NCBI RefSeq assembly: GCF_000023865.1
Contig: NC_013159.1
Location: forward strand, 3,188,001-3,252,000
Direction: 5' to 3'
Source of the DNA: Saccharomonospora viridis DSM 43017
Lineage (GTDB): Bacteria; Actinomycetota; Actinomycetes; Mycobacteriales; Pseudonocardiaceae
DNA: 64,000 nt
Positions 1 through 64,000 of the stretch are shown piece by piece (within the stretch, counting starts at the first letter, position 1; each line of letters begins with the position of its first letter). The notes below the pieces were generated by a model. It worked only from the letters and a program-made list of their open reading frames with translations. It was not told the origin of the DNA and searched no databases. The position numbers and the translations under genes were made by a program.

Positions 1-50
1 ATGGCGGGCAGGACCTCGAAGGCGAATTGCCAATCCCATACCGAGTTCAC
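1..50 (-). CDS. ehuD: Ectoine/amino-acid ABC permease, second subunit (5' end only)
   Basis: Only the first 16 codons are inside the window. The GTG start overlaps the TGA stop of the upstream permease in a GTGA junction. The translation begins MNSVWDWQFAFEVLPA, which fits the short Trp-rich N-terminus of EhuD/GlnP-type permeases. It would be the second membrane subunit of the importer encoded by the next two genes. The identity rests on position and this short N-terminus. Confidence 0.55.
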   Translation of the reverse strand, partial: MNSVWDWQFAFEVLPA

Positions 51-757
51 GCGACACCACCGCCTCGGGCGATGGCGGTCTCCCGCTTGGGCGGCGTTCT
101 GCCGACCTTCACCGAGGCCCACCGCTCCAGCCCCCGCATCACCAATGTGATCACAATGGACACGAGCAGGTAGAACACCAGCAGGATGCTGAAGATCAAC
201 GCCACTTCCCCGGTGTAGGCCGGCACGAGCACGACCTGCGCTTGGTGGGTCATCTCGGGCACCGTGATGAACGTCAGCAGCGAGGTGCCCTTGAGCAACT
301 GGATGAACAGGTTGTTGAACGGCGGCATCATCTCCACGAGCGCCTGGGGCAGGATCACTCGCCGCAACCGCTGTGAGGTGGAGAAGTTGAGCGCGACCGC
401 ACCCTCGTGCTGCTCCTTCGGCACCGCCTGCACCGCGCCGCGCACGATCTCGGCACCGTAGGCACCGAAGTTCAGACCGAGCACCACGATGCCCGCCCAA
501 AGCGGCAGGAGTTGGAAGCCGGTCAGTATCGGCAAGACGAAGTAGATCCAGAACAGCTGGACGACTTCGGAGGTGCCCCGCCAGATCTCGACGTATGTCC
601 GCGCGACGACCCGTACGGCGACAAACCGCGACAGCATCGCCAGACCGGCCACAAAGGACAGTATCGTGGCGAAGACGATGCCGCCCACCGTCGCCTGCAG
701 TGTCACCAGTAGGCCGTCAGCGATGACGGAGACGAAATGGGCAGTGTTGTCGAACAT
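47..757 (-). CDS. ehuC: Amino-acid/ectoine ABC transporter permease
   Basis: A 236-residue polar amino-acid-type (HisM/GlnP) permease with several hydrophobic segments. The cytoplasmic EAA loop lies around residues 98-140 and includes GAYGAEIVRGAVQAVPKEQ, the surface that docks on the ATPase. It lies 26 bases downstream of the substrate-binding gene and overlaps the next permease by four bases, so the three genes form one transcription unit. The EhuC assignment follows from the EhuB-like binding protein. A general glutamine or glutamate importer is the alternative. Confidence 0.8.
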   Translation of the reverse strand: MFDNTAHFVSVIADGLLVTLQATVGGIVFATILSFVAGLAMLSRFVAVRVVARTYVEIWRGTSEVVQLFWIYFVLPILTGFQLLPLWAGIVVLGLNFGAYGAEIVRGAVQAVPKEQHEGAVALNFSTSQRLRRVILPQALVEMMPPFNNLFIQLLKGTSLLTFITVPEMTHQAQVVLVPAYTGEVALIFSILLVFYLLVSIVITLVMRGLERWASVKVGRTPPKRETAIARGGGVA

Positions 758-783
758 ATTCTGTTACCGGGTTCCGTGCGGCA

Positions 784-1689
784 TCACTCGCCGGAACACA
801 ACTGTTCGGTGGTGACGTCCTTCGGCGGCAGGTTGTCTTCCGTGAATCCGAACGGCTCGACGATCTCCAGCCATTGGCCGCTGTCGTGCAGCTTGGTGAG
901 CTCCTCGTTGAAGGCGTTCACCAGCTCGGTCTCACCCTTGCGGAACACGAAGCCGCCCGCCTGGATCTGCTCCTTACCGTCCACCACGGGTACGAAACCT
1001 TCGGTGACCTCGAACTTGACCCCCGGATTCTGGTCCAACAACGCGCGCAACGAGATGTCGGTGAGCGCACCGGCGTAGGCTCTGCCCGCCTGCAACGCCT
1101 GCAGCATCTCGGACTGTCCGCCGTAGGTCTGGATCTCGCCGACGTTCAAGGCTTGGGCCACTTGTTGTTCGATCGTGCCCGACAGCACCGCGAGCCCCAG
1201 CCCCTTCTCCTTGATGTCCTCGAACGACGTCACGTCCTGCGGATTGCCTTGGGGGACCAGGAACGCCGTGTTGGTGACGTAGTCGACGGTGGAGAACTGC
1301 GCTTGTTCACACCGTTTGGGAATGATCGCCATGCCCGCGGCGACCATGTCGTACTGACCCGCCTGGAGCGCGGGGATCAGCTGATCGAACTCGACTTGGG
1401 TGGCCTCGACGTTCTCGACGCCGAGCGCCTTGAAGACCGCCTTCGCGACCTCGGGTGACTCACCCGTCACCTCACCGCCCTGCGTGAATCCGTAGGGGAT
1501 CTCCCCGGCGATGCCTACTTTCACGGTGCCGGCGTCACGTATTCGCTGGAGTGTGTTTCCGCCGCCCTGACCACCCATTTGTGGTGCTTCCGTGCACGCT
1601 GCCAATGACGCGGCGAGACCGACCGCCATCGCGCCTTTCATAGCCGTTCGTCGAGACAAAACACGTCTCGTCCACTCACCTTGAGCCAT
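784..1689 (-). CDS. ehuB: Ectoine-type ABC transporter substrate-binding lipoprotein
   Basis: A 301-residue type 2 periplasmic binding protein (SBP_bac_3 fold). Residues 11-32 form a signal with a twin-arginine-like start (SRRTAMKG) and a lipobox SLAAC, so the mature protein should be anchored at Cys32. The segments VGIAGEIPYGF and GMAIIPKRCEQAQF resemble EhuB, the ectoine/hydroxyectoine receptor, more than generic glutamine receptors. It is first in the operon, followed by the permeases. The likely role is uptake of compatible solutes. Ligand specificity cannot be proven by reading. Confidence 0.75.
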   Translation of the reverse strand: MAQGEWTRRVLSRRTAMKGAMAVGLAASLAACTEAPQMGGQGGGNTLQRIRDAGTVKVGIAGEIPYGFTQGGEVTGESPEVAKAVFKALGVENVEATQVEFDQLIPALQAGQYDMVAAGMAIIPKRCEQAQFSTVDYVTNTAFLVPQGNPQDVTSFEDIKEKGLGLAVLSGTIEQQVAQALNVGEIQTYGGQSEMLQALQAGRAYAGALTDISLRALLDQNPGVKFEVTEGFVPVVDGKEQIQAGGFVFRKGETELVNAFNEELTKLHDSGQWLEIVEPFGFTEDNLPPKDVTTEQLCSGE

Positions 1690-1697
1690 GATCGCAC

Positions 1698-1734
1698 CCC
1701 AATCGATTGGGTCGGTTCGCCAACTCAGGCGAAC
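1698..1734 (-). promoter_or_regulatory. Two inverted repeats upstream of ehuB (candidate operator)
   Basis: Just upstream of the ehuB start are a perfect 14-bp palindrome, CCCAATCGATTGGG (1698-1711), and a second inverted repeat, GTTCGCC-N6-GGCGAAC (1715-1721 and 1728-1734). Their tight spacing next to the ATG suggests a repressor or activator site for the importer operon. The protein that binds them is not in the window. The rest of the gap up to 2073 has lower GC and holds the divergent promoters. I see no confident gene there. Confidence 0.45.
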
Positions 1735-2073
1735 GATGAAAGGTCTACATAGTCACCGAACGTAGGGGGCGCGCGCGATTGGGTCAAAACCGTAATGATC
1801 GTCCGTTATCAGAACGAGATCAACATCATGCCTCCGAAAATACCGCCAGCTGGCCTATTGACCACGCTCTTCGATCGCGACGACGACGATTTCGTCCCCG
1901 TTGCCGAGAATGCGGGAATCCCACTTCCGACGCTAGAACCAGCCCGCTGATTCCGCAGCTCAGCGGTGTCGCCCAGGAGAATTAAGGCAAGGGCGAGCAC
2001 GGGAAAAAGGTGCGCCAGTCAGCACTGTCCGCACAAGGCCGGACACCCAGCGAAGTTGATTACGCTCAGCTGT

Positions 2074-2697
2074 GTGACGTGGAGTACGTACGGCAGCTAC
2101 CTCGTGCTTGTGATCTTCGTCGTCCTCGCTCCGGGGCCCGACACCGTGGTGGCGCTCAAGAACTCGTTCGCCGGAGGATTCCGCGGCGGGCTGGCGGCGA
2201 CCCTCGGGATCGCCACGGGCAACTTCGCTCAAGGCACCGCGGTGGCGTTCGGTATCGGCGCGCTGATCGTCGAATCGCAGCCGGTATTCCACACACTGCG
2301 TTGGCTCGGTGTCGCCTATCTCTGCTACCTCGGCGTACAGGCGCTGAGATCGGCGAGGAAGGGCGACTACGCGACGGTCGACGCCACCGGTGCACAGCAC
2401 ACCTGGTTCCGACGGTTCCGAGAAGGGTTCCTCACCAACGTCACGAACCCGAAGGTGCTCGCTCTCTACCTGTCCGTGCTACCGCAGTTCATCGATCCCG
2501 TACACAGCACGACGGAAGACACCCTTCTCCTCGCCTACACCGTGGCGGTGCTGGGCGCGCTGTGGCAGCTTCTCCTGGTCGCGTTCGTGCACACGGTGCG
2601 CACCTGGCTGCAACGCAGAAGCGTGCGCCGGGGCCTGGACGTGGCCACCGGCGCGACGCTTCTGGGTTTCGGTGCGGTTCTCGCCGTCGAAGGCTGA
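2074..2697 (+). CDS. LysE/RhtB family amino-acid exporter
   Basis: A 207-residue LysE-family translocator. It has the family N-terminal signature LAPGPDTVVALKNSFAGG in the first membrane segment region, and about six hydrophobic segments follow, with a conserved TNVTNPKV motif near the middle. I chose the GTG at 2074 because it gives the usual family length. Upstream in-frame starts add an unrelated Arg/Lys/His-rich stretch. It is divergent from ehuB and ends six bases from the convergent murA. The exported substrate is unknown. Confidence 0.85.
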   Translation: MTWSTYGSYLVLVIFVVLAPGPDTVVALKNSFAGGFRGGLAATLGIATGNFAQGTAVAFGIGALIVESQPVFHTLRWLGVAYLCYLGVQALRSARKGDYATVDATGAQHTWFRRFREGFLTNVTNPKVLALYLSVLPQFIDPVHSTTEDTLLLAYTVAVLGALWQLLLVAFVHTVRTWLQRRSVRRGLDVATGATLLGFGAVLAVEG

Positions 2698-2703
2698 ACC
2701 GTG

Positions 2704-3987
2704 TCACTCAGTCGGCGCGCCGTCGGACTCGCTCGACACCCGCTCCACCCTCGCGCCGAGGCGGTTGAGGTTCTCGACGAACTCGGGATAGCCGCGGTCG
2801 ATGTGGAAGACGTCCCAGACCTGGGTGACGCCCTCGGCACACAGGCCCGCGAGAACGAGCCCGGCGCCCGCCCGGATGTCCGAGGCCCACACCGGTGCGC
2901 TCGACAACCGCTCCACACCGCGTACCACGGCATGGTGTCCGTCGGTTCTGGCGTCGGCCCCCAGTCGCACCATCTCCTCGATGAACCGGAACCGCGCCTC
3001 GTAGACGTTCTCCGTGATCATGGACGTGCCTTCGGACACCGCCGACAACGCCACCGCGAACGGCTGCAGGTCCGTGGCGAAACCCGGGTACGGCAGCGTC
3101 ACGAAGTCCACCGCGCGCGGACGGTCGTTCTGGACGACGCGGAACCCCTTGTCGTCGAACGTGGTCACATCCGCACCCGCCAACCTCAGTTTCTCCAGCA
3201 CGAGGTCGAGATGGTGCGGATTCACGCCCGTCACCGTCACGTCACCGCGTGTCATGGCGGCGGCGAACGCCCACGTCGCGCCGACGATACGGTCACCGAT
3301 CACGTGGTGGTCGGTGGGACGCAGACTGTCCACGCCCTCGACCGTCAACGTCGAGGTACCCGCACCCTCGATACGGGCCCCCATCTCGGTCAGCATCGTG
3401 CACAGGTCGACGATCTCCGGCTCACGAGCCGCGTTGTCGATCACCGTGGTGCCCTCGGCGAGCACAGCGGCCATCAGGATGTTCTCGGTCGCTCCCACGC
3501 TGGGGAAATCCAGCCAGATCTGTGCGCCGTGCAGTCCGTCGGCCTCGGCGACCACACAACCGTGCTCGATGGTGCTCGTCGCCCCGAGCTTGCGTAGGCC
3601 GTTCTGATGCATGTCCAACGGTCGCGAACCGATGGCGTCGCCACCCGGTAGAGCGACCACCGCCTTCTTCAACCTCCCCACCAGCGGGCCGAGTACGCAC
3701 ACGGACGCGCGTAGCTTGCCCATCGCGGGAGAATCAGCGCGGTGCGACAGCTCGGCCGGGGTGGTGATCCGCGTGACATCGCCGTCCAGCTCGACCTCGC
3801 AACCGACGCTGCGCAACACGTCGGCCATCAACGGGACGTCGAGAATCCGCGGGCAGTTCCTGATCGTGGTGGTCCCCTCGGCGAGCAGAGCCGCCGCCAT
3901 CAGCTTCAGCACGCTGTTCTTCGCGCCGACAACCTCGACCTCACCGACCAGACGCGCACCGCCGTACACGTCGAAGTGCTCGCTCAT
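2704..3987 (-). CDS. murA: UDP-N-acetylglucosamine 1-carboxyvinyltransferase (Asp-type MurA)
   Basis: A 427-residue EPSP-synthase-fold enzyme. It catalyses the first committed step of peptidoglycan synthesis, transfer of enolpyruvate from PEP to UDP-GlcNAc. The substrate-binding KN pair is at residues 23-24. The catalytic loop reads [16 protein letters not shown], with Asp117 where most bacteria carry the nucleophilic Cys. This is the M. tuberculosis-type substitution that makes MurA insensitive to fosfomycin. It is divergent from the adenosyltransferase gene. The murA/adenosyltransferase/DUF2550/atp neighbourhood matches mycobacteria. Confidence 0.97.
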
Positions 3988-4189
3988 GGTCGCCCATCTT
4001 GCCCGGCTCGGTACAGGCGTGTGCGCTGGGGCACGTCACCGACCAACCAGGTCACAAGACCGTATCTATTGAAACATTCGGACACTACAGGACGATAAAC
4101 GCACTTCAAGGAAGGTCGCACGCCGTCGCGGCGAATGTGTGGCACACGCCCCCTTTTCGCGTTCGCTGCCCGTAGGTGGTCGGCCACCG

Positions 4190-4195
4190 TACACT
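4190..4195 (+). promoter_or_regulatory. -10 box TACACT of a probable leaderless transcript
   Basis: TACACT lies six bases before the ATG at 4202, and there is no Shine-Dalgarno sequence. In actinobacteria this geometry puts the transcription start at the start codon. The same box at the same distance precedes argS (55289-55294). No clear -35 is seen. Confidence 0.5.
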
Positions 4196-4201
4196 GCCGC
4201 C

Positions 4202-4774
4202 ATGCCCGTACGGATCAACCGTGTCTACACCAGAGTCGGGGACAGCGGCACCACGGCGCTCGGCGACGGCACCCGTGTCCCGAAGACCGACCCACGTCTA
4301 GGCGCGTACGCGGACGTCGACGAAACCAATTCGGTCATCGGTGTCGCCCTCGCGCTCGGTTCACTGCCCGACGACATCAGCCGAGTGCTCAGGCGCGTGC
4401 AGAACGACCTGTTCGACGTCGGCGCCGATCTGAGCACGCCCGTGATCGACGACCCGCCGTACCCCCCGCTGCGGATCACGCAGGACTACATCGACCGCCT
4501 CGAGGACTGGTGCGACGAATTCAACGAACGGGTGGGCAAGCTGACGTCGTTCATCCTCCCCGGCGGTTCACCCGGCGCAGCGCTGCTGCACCAAGCACGC
4601 ACGGTGGCACGCAGGGCCGAGCGGTCGGCGTGGGCACTGGTCGAGGCGGACCCGGACGGCACCAACACTCTCGCGGTCACCTATCTCAACCGACTGTCCG
4701 ACCTGCTGTTCATCCTCGCCAGAGTCGCCAATCCGGACGGTGACGTGTTGTGGAAGCCGGGAGGCGAACGCTGA
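4202..4774 (+). CDS. Cob(I)yrinic acid a,c-diamide adenosyltransferase, PduO type
   Basis: A 190-residue ATP:cob(I)alamin adenosyltransferase that makes adenosylcobalamin. The N-terminal ATP-binding signature YTRVGDSGTTALGDGTRV is near residues 9-26. Conserved DETNSVIG, FILPGG and RRAERS motifs of the PduO/MMAB trimer follow. I took the ATG at 4202, since the extra 21 codons upstream are not conserved in the family. It converges on the DUF2550 gene. In M. tuberculosis the same gene (Rv1314c) sits between murA and the DUF2550/atp block. Confidence 0.92.
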   Translation: MPVRINRVYTRVGDSGTTALGDGTRVPKTDPRLGAYADVDETNSVIGVALALGSLPDDISRVLRRVQNDLFDVGADLSTPVIDDPPYPPLRITQDYIDRLEDWCDEFNERVGKLTSFILPGGSPGAALLHQARTVARRAERSAWALVEADPDGTNTLAVTYLNRLSDLLFILARVANPDGDVLWKPGGER

Positions 4775-4864
4775 CACGGCGCTGAATCCGCCTCCGGCAC
4801 GCGAGACGACGGCTCAAAGGAGCCGAGATACCGGGCAGGGGCCACGAGAGCCCGAAAGACGCCG

Positions 4865-5299
4865 TCAGCTTGCTCGAGGCATGCTCCTGCCCGGTGGAGC
4901 GGACTCCAACCAAGACAGAAAACCCGTCAAAGCATCGGGGCCCATGGCTATCTCGATCGGCTCGTCATCGTCCGACCGGCATCGCAGCACCCGCGACCCC
5001 ATGGGGACGGCGTACGACTCCGTGCCCACCGGGTCGCGCCGCGCGACGATCTCAAGCGTATCCCGCCGGAACACCCGGCTCGGGCCTACACGCAGGCTCC
5101 ACACGCGGTACCAGACGAATTCCTCACCGCGATACCGGCCGACTCCAAGATGCCATCCGGCTCGTTCACTGTCCGGATTCCACCGCAGCGCCACGCTGAC
5201 GCCGCCGTGGCGGCGCATGAACACCCACCGCAGGATGTAGCACAGCGCGATGACGAGCAGCACGAGCAGGAGCCCCAGGACCACAATGACGATGTCCAT
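4865..5299 (-). CDS. DUF2550 membrane-anchored protein
   Basis: A 144-residue protein with one N-terminal hydrophobic segment (about residues 3-27) and a short soluble domain containing WNPDSERAGWHLGVGRY. It matches the actinobacterial DUF2550 family, whose M. tuberculosis member Rv1312 also lies directly after atpC. The function is unknown. The start has a GGAG Shine-Dalgarno seven bases upstream. It follows atpC by 21 bases and is probably cotranscribed with the ATP synthase genes, which suggests a membrane or bioenergetic role by context only. Confidence 0.85.
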   Translation of the reverse strand: MDIVIVVLGLLLVLLVIALCYILRWVFMRRHGGVSVALRWNPDSERAGWHLGVGRYRGEEFVWYRVWSLRVGPSRVFRRDTLEIVARRDPVGTESYAVPMGSRVLRCRSDDDEPIEIAMGPDALTGFLSWLESAPPGRSMPRAS

Positions 5300-5320
5300 G
5301 GTCGGCTCCGCTCGTCCCGG

Positions 5321-5686
5321 TCAGACCGTTTGACCAGCCGCCCGAAGCCTGGCAGCAGCCCTCGCGCGTTCGGTCGCGTCCTCGTCGGCCAACGCGCGCC
5401 GCGCCTGCTCCACGTCGATCTCGTCGCCCAACTCGGCGGACTCGGCGAGAACGCTGACGCTATCGCCCGTGACCGACAGGAACCCGCCGTGCACGGCCGC
5501 GGTCACCGTGTGCCCGTCCGTGGTCGTCACCTTCACGATGCCGCCCTCGACGAGCTGGCCGAGCACGGGCTCGTGACCGGGCAGAATTCCGATCTCGCCC
5601 TCGGTGGTCTGCGCGGCGACGAACTGCGCCTTACCCGACCACAGGCGGCGTTCGACAGCCACCAGCTCGACGGACATCTCAGCCAC
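5321..5686 (-). CDS. atpC: F1 ATP synthase epsilon subunit
   Basis: A 121-residue epsilon subunit of the F1 central stalk, which couples rotation to the c-ring and can inhibit hydrolysis. It has the beta-sandwich motifs [15 protein letters not shown] and [20 protein letters not shown] chose GTG at 5686 because AAGGAG lies seven bases before it. The length equals the short mycobacterial form (121 residues), whose C-terminal helices are reduced. It is separated from atpD by 128 bases holding a large hairpin, unlike the tight spacing in the rest of the operon. Confidence 0.95.
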
Positions 5687-5718
5687 GTAGCTCTCCTTCA
5701 TGCCTCACGCGGGTTCCA

Positions 5719-5732
5719 CCCAGTGTACTGGG
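5719..5732. repeat. Palindrome in the atpD-atpC gap
   Basis: CCCAGT-GT-ACTGGG is a perfect 6-bp inverted repeat just upstream of atpC. It could be a protein site or part of a folded leader. No known consensus is recognised. Confidence 0.35.
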
Positions 5733-5765
5733 CACGCCGACGTGCGAGCACACCGGCGATATGGA

Positions 5766-5806
5766 AACGACGGGGCTACATCCATAATGGACGCCACCCC
5801 GTCGTT
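5766..5806 (-). terminator. Long hairpin between atpD and atpC (attenuator or processing site)
   Basis: On the minus strand AACGACGGGG pairs perfectly with CCCCGTCGTT across a 21-base insert that can itself fold (TCCAT-TA-TGGA). The stem begins 9 bases after the atpD stop and is followed by TTTCC only, so termination would be partial. It could lower atpC/DUF2550 expression relative to the other F1 genes, or protect the upstream mRNA end. Confidence 0.5.
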
Positions 5807-5814
5807 CCCGGAAC

Positions 5815-7251
<1,437 letters not shown>

Positions 7252-8187
7252 TTACACATCACTTCCTGTGGCGGCGAGCGCGTCAGCCCCACCGACGATT
7301 TCGCTAATCTCCTGGGTGATCTGAGCCTGGCGGGCCTGGTTCGCCAGTCGGGTGTAGGTCTCGACCAGCTCCTGGGCGTTGTCCGACGCCGACTTCATGG
7401 CGTTACGCTGTGCCGCCAACTCGGACGCCGCCGACTCCAACAACGCCGCGTAGATCCGCGTATTGATGTACTTGGGCAACAGTGCACCCAGCAACTGCTC
7501 GGCACTCGGCTCGAACTCGTACGCCGGGGGAATGACCTCGGGGGCCTCCTCGGTGTATTCGACCTCGAGCGGGGCGATACGTCGAGCGACCGGCGTCTGC
7601 GTAAGCATCGAACGGAACTCGGTGTACACGATGTGGAGCTCGTCCACGCCGAGCACACCGTCGGCACCCGCACTCGCCCCGTCATCGTCGGCACCGGCCA
7701 CGAACGCGTCCACCAAGGTCGCACCCACTTCGGCGGCGTTCTCGTAGCGCGGCTGCTGCGAGAAGCCGGTCCAGCTGCCCGCGATCTCGCGGTCACGGAA
7801 CCTGTAGTAGTTCACGCCCTTGGTACCGATCACGTAGAGCTGAGGGTCCTTGCCCTGTTCCCGGAGCAGGGCAAGCAATTCCTCGGTCGCCCGCAGCACA
7901 TTGGCGTTGTAGGCGCCGACGAGGCCCTTGTCACTGGTCACCACCAGCACGGCGACCCGCTTCGGGTTCGGCCGCTCGACCAACAACGGGTGGTCGAGGC
8001 TGGTGCTGGCCCCGGCCAGGGCGGAGAGCACGTTGGTGATCTCCGTGGCGTACGGCCGGGACGCCTCCACCCTCGCCTGCGCCTTGCTGATGCGCGACGT
8101 GGCGATGAGCTCCATCGCCTTGGTGATCTTCCCGATCGACTTGGTTGCCCGGACTTTCTGCCGGAGCTCACGAAGCTGAGCGGTCAT
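7252..8187 (-). CDS. atpG: F1 ATP synthase gamma subunit
   Basis: A 311-residue central-stalk subunit with conserved N-terminal ([20 protein letters not shown]) and C-terminal ([19 protein letters not shown]) helices. The middle contains an acidic, Gly/Ala-rich insertion around residues 168-190 ([18 protein letters not shown]). The mycobacterial gamma subunit carries a comparable extra loop, which has been linked to slow ATP hydrolysis. It is located between atpA and atpD. Confidence 0.98.
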
Positions 8188-8197
8188 GATTCGCGCC

Positions 8198-9844
8198 CTA
8201 CTTCTTCACAGTCGCGGGACGGTGCACCTTCACGGATTCCTGACCGACCTTGTCGGCGTCCATGGGGTCCACGGACTCCTCGCCGACCAACGGCTTGCCC
8301 TCGGAGGTGGTGAAGCCCTTCTTGAACTCCTTGGTCACCTCGACGACCCGCTCGGCGAGCTCGTCGGTCCACTGCCCCGTGTCCCGGATCTCGGCGAGGA
8401 TGTCATCGTGCCGGTGCCGGATCGTCTCCAGCAGCTCGCTGTTGAACCGAGCCGTGTCCTCGATCGGAACGTCGTCGAAGTGACCGTTCGTGCCGAGGAA
8501 CACCGTGATGACCTGCTGCTCGACCGGGATCGGCGAGTACTGCGGCTGCTTGAGCAGCTCGTACAGGCGGGCACCGCGGTCGAGCTGGGCCTTCGAGGCC
8601 GCGTCCAGGTCCGAGGCGAAGGCCGCGAACGCCTTCAGCTCCTCGTACTGCGACAGGTCGATCCGCAGCGAGCCCGAGACCTTCTTCATCGCCTTGATCT
8701 GGGCGTCACCACCGACTCGCGACACCGACGTGGTCACGTCGACCGCGGGGCGCTGACCGGAGTTGAAGAGGTCGGACTGGAAGAAGCACTGTCCGTCGGT
8801 GATCGAAATGACGTTCGTGGGGATGTAGGCCGAGATGTCGTTGGCCTTGGTCTCGATGACCGGGAGACCGGTCAGCGAACCACCACCCAGCTCGTCCGAC
8901 AGCTTCGCGCAACGCTCCAACAGCCGGGAGTGCAAGTAGAAGACGTCACCGGGGAACGCCTCACGGCCCGGCGGACGACGCAGCAGCAGCGAGATCGCAC
9001 GGTACGCCTCGGCCTGCTTGGTGAGGTCGTCGAACACGATCAGGACGTGCTTGCCCTGGTACATCCAGTGCTGGCCGAGCGCGGAACCCGAGTACGGGGC
9101 CAACCACTTGAAACCGGCGGAGTCGGAAGCGGGCGCGGCGACGATGGTCGTGTACTCCATCGCACCGGCGTCCTCCAGCGACTTGCGCACCGAAGCGATC
9201 GTGGAGCCCTTCTGGCCGATCGCGACGTAGATGCAGCGGACCTGCTTCTTCGGGTCGCCGGTCTCCCAGTTGGCCTTCTGGTTGATGATCGTGTCGATGC
9301 AGACCGCGGTCTTACCGGTCTTACGGTCACCGATGATCAGCTGCCGCTGACCACGACCGATCGGGGTCATGGCGTCGATCGCCGTGATACCGGTCTGCAA
9401 CGGCTCCGACACCGGCTGCCGTTCCACCACGGACGCGGCCTGCAGTTCCAGGGCGCGACGCTCGGTCGCCTCGATGTCGCCGAGTCCGTCGAGCGGCTTG
9501 CCGAGCGGGTCGATGACACGGCCGAGGAAGTTGTCGCCGACCGGGATCGAGAGGATCTGACCGGTGCGCTTGACTTCCTGGCCTTCCTCGATGGACTCGA
9601 AGTCACCGAGGATGACGACACCGATCTGGCGCGGTTCGAGGTTCTGCGCGACGCCGAGGACCCCGCCGGGGAACTCCAGCAGCTCGTTGGCCATGGTGCC
9701 CGGCAGACCCTCGACGTGGGCCACACCGTCGCCGGTGTCGACGACGACGCCGACCTCTTCCCGGCTCACGTCCGGGGAATAACTCGAGACGTAGTTCTCG
9801 ATCGCGTTGGCGATCTCATCCGAGGAGATCGTCAGCTCCGCCAT
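8198..9844 (-). CDS. atpA: F1 ATP synthase alpha subunit
   Basis: A 548-residue non-catalytic nucleotide-binding subunit. The P-loop [10 protein letters not shown] lies near residues 168-177 and the family signature [17 protein letters not shown] near residue 370. It is about 35 residues longer than the E. coli protein. The extra C-terminal tail (after about residue 510, [18 protein letters not shown]) resembles the mycobacterial C-terminal extension that restrains ATP hydrolysis. Confidence 0.99.
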
Positions 9845-9907
9845 GTCGTTCCCGCTCTCACTTCGTTCTTGCCCGTGTGCAAAGTATGTGTCATGTCGCC
9901 GGCTCGT

Positions 9908-10729
9908 TCACCCGGCCAGTTTCCTGCGCAGAGCTTCCAGCCTGCCGGCGGCACTGCCGTCGATCACCTCGTCGCCGACCCGGACCACCAGGCCCGAACC
10001 GAGCGAACGATCGACAGCGACGTGCAACGCGATCGGCTGCTCATAGAGCGTGCTGAGCTGGTTCGACAGCCGCTCCCGCTGCTCGGCCGTCAGCTCGATG
10101 GCGCTGGTGACGTAGGCCACCTTGCGCTCCTTACGCGCGGCGGCCAGTTCCACCAGCCGGTCGACACCGTGGGCCACGCTGCGACCGCGTGGGCGAAGCA
10201 CGACCTGCTCGACCAGCACCATGGTGGTCGGGTCGACCTTGTCCGCGAGGAGCTGACGGACGAGACCGCGTTTCGCCTCGGCGGGCGCCGTCCGATCAGA
10301 CAGCGCCCTCTCCAGTTCCGGCTTGTCCTCCAGGATACGGGCGAACTGGAACAACTCGTTCTCGACGGTTTCCAGCGTGCCCGCCTTCTCCGCGCCGGCA
10401 AGCAACGCGGAAAAGCCGAGGTGTTCGAGGCCGTCCACCAGCTCACGCGGGTTCGACCAACGGCCACCCACCACGGCTTCCAGCACCGACAGCGCGGGCC
10501 CCGAGAGCTTGTCCCGCAGCAGGGTCGCGACCAGCTGCTTGCGGGCCTCGGGATCCGACGAACCGTCCGACACGGCCCGGCGCAACCCGATCTCCTTGGT
10601 GAGCAGGTCCACCACGGAGAGCAGATCTTCCCCGACAGCCGACGGATCGGCGCCCGCGTCGCCGAGAACGTCGTCGAGGCGGCTCTTGGCGAAGCTCAGA
10701 GCCTCGCGGCTCGCAGCATGCAGCGTCAT
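9908..10729 (-). CDS. atpH: F1 ATP synthase delta subunit (stator)
   Basis: A 273-residue OSCP/delta subunit that links the b stator stalk to the top of F1. The C-terminal motif LGSGLVVRVGDEVIDGS is typical. It is about 100 residues longer than E. coli delta, as in Streptomyces, but is not fused to a b subunit as it is in mycobacteria. It begins seven bases after atpF. Confidence 0.95.
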   Translation of the reverse strand: MTLHAASREALSFAKSRLDDVLGDAGADPSAVGEDLLSVVDLLTKEIGLRRAVSDGSSDPEARKQLVATLLRDKLSGPALSVLEAVVGGRWSNPRELVDGLEHLGFSALLAGAEKAGTLETVENELFQFARILEDKPELERALSDRTAPAEAKRGLVRQLLADKVDPTTMVLVEQVVLRPRGRSVAHGVDRLVELAAARKERKVAYVTSAIELTAEQRERLSNQLSTLYEQPIALHVAVDRSLGSGLVVRVGDEVIDGSAAGRLEALRRKLAG

Positions 10730-10736
10730 CTAGGCC

Positions 10737-11285
10737 CTACTTCCTTGCTCCGGCCGCGCCGTTGACAGAGCTACTGGCCTCGAGCTCGTCCAGGAACCGG
10801 TCGACGGTACCCCGGCGCCGTGCCTCGTCCTCGAGCGACTCACCAACGATCCGCCCCGCCAGCAGGACGGCGTTACGTCCGAGATCCTCTCGAAGCTCGG
10901 CTATGAGTTGGGCCCGCTGAGCCTGCAACTGCGCCTCGCCCTGGGCGACGATGCGCCGGGCCTCCTCTTCGGCCTGTGCCCGCAGTTCTTCCTTGATCTG
11001 TTCGGCCTCGGCCCGTGCATCGTCACGGATCTTGGCGGCCTCACTGCGAGCTTCCGCAAGCTGCGCCTTGTACTGCGCCAACGCCTGCTCGGCCTCCGCC
11101 TGAGCCTTCTCGGCCTTCTCGATACCGCCCTCGATCTTGGCTGCCCGCTCTTCGTACACCTTCTCGAAGCGCGGCTTGACGAACTTCGTCATGACGAACA
11201 GCAGGAGGAGGAAAGCGATAAGACCGATGATGATCTCGGAGGTGTGCGGAAGAACAGGGTTGTACTCTTCCTGCGCCAGAATCAT
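10737..11285 (-). CDS. atpF: Fo ATP synthase subunit b
   Basis: A 182-residue b subunit with a single N-terminal membrane helix (about residues 17-37) and then a long Ala/Glu/Lys-rich coiled coil, which forms the peripheral stator stalk. I prefer the ATG at 11285, preceded by GTGGAG at the right spacing. The in-frame GTG at 11297 overlaps that Shine-Dalgarno. Confidence 0.95.
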   Translation of the reverse strand: MILAQEEYNPVLPHTSEIIIGLIAFLLLLFVMTKFVKPRFEKVYEERAAKIEGGIEKAEKAQAEAEQALAQYKAQLAEARSEAAKIRDDARAEAEQIKEELRAQAEEEARRIVAQGEAQLQAQRAQLIAELREDLGRNAVLLAGRIVGESLEDEARRRGTVDRFLDELEASSSVNGAAGARK

Positions 11286-11332
11286 CGCCGTCTCCACTTC
11301 GTCTGGTTACTCAAGCAGTCGGTGGAGTGACG

Positions 11333-11581
11333 TCAGCCTGCGAGGAAGAAGAGCACGAACCCGAGCAGCGCCAGCACCTCGACCAGAGCGAACGTGGTGA
11401 AGCCGATGTTCATCAGCTTGCCCTGAGCCTCGGGCTGACGGGCGGTGCCGCTGATGACCGAGGAGAAGATCATGCCGACGCCGATACCACCACCGATGGC
11501 GCCGAGGCCGTAGCCGATGACAGCGAGACCCGAGTTGATGTCGGTCTCGGCGGCCTGCTGGGCAAGAAGCATGGTGCTCAC
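11333..11581 (-). CDS. atpE: Fo ATP synthase subunit c
   Basis: An 82-residue hairpin of two membrane helices forming the rotor ring. The first helix carries the GxGxGxG-type packing motif ([15 protein letters not shown]), the polar loop is ARQPEAQ, and the proton-binding carboxylate is Glu68 in [11 protein letters not shown]. It uses a GTG start with a GGG-containing site eight bases upstream. This subunit is the diarylquinoline target in mycobacteria. Confidence 0.97.
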
Positions 11582-11685
11582 GTGATTTCCCTTTCCAACT
11601 TCGTCCGTGTTCGGTTAACGGAGGTTCTGCCTTGGGTTGAACGGACGTCACCTTCGCGTAGGTCGTCCGCGAAATCGTGGGTGGC

Positions 11686-12468
11686 TCAGTGTTCCTCGGC
11701 CAAAGCCGCCCCAATGTAGTTGGCCGACAACAACGCGAAGATGAACGCCTGGATCACCATGATGAGAGCCTCGATGAAGGTAATCGCCAAGGCACCCGCG
11801 AACGAGAACGCGGAAATCGCCTTCAGCAGGCCCTCCCCATGCAGCAACAGGAACTCGGCCGAGATCCCGAACAGCATGATGAGCAGGTGGCCCGCAAACA
11901 TCGCGGCGAACACTCGGATCGCCAGCGTGATCGGGTTCATCACGAACTTGGTGAAGAACTCGATCGGGGTCAGCAGGATGTAGACAAACTTCGGCGCGCC
12001 CGGCGGTACCAGCTGGTTCCTGAGGTATCCGGCGAACCCGTGCTTCCGGAATCCCGCGTAGTGATACACGGGATACACCACCAGCACCGAAAGAGCCAGC
12101 GGGAACCCGATGTGCGACATCGTCGGGAACTGCAGGAAAGGCACGAGCCCGAACAGGTTGTTCACCAAGATAAAGGTGAACAGGCTCAGAATGAGCGGCA
12201 CGAAACGGAGGAAGTCGGCCGTGCCGATCTGTTCCCGAGCGATGTTGTTGCGCCCGAAGTTGTACAGCGACTCGGCCAGGAACTGCGCCTTGCCGGGCAC
12301 GATGCTCATCTTCCTGGTGGTGAGCAGGAAGAATGCCACGATGATGATGACCGAGAGCACCGCGAGCAGCATGGGTTTGGTGACCCAGCCGAAGATCGGC
12401 GGCAGATTGAAAGCTTCCGCCGTCGGCGGCACGAATTCGTCGCCTGCGGCTAGTACCAGCGCGCCCAA
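11686..12468 (-). CDS. atpB: Fo ATP synthase subunit a
   Basis: The proton-channel subunit, about 260 residues, with five or six membrane helices. The essential Arg lies in ITLAIRVFAAMFAGH, and the C-terminal helix contains FIEALIMVIQAFIFALLS. I chose a TTG start at 12468 because a perfect AAGGAG lies five bases upstream and the protein then begins with the usual ALVLAAGDEF. The in-frame GTG at 12504 (272 residues) has a poorly spaced site. Confidence 0.95.
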   Translation of the reverse strand: MGALVLAAGDEFVPPTAEAFNLPPIFGWVTKPMLLAVLSVIIIVAFFLLTTRKMSIVPGKAQFLAESLYNFGRNNIAREQIGTADFLRFVPLILSLFTFILVNNLFGLVPFLQFPTMSHIGFPLALSVLVVYPVYHYAGFRKHGFAGYLRNQLVPPGAPKFVYILLTPIEFFTKFVMNPITLAIRVFAAMFAGHLLIMLFGISAEFLLLHGEGLLKAISAFSFAGALAITFIEALIMVIQAFIFALLSANYIGAALAEEH

Positions 12469-12671
12469 CTGGGCTCCTTCCGAGTTCTCCCGGCCGGCGT
12501 TCACTCCGCCGGGGGAATCGTCACAAACCTGGACTTAACGTACCGGATACAACTCCGGCACTGTGCAGGGCATCCCCCTCTATAAGGATGAAGCCTGTGG
12601 CGGACGATACCAGGGGCGTCATCGGCAGCCGTACGGGCGTACTCCTTGATCGCTCAACCGAGTTGCCACAC

Positions 12672-13178
12672 TCACTCATCGGGGGAACGCTGGGCCGTTC
12701 GGGGGATGACGATCGTAGGAATCCGGGTCTTCTTGAACGCCACGATCTCGGCCGCCGCCCACGCGAGCACGACCACCAACATGCCGAACGCCAGGGCGGG
12801 CCTACTGAAACCGTCCACGTCCCGCAGCAACAGCATGACTCCCAGCAACGCCGTCATCTTCACGGCGTAGCCCCCCAACGCGAGCCCCATGAGCGCACTG
12901 GGCGGGCGCGTCGCCGCCAGCCGCATCATCGTGATCGTCACCAGAGAGGACCCGAACCCCAGCACCACGCCGAAACCGGAGCCCACAAGTCCCAACGCGC
13001 CGGCGGTCACTGTGGCGACACCGATCGTGAGCAGGGCCAGCGGCACCGACAACCGCAACCCCCAGCGCAGCATCGCGTCGGCGAGCGTGTAGACCGACTC
13101 CGCGTGAGCCGCACGCGTCTCGTCGTCCAGCCCGTCAGGCGCCGCGCCGGACGCCGTCCGCCCATTCACCGACTTCAT
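12672..13178 (-). CDS. AtpI-like membrane protein of the ATP synthase operon
   Basis: A 168-residue hydrophobic protein with about four membrane segments between residues 40 and 150. It sits where atpI (Rv1303 in M. tuberculosis) is found, between wecA and atpB. AtpI proteins help assemble the c-ring or import Mg2+. This one is too divergent to be assigned by motif, so the call rests on topology and position. The ATG at 13178 is preceded by GGGGGAG. Confidence 0.7.
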   Translation of the reverse strand: MKSVNGRTASGAAPDGLDDETRAAHAESVYTLADAMLRWGLRLSVPLALLTIGVATVTAGALGLVGSGFGVVLGFGSSLVTITMMRLAATRPPSALMGLALGGYAVKMTALLGVMLLLRDVDGFSRPALAFGMLVVVLAWAAAEIVAFKKTRIPTIVIPRTAQRSPDE

Positions 13179-13293
13179 TCCGTCGCTCCCCCGATCACCA
13201 ATGCCGACCGTCGACCGCCTCGCCGCTGCTGAGGCATCCGACAACAGCGGCCACGCAAGACCACGAGCGGCCCGAGCTCTCCGAAGAACCAGC

Positions 13294-14457
13294 CTAGGTG
13301 GTCGTGTTCTCCCGCTGTCGTTTCAGCCGGGGAACGAACGAGACGACGGCGGCTACCACCAGACCGGCGCACATGATCCAGAACACGGCGGCGGTGTCGA
13401 AGAGGGTGACCGCGACGGCACCGAACGCCAACATCCCCGCCCACAGGTAGATCAACAGCACCGCCCTGCGCTGGGAGTGTCCGATCTCCAGCAATCGGTG
13501 GTGCAGATGCATCTTGTCGGCCGCGAAGGGGCTCTCCCCTCGACGCGTCCGCCGGATGACGGCCAGGACGAGGTCGAGCAGCGGCAGGAACAACACGGCC
13601 GCCACCACGAACAACGGGGACAGCAGCGCGACCACGTCGGTCGCGTCGAACGAGATGTAGTTGATCCTGCCGGAGGCGGACGTGCTGGCGGCGGCGAGCA
13701 TCAGGCCGATCATCATCGACCCCGAGTCACCCATGAAGATCTTCGCCGGCTGGAAGTTGTGCGGGAGGAACCCCAGACACGCCCCGGCCAGGGTCGCGGC
13801 GATGAGCGCGGGCGGATACGTACCCACGTCACCACCGGACTGGGCGAGCAGACCGAGCGAGAACGTGCACGTCGCCGCCGCCGCGATGAACCCGAGCCCA
13901 CCGGCCAGGCCGTCGAGGCCGTCGACGAAGTTCATCGCGTTGACCATGACGACCACCAGCAACACGGCCAGCAGTCCACCCTGGTTGCGGTCGAACATCA
14001 GCACGTTGCCGAGAGCGTCGGCGTCGCCACCCCAAGGCACCCACAGCGAGACCCACTGCACGCCGAACAGCACGAGGATGCCCGCACACATGACCTGGCC
14101 GGCGAGTTTCGTCCAGGCATCGAGTTCGAAGCGGTCGTCCAAGGCGCCGATCAGCACGATCACGCCACCGCCGAGGAGGACCGCGACCGGGTCGAACGAA
14201 TACTCGAAAGCCCGTCTGAGCACCGGGAGTTGATGGGCCATCGCCATGCCCCCGACCACGCCGAAGTACATGGCGACGCCACCCATCCTGGGGATCGGTA
14301 CGACGTGGACGTCGCGTTTGCGGGGAATGGCGACGGCCTTCACCTTGATGGCGAAGCGACGCACGACGGCGGTCAGCAGGAAGGTCAACGCGGCCGAGAC
14401 GAGGCCGACGAGCAGGTATTCCCGGATCGGAAGGCCAGCGGGTACGGCGGAGTTCAC
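13294..14457 (-). CDS. wecA: Polyprenyl-phosphate GlcNAc-1-phosphate transferase
   Basis: A MraY/WecA-family membrane enzyme of about 387 residues and roughly eleven helices. It loads GlcNAc-1-phosphate on decaprenyl phosphate to start linker, arabinogalactan or wall-polymer synthesis. Visible motifs are PRMGG near the start, the Asp-rich NAMNFVDGLDGLAGG, IFMGDSGSM and the HLHHRLLEIGHS loop. GTG at 14457 has GGAGG ten bases upstream; GTG at 14484 is the alternative. It corresponds to M. tuberculosis Rv1302 (rfe), in the same position beside atpI. Confidence 0.93.
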   Translation of the reverse strand: MNSAVPAGLPIREYLLVGLVSAALTFLLTAVVRRFAIKVKAVAIPRKRDVHVVPIPRMGGVAMYFGVVGGMAMAHQLPVLRRAFEYSFDPVAVLLGGGVIVLIGALDDRFELDAWTKLAGQVMCAGILVLFGVQWVSLWVPWGGDADALGNVLMFDRNQGGLLAVLLVVVMVNAMNFVDGLDGLAGGLGFIAAAATCTFSLGLLAQSGGDVGTYPPALIAATLAGACLGFLPHNFQPAKIFMGDSGSMMIGLMLAAASTSASGRINYISFDATDVVALLSPLFVVAAVLFLPLLDLVLAVIRRTRRGESPFAADKMHLHHRLLEIGHSQRRAVLLIYLWAGMLAFGAVAVTLFDTAAVFWIMCAGLVVAAVVSFVPRLKRQRENTTT

Positions 14458-14536
14458 GACCGCGTCACCCTCCGAAACCGACACGGACGAAACACGGGAT
14501 GATCACAGTGAGCAACGTTATCGCTACCGATCACGG

Positions 14537-15187
14537 TCACTGTGCCCGGCCGATCTCCATACCGAGCGCCTCCGACACAGCCTCGGCGCTGACGGCGCCC
14601 TCACGCAACAGGGACGGTTTCTCCCCCGTGAGGTCCACGATCGTGGAAGGCACGGGATCGCCACTGGGGCCGCCGTCGAGATACACCGCGACGGACTCCC
14701 CGAGCTGTTCCTTCGCCTCCTGCATCGTGGAGGCCGGGGGCTGCCCGGAGACGTTCGCACTGGACACGGCCATGGGACCGACCTCACGCAGTACTTCGAG
14801 CGCCACCGGGTGCAGCGGCATACGCAGCATCACCGTGCCGCGCGTGGTACCGAGGTTCCAGTGCAGACTCGGTGCGTGCGAGACGACGATCGAAAGATCG
14901 CCGGGCCAGAACGCCTCGATGAGGGTCCTGGCCTCCTGGGACAGTCCCAGCACCAACCCGTCCACGGTGGACCAGGAGCCGACGAGGACCCCGACCGGCA
15001 TGTCGGGACCCCGGTTCTTGGCCTGGAGCAGAGCCCGCACGGCCGTCGCGTCGAAGGCGTCGGCACCGATCCCGTAAACGGTGTCGGTCGGCAGGACCAC
15101 AAGCCTGCCCGATCGCACCGCCGAGATGGCCGCCTTCAGCCCGTCGGCTCTGGCGTGCGGATCACTGCAGTCGTACACCGCGCTCAT
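14537..15187 (-). CDS. L-threonylcarbamoyladenylate synthase (Sua5/YrdC)
   Basis: A 216-residue YrdC-domain protein that makes threonylcarbamoyl-AMP from Thr, bicarbonate and ATP for the t6A37 modification of ANN-decoding tRNAs. It has the hallmarks VVLPTDTVYGIGADA (about residues 30-44), AKNRGPDMP and SSANVSGQP. I chose the ATG at 15187. It lies 47 bases after prmC, the same prmC-sua5-wecA order as in M. tuberculosis. Confidence 0.94.
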   Translation of the reverse strand: MSAVYDCSDPHARADGLKAAISAVRSGRLVVLPTDTVYGIGADAFDATAVRALLQAKNRGPDMPVGVLVGSWSTVDGLVLGLSQEARTLIEAFWPGDLSIVVSHAPSLHWNLGTTRGTVMLRMPLHPVALEVLREVGPMAVSSANVSGQPPASTMQEAKEQLGESVAVYLDGGPSGDPVPSTIVDLTGEKPSLLREGAVSAEAVSEALGMEIGRAQ

Positions 15188-15234
15188 GCGCGTCAAGCTT
15201 AGCGATGCCTTTTCCCGTGGCTCCCGCCTGCGGC

Positions 15235-16098
15235 TCACACCCTACGGGCGGTGACGAAACGGGGACGACCCGCGAGGTCCTTGTGCGTGGTCACGTCGGT
15301 GAGCACACGACGCACCTCCAACAACGGCGGCACCGAATGCGCGTGGGTCTCGTCGTGCTCGATGGCGACCCCACCACCGGGACGCAGCAACCGCGCCGCC
15401 ATCGTGACGACGTGCCGGATGATGCCGAGCCCGTCCTCCGGGGCGAACACGGCATGGGGCGGGTCGTAGTCGGCGACCTCGGGCGGCACGGGGGTCCCCT
15501 CCGGCACGTACGGCGGATTGCACAACACCAGGTCCACCAGCCCGTCGAGCTCGGCGAACACCGTGTCGTCCGTCACATCACCCGAGTACAGGCGGATCGG
15601 CGTATCCCCCGCCTCCGCCCGGAGATCGGCGTTGTGTCGGGCCCAGGCCAGTGCGCTCGGATCGTTGTCCACCGCGTAGACGACCGCGTCCGGCCGGGCC
15701 TCGGCAACGGCGAGCGCGAGAGCCCCCGAACCGGTGCACAGGTCGACCACCACCGGATGCTCGCGCCCCTTGAGCAGCTTCAGCCCCCACTCCAACAGCA
15801 GTTCGGTCTCAGGGCGCGGGATGAACACCCCCGGCCCCACCTGAACGCTGACACCGCCCACCACGGCCTCACCGGTGAGGTACTGCAACGGCACCCGTTT
15901 GGCCCGTTCGGCGACGAGCTGCCTGATCGCCTCCACCACCGGGGGATCGACGAGTGGGACCAGCGGCAGCCTGCCGCGTTCCACTCCGAGCACATGGGCG
16001 GCGATGAGCTCGGCGTCGGTACGCGGCGATGCCACACCGGCCTCGTCGAGGGTTCGCGTAGCCTCCAACAACGCCAATCGCAGGGGCAGTCTCTTCAC
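15235..16098 (-). CDS. prmC: Release factor glutamine N5-methyltransferase
   Basis: A 287-residue SAM-dependent enzyme (HemK/PrmC) that methylates the Gln of the GGQ motif in RF1 and RF2. The SAM site is VVDLCTGSGALALAVA and the substrate-binding motif is NPPYVPE. The GTG start gives the expected length. In many bacteria, including M. tuberculosis and E. coli, this gene directly follows prfA. Here prfA is 28 kb away because a biosynthetic cluster lies between them. Confidence 0.96.
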   Translation of the reverse strand: MKRLPLRLALLEATRTLDEAGVASPRTDAELIAAHVLGVERGRLPLVPLVDPPVVEAIRQLVAERAKRVPLQYLTGEAVVGGVSVQVGPGVFIPRPETELLLEWGLKLLKGREHPVVVDLCTGSGALALAVAEARPDAVVYAVDNDPSALAWARHNADLRAEAGDTPIRLYSGDVTDDTVFAELDGLVDLVLCNPPYVPEGTPVPPEVADYDPPHAVFAPEDGLGIIRHVVTMAARLLRPGGGVAIEHDETHAHSVPPLLEVRRVLTDVTTHKDLAGRPRFVTARRV

Positions 16099-16221
16099 AC
16101 CTCAAGCCTGGCACATCTTCCGGGGACGACGTGGTCAACCCCGCAGCGTGCCGTCGGTGTCGTCGGCGTCGACCCGTCCGTCGTGGACGTCCCACCGTGA
16201 CCGGAAACCGGGACACCCGAC

Positions 16222-17370
16222 TCAGGTGACGAGCACGGCCCGGCGGCGGAAGACCGCCAGGGCGACGCCGAGCACCACCACCGCCATACCGCCGATCACG
16301 GCGACCTCGGTCCACACGTCCGCGATCCCCGCCCCCGGTTGGGTCAAGGTGAGCAGGGCGTCCATCCCCCACGCGTGCGGGAACAGATAGCCGATCGTGT
16401 TCAACGGCTCACCCGCGACCTCCCGCGGCCACAGACAACCGCCGAGCATGCCCAGCACGATGCCGAGCGGCGGGCCGATGGCCGGTGCCTGCTGCGGCGA
16501 ACGGACGAACGCGCCCACCAACATCGCGGCTCCGGTGGCCACCAGACAGAAGACACCCACGACCACGGCCACCCCGAACGGGTCACCCCACTCGACACCG
16601 AACAGCAACGCGCTCACGACGATGATGAGCAGTGACTGCGCCAAAGCCACGGCGAACCGGCTCACCGCCTCACCCAGCAGGATGCGCCCCCCACTCACCG
16701 GTGCCGCCACGGAACGCCGGATCATGCCGAGGCGTTTGCTCTCCACCAAGGCCGCGGCGACGGCCATCGAGTTGATGAAGGTGAACAGCAACAGGTTGGC
16801 GGGAGCGGTGTAGGCGAAGCCGCTGGGCGTGGCGTCCCCATCGGACTCGCCGCGGACGTCGACGGTGGCCGACGTGACGGCCTGCGCCTCCCGCACGTAC
16901 CGGGCCGCCTCCCCGGCGGTGGCCCCCGCCTTCATCGCGGCCCGCTCGGCCTCCATCACGGCGGCCACCTTGCCCACGGCGGCGTCGATCTGGGAACGGG
17001 CGGCCAAGGTCGTCCCGTTGGTCTGGGCCAGCACCAGATCGAGTTCCTCATCGCCGGGGGTGACCACGAGCCCCGCCGCGACGGTTCCCCGGCTCACCCG
17101 CTCACGCAACTCCTCCACCGAATCCGCGTGCTCGAGGGCGACGTTGCCGCTGCGTTCCAGCTCAGCCACCACGGCGGCACCCACCCGGTCGCCGTCCTGC
17201 GTGTACACGGCGATCGGCAACTCGTCGTCGCCGGAGGTGCCACCCATGGCCAGCCCCACGAACAGGATCGTCACGAAGGGCATGACGACCATGAAGAACA
17301 AGCCCACCCGGTCGCGCACCTGCCGTTGCAGGTTCGCCACCACCAACGCGGTGATCGGACGTGGCCTCAC
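16222..17370 (-). CDS. ABC-2 type exporter permease (second)
   Basis: A 382-residue ABC-2 permease with one N-terminal membrane helix, a large extracytoplasmic domain (about residues 45-200) and five C-terminal helices. The start is the GTG that overlaps the previous stop (GTGA). It is the last gene of the 17-gene operon. With the ATPase and the other permease it likely forms a heteromeric DrrAB-like exporter for the cluster's product. Confidence 0.88.
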   Translation of the reverse strand: MRPRPITALVVANLQRQVRDRVGLFFMVVMPFVTILFVGLAMGGTSGDDELPIAVYTQDGDRVGAAVVAELERSGNVALEHADSVEELRERVSRGTVAAGLVVTPGDEELDLVLAQTNGTTLAARSQIDAAVGKVAAVMEAERAAMKAGATAGEAARYVREAQAVTSATVDVRGESDGDATPSGFAYTAPANLLLFTFINSMAVAAALVESKRLGMIRRSVAAPVSGGRILLGEAVSRFAVALAQSLLIIVVSALLFGVEWGDPFGVAVVVGVFCLVATGAAMLVGAFVRSPQQAPAIGPPLGIVLGMLGGCLWPREVAGEPLNTIGYLFPHAWGMDALLTLTQPGAGIADVWTEVAVIGGMAVVVLGVALAVFRRRAVLVT

Positions 17371-18563
17371 GCGAACCGCCCCCTCGCGAACCGCAGGAAC
17401 GCGGGCACGCCCGCCGCGATCCCGATACCGAACAGCACCATCACCGGCGTGGCCACGGCGGACACCCCGGCACCGGCCTCGGCGAGCGCGCCAAGGCCCG
17501 TCGAGACCCAACCGTTGGGCGTGATCAGCGTGGCCGTCTGCAGGAAGTCCGGCAGGTTGTACACCGGGACGATGCTGCCGCCTAAGAGCGCGAACACGAA
17601 GGAGACGGCCATGACGAAACCGTCCACCTGCGCGTCGGTCCTGGCGCGGCTGGCCACGAGCAACACCAACATCGTCGCCGCGAACACGTGACCGAGCAGC
17701 AACAGGAAGACGGCCACCGGATCACCCCACTCGGTGCCGAAGATCGCCACCGAGGACGCCCAGGTGACACACATGCTCACGAGCGCGAGCACGAAGCCCA
17801 CCGTCGCCTTGCCCGCCAACGCGGTCCACAACGGGATCGGGGCCGCCCGCAGCCGGTCGAGCGTGCCGAGCTGCCGTTCGGTGAGCAGACTCCGCGCCGA
17901 CGTCCCCGCCACGAAGAACGCGAACATCACGGCCATCCCCGCGCCGTAGTGCACAGTCATGTCGACCTCGGCCGCGGCGACCGTGTCGCCGGAGATCCGC
18001 AACGCGGGTCCCTCCGCACCGTTGGCCTCGACGAAGAGTTTGACCTCGTCGGCCGGGACACCCGCCTCCAACGACGCCTTCACCGCCAATGTCCTGGCCT
18101 CCACCAACGCCGAGATCTGGTCGACCAGGCTGCGGGCGATGGCCCCGGCGTACGGTGCGTCCACCGACTCCAGCACCGACACCTGCCCACCCTCACCGGC
18201 ACTGACGCTGTCGCTGAACCCGGCGGGGAACACGATGGCCGCACCGATCTCCCCGGCGTCCAACGCGTCCTGCGCCACCGCTTCGTCGGGGAACTGCCGG
18301 AACTCCAGTACCTCACGCAGTTCCTCGGTCTCCATCGCCTCACGCTGCACGCTGGCCGGGAAGTCACCGCCGTCGTCGTCGACCACCCCGATCGTCGTGC
18401 GTAACGGTGCCTCGTCGTCGCCGCCGAGCGCGACACCGAACAACGTCGCCAACACGACCGGGGCCACGAACGCGACCAACAACGCCGTGCCGTCCCGCAG
18501 ACGGGACCGCAGTTCGTGACCGACGATCACAGCCAAGGGCCCGAGTTTGCTCGCCACGCTCAC
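17367..18563 (-). CDS. ABC-2 type exporter permease (first)
   Basis: A 398-residue ABC-2 permease with the same architecture as its downstream partner: a helix near residues 28-48, a long external domain, then a helix bundle from about residue 230 containing FVAGTSARSLLTERQLGT. It begins eight bases after the ATPase gene. Two distinct permeases plus one ATPase suggest a heterodimeric membrane domain. Confidence 0.88.
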   Translation of the reverse strand: MSVASKLGPLAVIVGHELRSRLRDGTALLVAFVAPVVLATLFGVALGGDDEAPLRTTIGVVDDDGGDFPASVQREAMETEELREVLEFRQFPDEAVAQDALDAGEIGAAIVFPAGFSDSVSAGEGGQVSVLESVDAPYAGAIARSLVDQISALVEARTLAVKASLEAGVPADEVKLFVEANGAEGPALRISGDTVAAAEVDMTVHYGAGMAVMFAFFVAGTSARSLLTERQLGTLDRLRAAPIPLWTALAGKATVGFVLALVSMCVTWASSVAIFGTEWGDPVAVFLLLLGHVFAATMLVLLVASRARTDAQVDGFVMAVSFVFALLGGSIVPVYNLPDFLQTATLITPNGWVSTGLGALAEAGAGVSAVATPVMVLFGIGIAAGVPAFLRFARGRFA

Positions 18564-18571
18564 TCCCGTGG

Positions 18572-19510
18572 TCAGTCGCGCAGTGTGCTGCCGGTCAGAT
18601 GCAGGAAGGCCGCTTCGAGATCGGGTTCGATGACCTCGACCGCCGTCACCTGAGCCACCCCGGACACGGCGGCGAGAAGCCCCGGCAGCAGGTGCCGTCC
18701 TCCGACGGCCAACAGCCGCACCGAACTCTGGCCCGTGACCACGGCCTCGGTGACCCCCTCCACGACACGCAGTTTCTCGGCGGCGGCCTCGACGTCCCCG
18801 TCGAGCACGAGTTCGACCGTGTCGGTGCCGCCGAGTTCGGACACCAGCTCCCGTTTCGTGCCGTCGGCCACCACCCGGCCCTTGTCGATGATGCCGACCC
18901 GCGTGCAGACGCGTTCGACCTCTTCCATGTAGTGCGAGGTGTAGAGCAGGCTCATCCCGTCACCGACGAGCTGTTCGACGTTGTCGAGGATCGCCGCCCG
19001 GCTCTGCGGGTCGACCCCCACCGTGGGCTCGTCGAGGATCAGCAACTTCGGCTCGTGCAGCAACGCCACACCGATGTTGGTGCGGCGCTTCATCCCACCC
19101 GAGTAGGTCTGCACCTTGTCGTCGCCGCGCTCGGTCAGTCCGACGGCCTCCAGCACCTCCTCGATGCGTTCGGTGAGTCGTCTGCGGGGGATGCCGTAGA
19201 GCCGCCCGAAGTACCGCAGGTTCTCACGCGCGCTCAGCTCGGGGTAGAGGGCGATCTCCTGGGGGACGTAGCCGACGAGCCGTTTGGCGGCCACCGGGTC
19301 CTCGGCCACGTCGATGCCGTTCACCCGCACCGACCCGGCGTCGGGTCTCAACAGGCCGACGATCATCGAGATCGTCGTGGTCTTGCCCGCGCCGTTCGGG
19401 CCGAGCAGACCGTAGGCCTCGCCGGGGTCGATGCGGAAGCCGACGTGGTCGACCACCGTTTTGTCGCCATACCTTTTGACCAGGTTCTCGCAGCTGAGCG
19501 CAGCGGTCAT
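18572..19510 (-). CDS. ABC exporter ATP-binding protein (DrrA-like)
   Basis: A 312-residue ATPase. Walker A is GPNGAGKTTTIS (about residues 41-52), the signature is YSGGMKRRTNIG, Walker B is LLILDEPTVGVDP and the switch His is in YTSHYMEE. The C-terminal 80-residue extension is typical of drug-export DrrA proteins. The ATG at 19510 overlaps the stop of the beta-helix gene (ATGA), and this start removes a spurious Arg-rich N-terminus. Its likely role is self-resistance through product export. Confidence 0.92.
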   Translation of the reverse strand: MTAALSCENLVKRYGDKTVVDHVGFRIDPGEAYGLLGPNGAGKTTTISMIVGLLRPDAGSVRVNGIDVAEDPVAAKRLVGYVPQEIALYPELSARENLRYFGRLYGIPRRRLTERIEEVLEAVGLTERGDDKVQTYSGGMKRRTNIGVALLHEPKLLILDEPTVGVDPQSRAAILDNVEQLVGDGMSLLYTSHYMEEVERVCTRVGIIDKGRVVADGTKRELVSELGGTDTVELVLDGDVEAAAEKLRVVEGVTEAVVTGQSSVRLLAVGGRHLLPGLLAAVSGVAQVTAVEVIEPDLEAAFLHLTGSTLRD

Positions 19511-20553
19511 ACCGTCCCCTGTGGTCCGTGTCCGTCGAACAGTCCCTCGGGTTGTGAGGAGCCGACGACATTGTTGCGGAATCGCTGTGCGCCGGGGTCC
19601 GTGCCGATCAACGCGTCGAACGGTTCGTTGCCGGTGACGGTGTTCCACTCGAAGGAGTTGTCCACCGAGTCGGAACCGCCCCAGTCCGCCGAACTCGCGA
19701 GCACCAGGGCCCCCGGCATCACCGACGGGCCGGAAGGACGGTTGTCGTACACACGGTTGCCCACCACCGCGACCCGCTCGACCCCGATGGCGGCGATGCC
19801 CACCCCGGAGATCGGCGGCCCCGCGGCCCCGAGAGCGTCCGGGGCGTCACCACCCGCGGCGAGGGTGTTGCCGAAGACCTCGTTGTCGGCCACCAGGCAG
19901 TCCCGCACCCCGCCCGGCAGCTCCCCTTCATAGGTCTGGTGCAGCAGGAGGATGCCCGCCGCGTTGCCGTGACAGCGGTTGCGCAACACGCGCACGCGAC
20001 TGGAGTTGTCCACGAACACGCCGAACGCGTTCGCAGAACAGTCGCTCTCGGACACGACCGCCTCGGCCTCGGAACAGAACGCGAACGCGATGCCGGCGTA
20101 CTGACTCCCACTCGCGCGGCAGCGCCGCACCGTCAGCCCACCGGACTCCCGCAGATACAGTCCCCACACCAGGTTGGCATCGGCTTCGACGTCATCCAAC
20201 CGCACGTCCGTGCCACTGTGCACGTACACGCCCGCACCGCTGAACCCGCGTACCGTCAGGCCCTCGAGCACCACGTCCGACACCGCGTGGACCGCTATGC
20301 CGCTGACCACGCCCTCGGGGGCGTCGTGCAACGGCGGGATCGTCGTCGGCGCCACCGGACCGGGGACGATCACCGTGCGTCCCGCACCCGCCCCCACCAG
20401 CCGCACCCCCGGCGTGGTGATGGAGAGACTGCCCTCGTACGTGCCCTCGGCGAGCCGCAGCACCGTTCCCGGTTCGGCGTCGTCGAGCACCGCCTGCAGG
20501 GACTCACCCGGGACCACGGACACCTCGACACGTGTGTCGGCCACGGAACTCAT
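19507..20553 (-). CDS. Right-handed parallel beta-helix protein
   Basis: A 348-residue protein of repeating short beta strands with evenly spaced Asn, Val and Gly, typical of pectate-lyase/NosD-type beta-helices (GVRLVGAGAGRTVIVPG, then many VLEGLTVRGFSGAGVYVHSG-like coils). It has no signal peptide, so it is probably cytoplasmic. The ATG has AAGGAG five bases upstream and overlaps the preceding stop. Its role in a polyketide cluster is unknown. Sugar handling, a scaffold or ring closure are only guesses. Confidence 0.8.
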   Translation of the reverse strand: MSSVADTRVEVSVVPGESLQAVLDDAEPGTVLRLAEGTYEGSLSITTPGVRLVGAGAGRTVIVPGPVAPTTIPPLHDAPEGVVSGIAVHAVSDVVLEGLTVRGFSGAGVYVHSGTDVRLDDVEADANLVWGLYLRESGGLTVRRCRASGSQYAGIAFAFCSEAEAVVSESDCSANAFGVFVDNSSRVRVLRNRCHGNAAGILLLHQTYEGELPGGVRDCLVADNEVFGNTLAAGGDAPDALGAAGPPISGVGIAAIGVERVAVVGNRVYDNRPSGPSVMPGALVLASSADWGGSDSVDNSFEWNTVTGNEPFDALIGTDPGAQRFRNNVVGSSQPEGLFDGHGPQGTV

Positions 20554-21041
20554 GAGGACTCCTTCGCAGAGATCGTGACGAGTATGGCAAGGGCGACGAT
20601 CACCTCGTGGCGACGTCCCCAACGGGCGGCACCGACCACCGACGTCTCACCGGGGTCGCCCGCTCCCGACCGGTGCAGCACCGCCGCACGGCTGGCACCG
20701 CGCACGGCATAGGTCCGGCTCTCGGTCAGTTCGACACCGATGGCCGTGGCGATGCCGGGCACCGCGTCGGTCAACAATCGCGCGACCGCGGCGGGTGGTT
20801 CCCCGTCCCGATGCACGAAGTCGTGCCAGGAGAACCCCGACGGCCGTCCACCCACGGCCTTGACGAGACTCTCCTTCACCGCGACGGTGGCCGCGATCGA
20901 AATATCGTCTCCAGTGGACAGATCGTGTTCGTCGGCGGCGACGACATGACGGGTGTACACAGCGCCGTTTCGCCTCACCGCCCCGGCGACCCGGCGCAGA
21001 TCCAGGACGTCGACCCCGAACAGCACCGGAGCCGACTTCAC
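20550..21041 (-). CDS. AcpS-like 4'-phosphopantetheinyl transferase
   Basis: A 163-residue AcpS-type protein. It has the metal-binding GVDVLDLRR at residues 9-17 and the helix VAVKESLVKAVGG with the conserved Glu and Lys. A C-terminal RWGRRHEVIVALAIL segment corresponds to the terminal strand of the family. It would convert the cluster's apo-ACP to holo-ACP. The GTG start overlaps the previous stop. A second, more divergent AcpS-like gene lies 1.6 kb upstream in the same operon. Confidence 0.75.
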   Translation of the reverse strand: MKSAPVLFGVDVLDLRRVAGAVRRNGAVYTRHVVAADEHDLSTGDDISIAATVAVKESLVKAVGGRPSGFSWHDFVHRDGEPPAAVARLLTDAVPGIATAIGVELTESRTYAVRGASRAAVLHRSGAGDPGETSVVGAARWGRRHEVIVALAILVTISAKESS

Positions 21042-21820
21042 CCGGCGACCCGTTCGAGGAACGCGAGCAACCGCCCGGTGTAGTCCTCGGCCCGCTCCAC
21101 CATCGGGATGTGGCCGCAGTCGTCCACCGCGACGAACTCGGTACCCGGATACCGGGGCACCAGGTCCTGCCAGGCCTCCACCGGCGTCATCCGGTCGTAC
21201 CGGCCCCACACGTACAGCGACGGGCACCGCACCTTGTCCAATCCGGACTGAACTCGGTACGTGCGTGTGGCTCGCAGGCTGCGCGCCATCGCCACCATGG
21301 CCGGGCCTGTGGCGAGCAGCTCGCCGGTCTGCCGGATCTGCTCCTCGGTGAACAACGGCTCGCCGTGGAACAACGCGCTCAACATGCGTTCCCGGAACTG
21401 ATCGGTCGCGAGCTTGACGCTGCCCCGACGGTCCATGCTCAGCCCCACGTCCGGCTCGGTGCTGAGCCCGGGCGCGCCGCTGACCACGATGCCGCGGACC
21501 CGATCGGGGAACCGGCCGGCCAGGTCGATGGCCACCAGCCCGCCCAGCGAGTTCGCGCAGACGACGACCTCGTCCGCCCCTACGGCGTCACACGCCTCCA
21601 GCAACGCGTCACCGAGCCGTTCGATCGAACCCGCCACCTTCGGCTCGACCGCGCAGATCGCCTCGTTCGTACGCAACACCGGCCATCCCGCCCGTGACAG
21701 CGCGTCGAACGGCTGGTCCCAGATCCATTTGCCCGCGAACAACGCGGACATGAAGGCGACGAGAGGACGCTCCCCCGGAGTGTTGTGGTGTTCGACGGTG
21801 AAGACGGTCAACGGACTCAC
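21038..21820 (-). CDS. Alpha/beta hydrolase
   Basis: A 260-residue alpha/beta hydrolase with a Ser nucleophile in CANSLGG (Ser91), an acid in WGRYDRMTP and a His in DCGHIPMVE. The motif is a variant of GxSxG (A-N-S-L-G). It could release the polyketide as a thioesterase or hydrolyse an ester. No dedicated thioesterase is otherwise visible in the cluster. The GTG start overlaps the upstream stop (GTGA). Confidence 0.85.
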   Translation of the reverse strand: MSPLTVFTVEHHNTPGERPLVAFMSALFAGKWIWDQPFDALSRAGWPVLRTNEAICAVEPKVAGSIERLGDALLEACDAVGADEVVVCANSLGGLVAIDLAGRFPDRVRGIVVSGAPGLSTEPDVGLSMDRRGSVKLATDQFRERMLSALFHGEPLFTEEQIRQTGELLATGPAMVAMARSLRATRTYRVQSGLDKVRCPSLYVWGRYDRMTPVEAWQDLVPRYPGTEFVAVDDCGHIPMVERAEDYTGRLLAFLERVAG

Positions 21821-22689
21821 TCCTCGTTTCGGGAGAACAACGGGCTGGGCGGGGGTGTCCACCCGCAGTCGCACGACGCACCGTCGACGACGGAGACCAT
21901 CACGGCACAGGACGGGCAGCGCAGGTGGAGACTGTCCCGTTCGAGCTGCCACACGCTGGTGTAGGCGCCGGTGCACAACCCACCCCGGAAGAACCGACGC
22001 ATGGCGCGCTGATGCGGTCGGCCGTGGACGGCCCGGACGGAATCGAGCGTGTCGAACGCGCTGAGCGTGTACTTCCGGTTGCCGATCTCGAAGATCGCCG
22101 CGCCGAGGAAGCCCTTGCTCCCGCGCAACGACTTGACCACTTCGGTGCTCAACAGCGTGACGTCGGCACCCTCCTCCTCGTCCCGGACGTCGAGCCAGGT
22201 CAGGGTGAACGCGCCGGGCCTCGTGGCACGGTCGGTGCCGGAGCGGAAGCTGGTGCCGTACTCCAGGTCCGGGGTGGGCGGGGGCAGGAACCGGGCGTCG
22301 TGTCCGAGGGCCTCGGCGAAGGCGAGCCGGTCGTAGTGGCGCCGCACGTGGAGGCCGTCGTCGGCCGACGTGAGCACGTCACAACCGCGCACCCCGCGCA
22401 CGGCGGACTGCCCACCGGTGACCGGGATTCCGAGGTAGGAAGCGCGGTGGGGGGCCGTGAGTGTCCACGTGAGCACGGCGGTCGACCCGGCGTCGGCGAT
22501 GTCCTCCACCTCCAGTTCCCACGTGGGGAACCGCCGGAAGGTGGCGTCGAGATGGTCCGCCAATTCCGCCCCCGCCACCGGATCACCGGTGTCGGGATCG
22601 GCGAAGGAGGTCACGAGGTCGGCCACCCGTCGGGCGTCGCCGGCCTGCCATGCCGACACCCACTGTCGGGCCGTCTCCGTCAGAGTCAT
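21817..22689 (-). CDS. SnoaL-like / monooxygenase-like / zinc-ribbon fusion protein
   Basis: A 290-residue three-part protein. Residues 1-115 look like an NTF2/SnoaL-like cone, the fold of polyketide cyclases and hydratases (TARQWVSAWQAGDARRVADL). Residues about 135-240 resemble an antibiotic-biosynthesis-monooxygenase or DUF3291-type ferredoxin fold (TLLSTEVVKSLRGSKGFLGA). The last 40 residues hold a four-Cys zinc ribbon (CPSC...CDCGW). It overlaps both neighbours by four bases. The likely role is cyclisation or oxidation of the chain, by fold only. Confidence 0.6.
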   Translation of the reverse strand: MTLTETARQWVSAWQAGDARRVADLVTSFADPDTGDPVAGAELADHLDATFRRFPTWELEVEDIADAGSTAVLTWTLTAPHRASYLGIPVTGGQSAVRGVRGCDVLTSADDGLHVRRHYDRLAFAEALGHDARFLPPPTPDLEYGTSFRSGTDRATRPGAFTLTWLDVRDEEEGADVTLLSTEVVKSLRGSKGFLGAAIFEIGNRKYTLSAFDTLDSVRAVHGRPHQRAMRRFFRGGLCTGAYTSVWQLERDSLHLRCPSCAVMVSVVDGASCDCGWTPPPSPLFSRNEE

Positions 22690-23132
22690 CCGTTCCCCTC
22701 GTCCTCGTCCTCGGGCAACGACGCGGAGACCAACGCGACGGCGAGCGCCACTCCCGCGTCATGGCTGATCGAGACCCCGACCCGCGTACCCGGGCGCACC
22801 CGGTCGCGCAGGACACCGTGCAACCGCACCCCCGGCGGGTGGCCGTGCAGACACGCTGCCGTGCGGTCGCAGATCGCCGACGGGCGGGGCAGGATCTCCA
22901 CCTCGCAAAGCCGCCCGGCCGACGGGTCCTCGTCCTCACCCAGCAGCCGCACGACCGCGTACTTGGCCGCGAGCCGGCCGGCCCAGTGCTGGACGGTCCG
23001 CCCCCGGCCGGAACGCATCCGTTCGGCGTGCGTGAACACCGCCTCCAGTGGCAGCGGCGCCACCAGCGCGGCCGGATCGCGCACCCCGCAGAAGGGCACG
23101 GCCGCACTGCCCCACGAACTTCGGGACGTCAT
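22686..23132 (-). CDS. Divergent AcpS-like protein
   Basis: A 148-residue protein with the middle and end of the AcpS fold: VFTHAERM, the helix AGRLAAKYAVVRLLG with the conserved Lys, and SISHDAGVALAVAL. It lacks the N-terminal GxDxxxxxR metal motif. It may be a specialised phosphopantetheinyl transferase, an inactive partner of the other AcpS-like protein, or an ACP-binding factor. It has an ATGA overlap with the malonyltransferase gene. Confidence 0.65.
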   Translation of the reverse strand: MTSRSSWGSAAVPFCGVRDPAALVAPLPLEAVFTHAERMRSGRGRTVQHWAGRLAAKYAVVRLLGEDEDPSAGRLCEVEILPRPSAICDRTAACLHGHPPGVRLHGVLRDRVRPGTRVGVSISHDAGVALAVALVSASLPEDEDEGNG

Positions 23133-24034
23133 GTCGCGGCCATCCCCGCCAACGTGCGCAAGGAGGCCGGCGCCGACATGCTGACGCAGCGCACGCCCTC
23201 GGTGCGGAGCATCCCGGTGAGCGCCTTGCTGTCCCCCACCTCGACACAGTGGTCCACACCGGACAGTTCCCGCATGGTCCGCACCCACCTGACCCTGCCG
23301 GTCAACTGTTCGATGAGGGCGTCGACGATCGTGTCGAGCTCGGTGGTCGGCTCCCCGGTGACGTTGGGGATCACGGGGACCTCCGGCGGCCGCATGGGAG
23401 CGTCCCGCACCGCCGCGGCCCAATCGTCCACCGCGCCCGCCATCAACGGCGAGTGGAACGCGTTGCTCACCTTGAGCGGCACGATCTTGCGGACCTCGTC
23501 CGCCATGGCCGTGAAACGCTCGAGCGCCGCCGTCGAACCCGAGACGACGATCTGATCCGCCGTGTTCTCCAGCCCGACCACGAGCGGCTCACCCGGCGCG
23601 GCGGCCTGCTGGACGAGCTGTTCGACCCGCTCCACCGGCAGTCCCATGACCGAGGCCATGGCGCCGGTCTCGGTGAGCGCGGACATCAACCGGGCCCGCA
23701 CCCCCACCAACCGGAACGTCGTGTCGACGTCCATGACCCCGGCCGCGCACAACGCGCTGAGCTCGCCGACACTGTGCCCGGCCACGATGTCCGGCCGGTA
23801 TCCCTTCGCCCGGAGCACTGCCAACGCGGCGAGGTTGCACGCGGTCACGGCGGGTTGGGCGTGCGCGGTGTCCACCAGTCTCGCCAGCGGACCCCGCGCA
23901 CACAACGGACCGACCGGTTCCGGGAGCAGCTCGTCCGCCCGCCGCAGGACGGCGCCGCCGTCGGGATCGCGCCGCAACCACCCGCCCATGCCGACACGGA
24001 CCGTGCCCTGGCCGGGGAACACGAAACCGATCAA
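23129..24034 (-). CDS. [Acyl-carrier-protein] S-malonyltransferase
   Basis: A 301-residue FabD-type acyltransferase that loads malonyl groups from CoA onto the cluster ACP. The N-terminal motif is FVFPGQG, the nucleophile Ser88 lies in AGHSVGELSAL and the catalytic His in NAFHSPLM. I chose a TTG start at 24034, with GGGAGG five bases upstream, because it gives the exact FabD N-terminus. No other start lies close enough. Type II clusters often borrow the housekeeping FabD, so a dedicated copy is notable. Confidence 0.92.
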   Translation of the reverse strand: MIGFVFPGQGTVRVGMGGWLRRDPDGGAVLRRADELLPEPVGPLCARGPLARLVDTAHAQPAVTACNLAALAVLRAKGYRPDIVAGHSVGELSALCAAGVMDVDTTFRLVGVRARLMSALTETGAMASVMGLPVERVEQLVQQAAAPGEPLVVGLENTADQIVVSGSTAALERFTAMADEVRKIVPLKVSNAFHSPLMAGAVDDWAAAVRDAPMRPPEVPVIPNVTGEPTTELDTIVDALIEQLTGRVRWVRTMRELSGVDHCVEVGDSKALTGMLRTEGVRCVSMSAPASLRTLAGMAAT

Positions 24035-24048
24035 CTCGTCCTCCCGCG

Positions 24049-24930
24049 TCAGAGCCTGCGCCTGCGGGTCGGCATGGTCGCGGGCTTCTCGGTGCCGAGG
24101 AAACCCGTCAGCAGCTTCGTGGTCAGCTCCGGTTGGTCGAGCGGGATCCAGTGGCTGGAGTCCTCGACCCGCTCGTAACGCCAGGGCCCCTTCACGAACT
24201 TCGCCGAGCCGGTCATGCCCTCCTCCAACATGGCCTGGTCCCCTGTGGACCACACACCGAGCGTCGGAGCCAACACGGGCGGGAAGTTCCGGTCGGCCCG
24301 CAACTCTGCCGCGGGCGAACGGTTGGCCCGGTAGTAGTTCAGCGCCGCCGTCAACGCCCCCGGCTTCGCAAGCTCCCGCGGATAACGCTGGTAGTCGCCC
24401 TCGGTTCCCATGATCTCCTTGAACAGCCGCCAGCCGTTGCGCCGCAACAACTGCTCGCTGACCCCGGGGAACTGGTAGAAGAGCATGTACCAGCTCGCCT
24501 TGCGTTGCTCGATGCTCGGCGTGGAGAAGACCCCGGGGTGTCCGACCGAGAACACCGCGAGGTGGTCGACCCGACGGGGCATGAGGAACGCGTACATCCA
24601 CGCGATCGCCGCGCCCCAGTCGTGCCCGACGAGGTGGACCTTCGAGAACCCGAGATGTTGGGTGAGTCCCACGATGTCGTTGACGAGCACGCGCATCTCG
24701 TAGGCCTCGATCTCCTGCGGCTTGCTCGACTCACCGAAACCCCGCAGGTCGGGCGCGATGACCCGGAATCCTGCCTCCACCAGGGGGTCGATCTGGTGAC
24801 GCCACAGGTAGTGGGAGTCGGGGAAGCCGTGCAACAGCACGACCGGGTCCCCCTCCCCCTTGTCGACGTAGGCCAGGTCCACCCCGTTGACATGGGCCGA
24901 ATCGGTGATCAATGTCTGTCTGGCGGTCAT
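24049..24930 (-). CDS. Epoxide-hydrolase-like alpha/beta hydrolase
   Basis: A 293-residue hydrolase with an Asp nucleophile (Asp104 in VGHDWGAA), the HGFPDS oxyanion motif at residues 34-39, a cap domain and a His in SSHWIPLDQP. Asp in place of Ser points to epoxide hydrolases or dehalogenases. It would act on an epoxide made by one of the flavoenzymes in the cluster. The ATG overlaps the stop of the FAD oxidoreductase gene. Confidence 0.85.
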   Translation of the reverse strand: MTARQTLITDSAHVNGVDLAYVDKGEGDPVVLLHGFPDSHYLWRHQIDPLVEAGFRVIAPDLRGFGESSKPQEIEAYEMRVLVNDIVGLTQHLGFSKVHLVGHDWGAAIAWMYAFLMPRRVDHLAVFSVGHPGVFSTPSIEQRKASWYMLFYQFPGVSEQLLRRNGWRLFKEIMGTEGDYQRYPRELAKPGALTAALNYYRANRSPAAELRADRNFPPVLAPTLGVWSTGDQAMLEEGMTGSAKFVKGPWRYERVEDSSHWIPLDQPELTTKLLTGFLGTEKPATMPTRRRRL

Positions 24931-26171
24931 GCGGTCTCCCTGAACAGGCGCTCCACGAAAAACTCGCTGAAGCCGAACTCCGGAACTTGCTCCGGCGGAA
25001 CCATGTTGAGCAGGCCGAGTACCTGAGCCGCCGGGTTCTCGGCCATGATCCTGCGGGCACGACGCCGACGTTCCGTGGCTTCAGGACCGAACTCGCACTG
25101 CAGCTTGGAAATCACCGACGCACCGAACACGAGCCGTCGCATCCGGAACTCACGTTCGGTCAGGTACGGCTCGAAGACCTCGGGTGACCAGTCGCTGTTG
25201 TTCAACAGGATGTCGCACACGATGCGCACGTCCCGAAGCGCACAGGACAGTCCCGTGCCGAGCACCGTGTCGGCGTTACCCGCCTCGTCACCGACGAGCA
25301 CCGCACCCTCGGTGACGATGGGCTGCTCCGGACGCAACGTCATCGACGGCCACACCTGCAGCGGACCGATCGGCTTGGCGGCGGCGTAGACGGACTTGCC
25401 ACCGTCCGGAAGCGACTCCAGCTCGAAGTCGGCGAGGAACCGCTCCACCCCGCCCTCACCCCGATAGCGGTGCTTGTTGTGCGTGGGGAAGTTGATGTAC
25501 AGCCGCGCCCGACCGTCGCCCTGGGGGAAGACCATGAAGTTCCGCTCCCCCTCGGTGCCCATCGCCTGCACGTCCATGGGCCAGTCATCGAGCCCCTCGA
25601 CCCGCACACCGCCACCCCAGTGGTGCACGGAGGTGCGCATCGACACGCCGATCTGCCTTCCGACCCGGCCTCCTCGGCCGGTGGCGCCGATGATCATCCG
25701 GGCCCGGACCGTGTGCAACTCACCGCCGAGCCGGTAGCGCACCTGGGGTTCCGGCCCCGCCGTCACCTCGCAGCGCTGCGCACCCATGACGACCTTCGCG
25801 CCGGATTCCGCCGCCTGTTGGGCGATCGACTCGCACACCTGGTGATGCGGGAATCCCAGCGGACCGCCGACACCGGGGATGAAGTGGGTCATGTCGACCG
25901 TCTCCGCCTCGTGCGGAGCCACCACCTCGTCCCACTGTGTCCACTCGCGGATCTCCCAGCCACCGCCGAACGCGATGGCCTCGTCTATGCCGAGCAGCTG
26001 CGCTTCCCGCATACCCCACGGGGCGAACCACTCGCCACGGACGATGTCGGTGTAGCGCTCCTGCTTCTCCAGCATCACCACCGACATCCCGTTCGCGCTC
26101 AGATACGCGGCGGCCGCCGTGCCCGCGAACCCCCCACCCACGATGACGACGTCGGTGTCCTCGACGCTCAT
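24927..26171 (-). CDS. FAD-dependent oxidoreductase (PHBH/geranylgeranyl-reductase-like)
   Basis: A 414-residue flavoprotein with an N-terminal dinucleotide motif VVIVGGGFAGTAAAAYL, a middle IIGATGRGGRVGRQIG and a second FAD motif VLVGDEAGNADTVLGTG. It lacks the WxWxIP motif of flavin halogenases. It may be a monooxygenase or a reductase of polyene bonds. It overlaps the nitroreductase and hydrolase genes by four bases on each side, so the three are probably made together. Confidence 0.82.
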   Translation of the reverse strand: MSVEDTDVVIVGGGFAGTAAAAYLSANGMSVVMLEKQERYTDIVRGEWFAPWGMREAQLLGIDEAIAFGGGWEIREWTQWDEVVAPHEAETVDMTHFIPGVGGPLGFPHHQVCESIAQQAAESGAKVVMGAQRCEVTAGPEPQVRYRLGGELHTVRARMIIGATGRGGRVGRQIGVSMRTSVHHWGGGVRVEGLDDWPMDVQAMGTEGERNFMVFPQGDGRARLYINFPTHNKHRYRGEGGVERFLADFELESLPDGGKSVYAAAKPIGPLQVWPSMTLRPEQPIVTEGAVLVGDEAGNADTVLGTGLSCALRDVRIVCDILLNNSDWSPEVFEPYLTEREFRMRRLVFGASVISKLQCEFGPEATERRRRARRIMAENPAAQVLGLLNMVPPEQVPEFGFSEFFVERLFRETA

Positions 26172-26893
26172 GCCTGCCACCTCTCCCAACTCGTGCGAGA
26201 TCGGGCCGGGTGTCGCTTGGCGGGCTTGAAGTCTGTGCCGATCGTGTACGCCACGGGCACCATGCACACCTGCGTCACCCCGGCCGGGATGCCCAACAGC
26301 TCGCCGACGCGCCGCTCGAACGGGAGGTGCATGCACGTGATCGTGCTGCCCAGTCCCCGGCTGCGGAGCGCGAGCTGAAAAGACCAGATCGCGGGGAAGA
26401 TCGAGCCGTAGAAGATGCTGGCCCGCATGGCACCGATGCGGACGTCGTCGCGTGCCGTCTCCGCGTTGCCGGGCCGGGTACGCAACCACTCGGCGTCGAT
26501 CGCGCCGATGTCCGGTGGCCTACCCAGTACGCACGGGATGACGAGCACCGGCACCCTCGCGATGTCCTTGGCCAATGTCGCCGCGGAGTCGTTGTTGCGC
26601 TGCGCCTGCGGGCTTCTGCGTCGTCTGCCCGAGGCGGTCCAGACCTCTTTCTGGTGGAAGCGCCACGAGACGTGGAACAGCTCCGCGAGCTCCTTTTTCA
26701 CCGAATCCTCGGTGATGACGACCCATCGCCAGTTCTGCTGGTTGTTGGCCGTGGGCGCCTGCACGGCGACCTCGAGCGCCTCCTCGATCACCTCGCGGGG
26801 CACGGGGCGCTCGAAGTCCAATCTGCGCCGCACCGACCTCGTCGTGGTGAGCAGGCGATCGGTCTCACGCACGTCGAACGGTGTCGCCGTCAT
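26168..26893 (-). CDS. Nitroreductase-family FMN oxidoreductase
   Basis: A 241-residue FMN-binding protein with RSVRRRLDFERPVP and APTANNQQNWRWVVI in the N-terminal third and RSRGLGSTITCMHLP near residue 185. This is the pattern of NADH:FMN oxidoreductases in the nitroreductase superfamily. In natural-product clusters such enzymes reduce enones, oxidise or aromatise rings, or supply reduced flavin. It overlaps the ketosynthase stop (ATGA). Confidence 0.85.
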   Translation of the reverse strand: MTATPFDVRETDRLLTTTRSVRRRLDFERPVPREVIEEALEVAVQAPTANNQQNWRWVVITEDSVKKELAELFHVSWRFHQKEVWTASGRRRRSPQAQRNNDSAATLAKDIARVPVLVIPCVLGRPPDIGAIDAEWLRTRPGNAETARDDVRIGAMRASIFYGSIFPAIWSFQLALRSRGLGSTITCMHLPFERRVGELLGIPAGVTQVCMVPVAYTIGTDFKPAKRHPARSRTSWERWQA

Positions 26894-29154
26894 ACGGCCC
26901 CCAGCAGCGTCGCACCGCGCACGGACCCCGGCGCGGAGGTGAGCACCAACACCGACCGCGCCGCGGTGAGCGCGTCGGGTTTGGTGAGGTAGTCCTCGAC
27001 TTTTCCGACCCGAGGCCGCGCCAGGTCCACGAGCGCGGGCGCCACGCCGTCACGGATCGCCAACGCCCCCAGCGCGAGGTTCAAAGCCCCCGTCGCCGAG
27101 CGCAGGTCTCCGGTCAGTCCCACAGACGCGGTGAGTGGCCCGCCCAAAGCGGCCGCCAGCACGGCGCGGGCTTCGGGGGTGTCATGCTCCCCGCCCACAG
27201 CCGAACCGACCACCAGGTCGACGTTCTCGGGTCCCACGGTGGCGATACCGCGTTCGACGAGCGCGACCTCGTCACCGCCGAGGTCGGAGCCGTGCGCCGA
27301 ACCCACGATCCGGGCATACGGCACGGCGCCGCGGTTCGCCGCGTGCTCGGCGGACTCCACCACCAGGCACACCGCGCCCGACGCCGTCGCCGCCGTGGGG
27401 GAGTCGGCGTCGTACGGCGTAATCGGGGTCACCGCGTCCCCGCCGTCCAACGCCTCGTCGGCGGCCACCACCAGCACCACGTCGGCCTTGCCGCAGCGGA
27501 TGGCCTCCACCGCGCAGTCCAGGGCGATCGACGCCGAGGCGTTACCGTTGCAGATCGTGGTCGTGACACCGCGCAGTCCCAGTGTCTGGCACACGGCGCC
27601 ACCGGTCGCGTTCAGCACCACGTTCGAAAAGCTCAACACCGCGGGCTTGTTGGGGTTGGCGAGCACGCTTTCGTCGAAGCCCAACGTGCTCTCCACCGAT
27701 CCCGCCGCGGTGGCGAAGATGACACCCACCTTCTCCAACGCCGCCCTGCCCAGCTTCAACCGCGCGTCCTCCCACGCCAAGCGGGAGGCGGCGATCGCCA
27801 TGCGCGACAAGCGGTTCATGTGGCGCCACAGCGACCGCGGCGCGAACGAACGACCGTCGAGCACGGGTTCGACGCCGATCTCCGCACCGCCCTCGGTCAG
27901 CGCCTGCGTGAGTCGGTCGACGCCGATGCCAAGTCCCAGCACCGGGCCGATCCCGGTGACGACCGTGTCCGCCGTGGGCAATTCGTCGTAGTCGCGGACC
28001 GGTCCGGGCTTTTTGAGCACGAGCGAGGCGTTGTTGCCACCGAACGCGTAGTTGTTGGACACGACGACGTCCATCGGCAGCGACCGAGCCGTGTTCGGCA
28101 CGAAGTCCAAAGTGGCCGCCGAGATCGCCTCGTCGGTGAAGCCGACCGTGGGCGGCGCGACACCGTGTCGGAGCGCGAGCACGCTGGCCACCGCCTCCAC
28201 GGCCCCCGCCGCACCCAACGTGTGTCCGATGAAGGACTTGATGCTGCTGGTCGGCACCTGCGCGGCGCGTTCGCCGAAGACGGTGCGCATGACCTTCTTC
28301 TCCATCGCGTCGTTGGCGGGTGTGCCGGTGCCGTGTCCGTTGACGTAGTCGACGTCGTCGGCAGACAGGCCCGCATCGGCCAGCGCCCGACGGACCGCGC
28401 TGACCCCGCCCCGCCCCGTGGGGTCCGGGGCGGTGGCGTGATAGGCGTCGGCCGACAACCCGTAACCCGCGACCTCGGCGAGGGGTTCCACGCCTCGGGC
28501 CAGCGCCCGGTCGAGCGGTTCCACGACCAGGAACGCCGCGCCCTCACCCAGGTTCAGCCCGTCGGACCGGCTGTACGGCGCGCACGGCTGCGAGCTGAGC
28601 GCCTGCAGCCCCGCGAAACCCGCGTACGTGCCGAACAACAGGGGGTCCACCCCACCGGCCAACACGACGTCCGCCTCACCGGTGAGGATCTTGTCCTTGG
28701 CGAGGCCGACGGCGTTGCCCCCGGCGGCACACGCCGTCGACACGAGGATGCGCGGTCCGCCCATGCCGAGGCGGGTCGCCACCGTGTCGGCGGTGGCGTG
28801 CATCGGCTGGTAAGCACCCTTGCCGTCGGGGGTGGCCTGGCATTTACCCAGGACCAACCCGAACCGATCGGTGGGCAGGTCACCGAGGCCGGCGTGCGCC
28901 AGAGCCTGACGCGCCGCCACCAACGCCAGTCGGGCCGTCCGGTCCAGCGAACGGTCCTCCTCGGGCAACTGCCCGTCGATCCACTCGTCGGGGACCTGCC
29001 CGGCGAAACGAGCCTCGAACGCGGAGAACCGCTCGTCATGCACCGCGGTGATGCCCGACTCGCCCGCCAGCAACCGCTGCCAGAACTCGTCGGCGTCACG
29101 ACCCACCGCGCAGATCACCCCGACACCTGTGATGACCACAGGGCGCAGCACCAT
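26890..29154 (-). CDS. Fused ketosynthase and chain-length-factor-like protein
   Basis: A 754-residue protein with two thiolase-fold halves. Residues 1-385 are an intact condensing enzyme, with Cys142 in STACAAGG, His274 in NGHGTGTP and Lys306/His311 in SSIKSFIGHTLG. Residues about 398-754 are a second ketosynthase fold without the triad. By hand alignment Asn538 takes the Cys position (a Cys lies three residues earlier), Ser651 takes the first His and Asp683 the second (GLTGDLRSATGA). This is the arrangement of a type II KS-alpha/CLF heterodimer made as one chain. With ACP, MAT, KR and DH genes beside it, it should build a reduced or polyene chain. Confidence 0.9.
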   Translation of the reverse strand: MVLRPVVITGVGVICAVGRDADEFWQRLLAGESGITAVHDERFSAFEARFAGQVPDEWIDGQLPEEDRSLDRTARLALVAARQALAHAGLGDLPTDRFGLVLGKCQATPDGKGAYQPMHATADTVATRLGMGGPRILVSTACAAGGNAVGLAKDKILTGEADVVLAGGVDPLLFGTYAGFAGLQALSSQPCAPYSRSDGLNLGEGAAFLVVEPLDRALARGVEPLAEVAGYGLSADAYHATAPDPTGRGGVSAVRRALADAGLSADDVDYVNGHGTGTPANDAMEKKVMRTVFGERAAQVPTSSIKSFIGHTLGAAGAVEAVASVLALRHGVAPPTVGFTDEAISAATLDFVPNTARSLPMDVVVSNNYAFGGNNASLVLKKPGPVRDYDELPTADTVVTGIGPVLGLGIGVDRLTQALTEGGAEIGVEPVLDGRSFAPRSLWRHMNRLSRMAIAASRLAWEDARLKLGRAALEKVGVIFATAAGSVESTLGFDESVLANPNKPAVLSFSNVVLNATGGAVCQTLGLRGVTTTICNGNASASIALDCAVEAIRCGKADVVLVVAADEALDGGDAVTPITPYDADSPTAATASGAVCLVVESAEHAANRGAVPYARIVGSAHGSDLGGDEVALVERGIATVGPENVDLVVGSAVGGEHDTPEARAVLAAALGGPLTASVGLTGDLRSATGALNLALGALAIRDGVAPALVDLARPRVGKVEDYLTKPDALTAARSVLVLTSAPGSVRGATLLGAV

Positions 29155-29181
29155 GTTCGCTCCTCACTCGCCCCCGGGGGA

Positions 29182-30261
29182 TCAGATGATCGGGGTGCTC
29201 CAGCTCTTCGGCGTGATGTACGGGCTCGTCAACGTGGTCACCTCGGCGTCACCGACCGACAGGGTCAGCCCGGCGGCCGCCACATCGGGTTCGACCCTGG
29301 CCAGGCCCAGCGGGGCGTCGAGAGCGATGCTGCGAACGGCGTGGACGACCTCGCCGACCCGCTCCCCGCCGATCGTCACCGGTGTTCCGGGTTCGGGCAC
29401 CGACTCCCCGCCGGAGAAGCCGATCGTGCGCCGCTTCGCGGGCGCGTTGAACGCGGCCAGCACGGCGTCCCTGCCGAGGAAGTCCTCCTTGGTGATGTCC
29501 ACCAACCAGTTCGCGCCCATCTCCACGATGTCGGCGCTACCCGCCTCGTGCCGCACGACCGGTTGCCGGACTTCGAGCATCGCCAGTTCCAACGCCTCGT
29601 AGCCCGCGGGAGCGGCTTCCGCCACGGCCTTGTGCCACAACTTCTCGGCCGAGTCCGCCGACACGATCACCTTGTAGCCGTACTCCGCGGTCGACCCCGT
29701 ACGCGCGAAGACGATCTCCTCGCCGTCCCATGTCGTGTCGACCACGGACTCGAACGGCAACGCGGCCAGTTCCGCGTCGATGAGCCTGCCGACCACACCC
29801 CACGCATAGGGGCCTTCCAAGGCGAACAACGCGAGTTCGCCGGTGCGGTCGGTGATCGTCACGTCGTCACCGGCCTGCGCACGCAGGTGCTCCAACAGTC
29901 GGTCACCGAAGCCGACGGAGCTCTCCAGCAGCAGGCCGTCCTCCCTGCCCCACACGACGACCTGGTCCACGACGGTTCCCTCGGCGTCGAGCACGAGACT
30001 GGTCATGCACCGTTCGTCGGTGAGGTACTCGACGTCCCGGGCGAGCACCCGCTGCGCGTACTCGGTCGCGCCGTCACCCGTGACCTCGATCAGCCGGACG
30101 CCCGAGAGGTCGAACACGGCGGCCCGGTTGCGGATCGCCTCGTACTCCTGCTCCAGGGTCGAGTAACGCAAGGCGACGTCCGCCTCGCCGACGGTGCCGT
30201 ACACCGTCCCTTCGGGATGCACGGAACGCAGTGGTGACGTCAGGTTTGGCGTGTCATTCAC
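29182..30261 (-). CDS. GcvT-like (aminomethyltransferase-fold) protein
   Basis: A 359-residue protein with the GcvT/YgfZ fold: AVFDLSGVRLIEVTGDGATEYAQRVLARDV near residues 50-80 and LDITKEDFLGRDA-like segments (VDITKEDFLGRDAVL) in the second half, then a C-terminal barrel. The family transfers or removes one-carbon units on tetrahydrofolate. It lies between the ketosynthase and dehydratase genes. Glycine cleavage is unlikely, as no partner genes are present. O- or N-demethylation, C1 transfer or a non-folate role are open. The GTG start at 30261 is seven bases after the dehydratase stop. Confidence 0.75.
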   Translation of the reverse strand: MNDTPNLTSPLRSVHPEGTVYGTVGEADVALRYSTLEQEYEAIRNRAAVFDLSGVRLIEVTGDGATEYAQRVLARDVEYLTDERCMTSLVLDAEGTVVDQVVVWGREDGLLLESSVGFGDRLLEHLRAQAGDDVTITDRTGELALFALEGPYAWGVVGRLIDAELAALPFESVVDTTWDGEEIVFARTGSTAEYGYKVIVSADSAEKLWHKAVAEAAPAGYEALELAMLEVRQPVVRHEAGSADIVEMGANWLVDITKEDFLGRDAVLAAFNAPAKRRTIGFSGGESVPEPGTPVTIGGERVGEVVHAVRSIALDAPLGLARVEPDVAAAGLTLSVGDAEVTTLTSPYITPKSWSTPII

Positions 30262-30268
30262 GGGATCT

Positions 30269-30748
30269 TCAGACCTTTCCGTTCGAACTGGTGGCGGCCG
30301 GGTCGGCGATCGTGATCGACCCTTCGGCGACGAGGACGCCGTCCACTCGAGCGTTGACCTTGTACTCGCAGAACCCTCGTCCTCCCGCACTCCGCTCCGA
30401 CGTCAGCAGCAGGGAATCGCCCGGCCGCACTGGGCGTCGGAACCTCATCGAGCGCACTCCGGCCAGATATCCGATGGGACCAGCACCGGCGAGAGCGAAG
30501 ACCACTCCGGACAGTTGTGCCAGTGCTTCGACCACCAACACGCCGGGGAACACGGCGGCGGTCGGGAAATGTCCCTGAAACCACGGTTCCGCGGCGGTGA
30601 CGTTCTTGACCCCGACGGCCCGGACCCCGGGCTCCGCCCGCTCGACCCGGTCGAGCAGCAGCATCGGCCACCGGTGCGGCAGGATCTCCCGGATCCGGTC
30701 GTTGTCCAGGTCCGTCACCACGGACGCCGGTTCGCTCGTCGTCGTCAT
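30269..30748 (-). CDS. FabZ-like 3-hydroxyacyl-ACP dehydratase
   Basis: A 159-residue hot-dog-fold dehydratase. The signatures are LPHRWPMLLLDRV at residues 24-36, His60 in QGHFP and Glu74 in VVEALAQ, the catalytic pair of FabZ. It removes water from the ketoreduced chain to give an alkene. No enoyl reductase is visible in the operon, so double bonds may be kept. The ATG at 30748 overlaps the ACP stop. Confidence 0.92.
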   Translation of the reverse strand: MTTTSEPASVVTDLDNDRIREILPHRWPMLLLDRVERAEPGVRAVGVKNVTAAEPWFQGHFPTAAVFPGVLVVEALAQLSGVVFALAGAGPIGYLAGVRSMRFRRPVRPGDSLLLTSERSAGGRGFCEYKVNARVDGVLVAEGSITIADPAATSSNGKV

Positions 30749-31065
30749 ACCGAGCCGCCGACGGTGGGCTGCGCGGGCTCCGTCTTCGGCAGGTCCGGAT
30801 TGACGTACTCGGCCAGCCGCGACACGGAACCGAACACCGACATGTCGCTGTCGTAGAGCGCCACACCGAACTCGGCCTCGATGGCGACGTAGAGTTCGAG
30901 CACGTCGAGGCTGTCGAGTTCGAGACCCCGCCCGAACAGCGGCTGGTCGTCGGTGATCCACTCGGGTTCGATGGGCAGGTCGAGACGCGAGACGATCATC
31001 TTCTTGATCTGGGAGCAGGTCTGCTGCCGTGCTGCCGCGGCGGCACGGATTTCGTCGATGGTCAC
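30745..31065 (-). CDS. Acyl carrier protein
   Basis: A 106-residue ACP with the phosphopantetheine attachment Ser52 in LELDSLDVLELYVAIE. It is longer than housekeeping AcpP because of N- and C-terminal tails (the last 15 residues are Pro-rich). It is the only carrier protein in the cluster and is flanked by the KR and DH genes. It should carry the growing chain of the fused KS/CLF. Confidence 0.93.
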   Translation of the reverse strand: MTIDEIRAAAAARQQTCSQIKKMIVSRLDLPIEPEWITDDQPLFGRGLELDSLDVLELYVAIEAEFGVALYDSDMSVFGSVSRLAEYVNPDLPKTEPAQPTVGGSV

Positions 31066-31090
31066 GATCTCCTCCGGAGGTGTGTGCTGC

Positions 31091-31837
31091 TCAGCCGAGC
31101 CCGCCGCCGTTGGCGACGAAAATCTCGCTGGTGATGTAGGAAGCCCGATCAGAGGCGAGGAAGGTCACCAGATGCGCGATCTCCTCGGGCCGTCCCATCC
31201 GCCCGAGGCGGATACGGGAGGTGTAGTTCTCCCGCAGTTTCTTGGGGATCATCCTGGTCATGTCCGTCTCGACGAAGCCGGGCGCGACCACGTTGACCCG
31301 GACCCCGTAGGGGGCGGCCTCGTAGGACAGTGCCTTGCTGAACGCGATGATCGCTCCCTTGGACGCGACGTAGTTGGTCTGTCCCGGGAAACCGCCGTCG
31401 AGCCCACTGCTCGAACTGAGGGTCACGATGGCCCCGCGGCGCTGGTGCTGCATGATGCGCAACGCCTCGCGACAGGCGAGGAACGTGCCCTTCATGTTGA
31501 TGTCCATGGTCTCCGTGAACAGATCGCTGCTCATCGCCACCAGGTGTTTGTCCCGCGTGACCCCCGCGCTGGTGACGAGGACGTCGAGCCTGCCGTGTTC
31601 GGAACGCAGCGACCGGAACATCTCGCGGACGGCTGCTTCGTCGGTGACGTCGGCCTGGGCGAGCGACGCCGAGCCGCCGTTCGCCTCGATCTGCGACACG
31701 AGTTCCTTGGCCTGGTCCTCCGAACGGGAGTAGTTGATCACTACGTGGTTCCCGTGGGCGGCGAGGTCGAGCGCGACCGCCCGACCGATACCCCGGGACC
31801 CACCAGTGACCAGTGCGACCGAGCCTGCTGCGAACAT
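31091..31837 (-). CDS. 3-oxoacyl-ACP reductase (FabG-type SDR)
   Basis: A 248-residue short-chain dehydrogenase. The NADP motif is TGGSRGIG near residue 15, the catalytic Ser lies in SSSSGLDG, and YVASK supplies Tyr and Lys. The C-terminus is typical of FabG. It is the first gene of the 17-gene operon. I chose the ATG at 31837 with a TGGAG site; the GTG at 31849 overlaps that site. It reduces the beta-keto group after each condensation. Confidence 0.93.
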   Translation of the reverse strand: MFAAGSVALVTGGSRGIGRAVALDLAAHGNHVVINYSRSEDQAKELVSQIEANGGSASLAQADVTDEAAVREMFRSLRSEHGRLDVLVTSAGVTRDKHLVAMSSDLFTETMDINMKGTFLACREALRIMQHQRRGAIVTLSSSSGLDGGFPGQTNYVASKGAIIAFSKALSYEAAPYGVRVNVVAPGFVETDMTRMIPKKLRENYTSRIRLGRMGRPEEIAHLVTFLASDRASYITSEIFVANGGGLG

Positions 31838-31979
31838 CCGTGACTCCACAATGGTTTCGGCGCTGTCGAACCGCGCCCGCCGATGTGCTCGGCCACGGTA
31901 CTGAATCGACCTTTCACGGACTTATCACGCGAATATCAGCTCCTTGACCGGGCTTCTCCCGGTGCTCCACGCTGGGCGC
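31838..31979. promoter_or_regulatory. Divergent promoter region of the polyketide operon and the monooxygenase
   Basis: This 142-bp gap separates two divergently read genes and must hold the promoter of the 15.6-kb operon. It contains an AT-rich stretch (around 31915-31945), but I could not assign -10/-35 boxes. It lacks the CCCCTA motif found at the sugar promoters. Confidence 0.5.
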
Positions 31980-33611
31980 ATGGCTGACATCGAGGTGGAC
32001 GTCCTCATCGTCGGCGGAGGGCCCGTCGGCCTCACCGCGTCACTGGAGTGCTCCCGACACGGATTGACCTCGTTGTTGGTCGAACGCCACGAAGGCACGT
32101 CGATCTTCCCCAAGGCACGGCTCGTGTCCACGCGCACCATGGAACTGGTGCGTTCCTGGGGACTGCAGGACGAGGTGGAACGACTGGGACTGCCCAGAGA
32201 GGACAGTCTCGCCGTCGGGGTGGGCAGTTCGCTCACGGCCGACGACTTCCACCGGGAGGTCGCTCCGATCGAGGAGGACGCCCCGCAAAGCCCCACCTAC
32301 ACCTACATCTGCGCCCAGGACAAGTTCGAGGTCGTCCTCAAGCGCATGGCCGAGTCGATGCCGGGGGCCGACGTCCGTTTCGCCACGGTGATGCGGTCAC
32401 TGACGCAGGACGCCGACGGCGTCAGCGCGGTCGTGGAATCGGCGTCGGGCACGGACACGGTCCGCGCCTCCTACGTGGTGGCAGCCGACGGTGCCCGCAG
32501 CGGTATCCGACAGCAGCTGGGCATCGGCATGGAGGGACCACCACCGCTGGGACACATGATCAGCATCATGTTCGACGCCGACCTCCTCCCGCTGCTGCGC
32601 GACCGGATGTGCGCGCTCTACTTCCTGCGCAGCTCCATCCCGTGCGCGGTCGAGGCCGTCGACAACCAGCGTCGCTGGATCGTCCAAACCGGTTACGACC
32701 CCGAGGAGGGCGGCAGCGCGGCCGACTTCACCCCGGAATTCTGCGTGCGCATCGTGCGGGAGGCCGTCGGTGTGCCGGATTTGGACGTTGAGCTCGTGGG
32801 CATCATGCCGTGGCTGCAACAGGCGGTGACGGCGGAACGGTTCCGCGACGGGCGGATCTTCCTCGCCGGGGACGCGGCCCACGTCTCCACCCCGCAGGGC
32901 GGTTTCGGCATGAACTGCGGTATCCAGGACTCCCACAACCTGGTGTGGAAGCTCGCGGCGGTCCTGAAGGGACTCGCGGGCGAGGAACTGCTCGACACCT
33001 ATTCCGCCGAACGGCACCCCATCGGCCAACGCACGGTCGCCGAAAGCCTCGCCAACGCCTACATCACCTTCCGGATGATGGAGGGTGAGCTGACGATGAA
33101 GGAGGCCATCACGCTGCAGGCCGGCAGGCGGTGCAGTGAGGGTCTGGTGCTCGGCTTCCACTACGACTCGGCCGCGGTCATCCCGGACGGGACCCCGCCT
33201 CCCGAACCCGACGACCCGTATCGCACCTACGTGCCCACGGCACGGCCGGGACACCGGGCTCCGCACGTGGTCGTCAACCGCAACGGCACCCCCATGTCCA
33301 CACTCGACCTGATGGGAACCGGTTTCACGCTGTTCACCCCGGACGGCAGTGGCTGGGCCCAGGCGGCCAAGGAAGCCCACGCGCGCACCGGTGTCCACGT
33401 GGTGCCCATCGAGATCTCCCCGGACGGGAACGGGACCAGTCCGATCGTCTCGTCGCAGTGGGCCGAGACCTACGGCGTCGGCCCCACCGGGGCGGTGCTG
33501 ATCCGGCCCGACGGACACGTCGCGTGGCGCATTGCCGAGTGGTCGACCGACGCCTCCGCGGCCGACACGCTGGTGACCGTGCTGGACACCGTCCTCATGC
33601 GGGCACGGTAG
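31980..33611 (+). CDS. FAD-dependent aromatic hydroxylase-type monooxygenase
   Basis: A 543-residue class A flavin monooxygenase. The FAD motif VLIVGGGPVGL is at residues 8-18, the DG motif is VVAADGARSGIRQQLG and the GD motif IFLAGDAAHVSTPQGGFGMN. A C-terminal thioredoxin-like domain follows (about residues 400-543), as in polyketide hydroxylases such as PgaE. I chose the ATG at 31980. Such enzymes hydroxylate, epoxidise or cleave polyketide rings, an epoxide being a possible substrate for the epoxide-hydrolase-like protein. Its end overlaps the convergent SARP gene by 17 bases. Confidence 0.9.
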   Translation: MADIEVDVLIVGGGPVGLTASLECSRHGLTSLLVERHEGTSIFPKARLVSTRTMELVRSWGLQDEVERLGLPREDSLAVGVGSSLTADDFHREVAPIEEDAPQSPTYTYICAQDKFEVVLKRMAESMPGADVRFATVMRSLTQDADGVSAVVESASGTDTVRASYVVAADGARSGIRQQLGIGMEGPPPLGHMISIMFDADLLPLLRDRMCALYFLRSSIPCAVEAVDNQRRWIVQTGYDPEEGGSAADFTPEFCVRIVREAVGVPDLDVELVGIMPWLQQAVTAERFRDGRIFLAGDAAHVSTPQGGFGMNCGIQDSHNLVWKLAAVLKGLAGEELLDTYSAERHPIGQRTVAESLANAYITFRMMEGELTMKEAITLQAGRRCSEGLVLGFHYDSAAVIPDGTPPPEPDDPYRTYVPTARPGHRAPHVVVNRNGTPMSTLDLMGTGFTLFTPDGSGWAQAAKEAHARTGVHVVPIEISPDGNGTSPIVSSQWAETYGVGPTGAVLIRPDGHVAWRIAEWSTDASAADTLVTVLDTVLMRAR

Positions 33612-35085
33612 GCCATTGCGCCCGGCAGACCGGGGACGTGGACGTGTCGGCTCCGGCCGCGGCACGTCGAAGCGACAGCGGGTTCCCACCCGCCCGCTGC
33701 GTGATGCGCAGCGCTTCCCGGGGACGCCGATGCAACCAGTCCTCACCCAACAGCAGGGTGAGCAGTTCCCGCGACTCCCCCGGCGGCAACGGTCCGAGGA
33801 CACACCGCCGCGCCCCCTGCCGGACGACCAGGTCGTGCAACGGGTCGCGGCTGGTGATCACCACTCGGCAGTCGGCGCATCCGGGCAGAAGCGGCAACAC
33901 CTGGGCCGCGTCGGCGGCGTCGTCGAGCACCACGAGCAGTCGTTTCCGGGCGATCGTACTGCGGTAGAGCGCGGCTTTCCCGTCCACATCGTCTGGGACC
34001 GCCTGCGGCGGCACTCCGAGAGCGTGCAGGAACCGGTCGAGGACCACCGACGTGGACACCGGCCGACCCCGGGCGTCCCGCAGGGTGGCGAAGAGCTGCC
34101 CGGATGGGAACCGTTCCCGCCGTTGATGTGCCCAGTGCAGCGCGAGCGCCGTCTTGCCGACCTCCTCCGGTCCGCTCAACACCATCGTCCCGGGAACGTC
34201 CGGACGGTCGGCGAGTGCGTCGTCGAGAGCCCGTAACTCCCGGCGACGGCCGGCGAAGGGCATCGGCTGCCGGGGTAGTTGGGAGGGCACGGTGGCGCGC
34301 ATCGGTTCCGCAGCCGGGGACGACGTGGCCGGTGACAACGCGGGGGAGTCCCGCAGGATCCGTTCGTGGAGCTCGCGCAGCTCGGGCCCCGGTTCGAGAC
34401 CGACCTGCTCCACCAACACCCTGCGGGCTTCCTGATAGGTCCGCAACGCCTCGGCACGTCGCCCCGACCGGTACTGGGCCAGCATGAGCTGGGCCCGGGC
34501 GCGTTCCCGCAGTGGCTGTTCGGCCACGACGGCGGACAGTTCGGTGACGATCCGGTCGTGCCTGCCGAGCTGGAGTTCCAGATCCGCACACGTCTCCACC
34601 GCGTCGAGCCGGGCCTCCTGCAGCCGGTGCGCCTCGGCACGCATCCCGGGCAGGTTCTCGAACGGCACGCCCCGCCACAGCCCCAACGCTTCCCGCAGCA
34701 ACGTCACGGCGACGAGCCGGTCACCCGCAGCGGCTTTCGCCGCGGCCCGCGCTGTCAGGGAGCCGAACCGAAGCCAGTCCGCGGTCTGTTCGTCCAGGCG
34801 GATGAGGTAGCCGGGACTGGCGGTGTCGATGGCTTTGTCCAGTCCCACGACGCTGAGCGCACGACGTAACCGGGACACGCAGATGGCCACCTGGCTTCGA
34901 GCGCTGGCGGGTGGTTCCCCGCCCCAGATGGCACCGATCAACCGGTCGACGCTGACGACCCGGTTCGCGTCCAGTACGAGACTGGCCAAAACGGCCTGTT
35001 CCCGGGCCCCTCCCGTCCAGATCTCACGCCCGGCCTGGACGACCCGGACGGGGCCCATGATCTGGATCTGTACCGGGCCGGTCAT
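33595..35085 (-). CDS. SARP-family pathway regulator with NB-ARC domain
   Basis: A 496-residue regulator. Residues 1-95 are an OmpR-like winged helix (REQAVLASLVLDANRVVSVD), followed to about residue 245 by the bacterial transcriptional activator domain (LREALGLWRGVPFENLPG). After a Pro-rich linker comes an NTPase domain with Walker A GPEEVGKTALAL and Walker B LLVVLDDA. It lacks the long TPR tail of larger SARPs. The ATG overlaps the glycosyltransferase stop by one base. It probably activates the cluster. Confidence 0.93.
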   Translation of the reverse strand: MTGPVQIQIMGPVRVVQAGREIWTGGAREQAVLASLVLDANRVVSVDRLIGAIWGGEPPASARSQVAICVSRLRRALSVVGLDKAIDTASPGYLIRLDEQTADWLRFGSLTARAAAKAAAGDRLVAVTLLREALGLWRGVPFENLPGMRAEAHRLQEARLDAVETCADLELQLGRHDRIVTELSAVVAEQPLRERARAQLMLAQYRSGRRAEALRTYQEARRVLVEQVGLEPGPELRELHERILRDSPALSPATSSPAAEPMRATVPSQLPRQPMPFAGRRRELRALDDALADRPDVPGTMVLSGPEEVGKTALALHWAHQRRERFPSGQLFATLRDARGRPVSTSVVLDRFLHALGVPPQAVPDDVDGKAALYRSTIARKRLLVVLDDAADAAQVLPLLPGCADCRVVITSRDPLHDLVVRQGARRCVLGPLPPGESRELLTLLLGEDWLHRRPREALRITQRAGGNPLSLRRAAAGADTSTSPVCRAQWPTVPA

Positions 35086-36299
35086 CAGGCCCTCCGTACC
35101 AGGTGTTCTTCGAGGCGGTCGGCCGCGCGGACCGCGCCCCCGGAGTCGAGCACCGCCTTGCTCATCCGCGCCGCGTTCTCGGCCGCCGCCCGGTCGGCCA
35201 GCACCGAGCGGATCGCGTCGACCAGCGTGTCGGGCGTGACGTCGGAGGGGGAAAGCATCGTGCCCAACCCCAGTTCGCGGACCCGCCACGCGGTGGGCCG
35301 GTCGAGCGCGGAGGTGGGGACGCACACCAGCGGTGTCCCCGCGCGCAACGCCTCCATCACCGTGCCCATGCCGCCGTGGGTGACGCACAGGGAGGCGTGT
35401 TCGAGCACGGTCACGTGGGGGACCCAGCGGTGCACCTCGACGTTGTCGGGCAACGCACCGAGGCTTTCCGGGTCCGTCCCCTCCGCGACGGTCAACACGG
35501 CGTGCCACGGCATTCCGCGGAACGCCTCGACACAGGCGCGGAAGATGTCCTCGTGTTCGTTGAACACCGCGCCCAGGGACACGAGCACCACGGGGTCCTC
35601 CCCCCGCGGCGGGGTCCACTCCCCGAGGAAGTCCCGCTCCCCCACGCACGGCCCGACGAAGGTGAATCGCCCGTCGAAGCTGTCCCCCTCGTACTGGAAC
35701 TCACGCGGGATCGTCACGAGGCTGCATTCGGGGATCTCGAACCAGAGCTCGTGGGGCGGGGTGTCCACGCCGTGGGCGTGACAGAGCCGGCCGATACGCT
35801 GCATGGTCTTGCCGACCCACTCCGGCAGCTCCGCGGGTTTCTCGGCCGCGGGACGGTCTCCGTCCCCGTCGGGGTCGTTGTACATCGCGTTGAGGTAGGA
35901 GAACTTCTCGTTCGACGCGAAGAAGGGGATGGTCTGGGCCGACGGGACTTCCCAACGCCGCCCCAGGATGCGCCCCGCGTAAAGCACCGAGGTGTCGTAC
36001 ACGACCCCCTCGACACCATCCAATTCGGACACCGCGGTGTCGAGCATGGCCTCGCTCTCGTCGAGGAGCACTCCCATCAGGTATCCCGGGTCCTCGGCGA
36101 GACGGGTGAAGTCGGCGTCCCGGTAGTGGGAGTCGTAGGTCAACACGGTCGCGCCGGTTCGGGCGACGATGTCCCGCATACTCGGCGCGGTCAGGTAGGA
36201 CACGTCATGTCCTCGGCTTGCCAGTTCACTGACGATGGCCAGGGTCGGGATGACGTGTCCGTGGTCGGGATGGCACAGGAACAGGATCTTGCGTGGCAT
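35085..36299 (-). CDS. MGT-type glycosyltransferase
   Basis: A 404-residue GT-B enzyme (GT1, macrolide-glycosyltransferase-like). It has N-terminal FLCHPDHGHVIPTLAIVSEL and the nucleotide-sugar site VTHGGMGTVMEALRAGTPLVCVP. It should transfer the deoxy-amino sugar made by the neighbouring genes to the aglycone. No helper (DesVIII-type) protein is present. The ATG at 36299 is in register with the family. It is cotranscribed with the SARP gene. Confidence 0.92.
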   Translation of the reverse strand: MPRKILFLCHPDHGHVIPTLAIVSELASRGHDVSYLTAPSMRDIVARTGATVLTYDSHYRDADFTRLAEDPGYLMGVLLDESEAMLDTAVSELDGVEGVVYDTSVLYAGRILGRRWEVPSAQTIPFFASNEKFSYLNAMYNDPDGDGDRPAAEKPAELPEWVGKTMQRIGRLCHAHGVDTPPHELWFEIPECSLVTIPREFQYEGDSFDGRFTFVGPCVGERDFLGEWTPPRGEDPVVLVSLGAVFNEHEDIFRACVEAFRGMPWHAVLTVAEGTDPESLGALPDNVEVHRWVPHVTVLEHASLCVTHGGMGTVMEALRAGTPLVCVPTSALDRPTAWRVRELGLGTMLSPSDVTPDTLVDAIRSVLADRAAAENAARMSKAVLDSGGAVRAADRLEEHLVRRA

Positions 36300-36412
36300 T
36301 GTCGACTCCCACCAGGACTGAACGGCGGCTCGGAACACGGCGATCACGGGGATCACCTGCTGCGGCTGCCGCCGCCACCGTAGAACCCGGCCCCGGTGAT
36401 CGACACCCCTAA

Positions 36413-36422
36413 TCTCCGCTGT
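36413..36422. promoter_or_regulatory. Half-site ACCCCTAATC upstream of the glycosyltransferase
   Basis: This 10-mer is the exact inverse of GATTAGGGGT at 36503-36512 in the same divergent promoter region. It lies 114 bp upstream of the glycosyltransferase start. It is part of the CCCCTA motif set described at 36505 and 39345. Confidence 0.4.
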
Positions 36423-36504
36423 TCCGACGGACGCACCCGATACGCGGAACGGAGCAGTCGACGCGACGCGCCTGTTCTCCGGACCCGTCGTCACGACGCT
36501 GGAT

Positions 36505-36519
36505 TAGGGGTTACCCCTA
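36505..36519 (+). promoter_or_regulatory. Palindromic operator TAGGGG-TTA-CCCCTA at the aminotransferase promoter
   Basis: The perfect inverted repeat overlaps the expected -35 position of a TATGCT -10 box at 36536-36541, with 17-bp spacing to the hexamer. That is where an activator touching RNA polymerase would bind. The same half-sites occur at 36413 and at 39345-39366, so a cluster-specific regulator is likely. The LAL/LuxR protein encoded in the cluster is the best candidate. Confidence 0.55.
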
Positions 36520-36574
36520 TCCCGCCCTCCACTCCTATGCTGACGCACATCTCGCGCAAGCCGATTGGACGACG

Positions 36575-37684
36575 ATGCCGACGCTGGTCTGGGACTACCT
36601 GCACGAATATCGCGACGAACACGACGACATCATCGACGCCGTCGAGACGGTCTTCTCCTCCGGTCGCCTCGTCCTGGGACGAAGTGTCTCCTCGTTCGAG
36701 GCGGAGTTCGCGGACTACCACGGGGTGTCCCACTGCGTCGGTGTCGACAACGGCACCAACGCGATCCGGCTCGCGCTTCAGGCCATGGGAATCGGCAAGG
36801 GCGACGAAGTGATCACCGTGTCCAACACGGCGGCCCCCACGGTCGTGGCCATCGACGCGGTCGGGGCCACCCCCGTGTTCGTCGACGTCGACCCCGACAC
36901 GTACCTGATGGACGTCGAGCAGGTGGAAGCCGCGATCACGCCACGGACCCGGTGTCTGCTGCCGGTCCACCTCTACGGCCAGTGCGTCGACATGGCCCCG
37001 CTCCAGCGGTTGGCCGACAAACACGACCTGCTCATCCTGGAGGACTGCGCGCAGGCGCACGGCGCCCGTCACCACGGCCGGGTGGCCGGGTCCATGGGGA
37101 CGGCGGCGGCGTTCTCCTTCTACCCCACCAAGGTGCTCGGCGCGTACGGCGACGGTGGTGCCACCATCACCGACGACCCCTCCATCGACGCCAACCTCCG
37201 CCGTCACCGTTACTACGGGATGGAAAAGCGGTACTACGTCGTCGAAACGCCGGGACACAACTGCAGGCTCGACGAGGTGCAGGCCGAGATCCTACGGCGC
37301 AAACTGCGCAGGCTGGACACCTACGTCAAGAACCGGCAGGCCGTCGCCGACCGCTACGTCGAGGCGCTGTCCGACACCGAGCTCGTGCTGCCCACGACCG
37401 CCGAGGGCAACACCCACGTGTACTACGTCTACGTCGTACGCCATCCCCGCCGGGACGACATCCTCGAGGCGTTGCAGGCCTACGACATCCAGCTCAACAT
37501 CAGCTATCCGTGGCCGGTCCACACGATGACGGGCTTCGCTCACCTCGGGTACACCGAGGGCAGCCTGCCGGTCACCGAGTCGGTGGCGAAGGAGATCTTC
37601 TCCCTGCCGATGTACCCGTCGTTGCCGCGCGAGACCCAGGAGAAGGTCATCGACGCCCTGCGATCGGTGCTGGCCGCGCTCTGA
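36575..37684 (+). CDS. NDP-sugar 3-aminotransferase (DegT/DnrJ/EryC1/StrS)
   Basis: A 369-residue PLP enzyme with the internal-aldimine Lys186 in [16 protein letters not shown] and the phosphate-site Asp in LEDCAQAHG. Together with the 2,3-dehydratase it should install the amino group at C-3 of a dTDP-2,6-dideoxy-3-keto sugar (EvaB-like step). C-4 amination is less likely given the ketoreductase nearby. It has its own promoter with the TAGGGG palindrome. Confidence 0.9.
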
Positions 37685-37706
37685 CCGCTTCCGACGGATG
37701 TCACCC

Positions 37707-37737
37707 GAGGGGGCGGAAGGGCTCCCGCCCCCCTCTT
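37707..37737. terminator. Bidirectional terminator between convergent sugar genes
   Basis: GAGGGGGCGG pairs with CCGCCCCCCTC across an 8-base loop (one bulged base) and is followed by TTT on the plus strand. It lies between two genes that end facing each other. Confidence 0.6.
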
Positions 37738-37778
37738 CGGAGCACGGGTTCGTCAACGGCCCCGTACACGTCCCTTCC

Positions 37779-39215
37779 TCACCGCACGGCCAGACTGCGC
37801 AGGCAGAGCACCAGGCTGCGGGCCTGGATGTTGACGTAGAAGCTGTGCCGCAGCAGCTCGTCGTACTGGGCCAACGTCAACCAACGGTATTCGGGGTCGT
37901 CGTCGGCCACCTCCACGTCGGCCTCGACGATGAGGTAACGGTTCCGCGCACCCAGGAACCGGCCGCCCTCCTCGGACAGCACCGTGTCGAACCGGATGCG
38001 TTCCGGCCGTAGCACCGCGTCGAGGAACCGGGGACGCGCTCCTTCCGGCAGCACGTCGTAGTTGTCGGGCGCGCACTGCACGGTCGGGGCGAGTTCGACG
38101 ACGTCGGCGTAGCCGGGCTCGGTTCTTGCCTGCGTCAGCACATGGAGGACACCGTCGAACTCCTTGACGAGGAAGGCGATCACCCCGACGCCGACCGGTT
38201 CGATCATGGGCTGGGACCACGCCCCGACCTCCCGGCCGCCGGCACGGACGTGGACACCGACGACGGAGAAGAACCGACCGCTGTGGTGGGTGATCACGTC
38301 GTCCGCGACACGCCATCCCGCCAGCCCCCGCAACGCCGTGCGCTCGACGCGGAGCTCGGTGCGGGTCCTCGCCTCGGTGATCCAGCTCAGCACCTCGTCC
38401 GTGGTGTGCCTCGACGGCGCCGCCGGGTCGGCCGAGCGGGCCAACGCCGCGACGAAGTCGTCCTCCGAGCGCGAAGCCACCGAGGCCGCCCAGTGAGCGC
38501 CTCCTCCGGGCAGGCAGGCCAGCACCGTCCGAGTGTCCATGTTGATCAGTTCGGGCACGCTGAGCAGGTCGGCGAGCTGACGCAGCGTCAACCAACAGAA
38601 TCCGTCGATCGCCTCGACGTCGTCGCCGACCTCCACCACCATGTTGCGATTGCGCTTCCGATAGAACCACGCCCCTTGCTCCGATTGGCGGGTGTCCACA
38701 AGCACCGAACGGCCCAAGGGTTCGCGGAAGTACTCCAGATACGGGATGGCACGTCCTTTGTGCACTCCCGTGTAGTTGCTACGGGTCGCCTGGACGGTGG
38801 GGGACAACTGCACACCGCAATCCGGGTTCCCCGGCTCCTGCTTGGCCTGCATCAGGCAGTGCAGCACACCGTCGATCTCCCGCACCAGGATACCGAGGAT
38901 GCCGATCTCGGGCTGGTTGATGATGGGCTGCTGCCACGACGGCACGGCGGCGTCGGGACGCTCCACGGTCACCGCCTCGACGCTGAAGAAGCGTCCGGTG
39001 TGATGTCGGAGGAAACCGGTTCCCGGTTCCCGCACCCATCCGTCCAGTTCGTCCAGAGCGGCCCGCTGCGTCCGCATCCAGACCCGTCGGGACATCCCGG
39101 CGACCCAGTCGTGCACCGCGGCCGTGTCGGGGAGGTGAGCACCCGGGGCGAACAGCGAATCGGTCAGCCGCACCTCGGCTTCGGCGCGCGGCGACGGGCG
39201 AGAGGGAGCGACCAC
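37779..39215 (-). CDS. NDP-hexose 2,3-dehydratase
   Basis: A 478-residue enzyme of the EvaA/TylX3/EryBVI family that eliminates the C-2 hydroxyl of dTDP-4-keto-6-deoxyglucose to give the 3,4-diketo-2,6-dideoxy sugar. It consists of two homologous halves; compare WLTLRQLADLLSVPELINMDTRT with WLTLAQYDELLRHSFYVNIQA (spans split here, at about residues 220 and 455). The GTG at 39215 has AAGGAG seven bases upstream. It is separated from the ketoreductase gene by a 152-bp gap with its own motif, so it may have its own promoter. Confidence 0.93.
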   Translation of the reverse strand: MVAPSRPSPRAEAEVRLTDSLFAPGAHLPDTAAVHDWVAGMSRRVWMRTQRAALDELDGWVREPGTGFLRHHTGRFFSVEAVTVERPDAAVPSWQQPIINQPEIGILGILVREIDGVLHCLMQAKQEPGNPDCGVQLSPTVQATRSNYTGVHKGRAIPYLEYFREPLGRSVLVDTRQSEQGAWFYRKRNRNMVVEVGDDVEAIDGFCWLTLRQLADLLSVPELINMDTRTVLACLPGGGAHWAASVASRSEDDFVAALARSADPAAPSRHTTDEVLSWITEARTRTELRVERTALRGLAGWRVADDVITHHSGRFFSVVGVHVRAGGREVGAWSQPMIEPVGVGVIAFLVKEFDGVLHVLTQARTEPGYADVVELAPTVQCAPDNYDVLPEGARPRFLDAVLRPERIRFDTVLSEEGGRFLGARNRYLIVEADVEVADDDPEYRWLTLAQYDELLRHSFYVNIQARSLVLCLRSLAVR

Positions 39216-39344
39216 CGAACGTCTCCTTCGGCAGGACTGGCGTTCTGCGATGTCGGTGACCGACCGCGGCGGCCGACAACCGACTTCCCCGACCGGCACT
39301 GGCAAGCTTCGCGAGACCGCGACACCATCGTCAACCGCTGGCCG

Positions 39345-39366
39345 CCCCTAACTGTCGGAATAGGGG
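39345..39366 (-). promoter_or_regulatory. CCCCTA-N10-TAGGGG element upstream of the 2,3-dehydratase
   Basis: Two half-sites identical to the 36505 palindrome, but everted and 10 bp apart, lie about 130 bp upstream of the dehydratase start and next to the ketoreductase stop. The reuse of this rare sequence at cluster promoters argues for a shared regulator. Confidence 0.5.
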
Positions 39367-39367
39367 T

Positions 39368-40321
39368 TCAGTCCGGGGATTCCCGTTCCGCCACCGCCGC
39401 GACGGTCGCGGTGATCCCGGCGTGCAACGGCGTCGTGGCGCGCCATCCGCTGGCCGCCGTGAACGCGGCGGGATCGGCGACGAGGCTGCGCACGTCCATC
39501 ACGGTCGCCTCCCTCGGCGGCGGCACGGACACCACGGGCACGGGCGGTTTCCCGGTGTGTGCGGACACGGAGGTCGACACCGTCTCGAACAACTCGCGCA
39601 CCGTGACCCCGCGCCCGGTCCCCAGCAGCCAGTGGCGCCCCGCCGTCCGATCCGCGTGGATGACGGCCTCGACGAACGCGTTCGCGACGTCGTCGACGAA
39701 CACGAGGTCGCGCTCCATCAGGCCATCACCCCACACCGTCAACCGTTCCCCCGCCAACGCCCGGCGGATCATCGTCGTGACGACGCCTCGGTCCACCGCG
39801 AGCGGTGTGGGCCCGTACACGGTGGGCAACCGCAGACTGATCCCACCGCTTTCCAGCACGACCCGCTCTGCCTCGCATTTCTGCCGGTCGTACTCGGTGG
39901 TCGGAACGTCGGTTTCCGTGCCGTCGACACGCTGCCGGGCCCCGGAACCGACCTGCGAGGTCGACCCGGCGAACACGATCATGCGCCCCGCCGCGGCCTC
40001 GACCACCGACCGCACGACGGCGACGTTCACCCGCGCCGCCGCTTCCGCCTCACCGCCATCCACGCGGTAGGTGCCGCCACCCGTGTACAGCACGAGGGGC
40101 AGCACCACATCCGCGTCGGCGACGACCTCCGCCACCCGGCCGGGTTCCGTCAGATCCGCGGCCACGGCCTCGACACCGGCGACGGGGGGACGGCCACTGC
40201 GGGACACCGACCGCACGACCGCCCCCGCCGCCACGAACCGCGCGACCACGGCCGATCCGATGAATCCGGAGCCGCCAAGCACGACCACCCGCGTTCCGGC
40301 CACAGCGGACGACGCCGCCAC
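39368..40321 (-). CDS. NDP-4-keto-deoxyhexose 4-ketoreductase
   Basis: An extended SDR/epimerase-family protein of about 317 residues. It has VVVLGGSGFIGSAVV at the N-terminus, the catalytic Ser in FAGSTSQVG and a YDRQK motif (Tyr, Lys). It should reduce C-4 as the last step of the sugar pathway (EvaE/EryBIV-like). GTG at 40321 lies just after the methyltransferase stop. The ATG at 40360 would overlap that gene by 37 bases but has a purine-rich site, so the start is uncertain. Confidence 0.85.
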   Translation of the reverse strand: MAASSAVAGTRVVVLGGSGFIGSAVVARFVAAGAVVRSVSRSGRPPVAGVEAVAADLTEPGRVAEVVADADVVLPLVLYTGGGTYRVDGGEAEAAARVNVAVVRSVVEAAAGRMIVFAGSTSQVGSGARQRVDGTETDVPTTEYDRQKCEAERVVLESGGISLRLPTVYGPTPLAVDRGVVTTMIRRALAGERLTVWGDGLMERDLVFVDDVANAFVEAVIHADRTAGRHWLLGTGRGVTVRELFETVSTSVSAHTGKPPVPVVSVPPPREATVMDVRSLVADPAAFTAASGWRATTPLHAGITATVAAVAERESPD

Positions 40322-40323
40322 CG

Positions 40324-41550
40324 TCAGACCACGTGCACGTGGGGCACGTACCGGATCCATCGGCCGCCCGCCTTTCGGAAGTCCTGTTCCTTGGCCATGA
40401 TCTCCTCGGAGTGGTTCCAGGCGAACAACAACGCGTACGACGGATAGTCCTGGGAGAACGCCTCCGGAGGCCGGACCGGGATGTGCGAGCCCGGCGTCAG
40501 TTTGTGCTGCTTCGCGGGAGTGGTGTCACAGACGAACTCCACCAACTCGGGACCGATACCGCAGAAGTTGGTCACCGTGGCGCTTTTCGCGGTCGCGCCG
40601 TAGCCGACGATGCGGTGTCCTTCCGCACGCAGTCGCGTCAACAACTCCACGAGCTCGTCCCGGATGACCCGCACCTTACGGGCGAAATCCTCCAGGACGG
40701 CCAGGTCCGAGATCCTGCGACGCCTCTCCTCCTCGCACAGTTCGTCGACCGCCGCGCTGCGGGTCCGCGCCCCGGGACGGGCCAACGTGTAGCGCACCTC
40801 GCCGCCGTGCACGGGCAGCCGTTCCACGTCCACCAGTTCGAGACCGTGCCGACGGGCCATCTCGTCGACCGACGTCGCGCTGAAGAAGAAGAAATGTTCG
40901 TCGTAGATCTGGTCGAACGACGTCTTCTCCAGGATGTCGCCGAGATAGGGGTCCTCGAACACGAACACCCCGTTCGGCTTCAGCAGGGCGGTCACTCCCC
41001 GCAGGATCGACGCCATGTACGGGATGTGGCACAACGTGTTGGCCGCATAGATGACGTCGGCCCGTCCCTCGGTGTCGACGATGTCGAGTGCTGTGGTCTC
41101 TTCGAAGAAGTCCTTGCGTACCCGCACCCCCTCCTCGGCCGCGAGGTCGGCCACGGCTCCGGACGGTTCCACCCCCAGGTGCCGTACCCCGGCCTCGGCG
41201 ACGGTCTTCAGCATGGTGCCGTCGTTGCAACCGAGTTCGACGATGAACGGGTCCGTTCCGGACAGTTCCGTGGCGAGGAATCGCTCGGCCAACTCCTGGA
41301 AGTGTCGTCGCATCACCGCCGAACCGCGCGACAGATACGGGTAGTCCTCGTGGAACATCTCCTCGCGGGGCACTTCCTCGGTCAACTGCACCATGCCGCA
41401 TTCGCCACATACGCCGACGGCGAGTCGATAGGTGAACTCGTCCGTCGTGTCGGCGGGATCGCGGAACGCGTCCGACAAAGGCTGGGTGCCGAAGTCGAGG
41501 AATTCGACGACCGTCTCGCCACAGATGCGACAGCGGGCTCCGGGGGCCAT
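40324..41550 (-). CDS. NDP-hexose C-methyltransferase (EvaC/TylCIII-like)
   Basis: A 408-residue SAM-dependent sugar C-3 methyltransferase. It has an N-terminal zinc site of two CxxC pairs (Cys7/10 and Cys48/51), the SAM motif IVELGCNDGTML, and a C-terminal domain with GYGATAKSATVTN. It adds a methyl branch at C-3 of the 3-amino or 3-keto deoxysugar. The ATG at 41550 has AAGGAG six bases upstream. It begins the short sugar operon read towards the ketoreductase. Confidence 0.92.
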   Translation of the reverse strand: MAPGARCRICGETVVEFLDFGTQPLSDAFRDPADTTDEFTYRLAVGVCGECGMVQLTEEVPREEMFHEDYPYLSRGSAVMRRHFQELAERFLATELSGTDPFIVELGCNDGTMLKTVAEAGVRHLGVEPSGAVADLAAEEGVRVRKDFFEETTALDIVDTEGRADVIYAANTLCHIPYMASILRGVTALLKPNGVFVFEDPYLGDILEKTSFDQIYDEHFFFFSATSVDEMARRHGLELVDVERLPVHGGEVRYTLARPGARTRSAAVDELCEEERRRRISDLAVLEDFARKVRVIRDELVELLTRLRAEGHRIVGYGATAKSATVTNFCGIGPELVEFVCDTTPAKQHKLTPGSHIPVRPPEAFSQDYPSYALLFAWNHSEEIMAKEQDFRKAGGRWIRYVPHVHVV

Positions 41551-41612
41551 GGTGTTCTCCTTCTGTTCTCGTCGGTCACACACGATCGGGCACCCGGGCC
41601 ATAGACATCGGC

Positions 41613-44213
41613 CTAAATGCCCAACGGCGCCAAATCCCGTGGGAGTTCGGCACGGCCCTTCACCCCCAACTTCCGGTACACCCGGGTGAGGTGCTGTTCG
41701 ACCGTGCTCACCGTGATGTAGAGCAGTGCGCTGATCTCACGGTTGGTATGGCCGGTGGCCGCCAGTTCGGCGACCCGGCGCTCGGAATCACTCAACACCG
41801 CCACGGACCCCCTCCCGGGTCTTCGTGCGGGCCCGTCGTCCGTTGCGCCGCCTCGTGCCTCGTCGAGGCGGCGCTGCGTCCTCGCCAATGCCAGGCCGTC
41901 ACCGCAGGACTTCAGCAGTTCCAGCGACTTCCGCAGCAACGACACACGCTCGTCCGCCTCGCTCAGCTCGGCCAGCACACGCATCGCGATGCCCCGGGTC
42001 CAACGACCGATTCCAGGACGTGTGAGCTGTTCGGTGACGAGGTCCCGCGCGGCGTCCCGTCGACCGAGGGCGATGTTGGCCTCCGCGAGGTCGAGCCGCC
42101 ACGGCGCCACCAACGGCAGGTCCGCCCCCCATCTTTCCATCAGCAGACCGCACTGCTGGAAATCGCTGATGGCCGCGAGCGCGCGGCCACACGCCAGATG
42201 GGCGTGGCCTCGTGCGTGCAGATAGAAAAGACCGACGATGGTGTCGAACATCGCCTTGGGCACCGGCAGCCGCAGCAGCTCCTCCAGCCGATGCCGGTCA
42301 CCCAACTCCGTGAGCGCGGTGAACAGGACGGCGGCGGGGTAACCGATCGACACCCCCCACCCCTGGGTCGGCAGGAGATCCAACGCCGAGGACGCCAGCC
42401 GAAACGCCGTCGCGGGATCACCCCGGCGCAACGTCAGATGTGCCCGTACGACCTCGAAGAACGCCTGCCACGTGCGTACCCGGCCGTTGACGGCCTCGTC
42501 GATGACGCGACCGCACCAATGCTCGGCGCTCCCGGCGTCGCCCGCGAAGGTCAGGACCAACAACGCGGTGGCGACCATCTCCGGCGCCGTCTCACCGGGG
42601 CGACTGCTTTTGAGGACGTGTTCGGCCGCGGCCACCGCCCGGCGGTCGAACCGCGTGGTCCAGAACTGTCCGAGCGCGTGGGCGGCCTCGGCCCACGGAT
42701 CGACCACCGACTGCGCCGCCCCGACTTCGACGGGTTCGAGGTCCACGCCGTGGAACTGACAGACGATCCTCAGTTCCGCCGCGGATTGGACGTCGAGCAC
42801 GTCCGGGTTCTCCCGACACAGCCGCAACACCTCGGCGACCGTGTCGTGGTCCCCCGTCCACAGGGCGTGCCAGAGCAGGATCACCACGTCCCGGCCGGCG
42901 AGTTCCCCTGTCGACATCGCCGCGTGCAACGGCTCCAGGTGCACGGCCGATGCCGCCGGGTTGATCCGCCACCACGCCCGGACCAACACTCGATTGACCT
43001 CGAGGCGTTGCGGTCCCTCGGCGGCGGGGAGGGCCAGTTCCAGGTACCGGATCGCGGCGTCGACGTCGTCCGCCGCCAGCGCCTGCTCGGCCGCGACACG
43101 CAGCACGTCGACCGCCCAACGGGCCTGTTCGTCGTCGAGTCGACCGTGCGCCAGCAGGTGGGTGGCAACGGTCGTGGCGTCCTCCCCACACCGGTACAAC
43201 ACCTCGGCCGCCCGTCCGTGCAGTGCGGCTCGCTCGGTGGTGGAGAGGCTCTCCAACACCGCGGCACGCACACCGGGATGTCGGAAACTGCCGCCCAACA
43301 CCAGACCGGACGTGTCCAGAAAGCCGACGAGCTGCTGAGCGACCTCGGTGCTGACCTCCACCAGCCGCGCCACGAAGTCCACCGGATGGCCGTCCCCGAG
43401 CACCGCCATGGCTCGGACCACCGCCGGGATCGACGGTTCCCAACGATGCAGGGCAGCGAGCACGGAACCGGCGGCGGTGGGGCCGAGTCGCCACTCGTCC
43501 GCGGCCTCACCCGCGACCAGATCGTCGATCATCGACCGCACGAGCATGCGGTTGCCACCGCTCCACCGGCTCCACAACGGTGCGAGCTTGGCGGCCGTCG
43601 CACGACCCACATGCTCCGTCAGCATCGCCTTGATCTGCGCTTCACCGAGTGGCCCCAATCGAATGTGACAGGCCTGCCGCTCGTTGCCCTCCGCATGCTG
43701 CCGTAACGGCAGCGAATGGGAATGCTCCCACTCACTCAACAACAGCAGGACCCGGGACAGGAAGATCCGCCGTCGAAGCTGCAACAGGAACTGTCGTGAG
43801 ACGCTGTCGGCGAACTGCACGTCGTCGATGCTCACCACGACCGGGTGCCGCTGGGACAACTCCAGCACCGTCGTGCACAGTTGGTGGAGCAGGCGGGCGC
43901 TGCGCGGATGGTCGGGCCGCAGCGTCGCACAGGACGCGATCAGCTCGCCCATGCGGTGGGCGAGCTCAGGCTGGGGACGCGCACTCTGCGCGAGTTGCTC
44001 CAAGACTCCCCCGGCCAGCGACTGCTCACTCCACACCGCGCTGGCCGACAACACCAGCGCCCCCGCCTCGACGGCACGATCGGCACACTGCCGCAGCAGT
44101 TCGGTCTTGCCGCTTCCGAGCCCACCGGTGACCACAGCGAGTCCGCCCCCGCCCTCCAGACAGTCGGAGAGCAACCCCATAAGTTTGTTGAGGGCGGCTC
44201 TGTGGTCCGGCAT
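41613..44213 (-). CDS. LAL-family (large ATP-binding LuxR) transcriptional regulator
   Basis: An 866-residue regulator. An N-terminal AAA domain has Walker A GGLGSGKTELLR (about residues 31-42) and Walker B VVVSIDDVQFAD, a long helical middle follows, and a C-terminal LuxR helix-turn-helix lies at about residues 800-860 (ATGHTNREISALLYITVS). LAL proteins are common pathway activators in macrolide and polyene clusters. It stands alone, close to prfA, and has a CCCC-rich half-site-like sequence in its leader (44264 region). It is the best candidate binder of the CCCCTA motifs. Confidence 0.93.
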   Translation of the reverse strand: MPDHRAALNKLMGLLSDCLEGGGGLAVVTGGLGSGKTELLRQCADRAVEAGALVLSASAVWSEQSLAGGVLEQLAQSARPQPELAHRMGELIASCATLRPDHPRSARLLHQLCTTVLELSQRHPVVVSIDDVQFADSVSRQFLLQLRRRIFLSRVLLLLSEWEHSHSLPLRQHAEGNERQACHIRLGPLGEAQIKAMLTEHVGRATAAKLAPLWSRWSGGNRMLVRSMIDDLVAGEAADEWRLGPTAAGSVLAALHRWEPSIPAVVRAMAVLGDGHPVDFVARLVEVSTEVAQQLVGFLDTSGLVLGGSFRHPGVRAAVLESLSTTERAALHGRAAEVLYRCGEDATTVATHLLAHGRLDDEQARWAVDVLRVAAEQALAADDVDAAIRYLELALPAAEGPQRLEVNRVLVRAWWRINPAASAVHLEPLHAAMSTGELAGRDVVILLWHALWTGDHDTVAEVLRLCRENPDVLDVQSAAELRIVCQFHGVDLEPVEVGAAQSVVDPWAEAAHALGQFWTTRFDRRAVAAAEHVLKSSRPGETAPEMVATALLVLTFAGDAGSAEHWCGRVIDEAVNGRVRTWQAFFEVVRAHLTLRRGDPATAFRLASSALDLLPTQGWGVSIGYPAAVLFTALTELGDRHRLEELLRLPVPKAMFDTIVGLFYLHARGHAHLACGRALAAISDFQQCGLLMERWGADLPLVAPWRLDLAEANIALGRRDAARDLVTEQLTRPGIGRWTRGIAMRVLAELSEADERVSLLRKSLELLKSCGDGLALARTQRRLDEARGGATDDGPARRPGRGSVAVLSDSERRVAELAATGHTNREISALLYITVSTVEQHLTRVYRKLGVKGRAELPRDLAPLGI

Positions 44214-44444
44214 CTACACCCCCGGATATGTCGCGAGCGTCCTCTTACTGATCGGTGGTATGGGGGTTATAACACGGTTCGGCGCCTGTTCATCCCTGAA
44301 AAAGTCGGAAGCGACAGAAAGGATTTCATTATCAAAACGGTCTCTTGACCGAAAGACATCCCTCGACTAATGGGATTTCCGATGGACACACACCATGTCC
44401 TCGGCAGCGGCGCCGCCGGGAAGAGGACGCCACGACAACGAGTT

Positions 44445-44469
44445 CGGGGGTTCGAAGTGGACAACCCCG
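44445..44469 (-). terminator. Hairpin after prfA, at the cluster border
   Basis: On the minus strand CGGGGTT pairs with AACCCCCG (one bulge) just after the prfA stop. There is no T-run, so if it terminates it is weak or Rho-assisted. It separates the housekeeping operon from the cluster. The gap 44214-44473 also holds an AT-rich leader of the LAL gene and no other gene. Confidence 0.4.
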
Positions 44470-44473
44470 GTGC

Positions 44474-45550
44474 TCAGGCACCGGCCTGAGCCTGCGCCAT
44501 CCGCTCCTCACGGTCGGCGGCCCGCAACGCTTCGAGCACACCGGACAGTTCCCCGTCCAGCACCTGGTCCAGGTTGTACGCCTTGTAGTTCACGCGGTGG
44601 TCGGAGATCCGGTTCTCGGGGAAGTTGTACGTACGCACCCGCTCCGACCGGTCGACCGTCCGCACCTGGGAACGACGGGCGTCAGCGGCCTTCGCGGCGG
44701 CCTCCTCCTCGGCCAGGGCCTGCAACCGCGCCTGCAACACCTGGATGGCACGTGCCCGGTTCTGGATCTGCGACTTCTCGTTCTGACACGAGACGACGAT
44801 GCCGGTCGGCAGGTGCGTCACGCGGACGGCCGAGTCGGTGGTGTTGACACTCTGCCCACCGGGCCCCGACGAACGGAACACGTCGATGCGCAGGTCGTTC
44901 GGGTCGATCTCGACCTCGATCTCCTCGGGCTCCGGATAGATCAACACCCCTGCGGCGGAGGTGTGGATACGGCCCTGCGACTCCGTGGCCGGGACCCGCT
45001 GCACACGGTGCACCCCGCCCTCGAACTTCAGGCACGCCCACACACCCTCGGCCTCGGTACCCTTGCTCTTGACGGACACCGTGACGTCCTTGTAACCGCC
45101 CAGGTCCGACGGGGTCGCATCGAGGATCTCCGCCGTCCAGCCCTGCCTCTCCGCGAAGCGCAGATACATCCGGAGCAGATCACCGGCGAAGAGCGCGGAT
45201 TCCTCGCCACCCTCCCCGGACTTGATCTCCATGACGACGTCGGAACCGTCGTACGGGTCACGGGGCAGCAGCAGCTCCGCCAGTTTGGTCTCCAGTGCGG
45301 ACACCCGCTTGCCGAGCCGATCGACCTCCTCGGCGAACGAGGAGTCCTCCGCCGCCAGCTCCTTGGCGGCTTCTAGCTCCGACCGCGTGGTCTCCAATTC
45401 GCCCACGGTCTTGACCACGGGCGAGAGTTCGGAATAGCGGCGTCCCAGTTTGCGGGCACGCGCTTGGTCGGCGTGCACCGCCGGATCCGCCAGCTGCTTC
45501 TCGAGTTCGGCGTACTCATCGAGCAGCCCACGCAGCGATTCCGATTCCAC
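44474..45550 (-). CDS. prfA: Peptide chain release factor 1
   Basis: A 358-residue RF1 that reads UAA and UAG. It has the PAT stop-codon motif ([10 protein letters not shown]) and the GGQ catalytic loop ([17 protein letters not shown]), whose Gln is the substrate of PrmC. GTG at 45550 is chosen because AAGGAAGG sits nine bases upstream and gives the family length; the ATG at 45559 is too close to that site. It is cotranscribed after rpmE. Its usual neighbour prmC is 28 kb away. Confidence 0.97.
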
Positions 45551-45653
45551 CGGCCGCATCCTTCCTTGAACGCCTGTACAGGAGACCGTCATCGAAGCAC
45601 GAAACGGCGCCCGCCCCTGCCGTGCTCAGCAGAAGCGGGCGCCGCCGACGAAG

Positions 45654-45866
45654 CTACTTCTTGCGCTTGCCGTAACGGGCCTCGAAGCGCGCCACCCGAC
45701 CACCGGTGTCGAGGATCTTCTGCTTACCCGTGTAGAAGGGGTGGCAGTTCGAGCAGATCTCGACGTGGATGGTGTCGGACGGAGCGGTGCTGCGAGTGGT
45801 GAAGGTGTTACCGCAACCGCAGACCACCGTGGTGACGTGGTAGTCGGGATGAATACCGCTCTTCAT
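45654..45866 (-). CDS. rpmE: 50S ribosomal protein L31 (zinc form)
   Basis: A 70-residue L31 with the zinc-binding Cys set (CGC near residue 16 and CSNC near residue 38), so it is the C+ form normally replaced by a Cys-free paralogue under zinc starvation. It lies between rho and prfA as in M. tuberculosis. Confidence 0.98.
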
Positions 45867-45893
45867 GGTGTCCTCTCCTCATGGCCGCCGGGT

Positions 45894-45910
45894 CCCCGCG
45901 ACCAGCGGGG
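45894..45910 (-). terminator. GC hairpin between rho and rpmE
   Basis: CCCCGC-N5-GCGGGG lies in the 123-bp gap between the two genes. No T-run follows, so it may be a processing or partial termination site. Confidence 0.35.
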
Positions 45911-45989
45911 TGAACCGGAGCCGGACGTCAGCGAATCAAGTGTGCCAGAAGAGCCCAACGCTCCTCCGTGCGCCCTTGTTCCCGCTCGC

Positions 45990-47969
45990 TCAGTTCTCGT
46001 CCGGACCAGGCATGTTCTTGGAGACCTGCATCAGGAACTCGGCGTTGGTCTTCGTCTTCCGCAGCCGGTCCAGCAGCAGGTCGATGGCCTGTTGCGAGTC
46101 CAGAGCGTGCAGCACCCGGTGCAGCTTGTGGGTCACCGCCAGCTCGTCGGGCGAGAGCAGCAGCTCTTCCTTACGGGTACCCGACGGGTTGACGTCCACC
46201 GCGGGGAACACCCGGCGCTCGGCGATCTTGCGGTCGAGCTTGAGCTCGGCGTTACCCGTGCCCTTGAACTCCTCGAAGATCACCGTGTCACCGGTGGAGC
46301 CCGTCTCCACCATCGCCGTGGCGAAGATGGTCAGCGAACCGCCCCCCTCGATGTTCCGAGCGGCACCCAGGAACCGCTTGGGCGGGAACAAGGCCGTCGA
46401 GTCGACACCACCGGACAGGATGCGTCCGGATGCCGGGGCGGCGAGGTTGTAGGCCCGACCGAGGCGAGTGATCGAGTCGAGCAGCACCACCACGTCGTGT
46501 CCCATCTCGACAAGCCGCTTGGCCCGCTCGATGGACAGTTCCGCCACCGAGGTGTGGTCCGACGGCGGACGGTCGAATGTGGAGGCGATGACCTCGCCCT
46601 TCACCGACCGCTGCATGTCGGTGACCTCTTCGGGGCGCTCGTCCACCAGCACCACCATGAGGTGGCACTCGGGGTTGTTCGTGGTGATCGCGTTGGCGAT
46701 GTCCTGCATGATCGTCGTCTTGCCCGCCTTGGGCGGGGAGACGATCAGGGCACGCTGTCCCTTACCCACCGGCATCACCAGGTCGATGACCCGGGTGGTG
46801 AGTTTGTTCGGCGTGGTCTCCAGACGCAGCCGTTCATTGGGGTACAGCGGCGTCAGCTTGTGGAACTCGGGACGCTTCTTCGCCACCTCGGGGTCGAGCC
46901 CGTTGACCGAGTCCACCCGCACGAGCGGGTTGAACTTCTGCCGCTGCTGCTCGCCCTCGCGCGGCTGCTTCACCACACCCGTGATGGCGTCGCCGCGGCG
47001 CAGTCCGTACTTACGCACCAACGACAGCGAGACGTACACGTCGTTCGGGCCCGGCAGATATCCGGACGTCCGCACGAACGCGTAGTTCTCCAGCACGTCG
47101 AGGATGCCCGCGACGGGCAGCAGGACGTCGTCCTCCCTGATCTCGGTCTCGGGGCCACCGCTGCCCTCGCCCCGACCCCGGCGACGACGGTCCCGGAAGC
47201 GCCGGCTCCGTCGGCCGCCGCGTTCCTCGTCGTCCTGACCGCCGTTGTTGTGCTGGGTCCCAGCCGCGCTGCCTTGGCCACGCTGCTGGCTACCGCTGCT
47301 CTTGCCGTCCTTGCCGTCGCCTTCGGCACGCTGACCCGACGCATCGTCGTCCTGCTGCGGAGCAGTCGTCTCCGTCGAGCTCTGCGAACTTCCGCTTCGG
47401 CTGGAAGTGCTCCGACGACGCCTGGTCGACCTGCTGCCCTCGTCCTGAGCGTCGGTCGACGACGACTTGCTCTCCTGGCCGGTGTCCTTGGTGCTCGGCT
47501 CAGCGGCGCCCGCCTTGTCGGACTCCGTGCCGCTCACAGCGGTCTGCTCCGAAGCAGCGTCCGCACTCCGTTCGGCGTCATTCTGTTTGGCTTCCTTCTT
47601 GGCCTCGCCACGCTCGGCCTTGGTTTCGCCCACGCCGTCGAGAGGAAGCGTCGCTTCTTCGGCGGCCACACCAGCCGTGCCGGCGGAGCCGCTGCTCTTC
47701 GCGGTCGTCCTCGTCCGCTTCGTCTTGCCCTGGCGCTCACGAATGGCGGCGATGAGGTCGCCTTTGCGCATGCCCGTGGTGCCGGTGATGCCCAGCTCCG
47801 CAGCGAGTTCGCGCAACTCCGCAATCACCATGCCCGACAGGCCGCCGGGCCTCCGCTTCGGGGTCGTGCCCGCGCCGTTGGATTGCGGCGCCTGCTCCCC
47901 CGAGTCAGACGTTGCAGACGATGCAGCTTGGGGCTCCACGTCGCCGCTCAACAGATCGGTGTTGCTCAC
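45990..47969 (-). CDS. rho: Transcription termination factor Rho
   Basis: A 659-residue hexameric RNA helicase. A Rho N-terminal SAP-like domain (about residues 45-85) is followed by an insertion of some 190 residues rich in Ser, Lys, Glu, Asp and Arg. The RNA-binding cold-shock domain (GILDVLENYAFVRTSGYLPG) and the ATPase domain with Walker A PPKAGKTTIM come next. The charged insertion is typical of actinobacterial Rho and adds RNA affinity. The GTG start has GGAAGG six bases upstream. Confidence 0.98.
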   Translation of the reverse strand: MSNTDLLSGDVEPQAASSATSDSGEQAPQSNGAGTTPKRRPGGLSGMVIAELRELAAELGITGTTGMRKGDLIAAIRERQGKTKRTRTTAKSSGSAGTAGVAAEEATLPLDGVGETKAERGEAKKEAKQNDAERSADAASEQTAVSGTESDKAGAAEPSTKDTGQESKSSSTDAQDEGSRSTRRRRSTSSRSGSSQSSTETTAPQQDDDASGQRAEGDGKDGKSSGSQQRGQGSAAGTQHNNGGQDDEERGGRRSRRFRDRRRRGRGEGSGGPETEIREDDVLLPVAGILDVLENYAFVRTSGYLPGPNDVYVSLSLVRKYGLRRGDAITGVVKQPREGEQQRQKFNPLVRVDSVNGLDPEVAKKRPEFHKLTPLYPNERLRLETTPNKLTTRVIDLVMPVGKGQRALIVSPPKAGKTTIMQDIANAITTNNPECHLMVVLVDERPEEVTDMQRSVKGEVIASTFDRPPSDHTSVAELSIERAKRLVEMGHDVVVLLDSITRLGRAYNLAAPASGRILSGGVDSTALFPPKRFLGAARNIEGGGSLTIFATAMVETGSTGDTVIFEEFKGTGNAELKLDRKIAERRVFPAVDVNPSGTRKEELLLSPDELAVTHKLHRVLHALDSQQAIDLLLDRLRKTKTNAEFLMQVSKNMPGPDEN

Positions 47970-48434
47970 ACATGTCCTTCCTGACCGGCCCACACTCCAC
48001 GCGCAGACCAGCGGACCACCGCCCGCGTCCGAATTGCGAGGCGGCGTACTGGGGTCCCTGTGCGGCCGGTTCGTCGCCGACAGTAGTGAAAAACAGCGAC
48101 AACCACCGTCACGGGATCAACTCGATCACCGTGTTTATCCGAAACTCCCGTCTAGAACCCAACGGAGAAGATCCGATCCGGAAGAACCCTCCGAGACCAG
48201 CAGGTGCGGAAACCGCACGGTGACCGAACGCCTCCGAGGGTAGACCGCCGGGAAACACGGTGCAACAACCACCCCCCACATGGCGGCTTCTTGCCTGATC
48301 ATGGTCGGGGGCCACGGGGCGACGGCCCTCATCGGCCCTTGCCAACCTCGTCGGTCCTGTCGACCGTTTCATCGGCGGTCGTCGACCCTTGCCGGTTGTC
48401 GTCGCTGTGGTTACCTACGTGTTTACCCGAACAT
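47970..48434 (-). other. Long gap between thrB and rho, probable rho leader
   Basis: This 465-bp stretch holds no convincing gene. Codon bias is flat and short frames lack ribosome sites. It most likely contains the rho promoter and a long untranslated leader, which in other bacteria serves Rho autoregulation. A TTACCCGAAC direct repeat straddles the thrB stop (48424-48455). Confidence 0.5.
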
Positions 48435-49322
48435 TCACACACTTACCCGAACGCCGGTGAAATCGACGGGTAACTCGGTGACTTCGAACCCTGTAACGTC
48501 CACTCCCTCCGGGAGTATTCCCGTCGTCGTCAACGCCAACACCGTCGGCCCCGCGCCCGAGATCACCGCGGCCACCCCGCGTGCCCGCAACACACGCATC
48601 AACCACGCCGACGCGGGGAACACGGATTCACGGTAATCCTGGTGCAGTCGATCCTCCGTCGCCTCGAACAGCAGGTCCGGCCGAGACGTGATCGCGTGCA
48701 CCATGAGCGCGCTCCGACTCGCCGCGAACGCCGCGTCCACGTGCGGGACGTGCTCGGGCAGCAGACCCCGCGCCTCCGCGGTCGACGACCGCTCCTTCGG
48801 TACGGCCACCACCGGCCGGATCGCGGGGTGGGGACGCAGCCGCTGGGCCCGGAACGTGGAACCCGACTGCCACGCCACCACGAAACCTCCGAGCAGACTG
48901 GCCGCGGCGTTGTCCGCGTGCCCTTCGAACTCCGCCGCGAGCTGCAACGCGGCATCGTCGATGTCCTTACCCGCCAACGCATATCCGGCCGCGACCCCGG
49001 CGACGACCGCGGCCGCCGAGGACCCGAGCCCCCGCGAATGCGGAATGGCGTTACGACAGCGTAGGGCGAGGCCGGGCACCTTGACGTCGAGATACCGGCA
49101 GGCATGCCGCAACGCACGCACCACCAGATGCGACTCGTCCGTGGGCACGGCCGACATGTCACCGGCTCCGGCATCGATCACCTCGACGTGTAGGCCGGAC
49201 TCGGTCACGGTCACGTCGATGACGTCGTGCAACCCCAACGCCATGCCGAACGTATCGAATCCGGAGCCGACGTTCGCCGTCGACGCCGGGACGGTGATCG
49301 TGTACTTCACGCCAACGCTCAT
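48435..49322 (-). CDS. thrB: Homoserine kinase
   Basis: A 295-residue GHMP kinase that phosphorylates homoserine for threonine synthesis. The ATP loop is PHSRGLGSSAAAVVAG near residue 95, and the N-terminal STANVGSGFDTFG motif and C-terminal ISGAGPTVLAL are conserved. I used the ATG at 49322. It follows thrC by 55 bases in the lysA-hom-thrC-thrB series. Confidence 0.96.
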   Translation of the reverse strand: MSVGVKYTITVPASTANVGSGFDTFGMALGLHDVIDVTVTESGLHVEVIDAGAGDMSAVPTDESHLVVRALRHACRYLDVKVPGLALRCRNAIPHSRGLGSSAAAVVAGVAAGYALAGKDIDDAALQLAAEFEGHADNAAASLLGGFVVAWQSGSTFRAQRLRPHPAIRPVVAVPKERSSTAEARGLLPEHVPHVDAAFAASRSALMVHAITSRPDLLFEATEDRLHQDYRESVFPASAWLMRVLRARGVAAVISGAGPTVLALTTTGILPEGVDVTGFEVTELPVDFTGVRVSV

Positions 49323-49377
49323 TCCTGGCCTCTTCGACGCGCCCCTTCCCAGGGGCGGGGGAGCGCGTATCGGTGCC

Positions 49378-50472
49378 CTACGACAGTTCCAGTGCCGCCG
49401 CGACCGCACTCGGGTCGACGGCGAGCGGCTCGACCTCCACGTTGCCCTCCAGGGCGGTCGCGGGATCCTTCAGCCCGTGTCCGGTGACCGTGCACACGAC
49501 GGTGGACCCCTTCGGCAATCGCCCGTCGGCCGCCGTCAACAACAGGCCCGCCACGCTCGTCGCGGAGGCGGGCTCCACGAACACCCCCTCACGCCGGGCG
49601 AGCAGCCGGTAGGCCTCGAGGATCCGCTCATCGGTCACCGCCTCGAACAACCCACCGCTGGCCGTTTTGGCCTGCACCGCCGAATCCCACGACGCCGGGC
49701 TGCCCACCCGGATCGCGGTGGCCACCGTCTCCGGGTTCGGCACGGGCTCGCCCTTCACCAGCGGTGCGGCACCGGCGGCCTGGAAGCCGAACATGCGCGG
49801 CACCGTGCTGATCACCTTGTCCGCGGCGTACTCGGTGTACCCCGCCCAATAGGCGGTGATGTTGCCCGCATTGCCCACCGGAAGGCAATGGATGTCCGGG
49901 GCCTGACCGAGCGCGTCACAGATCTCCCACGCCGCGCTCTTCTGCCCCACCAACCGCACCGGGTTCACCGAGTTGACCAGCGTGACCGGGTAGTCGGCGG
50001 CCATCTTGCGCGCCAACTCCAGACAGTCGTCGAAATTGCCGTCGATCTGGAGGATGCGTGCCCCGTACAGCACGGCCTGCGCCATCTTCCCCATCGCGAT
50101 CTTGCCCTGCGGCACCAGCACCGCCGTGGTCAGACCCGCCCGGGTGGCGTAGGCGGCCGCCGACGCGGACGTGTTCCCGGTGGAGGCGCAGATGACGGCC
50201 TGCACCCCGCTCGCCTTGGCGTGGGTGATCGCCACCGTCATCCCCCGGTCCTTGAACGACCCCGTGGGGTTGGCACCCTCCACCTTCAGGTACACGGTGC
50301 ACCCGGTGAGCTCGGACAGGTGCGGCGCGAACAGCAGTGGTGTGTTGCCCTCCCCGAGCGTGACGATCTCAGCGCCCTCGGGGATCGGGATGCGCGAGGC
50401 ATACGCCTTGATGACACCCGGCCAGCCCGGCCGCACACCCTGCCCCGCAGCCGAAGAAGCCTGCGCGTTCAC
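49378..50472 (-). CDS. thrC: Threonine synthase
   Basis: A 364-residue PLP enzyme (type II fold) converting O-phosphohomoserine to threonine. The PLP Lys is in [11 protein letters not shown], and the phosphate loop is [13 protein letters not shown] with [10 protein letters not shown] further on. Its GTG start overlaps the hom stop in a GTGA junction, so translation is coupled. Confidence 0.97.
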
Positions 50473-51776
50473 GAATCCTCGCCTTCCACCCGCATCACAC
50501 TCAGCACTTCCCGCACCACGTCGAGCTTGCTGATCTCGTTGACCGTGGCCTCCAGCGCCGCGTCCGGCGCCAAGTGGGTGACCACCACAAGCCTCGCCGT
50601 GGAACGCTCATCCCGCTGCCGCACCGCGGCGATACTCACCCCGTGCGCAGCGAACACCTGGGCGACCTGCGCCAGCACACCCGGACGATCGGCCACGTCG
50701 AGGCTGATGTGGTAACGCGTCGGGGTCTGCCCCATCGGCCGCACCGGCAGCGCCGCGTGCGCGGACTCCCGGGGACCACGCCCGCCGGCGACCCGGTTGC
50801 GGGCCGCCGCGACCAGGTCTCCGAGCACCGCGCTCGCCGTAGGGGCACCTCCGGCGCCCTGACCGTAGAACATCAGCTCGCCGGCGGCCTCGGCCTCGAC
50901 GTACACCGCGTTGAACGCACCACCCACTCCCGCGAGTTGGTGCGTCCTGGGGATCATCACCGGGTGCACCCGTGCCGACACCGACTCGGTGCCGTCCTCG
51001 TCCGTCACCCGTTCACAGATCGCCAGCAGCTTCACCGTCCGGTTCAACCGCTTGGCCGCGGCGATGTCGGAGGCGGTGATGCCCACGATGCCCTCGCGGT
51101 ACACGTCGGACGCCGTCACCCGCGTGTGGAACGCCAACGACGCCAGGATCGCGGCCTTCGACGCGGCGTCGTAGCCCTCGACGTCCGCGCTCGGGTCGGC
51201 CTCCGCGTAGCCGAGCCGGGTCGCCTCCTCCAACGTCTCGGCGTAGCTGGCGCCCGTGGAGTCCATGGCGGACAGGATGAAGTTCGTGGTGCCGTTCACG
51301 ATGCCCATCACGCGGGTGATCCGGTCCCCCGCCAGGGATTCCCGCAGCGGCCGCAACAGTGGGATCGCACCCGCGACCGACGCCTCGTAATACAGGTCGG
51401 CGCCCGAGTCGTTGGCGGCCTCCGACAGCTCCCCACCGTGCTCGGCCAACAGGGCCTTGTTGCCCGTCACCACGGACTTGCCCTGGCGCAACGCCGTGAG
51501 CAGCCACCCGCGCACCGGCTCGATACCGCCGATCAACTCGACGACGATGTCCACATCGGACTCGACGAGTTCACCCGCGTCGGCCGTCAACAGCTGCTGC
51601 GGCAGTTCCGGATGCTTGTCGGGCCTGCGCACCGCGATGCCGGCCAACTCGACGGGGGCACCCACCCGGGCCGCCAACTCGTCGGCGCCGTTCAACAGCA
51701 GGCGGGCAACCTCACTGCCGACCGTGCCACACCCCAGCAGCGCGACCCGAACAGGACTTTCGCGACGCTCGCTCAC
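50469..51776 (-). CDS. hom: Homoserine dehydrogenase
   Basis: A 435-residue enzyme with an N-terminal NAD(P) motif [17 protein letters not shown], the catalytic region [15 protein letters not shown] and a C-terminal ACT domain ([18 protein letters not shown]) for threonine feedback. The GTG start is preceded by GGAGG within the repeat described at 51774. This junction (GGAGGTGTCGTGA) is identical to the one that ends lysA, pointing to an ancestral direct lysA-hom overlap. Confidence 0.97.
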
Positions 51777-52082
51777 GACACCTCCAGCACCTTGCGGGAC
51801 ACCCGCACCCGGTCGGTGTCGCGAAGCAGGACATCCGACCATCCTCGCTTCACGACACCTCCAGCACCTTGCGGGACACCCTCCCCTGCCGCGGCCGAAC
51901 AGCGTGCCGCGACGTGGGCCCAACCCGGTCGGTGTCGCGAAGCAGGACATCCGACCATCCTCGCTTCACGACACCTCCAGCACCTTGCGGGACACCCTCC
52001 CCTGCCGCGGCCGAACAGCGTGCCGCGACGTGGGCCCAACCCGGTCGGTGTCGCGAAGCAGGGCATCCGACCATCCTCGCTT
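51774..52082 (-). repeat. 116-bp tandem repeats with hairpins between lysA and hom
   Basis: Three head-to-tail copies lie here: 51774-51850 (77 bp, with 39 bp net missing), 51851-51966 and 51967-52082 (116 bp each, differing at one base). Each copy boundary carries the sequence that ends lysA and starts hom, a Shine-Dalgarno plus GTGA. Each boundary also forms a long inverted repeat in which GTGTCGTGAAGC pairs with GCTTCGCGACAC across 19 bases (51816-51858, 51932-51974, 52048-52090). The unit is not a multiple of three, so it is not coding. The hairpins may set the ratio of lysA to hom expression. Confidence 0.9.
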
Positions 52083-53521
52083 CACGACACCTCCAAGCGG
52101 AACATGTCCTCGTTCGTCTCTCGCCGCAACAACAGTCTGTGATTTCCGTTACGGACCGCGACCACAGCGGGTTTCGGCTGCTTGTTGTAGTTGCTCGCCA
52201 TCGAATAGCAGTACGCCCCTGTCGCCGCCACGGCGAGCAGGTCCCCCGGAGCCAGGGTGTCCGGCAACCAACAATCGCGGACGACGATGTCACCGGACTC
52301 ACAGTGCTTTCCCACCACCCGGGACAACACCGCCTTCACCTCACCCGGTTGGCCGTCGTCACTGGACCGGGAGACGAGCCGACAGTCGTAAGCGGCGTCG
52401 TACAGAGCGGTACGGATGTTGTCGCTCATCCCCCCGTCCACACTCACGTACCGCCGTGAGGTCCCCTCACCGAGGGTCACGTCCTTGATGGTGCCCACCT
52501 CGTACAACGTCACCGTGCCCGGACCCGCGATGGCCCGCCCCGGCTCACCCGCGATCCGAGGCACCGGGAGATCGGCGAACGCGCATTCCTTCCGCACGAT
52601 CTCCCTGATCTGAGTGATCATCTGCGCGGGCGGAGGCGGATTGTCGCGATCGGTGTACGAGATGCCGAAACCGCCACCCAGGTCGATGACGGACAGCTGT
52701 TCGATCAGCTCGGGGCCGTGTTCCTTGCGCAGTTCCGCCAACAGGCCCACCACGCGCCGGGCGGCGACCTCGAAACCGTCGGTGTCGAAGATCTGCGACC
52801 CGATGTGGCTGTGCAGGCCCACCAGCTTCAGCGAGGGACTGTTCAACACCCGGCGCACCGCTTCGGCGGCATCCCCGGACGCCAGGGAGAAACCGAACTT
52901 CTGGTCCTCGTGCGCGGTGGCGATGAACTCGTGCGTGTGCGCCTCGACACCCACCGTCACCCGGACCAACACCTGCTGCACGACGCCGTGTCGCTGCGCG
53001 ATCTCGGCCAGGCGCGCGATCTCGTAGTAGGAGTCGAGCACGACCAGTCCGACACCGGCCTCAACGGCCGCCTCCAACTCGGCAAGCGACTTGTTGTTGC
53101 CGTGGAAGGTGATCCGCTCGGGCGGGAACTGCGCACGCTGCGCGACGGCCAGCTCACCGCCACTGCACACATCGAGGCTGAGTCCCTTCTCAGCCACCCA
53201 ACGGGCGACCTCCGTGCACAGGAACGCCTTGGCGGCGTAGTGCACCAGCGCCGGGTCCTCGAACGCCTCGGCGTACTCGGCGCAACGCGCCTTGAAGTCC
53301 ACCTCGTCGATCACGAACAACGGCGTGCCGTACGTTCGCGCGAGCTCCCGCACGTCCACCCCTGCGATCCGGACGACGCCGTCGGGAGCGCGGTAGGTGT
53401 TGCGCGGCCAGACCTTCGGGTAGAGCCGGTCCAGCTCCTCCGAAGTAGACGGCGGAAAGCCTGCCTGGTCTGCGTGCGGGTAGACCTCCGCATGACGAGG
53501 CCCCGCGGGGTGTGCGCACAT
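52082..53521 (-). CDS. lysA: Diaminopimelate decarboxylase
   Basis: A 479-residue fold-III PLP enzyme producing lysine from meso-diaminopimelate. The PLP Lys is in [10 protein letters not shown], with a GGxFG-type phosphate loop ([10 protein letters not shown]) and [10 protein letters not shown]. The ATG has AAAGGAAC upstream. The gene ends LEVS-stop, exactly at the first tandem repeat. In M. tuberculosis lysA and hom are adjacent. Confidence 0.97.
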
Positions 53522-53626
53522 TGCTACGTTCCTTTACGGCGAATCCGCGGCGTCAGCGCGCCGCCGGGGCTTGGTAGTGAGCCACGTCCTCGACGTTACG
53601 CCGCCGAACAGGCGGCCGTCCCGCCA

Positions 53627-55282
53627 CTACATCCGTTCCGGCGCGGACACTCCGAGCAGGGACAACCCGTTGGCGAGCACCTGACGGGTCGCCTCGCACA
53701 GGGCGAGCCGGGCATACGTGAGCGGGGTCGGCTCCTCGTCGCCCTGCGGCAGGACACGCGCGACGTCGTAGAACTTGTGATAGGCCGACGCGAGCGATTC
53801 CAGGTAACGGGCGACACGGTGCGGTTCACGCAACTCGGCCGCCGTCCTCAACACCGAGGGGAACTCCCCGATCGTGCGGATCAGGTCGCCCTCCCTCGGA
53901 TGGGTCAACAGGCTGACGTCCGCATCGGAGCGCGGTTCGAGGTTCAGCTCGGCCGCGTTGCGTTGCAGGGACGCCAACCTGGCATGCGCGTACTGCACGT
54001 AGAACACCGGGTTCTCGTTGGTGCGCTTACGCAACAGGTCCAGGTCGATGTCCAGGGAAGCGTCCACAGAGTAACGGCACAACTCGTAGCGCGCGGCGTC
54101 GACGCCCACGGCCTCCACGAGGTCCTCCATCGTGACGACGGTGCCCGCGCGCTTGCTCATCCGCACCGGCTTACCACCGCTGACGAGGTTGACCAGCTGG
54201 CCGATCAGCACCTCGACGGTGTCGGGGCTGTGTCCCATCGCGGCCGCCGCGGCCTTCAGCCGGGCGATGTAACCGTGGTGGTCGGCACCCAGCATGTAGA
54301 CGCACAGGTCGAACCCGCGGTCGAGCTTGTTGCGCAGGTAGGCCACGTCGCCGGCGATGTAGGCGAGTGTGCCGTCCGACTTGATCACGACGCGGTCCTT
54401 GTCGTCACCGTGCTCGGTCGAACGCAACCACCACGCGCCGTCCTTCTGGTACAGGCTGCCCGATTCCTTGAGGTCGGCCAGGATCGACTCCAGCTCACCG
54501 GAGGTGTGCAGCGACTTCTCGGAGAACCAGACGTCGAAGTGGGTGCCGAAGTCACTCAGGCTTTGCTTGATCTCCTCGAGCATCAGCTCGACGCCGAGCC
54601 GCTTGAACGTCGCGAACCGCTCCTCATCGGGTAGGGAGAGCACCTCCGGCTCGCGACGCAGGATCTCGGCGGCGATGTCGGTGATGTAGGCGCCCGCGTA
54701 CCCGTCCTCGGGCGTGGGCCTGCCCTCGGCGGCGGCGAGGAGGGACTCGGCGAACCGGTCGATCTGGGCCCCGGCGTCGTTGATGTAGTACTCCCGGGTC
54801 ACCTCGGCGCCCTGCGCGGCGAGCAACCTGCCCAACGCGTCACCGACCGCGGCCCAGCGCGTGCCACCGAGGTGGATCGGGCCGGTGGGGTTGGCCGAGA
54901 CGAACTCCAAGTTGATCTTCTGCCCGACCAGGGAGTCACCACGGCCGTAGTCCGCGCCCGCGTCGAGCACCTGGCGCACGATCTCGCCCTGCGCGTCGGC
55001 GGCCAGCCGCAGGTTCAGAAAGCCCGGTCCCGCGACTTCGGCGGACGCGATCCCCGGGGCGGAGGAGATCACCTCGGCCAGCGCCTCCGCGAACTCGCGC
55101 GGCTGTAACCCTGCCTTCTTCGCCACCTGAAGCGCGAGATTGGTCGCGTAGTCGCCGTGCTCGGGGTTGCGGGGTCGCTCAACCGTCACCTGTTCGGGCA
55201 AGATGCTGAGATCCAGCCCACGGTCGGTGAAGATCTGGACGGCGGACGAGCGAACAAGATCGGCAAGAGCGGCGGGAGTCAC
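53627..55282 (-). CDS. argS: Arginyl-tRNA synthetase
   Basis: A 551-residue class I synthetase. It has an N-terminal additional domain, the HIGH-like motif [13 protein letters not shown] (HLGG form) and the KMSK motif [11 protein letters not shown], then a DALR anticodon-binding domain with KxYD..RVLP ([11 protein letters not shown]). The GTG at 55282 fits a leaderless transcript from the TACACT box six bases upstream. It is the first gene of the argS-lysA-hom-thr direction. Confidence 0.97.
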
Positions 55283-55288
55283 GAGCCG

Positions 55289-55294
55289 AGTGTA
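55289..55294 (-). promoter_or_regulatory. -10 box TACACT of argS (leaderless)
   Basis: TACACT on the minus strand ends six bases before the argS GTG, the same layout as at 4190. No Shine-Dalgarno is present. A TTGACA on the plus strand at 55314-55319 may belong to the divergent DUF3105 promoter. Confidence 0.5.
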
Positions 55295-55385
55295 AGTCCG
55301 GCGACGTCCACGGTTGACACCGGTGGCCGGTAACATCACTACACCTCAGACCGGGTAACCGTCGCCGGAGGAAACAACAGGAGCC

Positions 55386-56237
55386 ATGGCCAACGGAAAG
55401 CAGAAGAAGGGCGCCTCCAAGAAGAAGAGCGCCGTAGCGGCCGCCCGAGGATCAGTGGTCGCCAAGAAGCAGGTTCCGTGGGGCACCATCATCGCGGTCA
55501 TAGGCATCGTCCTGTTGGCCGCCGGCGTGTTCACCTACTACTACGTGGCCTCCGGTGACCAGCGGGCGCAACGGGAACGGGAGGAGGCCGCGGCCAGCTT
55601 CGCTCCGAGCGAGGACAACCCCGACCCCTCCACCGACATCGAAGGCGTCGTGACCGAGGAGTACGAGGCCGGTGCCCACGTGCTGCCTCACGAGCGTGTC
55701 GCCTACGACCAGACGCCGCCGTTCGGCGGCCCGCACGACGGCTACTGGGCGGCCTGCAACGGCATCGTGTACCCGGAGCCCGTGCGTAACGAGAACATGG
55801 TGCACTCGCTCGAACACGGAGCGGTGTGGATCGCCTACGACCCCGAGCGGATCCAGGGCGAGGACTTGGAGCAGCTCAAACTCCGGGTCGAAGGCAAGCC
55901 GTTCACGATGATGTCGCCCTATCCGGGGCTGGACTCCCCCATCTCGCTGCAGGCCTGGGGCCGCCAGCTGAAGGTGGACAGCGTCACAGACGAGCGCATC
56001 GACCAGTTCATCGCCGCGCTGCGGCGCAACCCGAACACGTACCCGGAGATCGGGGCGTCGTGTGACGCGCTCGGACCCGGCATGTTCGACCCGGACAACC
56101 CGCCGCCGTTCAACCCCGATCCGCCGGGGCCGGACGCCAAGCCGATGGACTACAAGGGCAGCGCGGGCGCGCGGCAGGGCGACATGAGCAGCGTGGGTGG
56201 CCAGTCGACCCCCGAGGCGCCGCCGGCCGAAGAGTGA
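55386..56237 (+). CDS. DUF3105 membrane-anchored protein
   Basis: A 283-residue protein with a Lys-rich cytoplasmic start, one membrane helix (about residues 33-55) and an extracytoplasmic DUF3105 domain. That domain carries the family His pattern (HSLEHGAVWIAYDP) and two lone Cys. The Pro/Asp-rich tail is low complexity. The function is unknown. It is followed 19 bases later by the DUF305 gene, and the pair is often linked in actinobacteria. Confidence 0.85.
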   Translation: MANGKQKKGASKKKSAVAAARGSVVAKKQVPWGTIIAVIGIVLLAAGVFTYYYVASGDQRAQREREEAAASFAPSEDNPDPSTDIEGVVTEEYEAGAHVLPHERVAYDQTPPFGGPHDGYWAACNGIVYPEPVRNENMVHSLEHGAVWIAYDPERIQGEDLEQLKLRVEGKPFTMMSPYPGLDSPISLQAWGRQLKVDSVTDERIDQFIAALRRNPNTYPEIGASCDALGPGMFDPDNPPPFNPDPPGPDAKPMDYKGSAGARQGDMSSVGGQSTPEAPPAEE

Positions 56238-56256
56238 GTGGTGATCCGCTTCAGTG

Positions 56257-57051
56257 ATGGCGCACGACGATCCCGCCGACGCAGAGGACACGGTGGAGGA
56301 CACGAAGGGCACTGAACACACCGACGACACGAAGACCACGAGGACCACGGAGGAGGCCACGGAACGTCCGGCCGCCCGCCAGCCCACGTGGTCCCGCGTG
56401 GTGATCCTCGGTGCCGCCGCTCTCGCGGCACTGCTGATCGGCGCCACGATCGGCATGGCCATCGGCCCGGACCGCTCAGGTGACTCGCCATCGGAGGCAC
56501 CTCAGGCGAGTCCCGTCGACATCGGGTTCGCCCAGGACATGGCACTGCACCACCTGCAAGCCGTGACCATGGCCGATTGGGCGCGGGAACACAGCGACGA
56601 CCCGGAGATCGTGCAGCTGGCGTTCGACATGGCCAGCGTGCAGCTGGAGCAGGTGGGTCGGATGAAGGGCTGGCTCATGTTGTGGGGCCAGCCCGAGGAG
56701 CCGGTCGGTGAGCTGATGACGTGGATGTCCGGGCTGGGTGGGCACAACCACGGCACCGGCGGCGACGTTCCGGAGGCCTCCGGCGGGGCTCTGATGCCGG
56801 GTATGGCGAGCAACGAGGAGCTCGCCAAACTGCGCTCGCTGTCGGGCGAGGAGTTCGACGTGTATTTCCTGCAGCTCATGCTGCGCCATCACGAGGGTGG
56901 GGTCGACATGGCCCAGTACGCCTACGATTTCGCGTCGCTCCAGCCGGTGCGAACGCTGGCGAAGAGCATGCTGATGTCACAGGGTGCCGAGATGGACCTC
57001 ATGCGTGACATGCTCGCCGAGCGGGGCGCGGAACCGTTGCCGTTCCCCTAA
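56257..57051 (+). CDS. DUF305 membrane-anchored protein
   Basis: A 264-residue protein with an acidic N-terminus, one membrane helix (about residues 46-68) and a four-helix ferritin-like DUF305 domain. It has the signature His clusters DMALHHLQAV and MLRHHEGGVDMAQ, likely metal ligands. A role in copper or other metal handling is suggested for the family but unproven. A GTG three bases upstream of the ATG is an alternative start. It converges on the CDF exporter gene. Confidence 0.87.
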   Translation: MAHDDPADAEDTVEDTKGTEHTDDTKTTRTTEEATERPAARQPTWSRVVILGAAALAALLIGATIGMAIGPDRSGDSPSEAPQASPVDIGFAQDMALHHLQAVTMADWAREHSDDPEIVQLAFDMASVQLEQVGRMKGWLMLWGQPEEPVGELMTWMSGLGGHNHGTGGDVPEASGGALMPGMASNEELAKLRSLSGEEFDVYFLQLMLRHHEGGVDMAQYAYDFASLQPVRTLAKSMLMSQGAEMDLMRDMLAERGAEPLPFP

Positions 57052-57054
57052 GGC

Positions 57055-57978
57055 CTACCAGGTGAGTTGAGCGCAGCGGCGAGCCGATTCCCTCGGTTCC
57101 ACCTGGAGCGTGGCGTGTTCGATGGCGTAACGCGAGGACAGTAGGTGTTGCGCCGAGGCGAGTACGTGTGCCGTGTCGACGTCCGCGCCGACGGTCAGGT
57201 GCGCCGATGCCACCTCCATGCCGGAGGTCAGGGTCCAGACGTGCAGGTCGTGCACGTCCTCGACGCCTGACAGCGCGCACAGGTCGTTGTGGAGCGCCTC
57301 GACGTCGATGTTGTGCGGCGCGTGTTGGAACAGGATGCGCAGCGCGCGGCGGGCGAGCACCACGGTGCGGGGCAACACGAACACGCCGATGGCGACGCCG
57401 ACGAGGGGGTCGGCGTAATGCCAGCCCGTGGTGAGGGTCACCACACCGCTGATGAGCACCCCCACCGAGCCGATGAGGTCGGACAGGACCTCGAGGTAGG
57501 CACCACGTACGTTGAGGCTCTCCTGGGCCCCTCGGCGTAGCAACAGGAACGCGATGAGGTTCGCGACCAGACCGATCGAAGCGACCACCAGCACCGGCAG
57601 GCCGGGCACCTCCGGCGGATCGGTGATGCGGGTGATGGCTTCGTAGACGACGTAACCGGCGACACCGAACAGCAGGATCGCGTTGGCCAGCGCGGCCAGG
57701 ACTTCGGCCCGGTACATGCCGAAGGTGCGCGTGAACGTCGGCCCGCTACGCCGGGCGAGCTGGACGGCGACGAGCGCCATGCCGATGCCGAGCACGTCGG
57801 TGAACATGTGGGCGGCGTCGGAGATCAGCGCGAGCGACGAGGTGGCGAAGCCGACGGTGAATTCGGCCACCATGACCGTGGCCCCGATGACGAGCGCCGC
57901 GACCAGGGCGGGGATGTACCGCCCGGACGCACTGTCCGTCCGCGGCGACAAGTGCCCGTGTCCGTGGCCGTGTCCCAT
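57055..57978 (-). CDS. Cation diffusion facilitator family metal exporter
   Basis: A 307-residue CDF/ZnT-type transporter with a His-rich start (MGHGHGHGH), six membrane helices and the metal-site motifs SLALISDAAHMFTD and LEVLSDLIGS (HxxxD and DxxxS forms), then a cytoplasmic ferredoxin-like domain. It exports Zn2+, Mn2+ or Fe2+ in exchange for protons. The ATG has AAGGAGG six bases upstream. Two candidate operators lie upstream. Confidence 0.93.
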   Translation of the reverse strand: MGHGHGHGHLSPRTDSASGRYIPALVAALVIGATVMVAEFTVGFATSSLALISDAAHMFTDVLGIGMALVAVQLARRSGPTFTRTFGMYRAEVLAALANAILLFGVAGYVVYEAITRITDPPEVPGLPVLVVASIGLVANLIAFLLLRRGAQESLNVRGAYLEVLSDLIGSVGVLISGVVTLTTGWHYADPLVGVAIGVFVLPRTVVLARRALRILFQHAPHNIDVEALHNDLCALSGVEDVHDLHVWTLTSGMEVASAHLTVGADVDTAHVLASAQHLLSSRYAIEHATLQVEPRESARRCAQLTW

Positions 57979-58021
57979 CGCTCGCCTCCTTACAACGACC
58001 CGCGAGCCGAACATATAGCGA

Positions 58022-58031
58022 TATGCGCATA
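58022..58031 (-). promoter_or_regulatory. Palindrome TATGCGCATA upstream of the CDF exporter
   Basis: A perfect 10-bp palindrome lies in an AT-rich stretch, 44 bp upstream of the exporter ATG. The place and form suit an ArsR/SmtB-like metal sensor site. No such regulator gene is in the window. Confidence 0.4.
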
Positions 58032-58044
58032 GGTGCAATAGAGG

Positions 58045-58063
58045 TGAGGTGAGGCTAACTTAT
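58045..58063 (-). promoter_or_regulatory. DtxR/IdeR iron-box-like site upstream of the CDF exporter
   Basis: The sequence TGAGGTGAGGCTAACTTAT matches the 19-bp DtxR/IdeR consensus at 15 positions, including the whole AGGCTAAC core. It is 67 bp upstream of the exporter. It suggests metal-dependent control by an IdeR or MntR family protein. Confidence 0.5.
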
Positions 58064-58190
58064 ACCGCCTCTCCCCGGCCCGAGCCTTCCATGCTCACCG
58101 CGACCGGACCACGGCACCACACAAAGCACGACCCGCCGATTCGGCCCTCGAGGGGTATGCGCTAAGCTTCACTCGTCGCACACGCGATGG

Positions 58191-58263
58191 GCCCTCGTAG
58201 CTCAGTGGATAGAGCACTGCCCTCCGGAGGCAGGTGTCGCAGGTTCGAATCCTGCCGAGGGCG
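58191..58263 (+). tRNA. tRNA-Arg (anticodon CCG)
   Basis: A 73-nt cloverleaf. The acceptor GCCCTCG pairs with CGAGGGC, the D arm is AGCTC-GAGC, and the anticodon stem CTGCC/GGCAG encloses loop CTCCGGA, giving anticodon CCG. The T arm is GCAGG-TTCGAAT-CCTGC. CCA is not encoded. It reads CGG codons, which are frequent in this genome. Confidence 0.97.
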
Positions 58264-58285
58264 CCCTTACGCGGAGCTTAGGAAT

Positions 58286-58326
58286 CAAGCCCTGATCGGC
58301 GCAAATCCGGTCGGGGCTTGTTTTTT
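58286..58326 (+). terminator. Intrinsic terminator of tRNA-Arg
   Basis: CAAGCCCTGATCGG pairs with CCGGTCGGGGCTTG (two G-U pairs) around a 7-base loop and is followed directly by TTTTTT. It is a strong classical terminator. Confidence 0.9.
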
Positions 58327-58912
58327 CGGCCATCCGGTCGGCTCCCCGGTCATCCGCGTAAGCGCTCGACGGGTGGTGTGCCTTCAGGCCGCCACGCCTT
58401 GGCCTCGGGTACGCGGAAGGCGCACGACCAATGACCCCGGCACCGGCATGCCACCACTTCGTCACTCGACGGACCTCACCATGCGAAAACAACCTCTCAG
58501 GTGAACAACGGAACCGAACGCCCGGTGTCTGCTCCACGTCGCCCGATTACGGAAACGACCGGAATGATTACTCACCGGAACAGCCGGAAAAGGGTTTCAG
58601 CCTCCATTTCGACTCGGTTTGTCACCGCGAGGACGAGCAGGGCAACACACCGTAGAATGCGGGACGGTGACCGAACCTGACCAACCAGTCAGGGGCGTTT
58701 CCGCCGGTCGAAGGTGCGCACAGAATCGACAACGTACGGCCCTTTCCAAAAGATGTCGCGGGCTCGAACCCTGCGTCCTGCACGGGCCGTGCTCCGGTCG
58801 ACGACGGATGCGAATCGCTGGTTCTTCGTGATGGCCGTCCGTTGACTCCGCACGAGCGCGCCCGACACCCGGCGCACCCACGTAGCCGGACCTGACTCCA
58901 CAAGGGTTCTTG
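58327..58912. other. Gene-poor gap with a tRNA-like remnant
   Basis: No coding frame with convincing start and codon bias is seen here. At 58750-58782 the sequence resembles the 3' half of a tRNA: 18 of 21 bases of the tRNA-Arg T-arm region are shared (TGTCGC, TCGAA, CCTGC), and an acceptor-like GTCCTGCA follows. No matching 5' half occurs within tRNA distance. Confidence 0.45.
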
Positions 58913-60376
58913 ATGACCGACACCGCGAGCATCGCGACCACCGCACCCGAGCGTGAACCGACACCACCACGAACCGCCCTGTTGATCGCCGTTCTGGTCG
59001 CCTCGTCATTCGTCATGATCCTCAACGAGACGATCCTGAGCGTCGCGCTCCGGGCCCTGACCATCGATCTCGGCGTTTCGACGACGACGGCACAGTGGCT
59101 CACCAGCGGCTTCCTCCTGACCATGGCCGTGGTCATCCCGACCACGGGCTTCCTGCTCGAAAGGTTCACGCCACGGCAGGTCTTCCTGGCGTCGTTGACG
59201 CTGTTCAGCCTCGGAACGTTGATCAGCGGCTCGGCTCCGGGCTTCGGCGTGTTGCTGGTCGGGCGTGTCGTCCAGGCCTGCGGCACCGCGGTGATGGTGC
59301 CGCTGCTGATGACGTCGATCATGCGGCTGGTGCCCGAGGAGCGGCGAGGGGCGACGATGGGCACGATCACGATCGTCATCGCCGTCGCCCCGGCTCTCGG
59401 GCCGACCATCGGCGGGGCGGTGCTGTCCGCGCTGGGGTGGCGCTGGATGTTCTGGATCGTCCTCCCGTTGTCGCTGATCGCGTTGACCATCGGGGCCCTC
59501 TGGCTACGCCTGGACAGCCAGACCCGGCAGGTACCGCTGGACCTGCTCTCGGTGCTGCTGTCCGCACTCGGTTTCGGTGGCGTGCTCTACGGCCTGTCCG
59601 CTGTCGACGAACCCGGTGATGGGCGGCAACCGGTTCCGCCGTGGCTGGCGCTCGTCGTCGGAGTCGGGGCGCTGGCCGTCTTCACCTACCGCCAGGTCCG
59701 GTTGCAACGCCGTGACCGGGCGCTGTTGGACCTGCGCCCGTTCACCTACCGCCCCTTCGTGGTCGCCCTGATCCTGGCCATGCTGGTGTTCATGTGTCTG
59801 CTGGGGGTCGCGTCGATCCTGTTGCCGCTCTACCTGCAGACCGTGTTGGGCACCAGCACGTTCGTCAGCGGGCTGGCGGTGTTGCCCGGTGGGCTGATCC
59901 TGGGCTTGCTCGGACGACCGGTCGGGGCGCTGTTCGACAGGATCGGCGCCCGTCCGCTGGTGATCCCGGGTGCCCTGACCGCTGCGGTGTCGCTGTGGTT
60001 GTTCACCACGCTCGGCCCCCACTCGTCACTGGCCGCGGTGATCGTCATCCACGTCGTCCTCATGATCGGGCTTTCGTTGATGATGACGCCGCTGATGACC
60101 GAATCGCTCGGGGCCCTACCCGACCACCTGTACTCCCACGGCAGCGCCATCATCGCCACACTGCAGCAGGTCGCCGGCGCGCTCGGCACGGCCGTCTTCG
60201 TCACGGTCGCCGCCCTCGGCAGCGCGGCGGACAGCGTCAGCCCCGACGACGTCGGTCTGCACGCCGCGTTCGTCGTCGCCGGATGCATCGGGGTGCTCGT
60301 CTTCGTCACGGCGTTGTTCGTCCGCCGTCCTTCCCCCTCGAAAGCCACCCCGGCCCCCAAGGAGGAGAAGGTCTGA
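58913..60376 (+). CDS. MFS multidrug exporter (DHA2/EmrB-like)
   Basis: A 487-residue transporter with about 13-14 membrane helices, the motif-A-like loop LLERFTPRQVF after helix 2 and motif C (APALGPTIGG) in helix 5, which marks drug:proton antiporters. A short charged C-terminus follows. I used the ATG at 58913; the adjacent TTG is an alternative. It converges on a TetR gene, the likely local regulator. Confidence 0.92.
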   Translation: MTDTASIATTAPEREPTPPRTALLIAVLVASSFVMILNETILSVALRALTIDLGVSTTTAQWLTSGFLLTMAVVIPTTGFLLERFTPRQVFLASLTLFSLGTLISGSAPGFGVLLVGRVVQACGTAVMVPLLMTSIMRLVPEERRGATMGTITIVIAVAPALGPTIGGAVLSALGWRWMFWIVLPLSLIALTIGALWLRLDSQTRQVPLDLLSVLLSALGFGGVLYGLSAVDEPGDGRQPVPPWLALVVGVGALAVFTYRQVRLQRRDRALLDLRPFTYRPFVVALILAMLVFMCLLGVASILLPLYLQTVLGTSTFVSGLAVLPGGLILGLLGRPVGALFDRIGARPLVIPGALTAAVSLWLFTTLGPHSSLAAVIVIHVVLMIGLSLMMTPLMTESLGALPDHLYSHGSAIIATLQQVAGALGTAVFVTVAALGSAADSVSPDDVGLHAAFVVAGCIGVLVFVTALFVRRPSPSKATPAPKEEKV

Positions 60377-60448
60377 GCCCGACGCAGGCCCCCACGGCCT
60401 CACCGTGGTGTAGACCTCCTGCCGCACCGTCCGGTCGTCGCCTCCTGC

Positions 60449-61030
60449 TCAGTCGGGCAACAACTCGGCGATGTGGTGGCGCAGCACGCGGGTCACCACA
60501 TCGTCGTCGGGCAGCCCGTGGGGGTAGATGAATTCGGTGGTGAGACCGATGACGAGCGCGGTCAGCCGTTCCGCCTCCAGCGCGGCCTGCTTCACTCCCA
60601 CGGTTTCCAACGTCGCGACCAGGACGGCACGCAGGTCTTTCCCCATCCGCGTCGCAAGGGGCCGGAACTCAGGGCGCAGCCGTGCGGCGGCGACGAGCTC
60701 CAACAGGACCACGAGTTCGACCCGGTCGTCGCGGCCGGTCGGCAACACTGCACGGCACACCGATTCGACGAGTTCCCGCCGCGCCGCCACGTCGCTCTCG
60801 CCGAGGTCCGCCGGCCATACGGCGTTGAGTCGTCGTTCCATTCGCCTGCCGACCTCCTCGGCAGCGGCGATCATCAACTGCTCGTGTGTGCCGTAGTAAT
60901 GGCGGACGGACCCGATGTTGACACCGGACTCGGCGGCGACCTTCCGCAGTGACGCCTCGGTGAGACCACCTTGCGCGACGAGACGGAACACGGCGTCGAG
61001 AACGCGTTCACGGGGAGAACCGGAAGTCAT
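60449..61030 (-). CDS. TetR/AcrR family repressor
   Basis: A 193-residue regulator with an N-terminal helix-turn-helix (LTEASLRKVAAESGVNIGSVRHYYGTHEQL, about residues 23-50; key residues Ser-Val-Arg-His-Tyr-Tyr) and a helical ligand-binding domain with a TetR-C-like HGLPDDDV loop. A palindrome lies just upstream of its start, so it is probably autoregulated. It may also control the convergent MFS gene. Confidence 0.92.
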   Translation of the reverse strand: MTSGSPRERVLDAVFRLVAQGGLTEASLRKVAAESGVNIGSVRHYYGTHEQLMIAAAEEVGRRMERRLNAVWPADLGESDVAARRELVESVCRAVLPTGRDDRVELVVLLELVAAARLRPEFRPLATRMGKDLRAVLVATLETVGVKQAALEAERLTALVIGLTTEFIYPHGLPDDDVVTRVLRHHIAELLPD

Positions 61031-61043
61031 CACCCGAGCAAAC

Positions 61044-61067
61044 TATCACCGCCGTGATAACGGTGAT
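61044..61067 (-). promoter_or_regulatory. TetR-type operator upstream of the repressor gene
   Basis: Two nested inverted repeats, TATCAC-CGCC-GTGATA (61044-61059) and ATCACCG-N9-CGGTGAT (61045-61067), lie 14 bp upstream of the repressor ATG. The size and place suit TetR autorepression. Confidence 0.6.
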
Positions 61068-61074
61068 GAGACGG

Positions 61075-61118
61075 AAAAAGCGTGGTCGTCGACCGCGTAT
61101 CGACGGTCGACGACCACG
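61075..61118 (-). terminator. Intrinsic terminator of the M15 peptidase gene
   Basis: On the minus strand CGTGGTCGTCGACCG and CGGTCGACGACCACG form a perfect 15-bp stem with an 8-base loop, followed by CTTTTTCC. It ends the peptidase transcript and insulates the TetR operator. Confidence 0.9.
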
Positions 61119-61150
61119 CCTGGGTTCGGTTCAGTGTTCAGTTCAGTGGG

Positions 61151-61891
61151 TCAGCAGTTCGGTGCGCTCCAGAACCGGCTGGACTTGTTACCCACGTGCA
61201 CGTGGTCGTTGTGCCCGGGGTAGCCCGGCCCAAGGATCTCCTCGAAGCCCGCCGACTTGGCGCTGTTCCACATCTGGCACTGGCTCGGTGAGCTGCTCAA
61301 CCCGAGGTCAGCGGCCTGCCCGTACAGGTGGAGGCTGGTGGAGGAACCACCCACCGAGGAGTTGCACGAGACACTGCGGAATCCGGAGGTCACCACCATC
61401 GGGCGGTCACCGAGCTTGTGGCGCATCGCCTCAAGCTGCCACATGACACGCCGGGTGTTCTCCTTCGCCTCCGCCGCGGTCACCCTGCCACCGTTGAAGT
61501 TCCGGGCGCCGCAGTTGTAGTTGAACTCCGAGTAGCTGAAGTGGATGGGAGTGCAGTCCGAGTCCTGCAGCTGGTAGATCTTGTTGAACGTGTTCGGGCC
61601 GGCGACACCGTCGGCGGCAAGACCGTATCCACTTTGGAACCGCTTCACGGCCGCCTCGGTCGCGGCGCCGTACACGCCGTCGATGACGAGGTTCTCGCCC
61701 GAGGCCACCCAGCCGGCCACGCGGATCTGCAACTCCCTGACGTCGCTGCCGGTCGCGCCGCGACTGAGCGTGCGGTTCCAGGTGTAACAAGCATCGGCCG
61801 ACGCGGTGACGGGGGCAGCCACCGTCGTCACCGCTATTCCACCGAATACCAACGCCAGAACGGCGACGAGGTATCCGATCCGTCTACGCAT
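61151..61891 (-). CDS. Secreted zinc D-Ala-D-Ala carboxypeptidase (M15 family)
   Basis: A 246-residue preprotein with a signal peptide (about residues 1-32, cut near ASA-DACYTW), a peptidoglycan-binding domain 1 (LQIRVAGWV...FQSGYGLAADGVAGP, residues 50-105) and an M15 catalytic domain. The zinc ligands are His188 and Asp195 (HLYGQAAD) and His232 in the HNDHVHV motif. It closely resembles the Streptomyces albus G DD-carboxypeptidase. Cys residues are paired for the extracellular space. The ATG has GGAGG upstream. Confidence 0.93.
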   Translation of the reverse strand: MRRRIGYLVAVLALVFGGIAVTTVAAPVTASADACYTWNRTLSRGATGSDVRELQIRVAGWVASGENLVIDGVYGAATEAAVKRFQSGYGLAADGVAGPNTFNKIYQLQDSDCTPIHFSYSEFNYNCGARNFNGGRVTAAEAKENTRRVMWQLEAMRHKLGDRPMVVTSGFRSVSCNSSVGGSSTSLHLYGQAADLGLSSSPSQCQMWNSAKSAGFEEILGPGYPGHNDHVHVGNKSSRFWSAPNC

Positions 61892-62307
61892 AGCGCCTCC
61901 GAAAGGATGAGTGCGGCGTGCAGAGTTCGTCGCACGCTCCGGCATCCTTGCCATGGTGATCTTGTGGGTCAAGGAATTCCGGGAAAATTTTCACCGAATA
62001 GACCGAACAGACGAGAACTAACGTCGGATGCTCACCATGGCCGCTCCGACGAGCGGCACAGGACCCGCGAGGCACCCGCCCCTCGATCGTTCCGGTGTCA
62101 GCCGGCACCCGGCTCACCCGATGCCTCGGTTCGACCCCTCCATCCGACCCGCGTAGGGCACAGTGAGAGGACCGTGCCCACATCACCACCCGAGCCGAAT
62201 CGGCTCGCCGAAGCATCGAGGCGTCCCCGATCCACCACCCCGGCCCGGTGGGCCCACCGGCGGCACACCGACACAGTTGATCCGCCAGCGACCGTTCAGG
62301 AGTGACC
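61892..62307. other. Divergent intergenic region
   Basis: These 416 bp hold the promoters of the peptidase (minus) and the oxidoreductase (plus). The stretch just upstream of the peptidase is AT-rich (61960-62020). A 43-codon frame at 62174-62305 ends in a GTGA overlap with the next frame but has weak codon bias, so I do not call it a gene. Confidence 0.4.
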
Positions 62308-63825
62308 TTGCGCGACTACGGACACGAACCGCGGTTCGGTACGTTCCTCACCCCCAGCGCGTCCCAGCCGGAACAGACCGTGCGCCTCGCACAAGTCAGT
62401 GAGCAGTCCGGACTGGACCTCGTCACGTTCCAGGACCACCCGTATCAGCCCGCGTTCCTGGATACGTGGACGTTGCTGTCGTTCGTCGCCGCCCGAACCC
62501 AGCGGATCCTGCTCGCCCCCAACGTCACCAATCTGCCGCTGCGCCCTCCCGCCGTGTTGGCGCGCGCCGCGGCCAGTCTCGACCTCCTCAGCGACGGCCG
62601 CGTGGAGCTGGGGCTCGGCGCGGGAGCGTTCTGGCAGGCCATCGAGGCCATGGGAAGCCCCCGGCTCACCCCCGCGCAATCAGTACAGGCCCTGCAGGAA
62701 GCGATACGGATCATCCGCGAACTGTGGGACACGTCCCAACGCGGCGGGGTCCGCGTCGACGGTGAACGGTACCGCGTCATCGGCGCGAAACGCGGCCCCG
62801 CGCCCGCCCACCGCATCCCCATCGTGCTCGGTGCCTACAAACCCCGGATGCTGCGACTGGTCGGAACGGACGCCGACGGCTGGCTACCCACACTCGGCTA
62901 TCTCCCCGGCAAGGAAGCGTTGGCCGAATCGAACGACATCATCGACGAGGCCGCCGCCACCGCCGGACGCGAACCGTCCGAGATCAGCCGGTGGCTCAAC
63001 GTCGGCATCGATGACATCGACCCGTCGTCCCTGGCCGAACTCGCGCTGGAATACGGCATCTCGACGTTCGTCCTCGGCACCGACGATCCCCACACCATCG
63101 CCCGATTCGGACAGGAGGTCGCCCCGGCGGTACGCGAACTCGTCGCGGCCGAACGGACCCCACCGGCCGCCTCCGCCACAGCGGCCCACACCGAGACGAC
63201 GGACACGGCCCGAACGGAGCTCGGGATATCCCCCACACCGGACGACGGCACACGACTCAGTCCGAGATTGCCGTGGGACGAAAGCACCCGCCCGACCGCA
63301 CCGCCCGCTCCACAGGGGTACGAGTACACCCCTCGCGGTCGCGCCGTGAGTCGACACCTGGTGGACGTCCACGACCACCTGCGGTCCGAACTCCGACAAC
63401 TGCGCGATCCCATGGCTCAGGTGAAGCAGGGCACACTCGGCATCGGCGCCGCCCGCTCACAGCTCAACCGGATGACCCTGCGACAGAACAACTGGACCCT
63501 CGGCACCTACTGCGAGGCGTACTGCCGCGTGGTCACCCAACACCACACCCTGGAGGACGAAGGTATCTTCGCCCACCTCAGGTCCGTCGACAGTGGCCTC
63601 GCCCCGGTACTCGATCGGCTCGAGGAGGAGCACCGTGTCATCCACGACGTCCTCGAAGGCGTCGACCGCGCACTCGTCCGGCTCGCCGCGAATCCCGACG
63701 ACCACACCGAACTCGAACGCGCCGTCGACCTGCTGACCGACACGCTGCTGTCGCATTTCGCCTACGAGGAACGGGAGTTACTGGAACCGCTGGCCAGGTA
63801 CGGCATGTACGAAGGGCAACTCTGA
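62308..63825 (+). CDS. Luciferase-like monooxygenase fused to a hemerythrin domain
   Basis: A protein of about 505 residues with two domains. Residues 1-285 are an LLM-class (F420- or FMN-dependent) TIM-barrel oxidoreductase with GAGAFWQAIEAMG and GAYKPRMLRLVGTDADGW. After a Pro/Thr-rich linker (about 290-345) comes a hemerythrin HHE domain with HDHL, QHHTLEDEGIFAHL, EEEHRVIHD and HFAYEERELLEPL, a diiron site for O2, NO or redox sensing. TTG at 62308 has AGGAG five bases upstream; GTG at 62302 is the alternative. Confidence 0.88.
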   Translation: MRDYGHEPRFGTFLTPSASQPEQTVRLAQVSEQSGLDLVTFQDHPYQPAFLDTWTLLSFVAARTQRILLAPNVTNLPLRPPAVLARAAASLDLLSDGRVELGLGAGAFWQAIEAMGSPRLTPAQSVQALQEAIRIIRELWDTSQRGGVRVDGERYRVIGAKRGPAPAHRIPIVLGAYKPRMLRLVGTDADGWLPTLGYLPGKEALAESNDIIDEAAATAGREPSEISRWLNVGIDDIDPSSLAELALEYGISTFVLGTDDPHTIARFGQEVAPAVRELVAAERTPPAASATAAHTETTDTARTELGISPTPDDGTRLSPRLPWDESTRPTAPPAPQGYEYTPRGRAVSRHLVDVHDHLRSELRQLRDPMAQVKQGTLGIGAARSQLNRMTLRQNNWTLGTYCEAYCRVVTQHHTLEDEGIFAHLRSVDSGLAPVLDRLEEEHRVIHDVLEGVDRALVRLAANPDDHTELERAVDLLTDTLLSHFAYEERELLEPLARYGMYEGQL

Positions 63826-63951
63826 CGGTGCCCACCATCGCCACGGGCCGACCCGGACCCCCTCCAGGCCTGTCACCCGCTGTCCCGGTCCTCCACCACC
63901 ACTGTGGATCCGGGCGTGCCCGCTTCGAGCAGGGACGCACCCGCAACAGGC

Positions 63952-63985
63952 GGGGCCCGGCCGGTGCGTCGACCGGCCGGGCCCC
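63952..63985. terminator. Perfect 14-bp GC hairpin at the window end
   Basis: GGGGCCCGGCCGGT pairs perfectly with ACCGGCCGGGCCCC across a 6-base loop. It lacks a T-run, as is common for actinobacterial terminators, and lies 126 bases after the oxidoreductase stop. The 63826-64000 stretch holds nothing else that I can support. Confidence 0.6.
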
Positions 63986-64000
63986 ATCCCATGACGGAGA

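Follow-up and report, generated by a model that had tools for sequence, protein, structure and literature searches.

Textbook type II polyketide systems encode their ketosynthase (KS) and chain length factor (CLF) in two genes. In a 64,000-nucleotide stretch of the Saccharomonospora viridis DSM 43017 genome (contig NC_013159.1, positions 3,188,001 to 3,252,000; hereafter the window) a single reading frame seems to hold both, which raises the question of whether one polypeptide serves as a complete KS-CLF and where such a protein came from. Our analysis indicates that the protein is very probably a type II ketosynthase-chain length factor made as a single chain. By computation, a KS half with an intact Cys-His-His triad is followed, after a linker of some 16 residues, by a half of like fold in which the triad is lost, and the two are predicted to form a pseudo-dimer; the fusion is kept by selection, and the protein is the only KS found in a conserved KR/DH/ACP cluster.

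One frame, two ketosynthase folds

The gene comprises 754 codons open in one minus-strand frame, with a ribosome-binding-like GAGGAG ahead of its ATG and a stop codon that shares bases with the start codon of its downstream neighbour (ATGA). The first-pass annotation of this DNA omitted the strand, and a plus-strand reading of 26890-29154 is merely an antisense frame; a long antisense plus-strand frame occupies 26881-30237, and in DNA this rich in GC open frames are commonplace. The features of the gene are as follows.

26890..29154, minus: gene for the fused KS-CLF (754 aa; start codon ATG at 29154, stop at 26890)
28000..29154, minus: N-half, residues 1-385, ketosynthase fold, predicted active (Pfam/profile and structure matches)
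28729..28731, minus: Cys142 codon, putative nucleophile; Cys in 27/27 close relatives and in 3 Streptomyces plasmid relatives
28333..28335, minus: His274 codon, invariant in the same 27 close and 3 plasmid sequences
28222..28224, minus: His311 codon, invariant in the same 27 close and 3 plasmid sequences
27967..28014, minus: linker, residues 381-396, of near-constant length and drifting sequence
26893..27966, minus: C-half, residues 397-754, CLF-like, triad lost (model, structure matches, profile match)
27541..27543, minus: Asn538 codon, Cys-equivalent position, variable (G13 N11 A2 E1 of 27)
27202..27204, minus: Ser651 codon, His-equivalent (A19 S6 T2 of 27)
27106..27108, minus: Asp683 codon, His-equivalent (Asp in 27/27)

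We found the same fusion uninterrupted in 21 named genomes (67-81% identity to the window protein), the junction between the halves being translated in a single frame in these 21 relatives. Linker length is the same in all but one of 27 close relatives, the exception having seven additional residues, and linker sequence identity against six relatives is 50-62%. Because dN/dS against six relatives is well below 1 (0.09-0.19 for the N-half and 0.20-0.41 for the C-half), both halves can be taken to be under purifying selection. The single 754-residue chain carrying both halves that had been proposed for this locus thus holds, and the concern that a frameshift or error hid a stop between them proved unfounded. 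Sequencing or assembly error, a hidden frameshift or a chance open frame was ruled out, with next to no chance of being correct: nothing favours it except the commonness of open frames, of which the antisense frame is an example, against the same fusion in 21 genomes and low dN/dS in both halves.

Pfam searches with the whole protein returned ketoacyl-synt (E 2.4e-49) and Ketoacyl-synt_C (E 1.2e-37), the best stretches of both lying within the N-half. Cys142, His274 and His311 correspond to the KAS II triad and do not vary among 27 aligned close relatives, one of them the window protein, or in three Streptomyces plasmid relatives aligned in addition; the condensing domain is intact, as the first-pass annotation had stated. 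By itself the C-half matches the fabF model (E 8.3e-22), and in structure comparison its model alone matches the full condensing-enzyme fold. The triad replacements assigned by hand (Asn538, Ser651, Asp683) were reproduced by the computed alignment, and none of the 27 close relatives has Cys at the aligned C-half position. Asn at that position had been put forward as a meaningful oddity, which did not survive comparison: the five aromatic-type CLF references carry E, G, Q, G and Q there, and we rejected Asn538 as a functional residue in the sense of a family feature, with Asn in 11 and Gly in 13 of the 27 sequences. Because a distant relative, L098, retains the second-half Cys (C-D-H), loss of this residue is not universal among fused members. 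The modelled C-half is 362 aa long, against 398-431 for the KAS chains among the structure matches listed, and given this length the role of its pocket may differ from that of a canonical CLF.

An AlphaFold2 model of the whole chain reached a pTM of 0.89, from an alignment of 22 sequences and with three of five models poor (pLDDT 52.9, 45.0 and 44.3). The best PDB match over both halves was the PfaC KS-CLF didomain 6riw, with TM 0.78 by query length and 0.64 by target length, in a loose superposition (rmsd 6.7, 19% identity); the structure matches listed by Foldseek and VIA, the latter giving one row per entry, were taken up by chains of FabF/FabB and further KS enzymes, so that CLF chains did not stand out among them. 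These comparisons support a predicted whole-chain packing broadly like that of the solved single-chain KS-CLF and, together with the full fold of the C-half, bear out the earlier proposal that one chain unites a catalytic KS half with a degenerate second half of KS fold. KAS II enzymes that stand alone are homodimers, and by the same principle the halves might not pair within the chain at all: two chains would join through their N-halves into a homodimeric KS and through their C-halves into another dimer, with the fusion acting as just a tether. The loose fit to 6riw and a model made from one chain only leave room for this arrangement, but the high single-chain pTM and a best match that spans both halves of a KS-CLF didomain argue against it, and we consider it quite improbable.

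Gene neighbourhood and proposed function

The genes around the fused KS-CLF are listed below in order of position.

16222..19648, minus: ABC-2 exporter, ATPase and two permeases
19507..20622, minus: right-handed beta-helix protein (listed frame)
21038..21976, minus: alpha/beta hydrolase (listed frame)
21817..22689, minus: SnoaL-like protein
22686..23132, minus: AcpS-like phosphopantetheinyl transferase (weak match, 26.5 bits, below cut-off)
23129..24049, minus: acyltransferase (Acyl_transf_1; 36-41% to the annotated FabD of plasmid loci; start not fixed)
24049..24930, minus: alpha/beta hydrolase
24927..26171, minus: FAD-dependent oxidoreductase (geranylgeranyl reductase-like, below cut-off; start proposed)
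26168..26893, minus: nitroreductase-family protein (start overlaps KS-CLF stop)
29182..30390, minus: GcvT-like protein, folate-binding aminomethyltransferase fold (listed frame; true start perhaps further in)
30269..30748, minus: DH, FabZ type (NF000582, 143.7 bits, cut-off 113)
30745..31065, minus: ACP
31091..31849, minus: KR (FabG-like SDR)
31944..33611, plus: FAD aromatic-hydroxylase-like monooxygenase
33595..35649, minus: AfsR/SARP-type regulator (start not fixed; the listed frame runs into its neighbours)
35085..36494, minus: MGT-family glycosyltransferase
36575..37684, plus: DegT/DnrJ sugar aminotransferase
37779..41583, minus: deoxysugar genes (NDP-hexose 2,3-dehydratase, epimerase/reductase, C-methyltransferase)
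41613..44213, minus: LuxR-type regulator

Discrete KR, DH and ACP genes adjoin the KS-CLF gene, as in highly reducing type II PKS, and with the acyltransferase these neighbours support assignment to a putative reducing type II system, in which the fused protein is the sole ketosynthase at all 21 close-relative loci (DNA examined around each). No dedicated enoylreductase was recognised among the proteins scanned. Glycosyltransferase and aminotransferase genes are present in 17 of 21 loci; of the four loci without them, only L052 is short of flanking DNA on the relevant side, and glycosylation is therefore not universal in the family. We could match no known compound to the cluster, a literature search by producer genera included.

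In the mechanism that we propose, Cys142 would accept the acyl chain from the ACP of the cluster, and His274 and His311 would drive malonyl-ACP decarboxylation and condensation. The C-half would be non-catalytic, sealing the substrate pocket across the interface and determining how long the chain grows or retaining it until later steps, or its role could be purely structural. KR and the FabZ-type DH would act between rounds to yield a short unsaturated or hydroxylated acyl-ACP, and the GcvT-like, nitroreductase-like and flavin enzymes together with the hydrolases would finish and release the acyl product, which in most members would be glycosylated with an amino, C-methyl deoxysugar and then exported through the ABC transporter. 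The fusion may serve to lock a 1:1 stoichiometry and avoid mispairing.

A different role for the C-half is suggested by cispentacin synthesis, in which AmcF and AmcG are discrete proteins and AmcG is described as missing the motifs recognised in CLF and some of its secondary structures (PMC10698177). As in that pair, a short KS is combined here with a degenerate partner, and the C-half could be an AmcG-like cyclisation factor, with one or few condensations and a second half that shapes ring closure. The N-half, which like the AmcF model is shorter than KAS II, aligned with that model end to end (2-368 of 369) at 264.8 bits, but this is below the cut-off of 325, and general FabF-type models scored the N-half higher (339.8 bits). 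The DH scored 60.7 bits against AmcE (cut-off 140) and passed the cut-off for FabZ, the 30 frames scanned contained no AmcH-like adenylate-forming domain, and no adenylation gene was recognised among the proteins scanned. Across the phylum the AmcF model matched 285 of 296 genomes at E<=0.001, with 0 of 296 above cut-off; because 13 of 14 control genomes were also matched, this search picks up KSs generally. With the AmcF and AmcE scores both short of their cut-offs, we rejected membership of the AmcF/AmcG group and regard a cyclisation factor as unlikely.

Family spread and origin of the fusion

To place the single-chain KS-CLF we used a 53-row tree; the names 'HR' and 'aromatic' and the division into types A, B and C are our own. 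In types A and C the fused KS-CLF is the sole KS and has a GcvT-like partner, and in type B it stands alongside a second, discrete KS-CLF pair and KSIII. A set of 102 domains had been reduced to a quick 93-row tree by dropping six from L053 (type I PKS), a spurious L002 frame and two L005 copies of the L003 pair, and the careful 53-row tree additionally lacks L006, L071 and near-copies; both were midpoint-rooted for drawing only.

N-halves formed one group and C-halves another, with matching branching, and both groups were separate from the sampled discrete KS and CLF; the same two groups were recovered in the quick tree, with a long-branch warning. Because the two groups branch alike, a single old fusion event is likely. 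Distant fused relatives occur on Streptomyces plasmids and in other actinobacteria, mostly next to a discrete KS/CLF pair. A profile built from 21 C-halves and searched in 394 class-level genomes (E<=1e-40) gave 40 matches in 39 genomes. The best 18 of the 40 (E<=2.1e-54) all lay in frames of at least 754 aa with a KS half upstream in-frame (18/18), and discrete relatives of the C-half were absent from these 18. In L083, L084 and L086, in which one signature had escaped the motif search, the triad was taken from longer segments of the same genes (L096-L098). Two of the 22 weaker matches were inspected: L092 is an ordinary C-H-H KS, and L093 comprises discrete KS-type frames, among them an 831-aa frame that may or may not be a fusion; the other weaker matches may include discrete or fused relatives.

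The C-half may have begun as a tandem KS duplicate that decayed independently of canonical CLFs, as a convergent CLF, an origin compatible with a single-chain KS-CLF. In the unconstrained tree the C-halves joined neither CLF group, although on long branches and with an arbitrary midpoint root; holding N- and C-halves together was not rejected (p-AU 0.358), but neither was holding C-halves with all sampled CLFs (p-AU 0.164), and the Cys kept in the second half of L098 also speaks for such an origin. We judge this origin a serious contender, somewhat short of an even chance. A more far-reaching reading, only just short of even, is of a separate, anciently fused free-standing KS-CLF lineage with one fusion before the cluster types split, a CLF half perhaps independent of canonical CLFs, and L098 as a surviving intermediate. 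The N-half was separate from the HR KS in the tree, and placing it with them gave p-AU 0.08; the HR set consisted only of discrete pairs beside other fused genes. The first-pass suggestion that the protein may define an unusual subclass within highly reducing type II PKS needs qualifying: the fused halves form their own groups, but deeper links to the other groups would be compatible with the AU tests, and no enoylreductase was recognised among the proteins scanned.

Significance and comparison with known systems

CLFs are generally incompatible with KSs of other systems (PMC12664062), and AmcG is reported to be insoluble without its KS (PMC10698177). A natural single-chain KS-CLF would offer fixed stoichiometry, a scaffold for CLF-half swaps and a CLF role testable in one polypeptide, and the L098 protein, both of whose halves have Cys, a way into how a CLF loses catalysis; the conserved cluster is a target for a reduced, usually glycosylated polyketide.

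Type II PKS typically encode KS and CLF as two separate proteins, and here there is one frame. The actinorhodin-type aromatic KS-CLF (PDB 1tqy) is likewise encoded by two genes, against one in the window, and the same genome carries a separate aromatic-type KS/CLF pair at G000:C1:3664972-3667486. KS and CLF of the highly reducing ishigamide (PDB 6kxd) and cinnamoyl-lipid systems are described as subunit pairs (PMC9381841), whereas the window protein is one chain; our tree contains no ishigamide sequence.

A covalent KS-CLF is not new in itself, being already known from PUFA synthases, whose PfaC KS-CLF didomain is PDB 6riw (Santin et al. 2020, as cited in PMC12895367). PfaC resembles the window protein in joining KS and CLF in one chain with similar broad packing in the predicted model, but it lies within a multidomain megasynthase, whereas the window chain ends after the CLF half and its partners are separate proteins. 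The PfaA model scored the window protein at 80.2 bits (cut-off 1010), and a PfaA/B/D-type megasynthase context was absent. In open full-text literature we found no description of a free-standing fused KS-CLF, didomain phrases leading, by title, to PUFA synthases only. The fused proteins of Streptomyces plasmids, annotated merely as 'beta-ketoacyl-[acyl-carrier-protein] synthase family protein', are also single-chain KS-CLFs and fall in the same tree groups as the window protein, from which they differ in their 37-38% identity (three aligned) and in lying beside two discrete KS-type genes and KSIII. The novelty appears to be the free-standing single-chain form, a fused form that recurs in many actinobacteria and, on phylogenetic grounds, seems to have arisen a single time.

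A conserved fusion of a ketosynthase and a chain length factor-like half

The first-pass annotation had described one protein whose ketosynthase (KS) half carries an intact triad, joined to a chain length factor (CLF)-like half in which the triad is replaced. The KS-CLF fusion is real and conserved.

26890-29154, minus strand: fused KS-CLF gene of 754 codons (start codon ATG at 29154; stop at 26890)

Matches at E<=1e-100 were found in 21 of 297 family-level genomes, two of them as two pieces of a single frame, and none of the 21 contains an internal stop. A genome_contigs scan with six short peptide patterns, whose hits share members with the family-level set, gave 22 loci, 21 of which (L032-L052) encode full-length fusions with 67-81% identity over the alignment; these named loci include Prauserella, Lentzea, Saccharothrix, Actinokineospora, Actinoalloteichus, Nonomuraea, Streptosporangium and Acrocarpospora. 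The remaining locus (L053), a 31% match inside type I PKS-like frames, was not counted among the fusions. Pfam models matched the whole protein (ketoacyl-synt, E 2.4e-49; Ketoacyl-synt_C, E 1.2e-37) with the strongest stretches in the N-half (residues 1-385), and the C-half (397-754) was matched on its own by the fabF model (E 8.3e-22). Against six relatives, dN/dS was 0.09-0.19 for the N-half and 0.20-0.41 for the C-half; the 16-residue linker was the least conserved sequence (50-62% identity, dN/dS being noisy there), and its length is identical in 26 of 27 close relatives. The gene is also overlain by an antisense frame of 1118 codons (26881-30237, plus strand), presumably a product of high GC.

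Alignment placed C142, H274 and H311 in the first half and N538, S651 and D683 at the corresponding positions of the second, as annotated. The first three are invariant in 27 close relatives, as are D683 and C535, while position 538 is occupied by G (13), N (11), A (2) or E (1) and position 651 by A (19), S (6) or T (2). What is conserved in the C-half is the absence of the triad together with a family motif, not the asparagine. The suggested oddity of an Asn where Gln is usual does not hold, because five aromatic-type reference CLFs themselves vary at the Cys-equivalent position (E, G, Q, G, Q). Sixteen alignment columns after residue 107 are missing in the close family and filled wholly or almost wholly in three Streptomyces plasmid relatives, from which we suspect a smaller acyl pocket in the close family.

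Gene neighbourhood and genomic site

The fused gene is part of a row of genes read in the same direction: KR, ACP, FabZ-type DH, GcvT-like, KS-CLF, nitroreductase-family, FAD oxidoreductase, hydrolase, acyltransferase (AT), weak AcpS-like, SnoaL-like, hydrolase, beta-helix protein and ABC exporter genes. The other flank encodes a flavin hydroxylase, a SARP regulator and a glycosyltransferase, and also carries deoxysugar genes. No second KS-bearing frame was found in any of the 21 named loci (13-22 kb each). KR, ACP, GcvT-like and nitroreductase-like genes occur in all 21, and a DH in 20, a match being absent from the usual place between the ACP and GcvT-like genes in the Actinokineospora locus L050. 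The AT, FAD oxidoreductase, both hydrolases and the SnoaL-like gene are each present in 20/21, the exception being L042, whose sequence stops short. Glycosyltransferase and aminotransferase genes are found in 17/21 (absent from L040, L041, L048 and L052), and the sugar is therefore not universal; a 2,3-dehydratase (11/21) and a C-methyltransferase (5/21) were also seen, both counts being limited by the 10-kb flanks. The GcvT-like protein (29182-30390) is linked to a fused KS-CLF in all 21 named loci and also in the more distant L098. The right-handed beta-helix (NosD-like) protein (19507-20622) has a match in 19/21; the two exceptions, L042 and L052, have less DNA on that side.

Two genes bound the cluster, which splits the prfA-prmC neighbourhood (14537-16098 and 44474-45592):

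15235-16098: prmC, cluster boundary
44474-45592: prfA, cluster boundary

The fused gene is present in only 3 of 12 genus genomes, and its spread is therefore patchy. The prfA and prmC matches are 28-31 kb apart in these three genomes, and without the gene 0.08-1.3 kb apart in eight of nine and 11.3 kb apart in the ninth (G062). At this site (L104, C1:3474401-3487800) G062 retains LuxR, C-methyltransferase, reductase, 2,3-dehydratase and aminotransferase genes, and no match to the PKS genes was found there. Given these distances and the genes in G062, the cluster appears to be a single module occupying a single site, partly lost or partly gained in G062.

Distant relatives and the origin of the two halves

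Fused proteins of 787-794 aa are encoded on Streptomyces plasmids (L054-L056, L066), annotated solely as 'beta-ketoacyl-[acyl-carrier-protein] synthase family protein'; three were aligned and share 37-38% identity with the window protein. When 394 class-level genomes were searched with a C-half profile, the best 18 of 40 matches (E<=2.1e-54) all lay inside fused frames. In nine of ten such regions examined (our type B), discrete KS, DH and CLF genes adjoin the fused gene, along with KSIII, KR, ACP and a second DH; the four plasmid loci likewise carry a KSIII, and each has two discrete genes of the KS type. These nine regions (L094-L097, L099-L103) thus hold two KS-CLF machines side by side. 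The tenth (type C; L098 in G817, fused gene near 9499) has KR, DH, ACP, FabD and GcvT-like genes as in the window, the last at 30% identity, and no other KS within 20 kb. Its fused gene encodes a KS-KS protein whose second half retains the Cys (LATGCASGLS; C-D-H) and which is possibly an intermediate toward a CLF.

In a careful tree of 53 half-sequences, all the fused N-halves formed one group (99/95) and all the fused C-halves another (100/99), each dividing type B from types A and C, in which the fused gene is the only KS found and has a GcvT-like partner. The agreement between the two branching orders fits an origin by one fusion. The sampled discrete KS and CLF groups fall elsewhere in this tree, which has no known root. 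AU tests rejected neither an internal duplication (C-halves constrained with N-halves, p 0.358) nor a single group made up of the C-halves and all CLFs (p 0.164). With the set that we label HR, comprising only the discrete pairs adjoining type B fused genes, p was 0.08 for N-halves with HR KSs and 0.036 for C-halves with HR CLFs alone.

Comparison with known systems

Judging from its parts, the protein is probably a covalent KS-CLF that would act as a reducing type II enzyme together with ACP, AT, KR and DH. Published accounts of free-standing reducing type II systems describe their KS and CLF as pairs (PMC9381841, PMC11446937); the cispentacin AmcF-AmcG pair likewise consists of discrete proteins (PMC10698177), and the AmcF and AmcE model cut-offs were not reached in the window. 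A phrase search of the open-access literature found no description of a fused type II KS-CLF. PfaC of PUFA synthases contains a covalent KS-CLF, which carries out the final elongation (PMC12895367). A covalent KS-CLF is thus itself known, and what appears new is a variant in which a type II KS-CLF is fused in one chain.
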